This document shows, piece by piece, positions 1-25,207 of a stretch of 25,207 nucleotides of DNA (its first letter is position 1; each line of letters starts with the position of its first letter). Position numbers and translations under genes: made by a program. A model generated the notes under the pieces. It was not told the origin of the DNA. It was given only the letters and a program-made list of their open reading frames with translations, and did not search any database. The stretch spans positions 1-25,207 of the IMG/VR virus record IMGVR_UViG_3300008110_000509; one strand, written 5' to 3'. The stretch comes from a virus.

Positions 1-270
1 CTTCAGGAGTACACACCTATAGCTGCTATTGATACTGTAAACACAGACACACTTGAAGCAGCCGCTAAACGCATTGTGGGTAATGCCAAAGTGCCTAGTA
101 TTTTGCCGGTAGCCATAGAATCTAGTGCTTATTCCAATACCAAAGATGAGGATTTAATTTACACTGGAAATGACGAGATAGTGTGGGATCGGGTGAATGC
201 CGAACGACTACGTCGTGGTCTGCCAAGTCTTACTGCAATAGGCTATCCAAGGCCTAATCCCACCGCATAA
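1..270 (+). CDS. 3' end of an unidentified structural (possibly baseplate) protein
   Basis: The reading frame is open from the first base of the window to a TAA at 268-270, giving 89 residues of a gene whose start lies outside. A GTG at 76 is an internal valine, since the frame continues upstream without a stop. The visible tail is hydrophilic and ends in a Gly-Tyr-Pro-Arg-Pro run. An acidic stretch (DEDLIYTGNDEIVWDR) precedes RLRRGLPSL. I do not recognise a domain. Its position immediately before a gp25-like gene, with the same orientation and an 8-base gap, suggests a baseplate or hub protein such as a gp5-type or gp53-type product. That is inference from gene order only. The coding call is firm; the function is not. 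Confidence 0.7.
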   Translation, partial: LQEYTPIAAIDTVNTDTLEAAAKRIVGNAKVPSILPVAIESSAYSNTKDEDLIYTGNDEIVWDRVNAERLRRGLPSLTAIGYPRPNPTA

Positions 271-273
271 ATA
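266..273 (+). promoter_or_regulatory. possible variant T4-type late promoter box
   Basis: CATAAATA matches the T4 late consensus TATAAATA at seven of eight positions and spans the TAA stop of the upstream gene. In T4 the start of transcription lies about six bases after the box, which would fall on the A of the ATG at 279. That would make the gp25-like mRNA leaderless. No Shine-Dalgarno sequence is visible before 279, which fits this, but the match may be chance in AT-rich DNA. Confidence 0.3.
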
Positions 274-278
274 TTGCT

Positions 279-653
279 ATGACTACCTTTGTTGGCTTTA
301 ACACACAGAATCAATACAAAAAATTCACGCTAGTAGATTTTGAATTGGTCAAACGCGATCTCTTGAATGCGTTTAACATTCGCCAAGGTCAACTGCCTGG
401 TCGTCCAGAGTATGGCACAGTGTTGTGGAATTATCTGTTTGAAAATCAAGTTGATGCTGTTCAACAAGGTATTATTAATGAAGTGCAACGAGTGGCAGGC
501 GGCGATCCTAGAGTATTCATCAGCAACATCAATGTGTACCCACAAGAAAATGGCATGCTGATTGAATTAGAAATTCAAACTGTAGGTGGAGTCAATGCTG
601 AAATACTAAACGTATTCTTCAATCAAGTCAGCCGGTCGGCTAGCTATGTATAA
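279..653 (+). CDS. gp25: gp25-like baseplate wedge protein (GPW/gp25 family)
   Basis: This 124-residue protein is close in length to T4 gp25 (132 residues). It carries the family's central signature: LPGRPEYGTVLWNYLFE at about residues 39-55, i.e. the Arg-Pro-Glu-x-Gly-Thr-x-Leu pattern followed by a helix. In T4-like phages gp25 is a small component of the baseplate wedge, joins the wedge core formed by gp6, gp7 and gp53, and helps connect it to the sheath. The immediate downstream neighbour is a gp6-like wedge protein, which supports the call. The ATG at 279 is the only sensible start because the conserved region begins soon after it. No clear ribosome-binding sequence precedes it. Confidence 0.9.
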   Translation: MTTFVGFNTQNQYKKFTLVDFELVKRDLLNAFNIRQGQLPGRPEYGTVLWNYLFENQVDAVQQGIINEVQRVAGGDPRVFISNINVYPQENGMLIELEIQTVGGVNAEILNVFFNQVSRSASYV

Positions 654-672
654 CTACGCCGTTTTTTATCCG

Positions 673-680
673 TATAAATA
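673..680 (+). promoter_or_regulatory. T4-type late promoter for the gp6-like gene
   Basis: An exact TATAAATA, the T4 late promoter element recognised by the phage late sigma factor gp55 with its clamp-linked co-activators, lies in the 56-base gap between the gp25-like and gp6-like genes. With T4 spacing, transcription would start near 686, leaving a leader of about 24 bases. That leader contains ACAAGGC (694-700), a plausible weak ribosome-binding sequence before the ATG at 710. The second exact box in the window (20017-20024) has the same 29-base gap between box and ATG. Confidence 0.8.
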
Positions 681-709
681 ACAGATAAAGAACACAAGGC
701 CCAGACGCA

Positions 710-3700
710 ATGGCAAAAACCACTAGACAAACAGCGATATTTGGTGTAGAAGATTGGAAACAAATCTATCAAACCTATCGCGAAGCAGATTTCCAAAGCT
801 ACGACTTTGAAACTCTACGCAAGAGTTTCACCGATTACCTGCGTTTGTACTATCCAGAAACATTCAACGACTACATTGAGTCATCTGAATATATTGCGCT
901 ATTAGATGTTATTGCGTTTATGGGCCAGGCACTTGCCTTCCGCACAGACCTTAACACAAGAGAAAATTACTTAGACACAGCAGAACGCAGAGATTCAGTC
1001 ACACGATTGGCCAATCTTGTTAGCTATACAGCCAAACGTAACACAGCCGCCCAGGGCCTGCTCAAAGCATTCTCAGTGACCACAACAGAAAATGTTGTGG
1101 ATTACAACGGTGTTAACTTGGCCAATGTCACAGTTAATTGGGCCGATCCTACAAACTTTGATTGGTTGGAACAGTGGAATGCTATTGTTAACTCATCCTT
1201 GGTCAGCAGTCAAAAAATTGGACGTCCTGCTAATCGTCAAACTATTTTGGGTGTAGATACCAATGAATATGGCATTAACTTAGTGCCAGGATTCTTGCCA
1301 GTAATTCCGTATACTGCCACAGTGGATGGAGTTAACATGCCGTTTGAAGCCACAACGTCGTCCACAGCTGGCAGAGACTACATTTATGAACCAAGTCCAA
1401 AACCCAATGCCACATTCAATATATTGTATCGTAATGATAAGTTAGGATACCAAAGTGCTAACAATGGATTTTTCTTCTTTTTCAAACAAGGTACATTGCA
1501 AAATCAAGATTTTAACTTGGCTGAACGCATTGCCAATCGCACAGTAAACATCAACATTGATGGTGTGAACAACGAAGATCGTTGGCTATTCCAATTAGAT
1601 AATGTGGGCAGCATCAGTCGAGAGTGGACATTTACTGAAAACATTTACTCAGCTGCTGCGGAACAAACTGCAACACTAAGACCAATATTTTCTGTGACCA
1701 GCAGAACCAATGATCAGATTACCATGGTGTTTGGTGATGGCGTGTTCTCAGAAATACCAGTGGGCATTTTCCGTGCATATGTTCGTGCAAGCAATGGCCT
1801 TCAATACATTATCAATCCTGCTGAAATGCAGAACGTGGTGTTGCCTATCAGTTATATTGATCGTAATGGTAACCTACAAACTATTACTTTTACTTGTGGT
1901 ATCACACAACCAGTAAGCAATGCACAAAGTCGTGAAAGCATTGACGCTATCAAACAACGTGCGCCAGCAAGATACTACACACAGAATCGCATGGTCAACG
2001 GTGAAGACTATAACTTGTTTCCGTTTACTCTTTACAATTCTATTATCAAATCAAAAGCAGTAAACCGTGCTAGTATTGGCACTAGTCGGTATCTTGATCT
2101 TGTGGACAACACAGGCAAGTATTCGTCTACCAACACATTTTCCAGTGACGGGGCTATGTGGGAATACAATGTTCTTCCTAGTATTTTGTTTAGTTGGATC
2201 AATCGCAATGAGATTGCTGACCTCATTGCCAACCAAGTACAGCCTGCTATCATCGATACCACATTCAAACAGTTTTACTATGCAAACTTTCCAAGAATAC
2301 CTGTAAACACTGGTGTTACTGCTCTAAGCACTTGGAATCAAAGCACAACACTGGCTAACGAAACCACAGGGTATTTTCAAAATGCATTGGGTGAACCAGT
2401 TATGGTTGGAACTTCTAGCAGTACTGCATTCAAGTATGTGGTGCAAAAAAGTTTAATTAAATTCATACCTCCAGTTATTAATGGACAACCGTATTACTTT
2501 GATGCAAACAATAGATTGAAACAAGGACTGCCAACTAGACCCGAAGACCATTTGGAAATTTGGGCCAGTCCACTTGCCATAGTAGGTGACGGCAGTAATA
2601 ACGGCATTGGTAATTTAACCAATGGCCAAGGCCCTATTGCACTCAATAACTTTGTGCCTACAGGTGCTGTAGTGGACAGTATTATTCCTGTATTCCTTAC
2701 AGATTTGACTCCGTCTATTAGAGAACAAATGACACAACAAATTTTGTTGTACAGAAATTTTGGTCTTGGCTATGATAACAATGGTGCCATTACAGGCACT
2801 GCCGGGACTTGGTATGTTATTACCAGTACCAATCTAGATGCTGATGCTACTTGGAGTCAAGCGTATGCAGGTAACACATCAGGAAACAATTTAGATGCAA
2901 GTTGGATGGTACAGTTTGTGGCGGTGGACAACAAATACACAATCACATTTCGAGGACTTGCTTATTACTTTGGATCAGTACTGCAAACAAGATTCTTTTT
3001 TTACGGAAATCAAAAGATTTACGACAGCCGCACAGGCACCACCATTAAAGATTTTATTAACGTGCTGGCAGTAAACACCAAACCAGACAGCTCATCACCG
3101 CTGCCTGGAGATATCTATACCACAATCACTGGACAGCCTGTGGAGTCTGATGGCTATGTTGACGACTTTCAGGTGTTGATCAGCTATAGAGATTCTGACT
3201 CTGATGGCGTGCCAGACAATCCAGATTTCTTCAATGAAATTGTTGCACCAACAGTTAATCCCAACCTCAAACTAGTGTTCTTGCAACAAACTGTGGACTT
3301 TGACAATTTGCAACGATATTTGCTGGTAGAACCTGGAGTGGTCAATTCAGACTATCCTACGTATGATAATATTGAACTGGTAAAGTTTCAATACTCACCT
3401 GGGCAAGTTTTCTATGCCTACACCGATGAATTATTTTTTACATTGACTGTTAATACTGCCGGAGTGAGAGTTATCACGCAAGCAGCAGAAGGCGATTGGA
3501 TTGCTAGAACAGGACGACAAGCATTGTACTTCCAATATCGTCACAACTCACCATTGACCAATAGAATTGATCCTGGCACCACTAATATTATTGACTTGTA
3601 TGTTGTAACACAGTCATACTACACTGCCTATCAAAATTGGATTAAAGACACCACCGGAACAGTTACAGAACCTGACGTGCCAACCATTGATGAGCTTAGT

Positions 3701-4156
3701 ACAGAATATCAAGGACTTAATGAATACAAGATGATCAGTGACAACATTATTTTGAATTCTGTAGTGTTTAAACCATTGTTTGGACCTAAAGCAGCCACAA
3801 CATTGCAAGCCACAATCAAAGTTATTCGTGCTCAAAATTCCACAGCCAGCACTAGCGAAATACAAAGTTCTGTGTTGGCAGCTATGAATGAATATTTTAG
3901 CATTGACAAATGGGGATTTGGCGATACATTCTATTTTTCAGAACTGGCGGCGTACCTGCACAGATATCTTGGAACCATAATCAGTTCAGTGGTATTGGTA
4001 CCACTAGACACACAAAAATACTTTGGCGACATGTACGAAGTAAGAGCAGAACCCAGTGAAATATTTGTTAACGGCGCTACCATTGACAATATTGTTGTGA
4101 TTGATGCATTGACCAGTACTAATTTGCGTACTGCACCTGGTAGCGGAGTAATTTAA
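710..4156 (+). CDS. gp6: gp6-like baseplate wedge protein, enlarged
   Basis: The protein has 1148 residues; T4 gp6 has 660. The N-terminal part (about 1-130, with DFETLRKSFTDYLRLYYPE and ALAFRTDLNTRENYLDTAE) is the typical start of gp6 in T4-like phages. Baseplate-J-type signatures follow: FGDGVF at about 341-346 and RAPARYYTQNRMVNGEDY at 417-434. The C-terminal part (about 1040-1148) with DKWGFGDTFYFSELAAYLHRY also fits gp6. The middle, about 470-1000, is extra relative to T4 and contains an Asp-rich loop at 828-839. In T4, gp6 dimers form the ring that ties neighbouring wedges together, so this is an internal virion protein. The stop overlaps the next start as TAATG, implying coupled translation. 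The start at 710 is chosen because the family signature begins within 30 residues and a late promoter and AAGG precede it. Confidence 0.9.
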   Translation: MAKTTRQTAIFGVEDWKQIYQTYREADFQSYDFETLRKSFTDYLRLYYPETFNDYIESSEYIALLDVIAFMGQALAFRTDLNTRENYLDTAERRDSVTRLANLVSYTAKRNTAAQGLLKAFSVTTTENVVDYNGVNLANVTVNWADPTNFDWLEQWNAIVNSSLVSSQKIGRPANRQTILGVDTNEYGINLVPGFLPVIPYTATVDGVNMPFEATTSSTAGRDYIYEPSPKPNATFNILYRNDKLGYQSANNGFFFFFKQGTLQNQDFNLAERIANRTVNINIDGVNNEDRWLFQLDNVGSISREWTFTENIYSAAAEQTATLRPIFSVTSRTNDQITMVFGDGVFSEIPVGIFRAYVRASNGLQYIINPAEMQNVVLPISYIDRNGNLQTITFTCGITQPVSNAQSRESIDAIKQRAPARYYTQNRMVNGEDYNLFPFTLYNSIIKSKAVNRASIGTSRYLDLVDNTGKYSSTNTFSSDGAMWEYNVLPSILFSWINRNEIADLIANQVQPAIIDTTFKQFYYANFPRIPVNTGVTALSTWNQSTTLANETTGYFQNALGEPVMVGTSSSTAFKYVVQKSLIKFIPPVINGQPYYFDANNRLKQGLPTRPEDHLEIWASPLAIVGDGSNNGIGNLTNGQGPIALNNFVPTGAVVDSIIPVFLTDLTPSIREQMTQQILLYRNFGLGYDNNGAITGTAGTWYVITSTNLDADATWSQAYAGNTSGNNLDASWMVQFVAVDNKYTITFRGLAYYFGSVLQTRFFFYGNQKIYDSRTGTTIKDFINVLAVNTKPDSSSPLPGDIYTTITGQPVESDGYVDDFQVLISYRDSDSDGVPDNPDFFNEIVAPTVNPNLKLVFLQQTVDFDNLQRYLLVEPGVVNSDYPTYDNIELVKFQYSPGQVFYAYTDELFFTLTVNTAGVRVITQAAEGDWIARTGRQALYFQYRHNSPLTNRIDPGTTNIIDLYVVTQSYYTAYQNWIKDTTGTVTEPDVPTIDELSTEYQGLNEYKMISDNIILNSVVFKPLFGPKAATTLQATIKVIRAQNSTASTSEIQSSVLAAMNEYFSIDKWGFGDTFYFSELAAYLHRYLGTIISSVVLVPLDTQKYFGDMYEVRAEPSEIFVNGATIDNIVVIDALTSTNLRTAPGSGVI

Positions 4157-7100
4157 TGGCACGAGTACGCAGTGTAGATTTTCTTCCTGAGATTTTTCAG
4201 ACGGACGCCAACAAGCAATTTTTGGCTGCTACTTTGGATCAGTTGATTCAAGAGCCAAAGTTTAAAAAGACTCAAGGTTATATTGGCCGCACAGTTGGCC
4301 CAGGTGTAAATCCCAACGACAAGTATGTGATTGAGCCCGACAAAACTCGCGCTGACTATCAACTTGAGCCAGGTGTGATTAGTGTTGATCCTGCAGACAA
4401 TAACAAAATAATAGATGCTATTACGTATCCAGGCATAACTGATACACTGGTATATCAAGGTAGTCCATCAACACAACCCAGTCGACTGTATACTAGTGAT
4501 TATTATAGTCTTGATCCGTTTATGGATTTTGACACGTTTGTAAACTTTAGTCAGTATTACTGGGTGCCAGATGGCCCTGATGTAGTTACTGTGCAATCAC
4601 CGGGTGTGGCGTTGAGCCAAAATTTTGTTGTAGACAGAGCTGATGGAGTTTACACATTTTCAGGATTAACTGGTAACAACCCTACTATAAATTTAGTTCG
4701 TGGCGGCAACTACACTTTTCAAGTATCGCAAAACAACAAAGAAACTGTTAATTACAAAGTAACACGCACTAATGTTACCAGCTTTAACATTGACAACGAA
4801 CCCAATGCACCAATTGTTTTAATTCGTGGTAACACATACACTTTTAACCTGTTTGTGCAAGGCGACTTTCCGTTCTGGATCAAAACTGCACCTACAACAG
4901 GCACAGGTGATCAGTATAACTCAGGTGTCACACGTAATGGATCAGTAGTAGGCACAGTGACTTTTACTGTACCCCAAGACGCACCTAATACACTATATTA
5001 TTCTTGTCAGACTCAAAGTCTCATGAGAGGTACCATCAGTGTGATTGATGCCCAACCTGGTGACGGTCCAGGATTTTGGATTCAGACAGCACCCGGAATC
5101 AATGGATTAGATCCTACTACTCCAAACGTAACTTCTAGATCCATCTACGGTGTTACCAACAATGGTATTGATCTTGGCACACTTAATTTTAACGTACCAC
5201 AAAAAACAGCTCAAGACTTTTTCTACAATCTTGTTAGCATTGGGTCGGTTGATCTTGTTACTGATTTGTTTTTCAATAATATCGACGGAGCCAGACTAGA
5301 TCAATTTATAGCTACCTATGGTGGCATTGATGGCATCACTGATCTCAACACACGAACATTGGTATTTGCAAACAGTGTGGGTGATCCTTCTACTAATTAT
5401 TATAGCATATGGCGTATAAGTTATGTTGTTGTGGGTGCCTTTACCTATCTATCATTAGGCAGCATTCAAAATATAGCTAATTTAGAAAAATGGACCATAC
5501 GATATGGCACTGAATATTCCAGCACACAGTGGTACAAAAACCAAACTGGATATATTGTTGAAATGCCTCAGCTTACAGCCAAGTTGGATACATTGTATTA
5601 CCAAGATGGCACCGACCCAGAAATTTTTGGCACCATCCGTCTAATTGAACAAGACAATAGCAGTACAATATACATCGAAGATGTGTTAGGAAAAACCAAC
5701 TACACCAGTCCAAATGGTGTTACATTTACCAATGGATTAAAAGTTCAATTTTTAGGTAATGTATCACCTGCCAGCTACGCCACTGGGTCTGCTGCATTTA
5801 TTTGCACAAACACCGCAGCAGGTATCAATCTCATTACCACTGAATCCACAGCAGGCATGGCAGTAGGTCAGGAAATTATTTTTAATGGCACAGCATTCGG
5901 CGGAGTAAACACTGGTGTTACCTATTACGTTCAAACAGTGTTTAGCAGCAGTCAATTTAAAGTAAGCACAACCAAAGATGGCACAGCAGTGACGTTGACC
6001 TCGGCCAATGGTAGTATGGTTGCAACTACCAGTCAAAATCCGCAATACTATGTTAGTGGTGTAGGCACAGCAATTGAACTATTGCCAGTAACAAATTATA
6101 TCACTCCTGAAGAGTATGCGTCTGCTGACGATGTTGATTATCTCACAATCAACCGAGACAGTCCAGATCTAAATGCATGGAGTCGTAGCAATCGATGGTT
6201 CCACATTGATGTGCTCAATGCTACAGGTGCTTACAATGACACGCCTGTGGTAATAGACAATGACCGTAAAGGCAAGCGGCCAATTATACAATTCCGTGGT
6301 GGCATCAGATTGTATAACATGGGCACAGATGCCAAGCAACCAGTGAACGTAATTGATTTTACTGAAACTGATGCATTCAGTAACATTGAAGGCAGCACTG
6401 GATATTCAGTGAATGATTACACATTTGTCAATGGCAGTCGTGTGATATTTGCTGCTGACGAAGATCAGAATGTACGAAGCAAAATTTACGTGGTAAATTT
6501 TATTGTACCAGATACTGTGGCACCATTGATTACACAACCTATTATTAATTTGGTAGAAGCATCAGATGGAGAAATACTTGTTGATCAAACTACCACATGC
6601 ATTAGTGGTTCGCAAGTTGGCGTTACCTACTGGTATGATGGTGTAAATTGGTTAGAAGCACAACAAAAAACTGCTGTACAACAGGCACCACTGTTTGACA
6701 TATTTGATGCTGACGGAGTGAGTTTGGCCAACAGAACTACATATCCTAGTTCAACATTTACAGGCACAAAATTGTTTAGTTATGCCACAGGCTCAGGACC
6801 TGCTGATCCAGTGCTACAACTAGTGCTCAAATATCTTTCATTGACCAATGTAGGAGACATTGTATTTGATAATAATTTATACTCAGATTCATTTGTGTAT
6901 GTGATTGACAATGTTAGCACCACAGCACCAATTAGTTCAGGATTTGTTTATGAATATGCATCAAGAACTGTGTTTGAACGATTGATTGGTTGGCAAACAG
7001 CAGTAGTGCCTACACTAATGAGACAGCAGTTTAAATTTGTTTATAATTTACAACCATTACAATTGGATGTTGCTGTTCAGTCAAACATTGTGACAACTGT

Positions 7101-10100
7101 GCCTAGCGTAACAGTGTTTGTGGGATCTATCTTCCAAGATCCAGGCACATACACAGTGGCCACTACTGCCAATACCACAACTATTACATTACATACTGCA
7201 CACGTTGTGGGAGATGTAATTGAAGTTGAAGTGCTTAGTGACCAAATCAGCCAAGTGGCTTTTTATCAAGTTCCGTTAAATCTCAATAACAATCCATTGA
7301 ATGCCAACAGCCCAAGTTTTACATTAGGTACATTGCGCACTCACTATGACAGCATTTGTCAAAATTTAACTACATTCTCAGGATCAATTAATGGTGCAAA
7401 TAACACTAGAGACCTTGGTAATGTTATTCCTTACGGTCAACTGATTTTACAACAAAGTTCTCCATTGACCCTAGCTGGATACTTTATGAGATCTCAGCAG
7501 TACAATATTTTTGGTGCAATAGAATACAACAGCAGAGAATATCAAAAGTACAAAAATCAACTGCTAGAAGCAGTGACCAGACAGACCATTCAATACGAAA
7601 CTACATCACAAGTACTTGATACTGTGATAGCTGAAATCACACTAGGACGAACAGAAAATAATCCATTCTATTGGAGTGACATGCTGCCTGCTACCGCAGT
7701 ATTCACCACAACAACTTACACTGTGAGCTATATTACCAGGCAGGTGTTTGACACTGTACAAGTTTACAACTACACATCAGCCAACTACCTTGGCATGAAT
7801 GTGTATGTAAATGACCAAATCTTAACTAGAGATTTAGAATACACAGTTGCCACAGATGGTCCACGAATTGAGATTTTGATTACACTGGCCATTGGTGATA
7901 CAATTACCATTCAAGAATACAGTGCTACCTATGGCACCTATGTGCCTAATACTCCAAGCAAAATGGGATTGTATCCTGCATGGCGACCAGAAATTTTGAC
8001 AGTCAAGACCAGCGCAGGTGAACAACTGGTTATACTAGGACATGATGGCAGTCAGACACCTATCTTTGGTGATATACGTGACGAAGTGTTGTTAGAATTT
8101 GAAACTAGAATTTATAACAATATCAAGTTAGATAACAATCCTGTGCCACTGGATGTTGTGGATGTGTTGCCAGGACAGTTTAGAGATACTGGTTATAGCT
8201 ATGCTGAGATCAATACCATATTAGAAACTAGTTTCTTGACTTATGTAGGCTGGAACAAGTTGGATTACACCACGCAAAATTACAATGCTGGTAATCCATT
8301 TACCTACAATTATAGTTCTTCAACTAACAAACTTAACAATGAAAATTTGTTGGGTGCCTGGCGTGGTATCTATCGTTATTTTTACGATACCCAACAACCA
8401 GAACTAACTCCTTGGGAGATGATTGGGTTTTCAGTTCAACCCGACTGGTGGGAAATAACATACGGCCCGGCACCTTATACATCTGACAACATGAACTTGT
8501 GGGATGATTTGGAACTAGGGCTTGTGAGAGATCCGGTTGGCGCATACACACTACCAGCTTATGCAAGACCTGGCTTGCTATCTGTGCTACCAACTGACAG
8601 TGCAGGCAATCTGTTAGCGCCATTGGAATCAGTTGTAGGTAGATACAATCCACAAACGTGGCAGAAAAGCTGGGCACCCGGTGATGGCGGTCCGGTAGAA
8701 GCTTCGTGGTGGAATTCAAGCGATTACCCATTTGCAGCCATGCGGTTGCTGGCGCTTACTCGTCCAGCAAAATTCTTTGCATTGTTTGCTGACAGAGACT
8801 TGTACAAGTATAGCACAGAATTTGATCAGTATCTTTATAATGGTCGTTACAGATTAGACGCCAACGGCGTGCAAGTGTATGGTGACGGTACCAGCAAAGC
8901 CAGTTACATCAACTGGATTGTGGATTACAATCGCCTCACAGGTACTGACAGCACTGTGGCATTAGAAACAGATTTGCAAAATTTAGATGTACGTTTGTGT
9001 TACAGAATGGCTTCATTCTCAGACAAACAGTACTTGAAAATTTACACTGAAAAATCTAGTCCTAGATCAACCAACGCCTCGTTGCAGATTCCTCCAGAAA
9101 GCTATCAACTGTTGGTATACAAAAATCAACCATTTGACAGATTAATTTACAGTTCTGTGGTGATTCAAGTTGTGGATGGTGGCTACGCAGTATTTGGCTA
9201 CAGCACTGCAAGACCATATTTTAACACATTCACCAGTATTCCAGTTGGACAATTTGAAACATACAGTGTGGCCAGTAAAACTATACAAGTACCTGCCAAT
9301 TACACAGACACTGTCACTCAAATTCCCTATGGGTTTGTATTCACAACTGAAAGTGCTGTAGCCAATTTCTTGTTGAGTTATGGAAAGTTTTTAGAATCAC
9401 AAGGCTTTGAATTTACCAATCAGACCAATGGTTACTTGATGACCTGGTCACAAATGGTGTACGAGTTCATATACTGGAGTCAACAAGGCTGGGGCAATGG
9501 CAGCTTAATCAATTTGAATCCGTTGGCTATAGGACTGTCTGTGTTCAAGGAACAAGCAGTAGTAGACAACATAACATCACAAACTGCGGAACATGTAATA
9601 TTAGACCAGAATCGTAAAGATTTCCCCACACGTGATCTCAATATTGTGCGAGTTGACAACAACTTTACTATCCAACCTTTGAACAATCAAAGTTTGAGTT
9701 TTATTGACATGCGTTATACCAGCTTCGAAAGTATGATTGTGTTGGATAACGCCAGTTTGTTTGGCGACTTAATTTTTGAACCTATAACAGGCGCTAGACA
9801 AAGCAGATTGTATATTGCTGGCACTACTTCTACAGAATGGAACGGCAGTGTTGATGCGCAGGGATTTATATTAAATCAAAACAACATTCCTGCATGGACT
9901 GGTTTAAAAACTTATGCCAAAGGTGAAATAGTAACATACAAAGGTGCATACTGGAGTGCTGCCACAATTGTACAACCCAGCACCAAGTTCAATTACAATG
10001 ACTGGAATCAAAGCGATTACACAGTTATTGAACAAGGATTATTGGCCAATCTTGCAAACAAAGCTGACCAACTCAGCAACAGTTATGACATCAACTCGGC

Positions 10101-13100
10101 AAATTTAGTCAGTGACAATGATTTGTTAAGTTATGGCTTGATAGGATTTAGACCTAGACAGTATATGGCTGCACTAAATCTTGATGATGTTAGTCAGCTT
10201 AACATTTATAGAGAATTCCTTGGAACCAAAGGAACTAAAAATAGTGTTGACTTGTTTGGGCAAGCTAAGTTCAACAAAGAAGTTGCCGAATACAAAATTT
10301 TTGAAAACTGGGCAATACAACGTGGGGTATATGGTGCAAACGCCAATCGCAGTTTCTTTGATTTGAGACTGAATCGTGCATTGTTATCAAGCAATCCTAG
10401 CTTGGTACAGGTTGTGGTGCCAAACGAAACAAGCACTGCTGATCAACAAATTTTCCTTAGCGATGTATGGAAAAGTAGTTTCCCGTTGACCACTCCTGCA
10501 CTTTTACCAACCACAACCACATTGCCAACAGATATATCTTTGCCTAGTGCAGGATATGTTAATATTGATGACGTTGATATCACAGTTTTTGATTTAGATG
10601 ATCCTGCAAATCTCAATGCCAACATCAATTCTATTATAGTTGGAACCAGCATCTGGGTTGCCAAAGTAAACAACTATGACTGGAACATTTATCGTGCAGA
10701 AGCTGTGCCAGGAACTATACAACACGTTTGTGACAATCTTAATGGAACCAGCAGAGTTATATTCAGCAAACAACATGGATTGATAACTGGCAATCGATTG
10801 ATCATAAGATTTTTTGATACAGAAGTCAATGGTGTTTACACCGTATTAAGTGTTCCCAATTTGACCACTGTGAACATTGCATTGGATCTTGCAGGTGATC
10901 GCACTGTGGTTGACGGCACAGGCATTGGGTTTACCCTAGAAACCATGCGTGTAGACCAGGCCAGCAACGTGATAGATTTGCCTTACGCACAACAATTTTT
11001 ACCCGGCGCAAAAGTTTGGGTTGATGATAACGGTGACGGATTATGGGAAGTATTAGAAAAACAAAATCCTTTTACTGACCGAGCAGTGTTAGCGCCAGTG
11101 TTGCTTGATGCCACAGAACAATACGGAGCATCTGTAGCACAAGCCACAAATCGAGCAGCATTGTTTGTTGGTAGTCCGCGTTATGGGTTTGGATTGGGTA
11201 CTGCCAAGGGCGGTATCTATTTGTATGTAAGAAATGCCGGCGACCAGTATGTGCCAATCAGTCCCATTGGCGGACAAGACACTGTTCTTACATTAAGCAC
11301 AACAGGCCTGCGCGGGTATGGCAATGCTGTAGATGCTGGCAATCAAACATTTGCTGTTGGCGGAGCAAGCGCCAGCTTGGGACCAGCACCTGCAGGATCA
11401 CCTGTCAACAACGGATACGCTGTAGTATTATGGCGTGACCCCACAGCTGGGGCAGCCAACACCAGTCCTTGGTCTCAACCACAGTTGTTGACATTACCTG
11501 GAACAACACCAACCACCACCCCAGGTGCTGGTGAATTTGGTTATAGTGTGGCTATGAGTCTTGACGAACGCTGGTTGTACGTTGGTGCACCTGGACTGAA
11601 CACAGTGTATGCATACGGACAAGTGCAATGGCAAGATCAAGTTTTACAATACATTGCCAACGGCACTAGCAATACTGCTGACATCAGCGATACTATACAA
11701 ATAAACAATGCCAATCAAATTGCTGTGCTTAAAAACAATGCAGTATTGACGCTCACAACAGATTACACTGTAGACGCTGGTTTTACCACTGTGACATTTA
11801 CTGCAATGCCTGCTGCTGGTGATGTTATTACAATTTCAAGAAAATATGTCAAAACATTTAGTCCAAGTGGTACTACATATTCATTGTCACCATGGTTGTT
11901 TACAGCCACAGCAAACAACATTTATTCATTCTCAGTCAGTGTAGATAGTGTATTACAACGTCCTAACATTGATTACACCTACTCTGGCACCACACTGACA
12001 TTTGCCAGTGCCCCAAGTAATGATATTATAGTGACATCGCAGTTTTATTATCAACTGGCTGGCACCATTACACCAACAGTGGCAGTTGCTGCTGGTGCAA
12101 GATTTGGTGCAAGCGTTCAGTGTTCTACAGATGGACGTCAAGTTATAATTGGCTGTCCTAACGCCACAGTTAACACATTGACTGAAGCAGGTTCAGTGTA
12201 TGTGATTGACAGAAATGTACAAAAGTTCATTCGTCAGGACGATAGTTCAAACACGTATACTGTGTTAGGAACTGTGGCAGCACCAATTAGTGTTCTAGTT
12301 AATAATGTATTTTTAACCAATCAAACTGACAGTATTGTTGGCGCTGATAACACATTCTCAGTTTCAGGCAATAACATCACCATCAACAAAGATTTGTTTG
12401 TAGGCGACGTAATTGAAATTGAAATCAATCAGTTTGTGCAACAGCAATTGATCACAGAGAACACAGTAGCCGAATTCACAAACTACGGCCAAAGTTTGGA
12501 TTTGTGTCCATACAACTGTAGTTTGTATGTGGGTGCGCCGCAAGATTCTAGTATTGTTTGGAAAGGTGGTGTGGTTGAGCGCAGTGTAAACCAAGCCAGA
12601 AGTTATGGTACAATTACTTCTACTATTGCCAATCCTAGTCTGACTGCTGGGCAAACATTACGAGTAAACAATGTTGACATTGCAGTACCAGCTAGTCCAA
12701 ACAATAATATTGCAGGCCTTGCTGCTGCAATAAATGGTGGAGAAGCAGGCACCAATTCGGGTGCTCCTAATGCTACCGCAGTAGTTTCCTCAACAGGCTA
12801 CCTGACTATTTTTGTGACCAACACTGCTGCTGCACCAGACGGCAACAAATTACAAGTGGCACCGGGTTCAGTTGGCTCAGTGTTTTCTGCACTTGGATTT
12901 GTAACTTTTGAATACACACAAACTATTGCAAGCCCACGACCAGTAGAGTTTGGTCAATTTGGTTACTCAGTGGCTGTAAATGACACTGCACTTAATCTTG
13001 TGGTTGGATCACCAAAGGGCACACTATATTCAGTTATGGTGTTTGATTATAATACCACAACAGAAAAACCAGGAACAACGTTTGATGGTAACTCTACCAT

Positions 13101-16100
13101 ATTCTTTAGCTCAGTGGTTATGGTCTTGGTCAATGGTTCTTATGTTACTCGTTCATTGGTACAGGCAGGTGCAGTTTATACATATGACTATTTGCCTAGC
13201 AATAGCCTCAGCGTAGCCAATCCGGGTAAGTTTATATTTGGACAGCAAGTTGAAACTAATGGAGTAAATTATCTGGATCAATATGGTTATGCAGTAAGTT
13301 ACAATTCTGGTGTTTTGGTAGCCACAGCGCCCGGCGAAGACTTTGAAGATAGCACATTCAGCGAATACGGTGCTGCTTATATATTTGAAAATCCCACGCA
13401 ACGTTTAGCTTGGGAGCCAATTGCTATTCAACAACCAGTTGTTGATATAAGACTGTTGACTAGTGTGTACATGTATGACAGAATTTCTTCAGCCAAGAGT
13501 CAGTTCTTTGATTTCTTTGATCCACTGCAAGGAAAAGTATTAGGGGCCGCTCAAGAAAATATAGATTTTATCAGTGCAATTGACCCTGCTGCTTACAATG
13601 TTGGTCCTGTAAACAATCGCGGTGACACTTGGGCGGCTACACATGTTGGAGAAGTTTGGTGGGACATCAGCACAGTAAGATTTATTAATCCAAATCAGGA
13701 CAATCCAACTTATGCCAGCCGTCGTTGGGGACAAGTATTCCCCGGCAGCACAGTGGATGTATATCAATGGATTTCTAGCACAGTACCACCTGCAAATTAC
13801 GCCGGAGTTGGCACACCATACAGCATCATTAGTTATGTAGTAAGCACTCGATTAAATCAGTCTGGAACATTTGTTACTGAATATTATTTCTGGGTGCGTG
13901 GCATAACTGAAACTGCATCACGGGCAGGCAAGACACTTAGCGTGGCCACAGTGGCATCTTATATTCAAGAACCAAAAGCCAGTGGCATTAGTTATATTGC
14001 ACCAATTAACTCTAGTACCATTGCAATCTACAATGCAATTGAATACATTTTGGCAGCAGACACTATTATCAGTGTGGAGTTTGATCAAGTTCTTACAGAG
14101 GCTAATGTACACACTGAATACGAATTAATTGCACAAGGGCAAGATGATGCTTTCTTAAGTGATAATTTGTATCGCAAACTACAAGACAGTTTTTGTGGAG
14201 TAGACACAACTGGCAATAAAGTTCCAGATCCAAATCTTAACTACGCTCAACAATATGGGGTTCAATTCCGACCACGCCAGAGTATGTTTGTGGATCGATT
14301 TTTAGCGTTAAAAAATTATATTCAACGTGCCAATGATGTATTTGCATTGTATCCTATAACAGAAATTAGAAGTTTTGCATTATTAAACAGTGCAGAACCT
14401 GAACCTAGTGCAACCAGCGGCGAGTGGAATTTGAGAGTGGCTAATTTAGAAATACTAGGATTCCAAGACATATATGCTGTGCCATTGGGTTACAAATATC
14501 TTGTGGTTACCAATAGTTTGAATCGTGGATTATGGACCATTAATGAAGTACAAGCTACAAATGATCCAACAGTGAGAGAATTGGTGTTAAGTCGTGTGCA
14601 AAATTATAACACGCCACAATACTGGAGTTACGTTAACTGGTATCAGCCAGGATATAATTCTAGTTCAATTATTGTGGCCGAAGTACCAAACTATGCTACA
14701 TTGGAAACATTAAGTGTGGCCATTGGATCAAGTGTCAAAGTCACTGCCAATGCACAAGGCAAGTTTGAAATCTATCTGCGTACCGATACAGGATGGGATC
14801 GAGTAGGCCTTGAAGATGGCACCATCGAAATTTCTGCTGAAATTTATGATTATGCGCTAGGCAGATTTGGATTTGACGTTGAAGTATTTGATGCACAATA
14901 TTTTGATCAAGAACCAGTGATTGAAACACGTAAAATTATTCAAGCTATCAATGAAGAATTGTTTGTTGACGAATTGAAAATTGAAAGAAATCAGTCACTT
15001 ACTCTGATGTTTAACTTTATTTTAAGCGAGTTACTAGCACCAGAATGGTTGATTAAAACCAGTTTGATTGATGTTCAACACAAAGTTAGAGATCTGGTGC
15101 CATATCAAAATTACATTCGTGACAATCAAGACTTTGTGAGTGAGTACATTCAAGAAGTCAAACCCTATCATGTACAAGTTCGTGAATTCAATCTAACATA
15201 TGATGGCATTGATAGTTTCCAAGGCAGTTTGACTGACTTTGATTTGCCAGCATACTATGACACAAATTTGACCATACCACAGTATGTAAGCCCAATTTTG
15301 TTACCTTATGAACATGCTACAGCTCAGGCATTTAACACACTCAGTGACACTGCTCCTAATAGCACTCTGTGGCCAGAGTGGCCTTACAGTCAATGGTTTG
15401 ACAACTATTTGCTACATGTAGATTCAATTACAGTTACCAATCAAGGCACAGGCTATACCATTGCGCCTACAGTGTTGATTGTACCGGCTGAAGGTGACAC
15501 TGGGTCTGGAGCAGAAGCCACAGCAGTGCTAAACTCATCAGGCAATGTCGTATCTATAACATTGATCAATGGCGGTTCAGGCTACCGCTCAACTCCAACT
15601 GTGGCGTTTGATGGTGGCAATGGCACAGGCGTTGCTGCATACCCTCAGATGGACAACGGACTTGTGCGCAGTTTCCGCACAGTTCTCAAATACGACCGTT
15701 ATCAATATCAAACATCTGTATTAACCTGGAGTTCAGATGGCACATACGAAAATGGCACACTGGTTCGGTATGATGATCGTGTATGGCAAGCTGACAGTGC
15801 AGACGGCAGTAGTGCGGTGATTGGCCCAGTCTTTAATCTTGAAGATTGGACACTGGTAGATGCAGCCACACTCAGTGGTGTCAATCGTACCATGGGATTT
15901 TATGTTCCGGGCGTAAACGAATTTGGATTAGATTTGCAATTGCTAGTAGATGGCACCAGCTATCCAGGTGTGCAAGTTTGGGGAGACTATTTCTTGGGCA
16001 GTGCTCCGGCAAGTCCTACCTTGGTGTGTACTGCTACCAATGCAACTACCAACGAAATCACATGTGTTCAAACAGCAAGATTGTCGCTTGGTGATCCAAT

Positions 16101-19100
16101 CAGATTCTACGGCACGGTGTTTGGTGGCATCGTGGCTGGTACTGTTTATTATGTAAATGCCATTGTTGATGCAACACATTTTACAGTTGCCTTAGCACCA
16201 GATGGGTTAACATTTAGCCTGACTTCTGCCACCGGCACCATGATTGCAGACGTGCCAGAACCAATAGATGCTACCTATGCCAGCAGCTTTACTGATATGT
16301 TTTTGGGACTACGTCCAACTGATATCAATGTAGATGGTGGCGAATTTATTGGACCATACGAAGGACATGCTCCAGAAGAATTGGTCAACGGATCTGAATA
16401 CGACACACTAGATTTCCGTGTGTATACTCGTCCAGGTGCAGACTGGACAGGTGACGGACATGGCTTTGCTATAGGCACATTCAATTATGTTTATGACGGC
16501 AATGCCTTATACTGGGGCACATTGGTGCAAAATCCGGTAAACATTGAAGTTTCTAATGAAAATACAAATAGTGATCTCACACCAGACGTAGACTATGTTG
16601 TGGATTGGGAGGCCCAAACTATAACAGCCGTTCCTGGCGGTGGTATTGCAAATGGTGATGTGATCAGTGTTACTGCTTACGAAATGGGTGGTGGTAATCA
16701 GTTGTACCGCGGAAATTACAACGGAACAGAAGTCAATAATTCTGTAGTAATTCCTGTAAATGCCAATGAAATTTATGAACTGGTATTGTTTGTAAATGGT
16801 ACAAATGTGTCAGGTGCCACCTGGACATCTTATGCTAACAGTGTGCCTTGGACTTACGAAAATTCTTATGCAGCACAAACTGTTGTTGAAGATAATCAAT
16901 TGTATTATCGAGCGTTGCAATCAGTGCCGCCGGGAATTTTATTAGATGATCCATTGTATTGGATAGAATTTGTTCCAACTGTGCAATCAACAGTTAGGTT
17001 TCCATATCCAATGGCCAATGTAAAATATGCAACCACAACATCGTTATTTGGAACTTATGGCTATGTGTACAACAATGGCACAAACGGTGTTGGGGCAACA
17101 CTAACAAATTACAACGTATTTGATGATTACACTGCGTTAACAATTGACGGCGTTATTCCATTGGTAGGAGATCGCATACTTGTCAAGGATGAAACTGGCA
17201 TATACACCAATGACACCACGCAAAGTGCAACGTTTAATGGTATCTATACTGTTACTAGAGTTGGTAATAGCACAATTGGTTGGATATTGACCAGAGCAAC
17301 AGATTTTGTTGATTCTCTAGATATTCCTAGCGCAATCACCCTTGTTACATCAGGATCAACCAATGCTGCCACAAGATGGGTCTGCACATCAAATCCGTCT
17401 ATCTCTGTTGGAACCACTGAGATTGATTGGACTCGATTTATTGGTACCGAAGCACCATATGGTCCAGGCGATGGAATTTCTATCACTGTCATGGGCGTTG
17501 AAGATCCACAATACAGCTGGAGCACAGCAGTAACACAGTATCGTACCGCTACTGAGTCTGATAGATTGACCAACAGTATCAATCTTGACAACAGCATGCA
17601 AGGAACCAATGTGGCCAACCTAGTGGTCACTGTTAATGGCAAACGCCTACAACCACCTGAGGGTATTGAATGGACTGGTGACGGAACCAGCAGCAGTTTT
17701 GGATTGCCACAGCGCGGTGGTGGCTATCCACAATCTGCTATCAATGCTTACACTGATATTCAAGTTTGGGTAGACAATGTCCTACAAGTACAAAATTATG
17801 GTGCTATTGTAGGTAATTATTATGTGACCAATTATGATGGTAGTAATACTCCAGGCCGACAAGTGGTATTTTTTACTCCACCTGCTGATGGCGCACAGAT
17901 TTTAATATCAGTTAGCACCATTGCACAATACACAGTTGTGATAGGATCGCCCAACAGATTGTTAATAACTCCGTTGCTTAATTTAGGCGATCAAATTGCA
18001 ATTACCAGTTGGAATGATACATCACAACAAGATCCGTTAACTTTGGTATTTGTAGGCCCGGTGGTTACTGGCCTCACAGTGATTGAGCCATATGACAGCA
18101 CTGGATACAGTTTTCCAGATGCAGCCAATGACACATCAGGCAGCTTTGACTTCAGCATAGGCGTGGCTATTCCAACTAATGATTTTAATCTAGGTCGTGA
18201 AGGAATATTGGCCAACAGATTATGGGTTACATTGGATGGCAATAGATTGTATCCAGGCGTGGATTATGCAGTGCAAGGACAATATTTGATACTGGGCAGT
18301 GGTATTATTGGCTCGGCACAAGTGCTGGCAGTAACTGAATTTACTGAGAGTGTTGTGCCAGGTGCTATGGCATTTAGATTGTTCCAGGACATGCGTGGAG
18401 TGCAAACTACGTTCCGTATCACTGCCTCAACAACAACTACAGTAGCTCAGGCAGTGTCAGCTGTAGCAGACATTATCTACGTCGCAAATGTCGCAGCCCT
18501 TAGTGAGCCCAACTTGACTGATGGTATTTTTGGTGTAGTTACAATCGATGGTGAACGCATACTATATCGCGAAAGAAATTTGTCTACAAATTCAATCACT
18601 GGGTTACAACGAGGTACTGCTGGCACAGCCGCTACCAGTCATTCAGTCAATGCAGAAGTGTATGACATGGGTCTTGGTAACAGACAACCTCAAGAGTTTC
18701 AAAACTATATTGTAAGCGATACCAGTACGGGTGATGGATCTACCACAATATTTTACGCTCCTACAATTGAATTTGATTTAAGTGACAGTTCTTTTGAAGT
18801 CAACAGTATTGAAGTATATGTCGGCGGCAACCGTGCTAGAGTAGGTTACTATGCTGGGCAGTTTGTGATAGGACAAACTTACACTATTGCTAGTGTTGGC
18901 AGCACCAACTGGCATGCTATTGGCCTGCCAAGCGATGTTTATCCATTGCCGGGCGTGGTATTTACAGCTACAGGGGCAGGGTCAGGAACAGGTGTTGCTG
19001 GCACCAGTTTGGCCAGCAACTACTACCAAGTAACCGATTACAATCCACTAGCAATACAGTTCCTTACAGCCAACGATTTGCCTGCTCCAGGTGCAGGTGT

Positions 19101-19224
19101 TGAGGTGGTGATATTACAGCGTAGAGGTGTAACTTGGTATGCTCCGGGTAACGGAACACCTAGCAACGGCGAAGCACTACAGATCACTGACACAAATGCT
19201 GCAAGGTTTTTACGTGGATTATAA
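4156..19224 (+). CDS. giant modular baseplate/tail structural protein (5022 residues)
   Basis: A single uninterrupted frame of 15,069 bases starts inside the gp6-like stop codon (TAATG). Regions in order, by residue: N-terminal domain with FLPEIFQTDANKQFLAATLDQ (9-29); two cupredoxin-like repeats (176-361); a Trp/Tyr-rich conserved core near 1400-1600 (PDWWEITYGPAPYT); a sugar-binding-like motif (1914-1950); a Ca-loop-like DDNGDG (2290-2295); seven FG-GAP-like blades (2322-3080) with inserted modules; a helical segment with WLIKTSLIDVQHKVR and IQEVKPYHVQVREF (about 3625-3680); GSGY-PTV repeats (3756-3835); two more sugar-binding-like motifs (3858-3898, 4232-4269); a fibre-type GVGATLT/LVKD segment (about 4290-4435); and several fibre-type modules to the end. 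No signal peptide or membrane segment is apparent. Position after gp6 matches T4 gene 7, and the helical segment may be the gp7-like core, but that equivalence is inference. Marine T4-like phages are known to carry very long genes here. Likely role: outer wedge and fibre-carrying scaffold, perhaps host-surface contact. Confidence 0.85.
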   Translation: MARVRSVDFLPEIFQTDANKQFLAATLDQLIQEPKFKKTQGYIGRTVGPGVNPNDKYVIEPDKTRADYQLEPGVISVDPADNNKIIDAITYPGITDTLVYQGSPSTQPSRLYTSDYYSLDPFMDFDTFVNFSQYYWVPDGPDVVTVQSPGVALSQNFVVDRADGVYTFSGLTGNNPTINLVRGGNYTFQVSQNNKETVNYKVTRTNVTSFNIDNEPNAPIVLIRGNTYTFNLFVQGDFPFWIKTAPTTGTGDQYNSGVTRNGSVVGTVTFTVPQDAPNTLYYSCQTQSLMRGTISVIDAQPGDGPGFWIQTAPGINGLDPTTPNVTSRSIYGVTNNGIDLGTLNFNVPQKTAQDFFYNLVSIGSVDLVTDLFFNNIDGARLDQFIATYGGIDGITDLNTRTLVFANSVGDPSTNYYSIWRISYVVVGAFTYLSLGSIQNIANLEKWTIRYGTEYSSTQWYKNQTGYIVEMPQLTAKLDTLYYQDGTDPEIFGTIRLIEQDNSSTIYIEDVLGKTNYTSPNGVTFTNGLKVQFLGNVSPASYATGSAAFICTNTAAGINLITTESTAGMAVGQEIIFNGTAFGGVNTGVTYYVQTVFSSSQFKVSTTKDGTAVTLTSANGSMVATTSQNPQYYVSGVGTAIELLPVTNYITPEEYASADDVDYLTINRDSPDLNAWSRSNRWFHIDVLNATGAYNDTPVVIDNDRKGKRPIIQFRGGIRLYNMGTDAKQPVNVIDFTETDAFSNIEGSTGYSVNDYTFVNGSRVIFAADEDQNVRSKIYVVNFIVPDTVAPLITQPIINLVEASDGEILVDQTTTCISGSQVGVTYWYDGVNWLEAQQKTAVQQAPLFDIFDADGVSLANRTTYPSSTFTGTKLFSYATGSGPADPVLQLVLKYLSLTNVGDIVFDNNLYSDSFVYVIDNVSTTAPISSGFVYEYASRTVFERLIGWQTAVVPTLMRQQFKFVYNLQPLQLDVAVQSNIVTTVPSVTVFVGSIFQDPGTYTVATTANTTTITLHTAHVVGDVIEVEVLSDQISQVAFYQVPLNLNNNPLNANSPSFTLGTLRTHYDSICQNLTTFSGSINGANNTRDLGNVIPYGQLILQQSSPLTLAGYFMRSQQYNIFGAIEYNSREYQKYKNQLLEAVTRQTIQYETTSQVLDTVIAEITLGRTENNPFYWSDMLPATAVFTTTTYTVSYITRQVFDTVQVYNYTSANYLGMNVYVNDQILTRDLEYTVATDGPRIEILITLAIGDTITIQEYSATYGTYVPNTPSKMGLYPAWRPEILTVKTSAGEQLVILGHDGSQTPIFGDIRDEVLLEFETRIYNNIKLDNNPVPLDVVDVLPGQFRDTGYSYAEINTILETSFLTYVGWNKLDYTTQNYNAGNPFTYNYSSSTNKLNNENLLGAWRGIYRYFYDTQQPELTPWEMIGFSVQPDWWEITYGPAPYTSDNMNLWDDLELGLVRDPVGAYTLPAYARPGLLSVLPTDSAGNLLAPLESVVGRYNPQTWQKSWAPGDGGPVEASWWNSSDYPFAAMRLLALTRPAKFFALFADRDLYKYSTEFDQYLYNGRYRLDANGVQVYGDGTSKASYINWIVDYNRLTGTDSTVALETDLQNLDVRLCYRMASFSDKQYLKIYTEKSSPRSTNASLQIPPESYQLLVYKNQPFDRLIYSSVVIQVVDGGYAVFGYSTARPYFNTFTSIPVGQFETYSVASKTIQVPANYTDTVTQIPYGFVFTTESAVANFLLSYGKFLESQGFEFTNQTNGYLMTWSQMVYEFIYWSQQGWGNGSLINLNPLAIGLSVFKEQAVVDNITSQTAEHVILDQNRKDFPTRDLNIVRVDNNFTIQPLNNQSLSFIDMRYTSFESMIVLDNASLFGDLIFEPITGARQSRLYIAGTTSTEWNGSVDAQGFILNQNNIPAWTGLKTYAKGEIVTYKGAYWSAATIVQPSTKFNYNDWNQSDYTVIEQGLLANLANKADQLSNSYDINSANLVSDNDLLSYGLIGFRPRQYMAALNLDDVSQLNIYREFLGTKGTKNSVDLFGQAKFNKEVAEYKIFENWAIQRGVYGANANRSFFDLRLNRALLSSNPSLVQVVVPNETSTADQQIFLSDVWKSSFPLTTPALLPTTTTLPTDISLPSAGYVNIDDVDITVFDLDDPANLNANINSIIVGTSIWVAKVNNYDWNIYRAEAVPGTIQHVCDNLNGTSRVIFSKQHGLITGNRLIIRFFDTEVNGVYTVLSVPNLTTVNIALDLAGDRTVVDGTGIGFTLETMRVDQASNVIDLPYAQQFLPGAKVWVDDNGDGLWEVLEKQNPFTDRAVLAPVLLDATEQYGASVAQATNRAALFVGSPRYGFGLGTAKGGIYLYVRNAGDQYVPISPIGGQDTVLTLSTTGLRGYGNAVDAGNQTFAVGGASASLGPAPAGSPVNNGYAVVLWRDPTAGAANTSPWSQPQLLTLPGTTPTTTPGAGEFGYSVAMSLDERWLYVGAPGLNTVYAYGQVQWQDQVLQYIANGTSNTADISDTIQINNANQIAVLKNNAVLTLTTDYTVDAGFTTVTFTAMPAAGDVITISRKYVKTFSPSGTTYSLSPWLFTATANNIYSFSVSVDSVLQRPNIDYTYSGTTLTFASAPSNDIIVTSQFYYQLAGTITPTVAVAAGARFGASVQCSTDGRQVIIGCPNATVNTLTEAGSVYVIDRNVQKFIRQDDSSNTYTVLGTVAAPISVLVNNVFLTNQTDSIVGADNTFSVSGNNITINKDLFVGDVIEIEINQFVQQQLITENTVAEFTNYGQSLDLCPYNCSLYVGAPQDSSIVWKGGVVERSVNQARSYGTITSTIANPSLTAGQTLRVNNVDIAVPASPNNNIAGLAAAINGGEAGTNSGAPNATAVVSSTGYLTIFVTNTAAAPDGNKLQVAPGSVGSVFSALGFVTFEYTQTIASPRPVEFGQFGYSVAVNDTALNLVVGSPKGTLYSVMVFDYNTTTEKPGTTFDGNSTIFFSSVVMVLVNGSYVTRSLVQAGAVYTYDYLPSNSLSVANPGKFIFGQQVETNGVNYLDQYGYAVSYNSGVLVATAPGEDFEDSTFSEYGAAYIFENPTQRLAWEPIAIQQPVVDIRLLTSVYMYDRISSAKSQFFDFFDPLQGKVLGAAQENIDFISAIDPAAYNVGPVNNRGDTWAATHVGEVWWDISTVRFINPNQDNPTYASRRWGQVFPGSTVDVYQWISSTVPPANYAGVGTPYSIISYVVSTRLNQSGTFVTEYYFWVRGITETASRAGKTLSVATVASYIQEPKASGISYIAPINSSTIAIYNAIEYILAADTIISVEFDQVLTEANVHTEYELIAQGQDDAFLSDNLYRKLQDSFCGVDTTGNKVPDPNLNYAQQYGVQFRPRQSMFVDRFLALKNYIQRANDVFALYPITEIRSFALLNSAEPEPSATSGEWNLRVANLEILGFQDIYAVPLGYKYLVVTNSLNRGLWTINEVQATNDPTVRELVLSRVQNYNTPQYWSYVNWYQPGYNSSSIIVAEVPNYATLETLSVAIGSSVKVTANAQGKFEIYLRTDTGWDRVGLEDGTIEISAEIYDYALGRFGFDVEVFDAQYFDQEPVIETRKIIQAINEELFVDELKIERNQSLTLMFNFILSELLAPEWLIKTSLIDVQHKVRDLVPYQNYIRDNQDFVSEYIQEVKPYHVQVREFNLTYDGIDSFQGSLTDFDLPAYYDTNLTIPQYVSPILLPYEHATAQAFNTLSDTAPNSTLWPEWPYSQWFDNYLLHVDSITVTNQGTGYTIAPTVLIVPAEGDTGSGAEATAVLNSSGNVVSITLINGGSGYRSTPTVAFDGGNGTGVAAYPQMDNGLVRSFRTVLKYDRYQYQTSVLTWSSDGTYENGTLVRYDDRVWQADSADGSSAVIGPVFNLEDWTLVDAATLSGVNRTMGFYVPGVNEFGLDLQLLVDGTSYPGVQVWGDYFLGSAPASPTLVCTATNATTNEITCVQTARLSLGDPIRFYGTVFGGIVAGTVYYVNAIVDATHFTVALAPDGLTFSLTSATGTMIADVPEPIDATYASSFTDMFLGLRPTDINVDGGEFIGPYEGHAPEELVNGSEYDTLDFRVYTRPGADWTGDGHGFAIGTFNYVYDGNALYWGTLVQNPVNIEVSNENTNSDLTPDVDYVVDWEAQTITAVPGGGIANGDVISVTAYEMGGGNQLYRGNYNGTEVNNSVVIPVNANEIYELVLFVNGTNVSGATWTSYANSVPWTYENSYAAQTVVEDNQLYYRALQSVPPGILLDDPLYWIEFVPTVQSTVRFPYPMANVKYATTTSLFGTYGYVYNNGTNGVGATLTNYNVFDDYTALTIDGVIPLVGDRILVKDETGIYTNDTTQSATFNGIYTVTRVGNSTIGWILTRATDFVDSLDIPSAITLVTSGSTNAATRWVCTSNPSISVGTTEIDWTRFIGTEAPYGPGDGISITVMGVEDPQYSWSTAVTQYRTATESDRLTNSINLDNSMQGTNVANLVVTVNGKRLQPPEGIEWTGDGTSSSFGLPQRGGGYPQSAINAYTDIQVWVDNVLQVQNYGAIVGNYYVTNYDGSNTPGRQVVFFTPPADGAQILISVSTIAQYTVVIGSPNRLLITPLLNLGDQIAITSWNDTSQQDPLTLVFVGPVVTGLTVIEPYDSTGYSFPDAANDTSGSFDFSIGVAIPTNDFNLGREGILANRLWVTLDGNRLYPGVDYAVQGQYLILGSGIIGSAQVLAVTEFTESVVPGAMAFRLFQDMRGVQTTFRITASTTTTVAQAVSAVADIIYVANVAALSEPNLTDGIFGVVTIDGERILYRERNLSTNSITGLQRGTAGTAATSHSVNAEVYDMGLGNRQPQEFQNYIVSDTSTGDGSTTIFYAPTIEFDLSDSSFEVNSIEVYVGGNRARVGYYAGQFVIGQTYTIASVGSTNWHAIGLPSDVYPLPGVVFTATGAGSGTGVAGTSLASNYYQVTDYNPLAIQFLTANDLPAPGAGVEVVILQRRGVTWYAPGNGTPSNGEALQITDTNAARFLRGL
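4681..5238 (+). repeat. tandem cupredoxin-like domains in the giant protein
   Basis: Residues 176-295 read like a plastocyanin-type domain: a VRGGNYTFQV strand, VLIRGNTYTFNLF, PFWIKTAP, a GVTRNG turn, FTVPQDAP, then YYSCQTQSLMRG. In copper-binding relatives the ligands are His before Pro-Phe, then Cys-x-x-His-x-x-Met. Here Cys284 and Met290 remain, but the first His is Phe238 and the second is Gln287. Residues 296-361 repeat the second half (FWIQTAP, YGVTNNG, LNFNVPQ, FFYNLV) and keep no ligand. The fold is probably present, while a normal type-1 copper site is not. Confidence 0.65.
5821..6012 (+). repeat. copy 1 of a duplicated ~65-residue module
   Basis: Residues about 556-619 of the giant protein (NLITTESTAGMAVGQEI, FGGVNTGVTYYV, F-V, LTSANGSM) align with residues about 3962-4030 in the same order and spacing, more than 10 kb downstream. 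This is an in-protein duplication. I do not know a function for the module. Confidence 0.65.
11119..13400 (+). repeat. seven FG-GAP-like propeller blades in the giant protein
   Basis: Seven segments follow the integrin-alpha-type blade pattern (aromatic-Gly-x-Ser/Ala-Val, then hydrophobic-VG-Ala/Ser-Pro, then Gly-x-hydrophobic-Tyr). They begin near residues 2322 (YGASV, FVGSP, GGIYLY), 2384 (YGNAV, FAVGG), 2460 (FGYSV, YVGAP), 2647 (FGASV, IIGCP, GSVYVI), 2774 (YGQSL, YVGAP), 2932 (FGYSV, VVGSP) and 3041 (YGYAV, VATAP, GAAYIF). Other beta modules are inserted after blades 3, 4, 5 and 6. Seven is the usual number for a closed propeller. Blade 2 is the weakest match. Confidence 0.65.
15421..15640 (+). 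repeat. paired GSGY-PTV beta repeats in the giant protein
   Basis: Two units of the form V-x-S-I-T-V/L-x-N-x-G-x-G-Y-x-x-x-P-T-V occur one after the other (SITVTNQGTGYTIAPTV and SITLINGGSGYRSTPTV). Each is followed by a Gly-rich GTG/GSG-Ala stretch. This repeat type is common in long surface and tail proteins. Its function here is unknown. Confidence 0.6.
16039..16245 (+). repeat. copy 2 of a duplicated ~65-residue module
   Basis: This segment encodes TNEITCVQTARLSLGDPI, FGGIVAGTVYYV and LTSATGTM, matching the copy at 5821-6012. Shared landmarks are Gly-Gln/Asp-x-Ile, Phe-Gly-Gly, Gly-x-x-Tyr-Tyr-Val and Leu-Thr-Ser-Ala-x-Gly-x-Met. Confidence 0.65.
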
Positions 19225-19242
19225 CAAGGTAAATAAACGATC

Positions 19243-19401
19243 ATGTCAACTACTATGCCAAAACAGCCAGTAACTGCAAATTCTGAGAAAAAACAACCTC
19301 AGCCTAAACGTCCCAACGAGCAAGGATCGTTTTCCGTCGAAGCTCATGTGCGTATTTTTGATCCAAAAACTCGCGAAGTTTATATGGAGGGCAGAGCATG
19401 A
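19243..19401 (+). CDS. 52-residue protein resembling the start of the next virion protein
   Basis: ATG at 19243 opens a 52-codon frame ending in TGA at 19399-19401, which overlaps the next gene's ATG as ATGA. An ACAAGG at 19224-19229 precedes it, 13 bases from the ATG. The first half is Lys/Pro/Gln-rich and probably disordered. The second half (VEAHVRIFDPKTREVYMEGRA less its last residue) lines up with the start of the following protein (IEGFIKIHDPNTGEVLVDKK), sharing the Asp-Pro-x-Thr-x-Glu-Val core. It stops just where the longer protein continues. Filling an otherwise 173-base gap, sharing the strand and coupling to the next gene all support a real gene. Role unknown; by kinship, a small virion or assembly partner. 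Confidence 0.75.
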   Translation: MSTTMPKQPVTANSEKKQPQPKRPNEQGSFSVEAHVRIFDPKTREVYMEGRA

Positions 19402-20021
19402 TAGAACCAGGATTGGCCCGTATTGAAGGCTTTATTAAAATACACGATCCCAACACAGGTGAAGTGTTGGTAGATAAGAAAAACGCAATTCACTATGAAA
19501 ATATATCAATTGCTATGGCACAAGCCCTAAGCAATAGATTGGACGCAAACGGGTCTAGTTTGGGAATTATCTATTCTATGGCATTTGGAAACGGCGGCAG
19601 CTCTGTGGACCCTACAGGCGTGATTACATATTTGCCCCCAAACACTGTGGGACAAAACGCCGGATTGTACAATGAAACCTACGCCAAAGTTGTTGACGAT
19701 AACTCGGCTGCAGATAGCGATCCTGACACAAACTTTATGACTGTGATACACACAGCAGGTACTGTTTATACAGATATTCTTGTGACCTGTTTGTTAGACT
19801 ACGGCGAACCGCCCACACAACAAGCATTTGACAATTCTACCAATTTTAACGGCGAATATGTGTTTGATGAACTAGGCCTTAAATCTTGGAACGGCAGCTC
19901 AACAGATTTGCGACTGATTACTCATGTAATTTTCCACCCAGTGCAAAAGAGCTTGAACCGTCAAATTCAAATTGATTACACCCTACGTATACAGACACTA
20001 AGCAACATAAATGCTGTATAA
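19398..20021 (+). CDS. conserved T4-like marine phage virion structural protein
   Basis: This 207-residue protein opens with IEGFIKIHDPNTGEVLVDKKNA. It continues with a FGNGGSSVDPTGVITYLPPN segment, LYNETYAKVVDD, a VTCLLDYGEPPTQQAFDN segment, and ends with YVFDELGLKSW and THVIFHPVQKSLNRQIQIDYT. I recognise this arrangement from structural proteins of marine T4-like phages, where it lies among tail genes, but I cannot assign a T4 equivalent. The ATG overlaps the previous stop (ATGA), so translation is probably coupled. The stop codon lies inside the next late promoter box. No membrane segment or catalytic motif is visible. A baseplate or fibre-attachment role is inferred from position. Confidence 0.75.
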   Translation: MIEPGLARIEGFIKIHDPNTGEVLVDKKNAIHYENISIAMAQALSNRLDANGSSLGIIYSMAFGNGGSSVDPTGVITYLPPNTVGQNAGLYNETYAKVVDDNSAADSDPDTNFMTVIHTAGTVYTDILVTCLLDYGEPPTQQAFDNSTNFNGEYVFDELGLKSWNGSSTDLRLITHVIFHPVQKSLNRQIQIDYTLRIQTLSNINAV

Positions 20022-20024
20022 ATA
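20017..20024 (+). promoter_or_regulatory. T4-type late promoter for the tail fibre gene
   Basis: An exact TATAAATA contains the TAA stop of the preceding gene. Expected transcription start is near 20030, giving a leader of about 24 bases that carries AGGA (20036-20039) and CAAGGC (20041-20046), with seven bases from CAAGGC to the ATG at 20054. The distance from box to ATG equals that at the gp6-like gene, which makes chance unlikely. Confidence 0.8.
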
Positions 20025-20053
20025 TAGAAAAATATAGGAACAAGGCGACCAAC

Positions 20054-21163
20054 ATGGCATATACAATTAATCTAACAAACGGCACAACGTTTGCTACCAT
20101 AACAGATGGTACTGTAAACACTGCCAGTTCGATGACGTTGATCGGCAAAAATTATGCTGGGTACGGACAGTTCCTAGACGACAATTTTATTCACTTGTTG
20201 GAAAATTCAGCTAACACAACAGCACCTGCTGCTCCGCTTACTGGACAACTATGGTGGGACAGCACCAATACACTATTGAAAGTTTATTCAGGAACAACCT
20301 GGAAAGTTATTAGCGGTGCCACATCATCATCTACAGCACCAAGCCCTGCTGTACAAGGAGACTTGTGGTATGATACCACAAATCAGCAGTTAAAAGTTTG
20401 TTCAGTAGCTCCTAGCACATTTATTGTGGTTGGTCCAGCATATTCAAGTATCGAAGGACAATCTGGCGCTATACCCCTTACCATTGGCGATGGTACCACA
20501 GGTTATGTTGTCACAGGATTGTATGCTGCTGGTGACTTGGTTGGTATTATTAGTAAAGTTGCTGACTTTACACCAGCTGGTAATAGTAGTGCATACGTTG
20601 GATTGGGATTTCCTAAAATTTACAAAGGCTTTACAGTCTGGAATATTGGCAACAGCAGCGGCAACATCAGCAACCCAGCCAACATCACGTTAGCAGTTGC
20701 TGGAAGTGTTGTTGAAACTGTGGCTAGCACAGGCGTTTTTGTTACTGGATTAGTTAGTGCCACTGGCAATATTACTGCTCCAAACTTTATTGGCAATGTA
20801 ATTCCACCTGCCGGCGGCTCAGTTAGTACTACTGGGAATATTACAGGTGGCAATCTTTTAACTGGTGGAATAATGTCAGCAACCGGCAATGCTACAGGCG
20901 GCAATCTTATTACTGCTGGCCTTGCTACAGTAACTGGAAACGTCCAAGGTGGTAACATAAGAACTGCTGGTCTGGTCAGCGCAACTGGTAATATAACTGG
21001 CGGCAATGTGTTATTTGGATCTGGCATTGTGAGTGGCACAGGCAACATCACTGGTGGAAACGTGCTATTTGGTTCTGGAATAGTTTCTGGCACAGGTAAT
21101 ATTACAGGGCAGAGTTTCTGGTGTAGGCAACGTCAGTGCTGGATTTTTCTTGGGCAACGGTAG
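20054..21163 (+). CDS. tail fibre protein, N-terminal part (frame interrupted)
   Basis: The N-terminal 120 residues (MAYTINLTNGTTF, LIGKNYAGYGQFLDDNF, LTGQLWWDSTNTLLKVYSG, and a second GDLWYDTTNQQLKV) are the anchor type found in tail fibre genes of marine T4-like phages. From about residue 215 the sequence becomes Gly/Asn/Thr-rich, with repeats built on SATGNITGGN that probably form an intertwined trimeric beta shaft. The last 18 residues (from Gln353, QSFWCRQRQCWIFLGQR) are Cys/Trp/Arg-rich and unlike the shaft. Reading one base later from 21107 instead restores RVSGVGNVSAGFFLGNG, which continues into the next frame. The intact protein would have about 585 residues. I conclude that this is one fibre gene broken by an apparent extra base. 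It has its own late promoter and ribosome-binding sequence. Confidence 0.85.
   Translation: MAYTINLTNGTTFATITDGTVNTASSMTLIGKNYAGYGQFLDDNFIHLLENSANTTAPAAPLTGQLWWDSTNTLLKVYSGTTWKVISGATSSSTAPSPAVQGDLWYDTTNQQLKVCSVAPSTFIVVGPAYSSIEGQSGAIPLTIGDGTTGYVVTGLYAAGDLVGIISKVADFTPAGNSSAYVGLGFPKIYKGFTVWNIGNSSGNISNPANITLAVAGSVVETVASTGVFVTGLVSATGNITAPNFIGNVIPPAGGSVSTTGNITGGNLLTGGIMSATGNATGGNLITAGLATVTGNVQGGNIRTAGLVSATGNITGGNVLFGSGIVSGTGNITGGNVLFGSGIVSGTGNITGQSFWCRQRQCWIFLGQR
20999..21106 (+). repeat. two 54-base tandem units in the fibre shaft
   Basis: Units 20999-21052 and 21053-21106 encode the same 18 residues, GGNVLFGSGIVSGTGNIT, without any amino-acid difference. Yet 13 of the 18 codons differ, all synonymously. 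A third, changed unit begins exactly at the frameshift position 21107. Confidence 0.9.
21107..21110 (+). other. apparent +1 frameshift site (GGGC) in the tail fibre gene
   Basis: Up to 21106 the shaft repeat is in the frame of the ATG at 20054. From 21111 on, the recognisable fibre sequence is in the next frame. Removing one G of the GGG gives Ile-Thr-Gly-Arg-Val-Ser-Gly-Val-Gly-Asn-Val-Ser-Ala-Gly, a smooth continuation. The present frame ends at TAG 21161-21163. An indel in the source genome, a sequencing or assembly error, or (less likely) programmed +1 shifting would all look like this. Confidence 0.8.
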
Positions 21164-21812
21164 TCAGCTTACTGGATTGAGTTCAGCTGTTAGTGTTACC
21201 AAAATTGAAAACGGTACTTCAGAAGGCAATGTTACATCATCCGGCGGCAATATTGCATTTACAATTGGCGGCATTGGGAATGTCATGGTGCTGGCCACTA
21301 CCGGAGCAATTGTCACTGGATTGAGCACACCAAGTATCGAACACACTGGCACAAATGCTGTGGGCAATATTGGATCCTCTGCTAGTTATTTCAATCGATT
21401 GTTTGCCACAGCCACCACAGCCTTGTATGCTGACGTTGCAGAACGTTTTGCAGCTGATGAAGAACTGGCACCTGGTACCGTAGTTGAACTAGGCGGTACA
21501 GCTGAAATCACAAGATCTCAACAAGATTTAAGCGAAAATGTGTTTGGCGTTATAAGTACAAGAGCAGCCTACCTAATGAATGGCGGCGCCGGAGAAGACG
21601 ACACGCATCCACCAGTTGCAATGACTGGACGTGTTCCGGTGCAAGTAATTGGAGTAGTGCGCAAAGGTGACAGATTGGTATCAGCAGGCTCAGGCATGGC
21701 CAGAGCTGCTCAACCAGGTGAAGCCACAGCATTCAACGTAATTGGACGAGCACTGGTTGACAAACTCACCCCTGGTCCAGGTACAATAGAAGCAATTGTG
21801 ACTATAAAGTAA
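21150..21812 (+). CDS. tail fibre protein, C-terminal part (frame displaced from 20054 gene)
   Basis: The first start-like codon in this frame is TTG 21150, but coding similarity to the fibre begins at 21111, and no ribosome-binding sequence precedes the TTG. I therefore read it as the C-terminal part of the fibre gene, not a separate gene. It starts with the LGNGSQLTGL shaft end and contains the hinge SASYFNRLFATATTALYADVAERF. It then forms a globular tip with GTVVELGG, ENVFGVISTRAAYLMN, and GRVPVQVIGVVRKGDRLVSAGSG, ending in GTIEAIVTIK. This tip type recurs in marine phage fibres and resembles intramolecular-chaperone or self-cleaving tip domains of the G2 peptidase type, though I cannot confirm catalytic residues. 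It probably contacts the host or guides trimer folding. Confidence 0.75.
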   Translation: MGNGSQLTGLSSAVSVTKIENGTSEGNVTSSGGNIAFTIGGIGNVMVLATTGAIVTGLSTPSIEHTGTNAVGNIGSSASYFNRLFATATTALYADVAERFAADEELAPGTVVELGGTAEITRSQQDLSENVFGVISTRAAYLMNGGAGEDDTHPPVAMTGRVPVQVIGVVRKGDRLVSAGSGMARAAQPGEATAFNVIGRALVDKLTPGPGTIEAIVTIK

Positions 21813-21824
21813 TCGGAACAAACA

Positions 21825-22817
21825 ATGACATATTCAAGCGGTGGATTAATTCAAGCATCAGACTTTAACGGGTTTGTAAGCACTGGATCACCAAACATCA
21901 ATAACATTTGGAGCACAGGCTCAACCGACAGCGGCTGGGGACAAAGTGCTCTAAGTACAGTGAGTGCTGGCGGCACTGTAACTGCTACAAACTGGGCCAG
22001 CTTGGTCAACACACTTGCTACTATGGGCAGCCAAACCGGCACAACTATTACTTCTCGATCTGCTCCTACCGCGGGGCAAACTATTAGTGTGTTGGCGGCT
22101 GTGGCCACGGACATTACTAATTGTAATACCAATCGCGCCAATGCTGCGGCTGTTGGCAGCACAAGTACAACCTGGACTGGCGCTTCTGCCAAAACTACTA
22201 CAACTGGCACTGGCAATGCTGCATGGAGCATTACTTGGACACAAACTGTTACATTTCCATCTGCGGATCAAGCTAGATATTTTTGGAATGCAGGCGGCAG
22301 AATTTACATTACTATGAACAAATCATCCACTGGATTAGACAGTGATGCAGACTGGAACACATTTATAGGCAAAGTCGGCACAATCAGTTTTACTGGTATT
22401 GCCGCTGCTAAAACTCTAGGCGGCACTTCTTACACAGGAACCAGCAGACAAGGCGGCACAGGCGGAACACTAAACATCTTGTCGTCAAGCATTGGTTGGT
22501 ATGCACTGACTGCTGGTGCTGCTGCCACAAATTTATTTCAATTGTACGATGACTTGTCAGTTTACACAGGCGACTATGTTTTAATTACTGCTGCAAAAAA
22601 TGCTGGCTCAACCGCAATAACATTTGTTACAACATGGGTCAGCACAGCCAGAACTGGCGCCGGCCAAAACACTCAAATTTCAGGTGGTACTGATACTACT
22701 TCGCCATTCTCAGCGTACGGCACAGCACCCACAGTGCTTTGCCGATTTGTTCCACCAGCAACTACTTATCTATCTAATTCGTGGGGCACACCCACTGTAG
22801 CAAGCTCGGTAGCTTAA
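21825..22817 (+). CDS. virion/fibre-like structural protein
   Basis: This 330-residue protein is Thr/Ser/Ala/Gly-rich with few charged residues, as in beta-rich virion proteins. Visible landmarks are an N-terminal LIQASDFNGF, a DSGWGQSALSTVSAG stretch, TATNWASLVNTLATMG (about residues 56-71), a central DQARYFWNAGGRIYITMN (about 147-164), LYDDLSVYTGDYVLITA (about 243-259), and a C-terminal LCRFVPPATTYLSNSWG. The RYFWNAGGRI motif is familiar from structural proteins of marine T4-like phages. The gene starts 12 bases after the fibre stop with a weak GGAA before the ATG, and it is the last gene before a strong terminator, so it probably shares the fibre transcript. A TATAAAGT at 21803-21810 is only a partial late-box match. 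Exact place in the virion unknown. Confidence 0.75.
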   Translation: MTYSSGGLIQASDFNGFVSTGSPNINNIWSTGSTDSGWGQSALSTVSAGGTVTATNWASLVNTLATMGSQTGTTITSRSAPTAGQTISVLAAVATDITNCNTNRANAAAVGSTSTTWTGASAKTTTTGTGNAAWSITWTQTVTFPSADQARYFWNAGGRIYITMNKSSTGLDSDADWNTFIGKVGTISFTGIAAAKTLGGTSYTGTSRQGGTGGTLNILSSSIGWYALTAGAAATNLFQLYDDLSVYTGDYVLITAAKNAGSTAITFVTTWVSTARTGAGQNTQISGGTDTTSPFSAYGTAPTVLCRFVPPATTYLSNSWGTPTVASSVA

Positions 22818-22821
22818 TCAA

Positions 22822-22841
22822 AAAGGGCCACAAGGCCCTTT
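22822..22841 (+). terminator. rho-independent-type terminator
   Basis: AAAGGGCC (22822-22829) pairs perfectly with GGCCCTTT (22834-22841) around an ACAA loop, forming an eight-base-pair GC-rich stem. A short T tract (22844-22847) follows after AC. It sits five bases after the stop of the last structural gene, as expected for the end of the late structural transcript. The T tract is short and interrupted, so efficiency is uncertain. By symmetry the hairpin could also act on the opposite strand, but no gene on that strand is seen. Confidence 0.8.
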
Positions 22842-22867
22842 ACTTTTCCCTGTAAATCCTATATAAT
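22839..22867 (+). promoter_or_regulatory. sigma70-like promoter for the glycosyltransferase-like unit
   Basis: TTTACT (22839-22844, four of six against TTGACA) is followed after exactly 17 bases by TATAAT (22862-22867, perfect). The -35 element overlaps the end of the terminator stem. Expected transcription start is near 22874, the A of the ATG of the next gene, implying an mRNA with almost no leader. No Shine-Dalgarno sequence is seen there. A host-type promoter would suit early or middle expression, unlike the late genes upstream. Confidence 0.6.
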
Positions 22868-22873
22868 CGCAAC

Positions 22874-23179
22874 ATGAACACTGACGATTTAATTTCGCAC
22901 AGCCGTGCTCGATTTGACCATGTGGCTGCAAAGCGCATACTCCGAGAAAAATACGAAGCCCGGATGATATTTGCTCACGACGGTGGCATGTGGCGTGCTG
23001 GTCCTGAACTCCTAAACCTCTTGGCTACTGTGCCGCCAGGAGATGCAGTTCTGTTAGACTTGTATGAAACTCCAGTACAAATACGTCCAGAAGAACTGCG
23101 CGGCTTGGCCATGCAACGTTGGCAAGAGCAAATGAATGCTTGGCTGTTGGAACACAACGAAGTTAGCACCAAACGATGA
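22874..23179 (+). CDS. conserved small phage protein of unknown function
   Basis: This 101-residue soluble protein has a helical, basic N-terminus (MNTDDLISHSRARFDH, then AAKRILREKYEARM), a short beta-like FAHDGGMWRAGPELLN, an acidic middle, and a C-terminal helix RWQEQMNAWLLEH. The pattern of Lys/Arg-rich helix, GGMW-RAGPE and WQEQMNAW is one I associate with a conserved hypothetical family of T4-like marine phages. I know no function for it. The start is the first ATG after the TATAAT box, with no ribosome-binding sequence. Its TGA overlaps the next ATG (ATGA, 23176-23179), so it probably drives coupled translation of the glycosyltransferase-like gene. Confidence 0.75.
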   Translation: MNTDDLISHSRARFDHVAAKRILREKYEARMIFAHDGGMWRAGPELLNLLATVPPGDAVLLDLYETPVQIRPEELRGLAMQRWQEQMNAWLLEHNEVSTKR

Positions 23180-24021
23180 CTACTGGCGCACTGATCTTTG
23201 CATTTGACACCAAACACACACGCTATTTGGACATGGCAGCATGGTGTGCCGAACGAGTCAAAGATTTCTTAAAAATTCCTGTAGCAGTGGTCACAAACAA
23301 TCCTGCTGCCGGCAACGAAACTGTGTTTGATCAAGTGATATATGCTGATCCGTTGGGCGAAAACTCACGCTGGTTTGGTGACATACAAGATCATGTACCT
23401 TGGCATAACAGCAACCGAGTAGATGCTTACAACTTGTCACCTTGGGAGCAAACTCTAGTGTTGGATGCTGACTTTGTGATCAATAGTGAAGATTTAAAAG
23501 TGGTGCTTGACAGCCCACAAGATTTCTTGTGCTTTAGATCAGCATACAATCTTGCTAGGCCCGAAGAAGAATTTTTAAACACTTTTGGTACATATAAATT
23601 TCCCATGTACTGGGCTACTGTGATGATGTTTCGCAGATCAAACACTTCACAGTACATATTTGATGCCATGCAGATGATTCGTGAGAACTGGAAGCACTAC
23701 AGAGATCTCTATCACATCTCACAACCCACATACAGAAACGACTATGCACTAAGCATAGCATTGGGTATTGTGAGTGGCCAGACACTAAAAGTAGATGCCA
23801 TACCCTGGGGCATGCCCAGTGTAGTACCCGAAAACAAACTAACGCTTGATAATGAAACGTTCTGGAATATTGAGTATGAAGATGCACAAGGTAAATGTAA
23901 AACAGTCTCAATTGTTGGGCTGGACTTTCATGCCATGGGCAAAAGAGATTTAGGAGCAATAGTTGAAACCCATAGAAGAACAAGGCTATGTGATCATGGC
24001 CTTGAACACGCCCCAAGTTGA
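23176..24021 (+). CDS. glycosyltransferase-like protein (GT-A type), copy 1
   Basis: This 281-residue protein begins with a Rossmann-type strand (GALIFAFDTKHTRYLDMA, residues 4-21). It carries TLVLDADFVI with the Asp-x-Asp motif at 97-99, the usual metal and nucleotide-sugar site of GT-A glycosyltransferases. PMYWATVMMFRRS (about 142-154) and YRNDYALSIALG (186-197) fit the acceptor-side region of such enzymes. No membrane segment is seen, so it would act in the cytoplasm of the infected cell. The N-terminus aligns with the next gene product, so the two are paralogues. Its last 59 bases overlap the next gene, and the final residues (RRTRLCDHGLEHAPS) probably lie outside the fold. The sugar and acceptor are not predictable; phage DNA, virion protein or host glycan are all possible. 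Confidence 0.75.
   Translation: MTTGALIFAFDTKHTRYLDMAAWCAERVKDFLKIPVAVVTNNPAAGNETVFDQVIYADPLGENSRWFGDIQDHVPWHNSNRVDAYNLSPWEQTLVLDADFVINSEDLKVVLDSPQDFLCFRSAYNLARPEEEFLNTFGTYKFPMYWATVMMFRRSNTSQYIFDAMQMIRENWKHYRDLYHISQPTYRNDYALSIALGIVSGQTLKVDAIPWGMPSVVPENKLTLDNETFWNIEYEDAQGKCKTVSIVGLDFHAMGKRDLGAIVETHRRTRLCDHGLEHAPS
23952..23956 (+). promoter_or_regulatory. ribosome-binding site deciding a TTG start at 23963
   Basis: AGGAG lies six bases before TTG 23963, which directly follows an in-frame TAG (23960-23962). It is the clearest Shine-Dalgarno sequence in the window and favours this unusual start over GTG 23990 or ATG 23996. Confidence 0.7.
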
Positions 24022-24739
24022 CTACTTGGATTGTGCTAGAACATTGACAAAAACAATCAAACAATGGAATCCTCATGCCAGTGTTTGCTTGATCACGGAC
24101 AAGACTCATGCCAACGATCCCTTGTACAATTACTATCGTGTGATTGAGAACATCGATCGCGATAACTTGTATGCAAACGACTGGCAAGTGTTTTTTAATT
24201 CGCCTTATCGCGAAACTATCAAACTAGAAGCAGACATGATGATTGCCAGTTCGATTGATCACTGGTGGACTATGTTTAGACATAGAGACGTTGTGATATC
24301 TACGGGTTGCAGAACATGGCAGGATCAGGTCAGCACAGCCAGGCACTATAGAAAAGTGTTTGATGCTAACAATTTACCAGATGTGTACAATGCTATAACT
24401 TACTGGCGATTGAGCCAAACAGCACGTGACTTCTTTGTGTTGATACGTGACATATTTGCTAACTGGACAGAGTTTCGGAAGCTGATTAAATTCTCCGAAG
24501 ATGTACCCAGTACTGATCTTGTGTACGCAATGGCAGCCGATATAATTGGTAGAGAAAACGTGACCATGCCATTTGCTACATATCCAAAAATTGTACACAT
24601 GAAACAAGCACATGCTGGAACACGCACTCAAAACTGGACCAATGAGTTAGTATGGGAAATGGATCCCATGCGGATACAAACTCAAACACAATGGGGTGCG
24701 TTTCATTATCATGTTAAGGATTGGTATCATGACACCTGA
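23963..24739 (+). CDS. glycosyltransferase-like protein, copy 2
   Basis: This 258-residue protein has a probable TTG start. The choice rests on AGGAG six bases upstream and on alignment with copy 1: GYVIMALNTPQVDYLDCA here matches GALIFAFDTKHTRYLDMA there, and only the TTG start keeps the leading Gly and first strand whole. The metal-site position reads IKLEADMMI, with Glu89-Ala-Asp91 in place of Asp-x-Asp, a variant tolerated in some GT-A enzymes. A following IDHWWTMF (about 96-103) and a C-terminal YPKIVHMKQ (about 208-216), where a His could complete a metal site, fit the family. Soluble. It overlaps copy 1 by 59 bases and the next gene by 11. Substrate unknown. It could be active or a divergent partner of copy 1. 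Confidence 0.75.
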   Translation: MKPIEEQGYVIMALNTPQVDYLDCARTLTKTIKQWNPHASVCLITDKTHANDPLYNYYRVIENIDRDNLYANDWQVFFNSPYRETIKLEADMMIASSIDHWWTMFRHRDVVISTGCRTWQDQVSTARHYRKVFDANNLPDVYNAITYWRLSQTARDFFVLIRDIFANWTEFRKLIKFSEDVPSTDLVYAMAADIIGRENVTMPFATYPKIVHMKQAHAGTRTQNWTNELVWEMDPMRIQTQTQWGAFHYHVKDWYHDT

Positions 24740-25064
24740 AGAGTTTTGGGATATTTTACACTCTACGCCTGAGCCGTTACCAGTATTTTGGCGATTGTAT
24801 TACAATGATGCGGGGCTGCCTGTTTGTTACAGTATGGAAGAGTTGCCAGGTAATTACATTGACATTGACGCTGAAACATTTGGTCTGTCACCTGCTAATG
24901 TGCGTGTGGTAGATAACAAACTCAAATACATTACCACACGCACATCTGACAAACTTGTGCCCGGCAACACAGGCACACTGTGCCATCCACAGTCAGTTGC
25001 GGTTGTAGTCACTCAACACGGAACACCATGGAGCAAACAAACATATGGCCTTGAATCAAATTGA
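24729..25064 (+). CDS. conserved phage protein of unknown function
   Basis: I place the start at ATG 24729 because AAGGA (24716-24720) lies eight bases upstream and the conserved-looking sequence begins MTPEEFWDILHS. An upstream in-frame GTG at 24696 would add 11 residues with no ribosome-binding sequence. The 111-residue product shows PVFWRLYYNDAGLPVCYSME (about 18-37) and LPGNYIDIDAETF (about 39-51), then a basic stretch and a GTLCHPQSVAVVV segment (about 82-94). This layout resembles a conserved hypothetical protein of marine T4-like phages for which I know no function. The start overlaps the upstream stop by 11 bases. The Cys and His in CHP might bind a metal, but that is a guess. Confidence 0.75.
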   Translation: MTPEEFWDILHSTPEPLPVFWRLYYNDAGLPVCYSMEELPGNYIDIDAETFGLSPANVRVVDNKLKYITTRTSDKLVPGNTGTLCHPQSVAVVVTQHGTPWSKQTYGLESN

Positions 25065-25207
25065 CATAGCAGATTTAGACTGCATATACTTGACATACGA
25101 TGAACCACAACGAGAAGAATTTTGGATCAAGATTAGGAATATGGTGCCTTGGGCTCGAAGGGTGGACGGTGTTCTGGGGAGCGATGCGGCTCACAAAGCG
25201 GCAGCCC
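25045..25207 (+). CDS. 5' part of a conserved protein, possibly glycosyltransferase-related
   Basis: ATG 25045 opens a frame that stays open for 54 codons to the window edge and overlaps the previous gene by 20 bases. GGAG (25030-25033) lies 11 bases upstream. The start reads DLDCIYLTYDEPQREEFW (residues 10-27), followed by MVPWARRVDGVLGSDAAHKA (33-52). The pattern of a first beta strand, Tyr-Asp-Glu-Pro, then PWA-RVDGV-GSDAAHKAA is one I associate with conserved phage proteins having a glycosyltransferase-like fold, where Asp-x-Asp would follow past the window end. With the paralogous pair upstream, this would be a third sugar-related gene in the unit. The 3' end is missing, so the catalytic site cannot be checked. 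Confidence 0.7.
   Translation, partial: MALNQIDIADLDCIYLTYDEPQREEFWIKIRNMVPWARRVDGVLGSDAAHKAAA

Follow-up and report, generated by a model that had tools for sequence, protein, structure and literature searches.

A giant wedge protein in a baseplate gene cluster

The stretch of DNA analysed here (the window) is a virus sequence of 25,207 bases, in which two baseplate wedge genes are followed by a single giant open reading frame (ORF):

279–653, plus strand: gp25-like baseplate wedge gene (context; profile match)
710–4156, plus strand: gp6-like baseplate wedge gene (context; profile match)
4156–19224, plus strand: giant baseplate wedge protein of 5022 aa, placed as gene 7 is in T4 (ORF)

The same order, namely gp25-like gene, gp6-like gene and then the giant ORF, is found in the jumbo phages PA5oct and 121Q. 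In T4, gene 7 comes after gene 6, and the 5022-aa ORF likewise directly follows the gp6-like gene. Comparing the giant protein with T4 gp7 by hhalign gave probabilities of at most 0.6% (profiles A3, A4 and A5), which is a weak test given that a single-sequence gp6–gp6 control also failed (1.5%). The profile of PHROG 10938 (PA5oct gp355, 121Q gp582, Atu_ph07 gp180), whose members share with the window protein both the scaffold and the gene position after gp25 and gp6, matched the protein across this scaffold (E=7e-187 for the N-terminal part and 4e-40 for the C-terminal part). Both flanks of the propeller described below consist of this phage wedge scaffold, for which phmmer and profile searches against PDB sequences returned no significant match.

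Downstream of the giant ORF, two overlapping ORFs at 20054–21812 are fibre-like candidate genes. They encode a repeat-rich fibre-like protein, with GNITGGN repeats followed by a C-terminal part, and lie in different frames around 21120–21163; this frame break may be genuine or may stem from an error in sequencing or assembly.

Seven FG-GAP blades and their predicted fold

Within the giant protein, seven FG-GAP motifs follow one another in order at aa 2321–3079 (nt 11116–13392), almost exactly where the sequence-only reading had counted seven blades (11119–13400). The blades were placed with a leave-one-out HMM and an AlphaFold2 model:

11116–11235, plus strand: blade 1 (FG-GAP), aa 2321–2360
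11308–11439, plus strand: blade 2 (FG-GAP; weakest sequence signal), aa 2385–2428
11530–11622, plus strand: blade 3, strands 1–3 (FG-GAP), aa 2459–2489
12097–12213, plus strand: blade 4, strands 1–3 (FG-GAP), aa 2648–2686
12478–12588, plus strand: blade 5, strands 1–3 (FG-GAP), aa 2775–2811
12952–13191, plus strand: blade 6 (FG-GAP), aa 2933–3012, holding a loop (13039–13158) between strands 2 and 3
13276–13392, plus strand: blade 7 (FG-GAP), aa 3041–3079

The Pfam family FG-GAP_2 (PF14312) matched the window protein with 39.2 bits (curated cut-off 23; E=8e-10) and was also matched in 18 of 18 relatives at E<=0.01, while phmmer and profile searches of the propeller against PDB sequences gave nothing significant. 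In the leave-one-out test, six blades were used to find the seventh, with 200 shuffles as a control. Blades 3 (19.8 bits) and 4 (11.6 bits) scored above all shuffles (best 6–9), blade 6 was borderline (6.9 versus 6.8), blades 1, 5 and 7 were found at the correct place but with scores at chance level, and blade 2 was not found. The sequence by itself is thus no proof of all seven blades, and it is the predicted structure that fills in the remainder.

The AlphaFold2 model built with 54 homologues reached a pLDDT of 85.1 and a pTM of 0.88 (82.5–85.1 across five models). It contains neither unrelated folds nor fewer than five blades, but 27 strands in seven blade groups, with four strands each in blades 1–6 and three in blade 7. 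One further element is free to be the 28th strand:

11074–11091, plus strand: N-terminal strand TDRAVL (aa 2307–2312), candidate closing strand of blade 7 (AlphaFold2 model; putative role)

This strand would complete blade 7 by pairing as in other closed propellers. When the model was compared with the PDB using Foldseek, the top matches were nearly all integrin alpha propellers (9b9k, 9ind, 4wk0, 3nid), with E from 1e-9, TM-scores by target reaching 0.64 (about 450 residues) and alignments of 819–847 columns. A shallower model from 18 sequences (pLDDT 72, models 48–72) likewise matched integrin alpha. Together, pTM, TM-scores and strand count fit a closed ring of seven four-stranded blades. 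Alternatively, the true number of blades might be below seven, with some of the FG motifs arising by chance in a beta-rich protein, as the missed blade 2 and the chance-level blades 1, 5 and 7 might suggest; we consider this quite unlikely in view of the high-confidence model, with its four-strand groups in blades 1–6 and its three strands plus a free N-terminal strand for blade 7, the full-length match to integrin propellers, and the existence of compact relatives with seven clear motifs.

Like the integrin alpha propeller (PDB 3NID, 4WK0), the window propeller has seven FG-GAP blades, and its predicted fold agrees with that of integrin alpha from end to end; some integrins also carry a domain inserted in the propeller. 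Unlike integrin alpha, the window propeller shows only about 10% identity, lacks calcium loops and carries inserts in the strand 3–4 loops of three blades, within a protein that has neither thigh/calf domains nor a membrane anchor. Integrin-type Ca2+ loops (DxDxDG type) were present in 0 of 378 blades, and metal-dependent ligand binding of the integrin type is therefore unlikely to carry over.

Insertion site and decoration of the propeller

The propeller is bounded by two tryptophan-containing strands, WEVLEK and AWEPIAI, between which Phosso and Atu_ph07 have only a few residues:

11044–11061, plus strand: left strand of the scaffold hairpin, WEVLEK, bordering the inserted propeller on its N-terminal side (alignment, AlphaFold2 model)
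13411–13431, plus strand: right strand of the scaffold hairpin, WEPIAIQ, bordering the inserted propeller on its C-terminal side (alignment, AlphaFold2 model)

In these two phages the hairpin is empty (WRVLERMDSIDGAIWQEIR). The site reads WRVLERMDSIDGAIWQEIRQETPKID in Phosso and WKVKEFTKVINGDDWNTIREETPMVD in Atu_ph07, compared with WEVLEK, ~780 aa and then AWEPIAIQQPVVD in the window protein, so that the insertion of the propeller is clean and lies at the hairpin tip. All five named phages examined had the hairpin without a propeller, and a plain tblastn search with the propeller against the named phages gave no match. We propose that a single inserted domain spans residues ~2303–3083, namely a seven-bladed FG-GAP propeller without calcium sites, located at the beta-hairpin tip of a conserved scaffold. 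The two ends of a closed propeller lie next to each other, which fits a site of this kind.

We had also considered a single slot filled by a different domain in each phage. This idea was dropped: SCTP-2, Phosso and Atu_ph07 all have an empty hairpin, and their extra material is located upstream of it. The upstream material has a weak LamG-like match in SCTP-2 (E=0.015, below cut-off) and consists of glycine-rich repeats in Phosso and Atu_ph07.

Three adjacent blades carry additional domains in their strand 3–4 loops:

11623–12096, plus strand: insert in blade 3 of two beta modules (11641–11838 and 11851–12048), plus strand 4 (AlphaFold2 model, module profile)
12214–12477, plus strand: insert in blade 4 of one module, of the same type as in blade 3, plus strand 4 (AlphaFold2 model, module profile)
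12589–12951, plus strand: insert in blade 5, a domain of a different type from the blade 3 and 4 inserts, plus strand 4 (AlphaFold2 model)

Structure prediction, Foldseek and homologues back the proposal, made from sequence, of an integrin-alpha-like seven-bladed propeller inside a baseplate protein with domains inserted in its blade loops. As to where these domains lie, the proposal held between blades 3/4 (two modules), 4/5 (one module) and 5/6 (one domain of another type) and failed between blades 6/7, where the linker measures only 28 aa and the supposed insert is the blade 6 strand 2–3 loop, which is also present in insert-free relatives. In integrins, the strand 3–4 loops and the ligand site are on opposite faces, from which we infer that the three inserts should share one face of the propeller.

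The suggestion that the inserts are fibre domains gains a hint from the 3/4 insert, which is similar to CBM_X2 and to the domain that forms the N-terminal attachment part of the T7 tail fibre (Phage_T7_tail; E=5e-4), but both similarities fall below curated cut-offs. The module type shared by the 3/4 and 4/5 inserts recurs in the giant protein at aa 974–1025, 1182–1253 and 4505–4585 and may be a generic building block. Given that many glycan-active enzymes are propellers, the CBM_X2-like similarity could also be taken to favour an enzyme, such as a polysaccharide-degrading domain. We regard this as very improbable, since the structural matches are nearly all to integrins and not to hydrolases, and no enzyme family was matched.

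A wider search yielded 80 relatives, of which 23 had at least three blade hits and 54 had none, which identifies the propeller as a gained or lost module. Several of the propeller carriers are contigs of more than 200 kb, i.e. jumbo phages. The IMG/VR relatives L162, L163 and L171 (FG-GAP_2 E-values of 5e-10, 6e-33 and 3e-21, respectively) have exactly seven FG motifs within about 425–490 aa and no insert-module hits, and L195 (3e-32) retains the 5/6 region and the module between blades 4 and 5 but not the 3/4 insert. The propeller can therefore occur apart from these inserts. In the simplest reading, which draws on these comparisons and not on a tree, the strand 3–4 loops of adjacent blades 3, 4 and 5 would have gained their extra beta domains later, in the lineage of the window. 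Compared with the distant relatives L023–L033, the scaffold shows 58–66% identity, the blades mostly 40–60%, and the 3/4 and 4/5 inserts 32–41% with many indels; judged by these alignments, propeller and inserts diverge faster than the scaffold, although such fast divergence can equally reflect relaxed constraint.

Possible role of the propeller and related systems

The computed results comprise the order of the blades, the fold prediction, the site of insertion, the homologues that lack insert modules and the faster divergence. The reading that they support best, and to which we give slightly better than even chances, is that each baseplate wedge carries the propeller as a platform that would face outward and, with its inserts, hold or contact something variable, be it the host surface or a fibre protein; the outward position and the binding of host or fibre are our extrapolation. 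Receptor binding by the propeller is plausible by analogy, and it fits the faster divergence, with the propellers of known or suspected phage receptor-binding proteins as supporting context (PMC4901313). Alternatively, the propeller might serve architecture alone, as a rigid spacer or as a hub for docking fibres, with its inserts anchoring separate tail-fibre proteins, and make no contact with the host. This main rival has a lower probability and is in keeping with the Phage_T7_tail-like 3/4 insert, its repetition elsewhere in the protein and the candidate tail-fibre-like genes downstream (20054–21812); rapid divergence and varied inserts are more easily reconciled with a partner that varies than with a fixed structural joint, even if a variable fibre would fit too. 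If the contacting platform touches the host, contact might be built into the wedge protein itself, with the integrin-like propeller as a replaceable adhesion head, adjacent blades diversified by small domains and one receptor-binding head per wedge; we offer this version tentatively and think it rather doubtful.

FG-GAP propellers are already known in phages. Literature searches combining FG-GAP with phage baseplate or tail fibre found no papers. The C-terminal seven-bladed propeller of phiKZ gp131 (4GBF) and the five-bladed propeller of the phi11 RBP are precedents for host contact and belong, as the window propeller may, to a baseplate-periphery or receptor-binding protein (PMC4901313); neither domain was among the 50 Foldseek matches listed. 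The 'hemagglutinin' gp213 of Sinorhizobium phage AP-J-162 has been modelled as an integrin-like propeller (PMC11242549), and Atu_ph07 has a similar protein. In these related jumbo phages it is a separate protein of ~375–400 aa, outside the wedge protein. The T4-like Synechococcus phage S-MbCM6 has a giant 7022-aa protein (AFD02696.1), annotated as 'gp8 baseplate wedge protein', part of which matches FG-GAP_2 (E=7e-40). Its FG-GAP repeats are compact and lie beside a LamG domain (E=2e-19), it also has a Reelin-like repeat, and the ~4170 aa tested had no detectable similarity to the window scaffold profile. What is distinctive here is that the propeller is a clean hairpin insertion in a jumbo-phage wedge scaffold, with three adjacent blades decorated.

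The integrin-alpha fold would thus be used within a phage contractile-tail baseplate gene. Existing relatives show the hairpin empty, with a propeller free of insert modules and with a decorated one, so that the steps by which a giant baseplate protein was built up become directly readable, and the 780-residue domain has clean borders suited to expression and host-binding tests.

Phosso gp108, a separate protein of 3692 aa, has at least 14 matches to FG-GAP_2 and may contain several propellers in tandem. The C-terminal third of the giant protein (aa 3720–4700; 15313–18255) varies in length from 717 to 1172 aa among relatives and holds more copies of the insert-module type. Finally, a module of ~40–50 aa (GxTYTIxxVGTTDFxAIGAxSNTVGVxFVATGxGSGTG), without significant match in Pfam or PHROG, occurs in the window at 18871–18996 (aa 4906–4947) and in ORFs of L003, L007, L009 and L029. 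Near relatives have 0–5 copies, placed differently along the giant protein; some lie within blade 6 (L007, L009) or in the 4/5 insert (L029). In total, 116 copies were counted in 66 of 196 proteins, with many redundant loci among them. The module's clean in-frame presence or absence between proteins that are ~90% identical suggests a spreading protein module.
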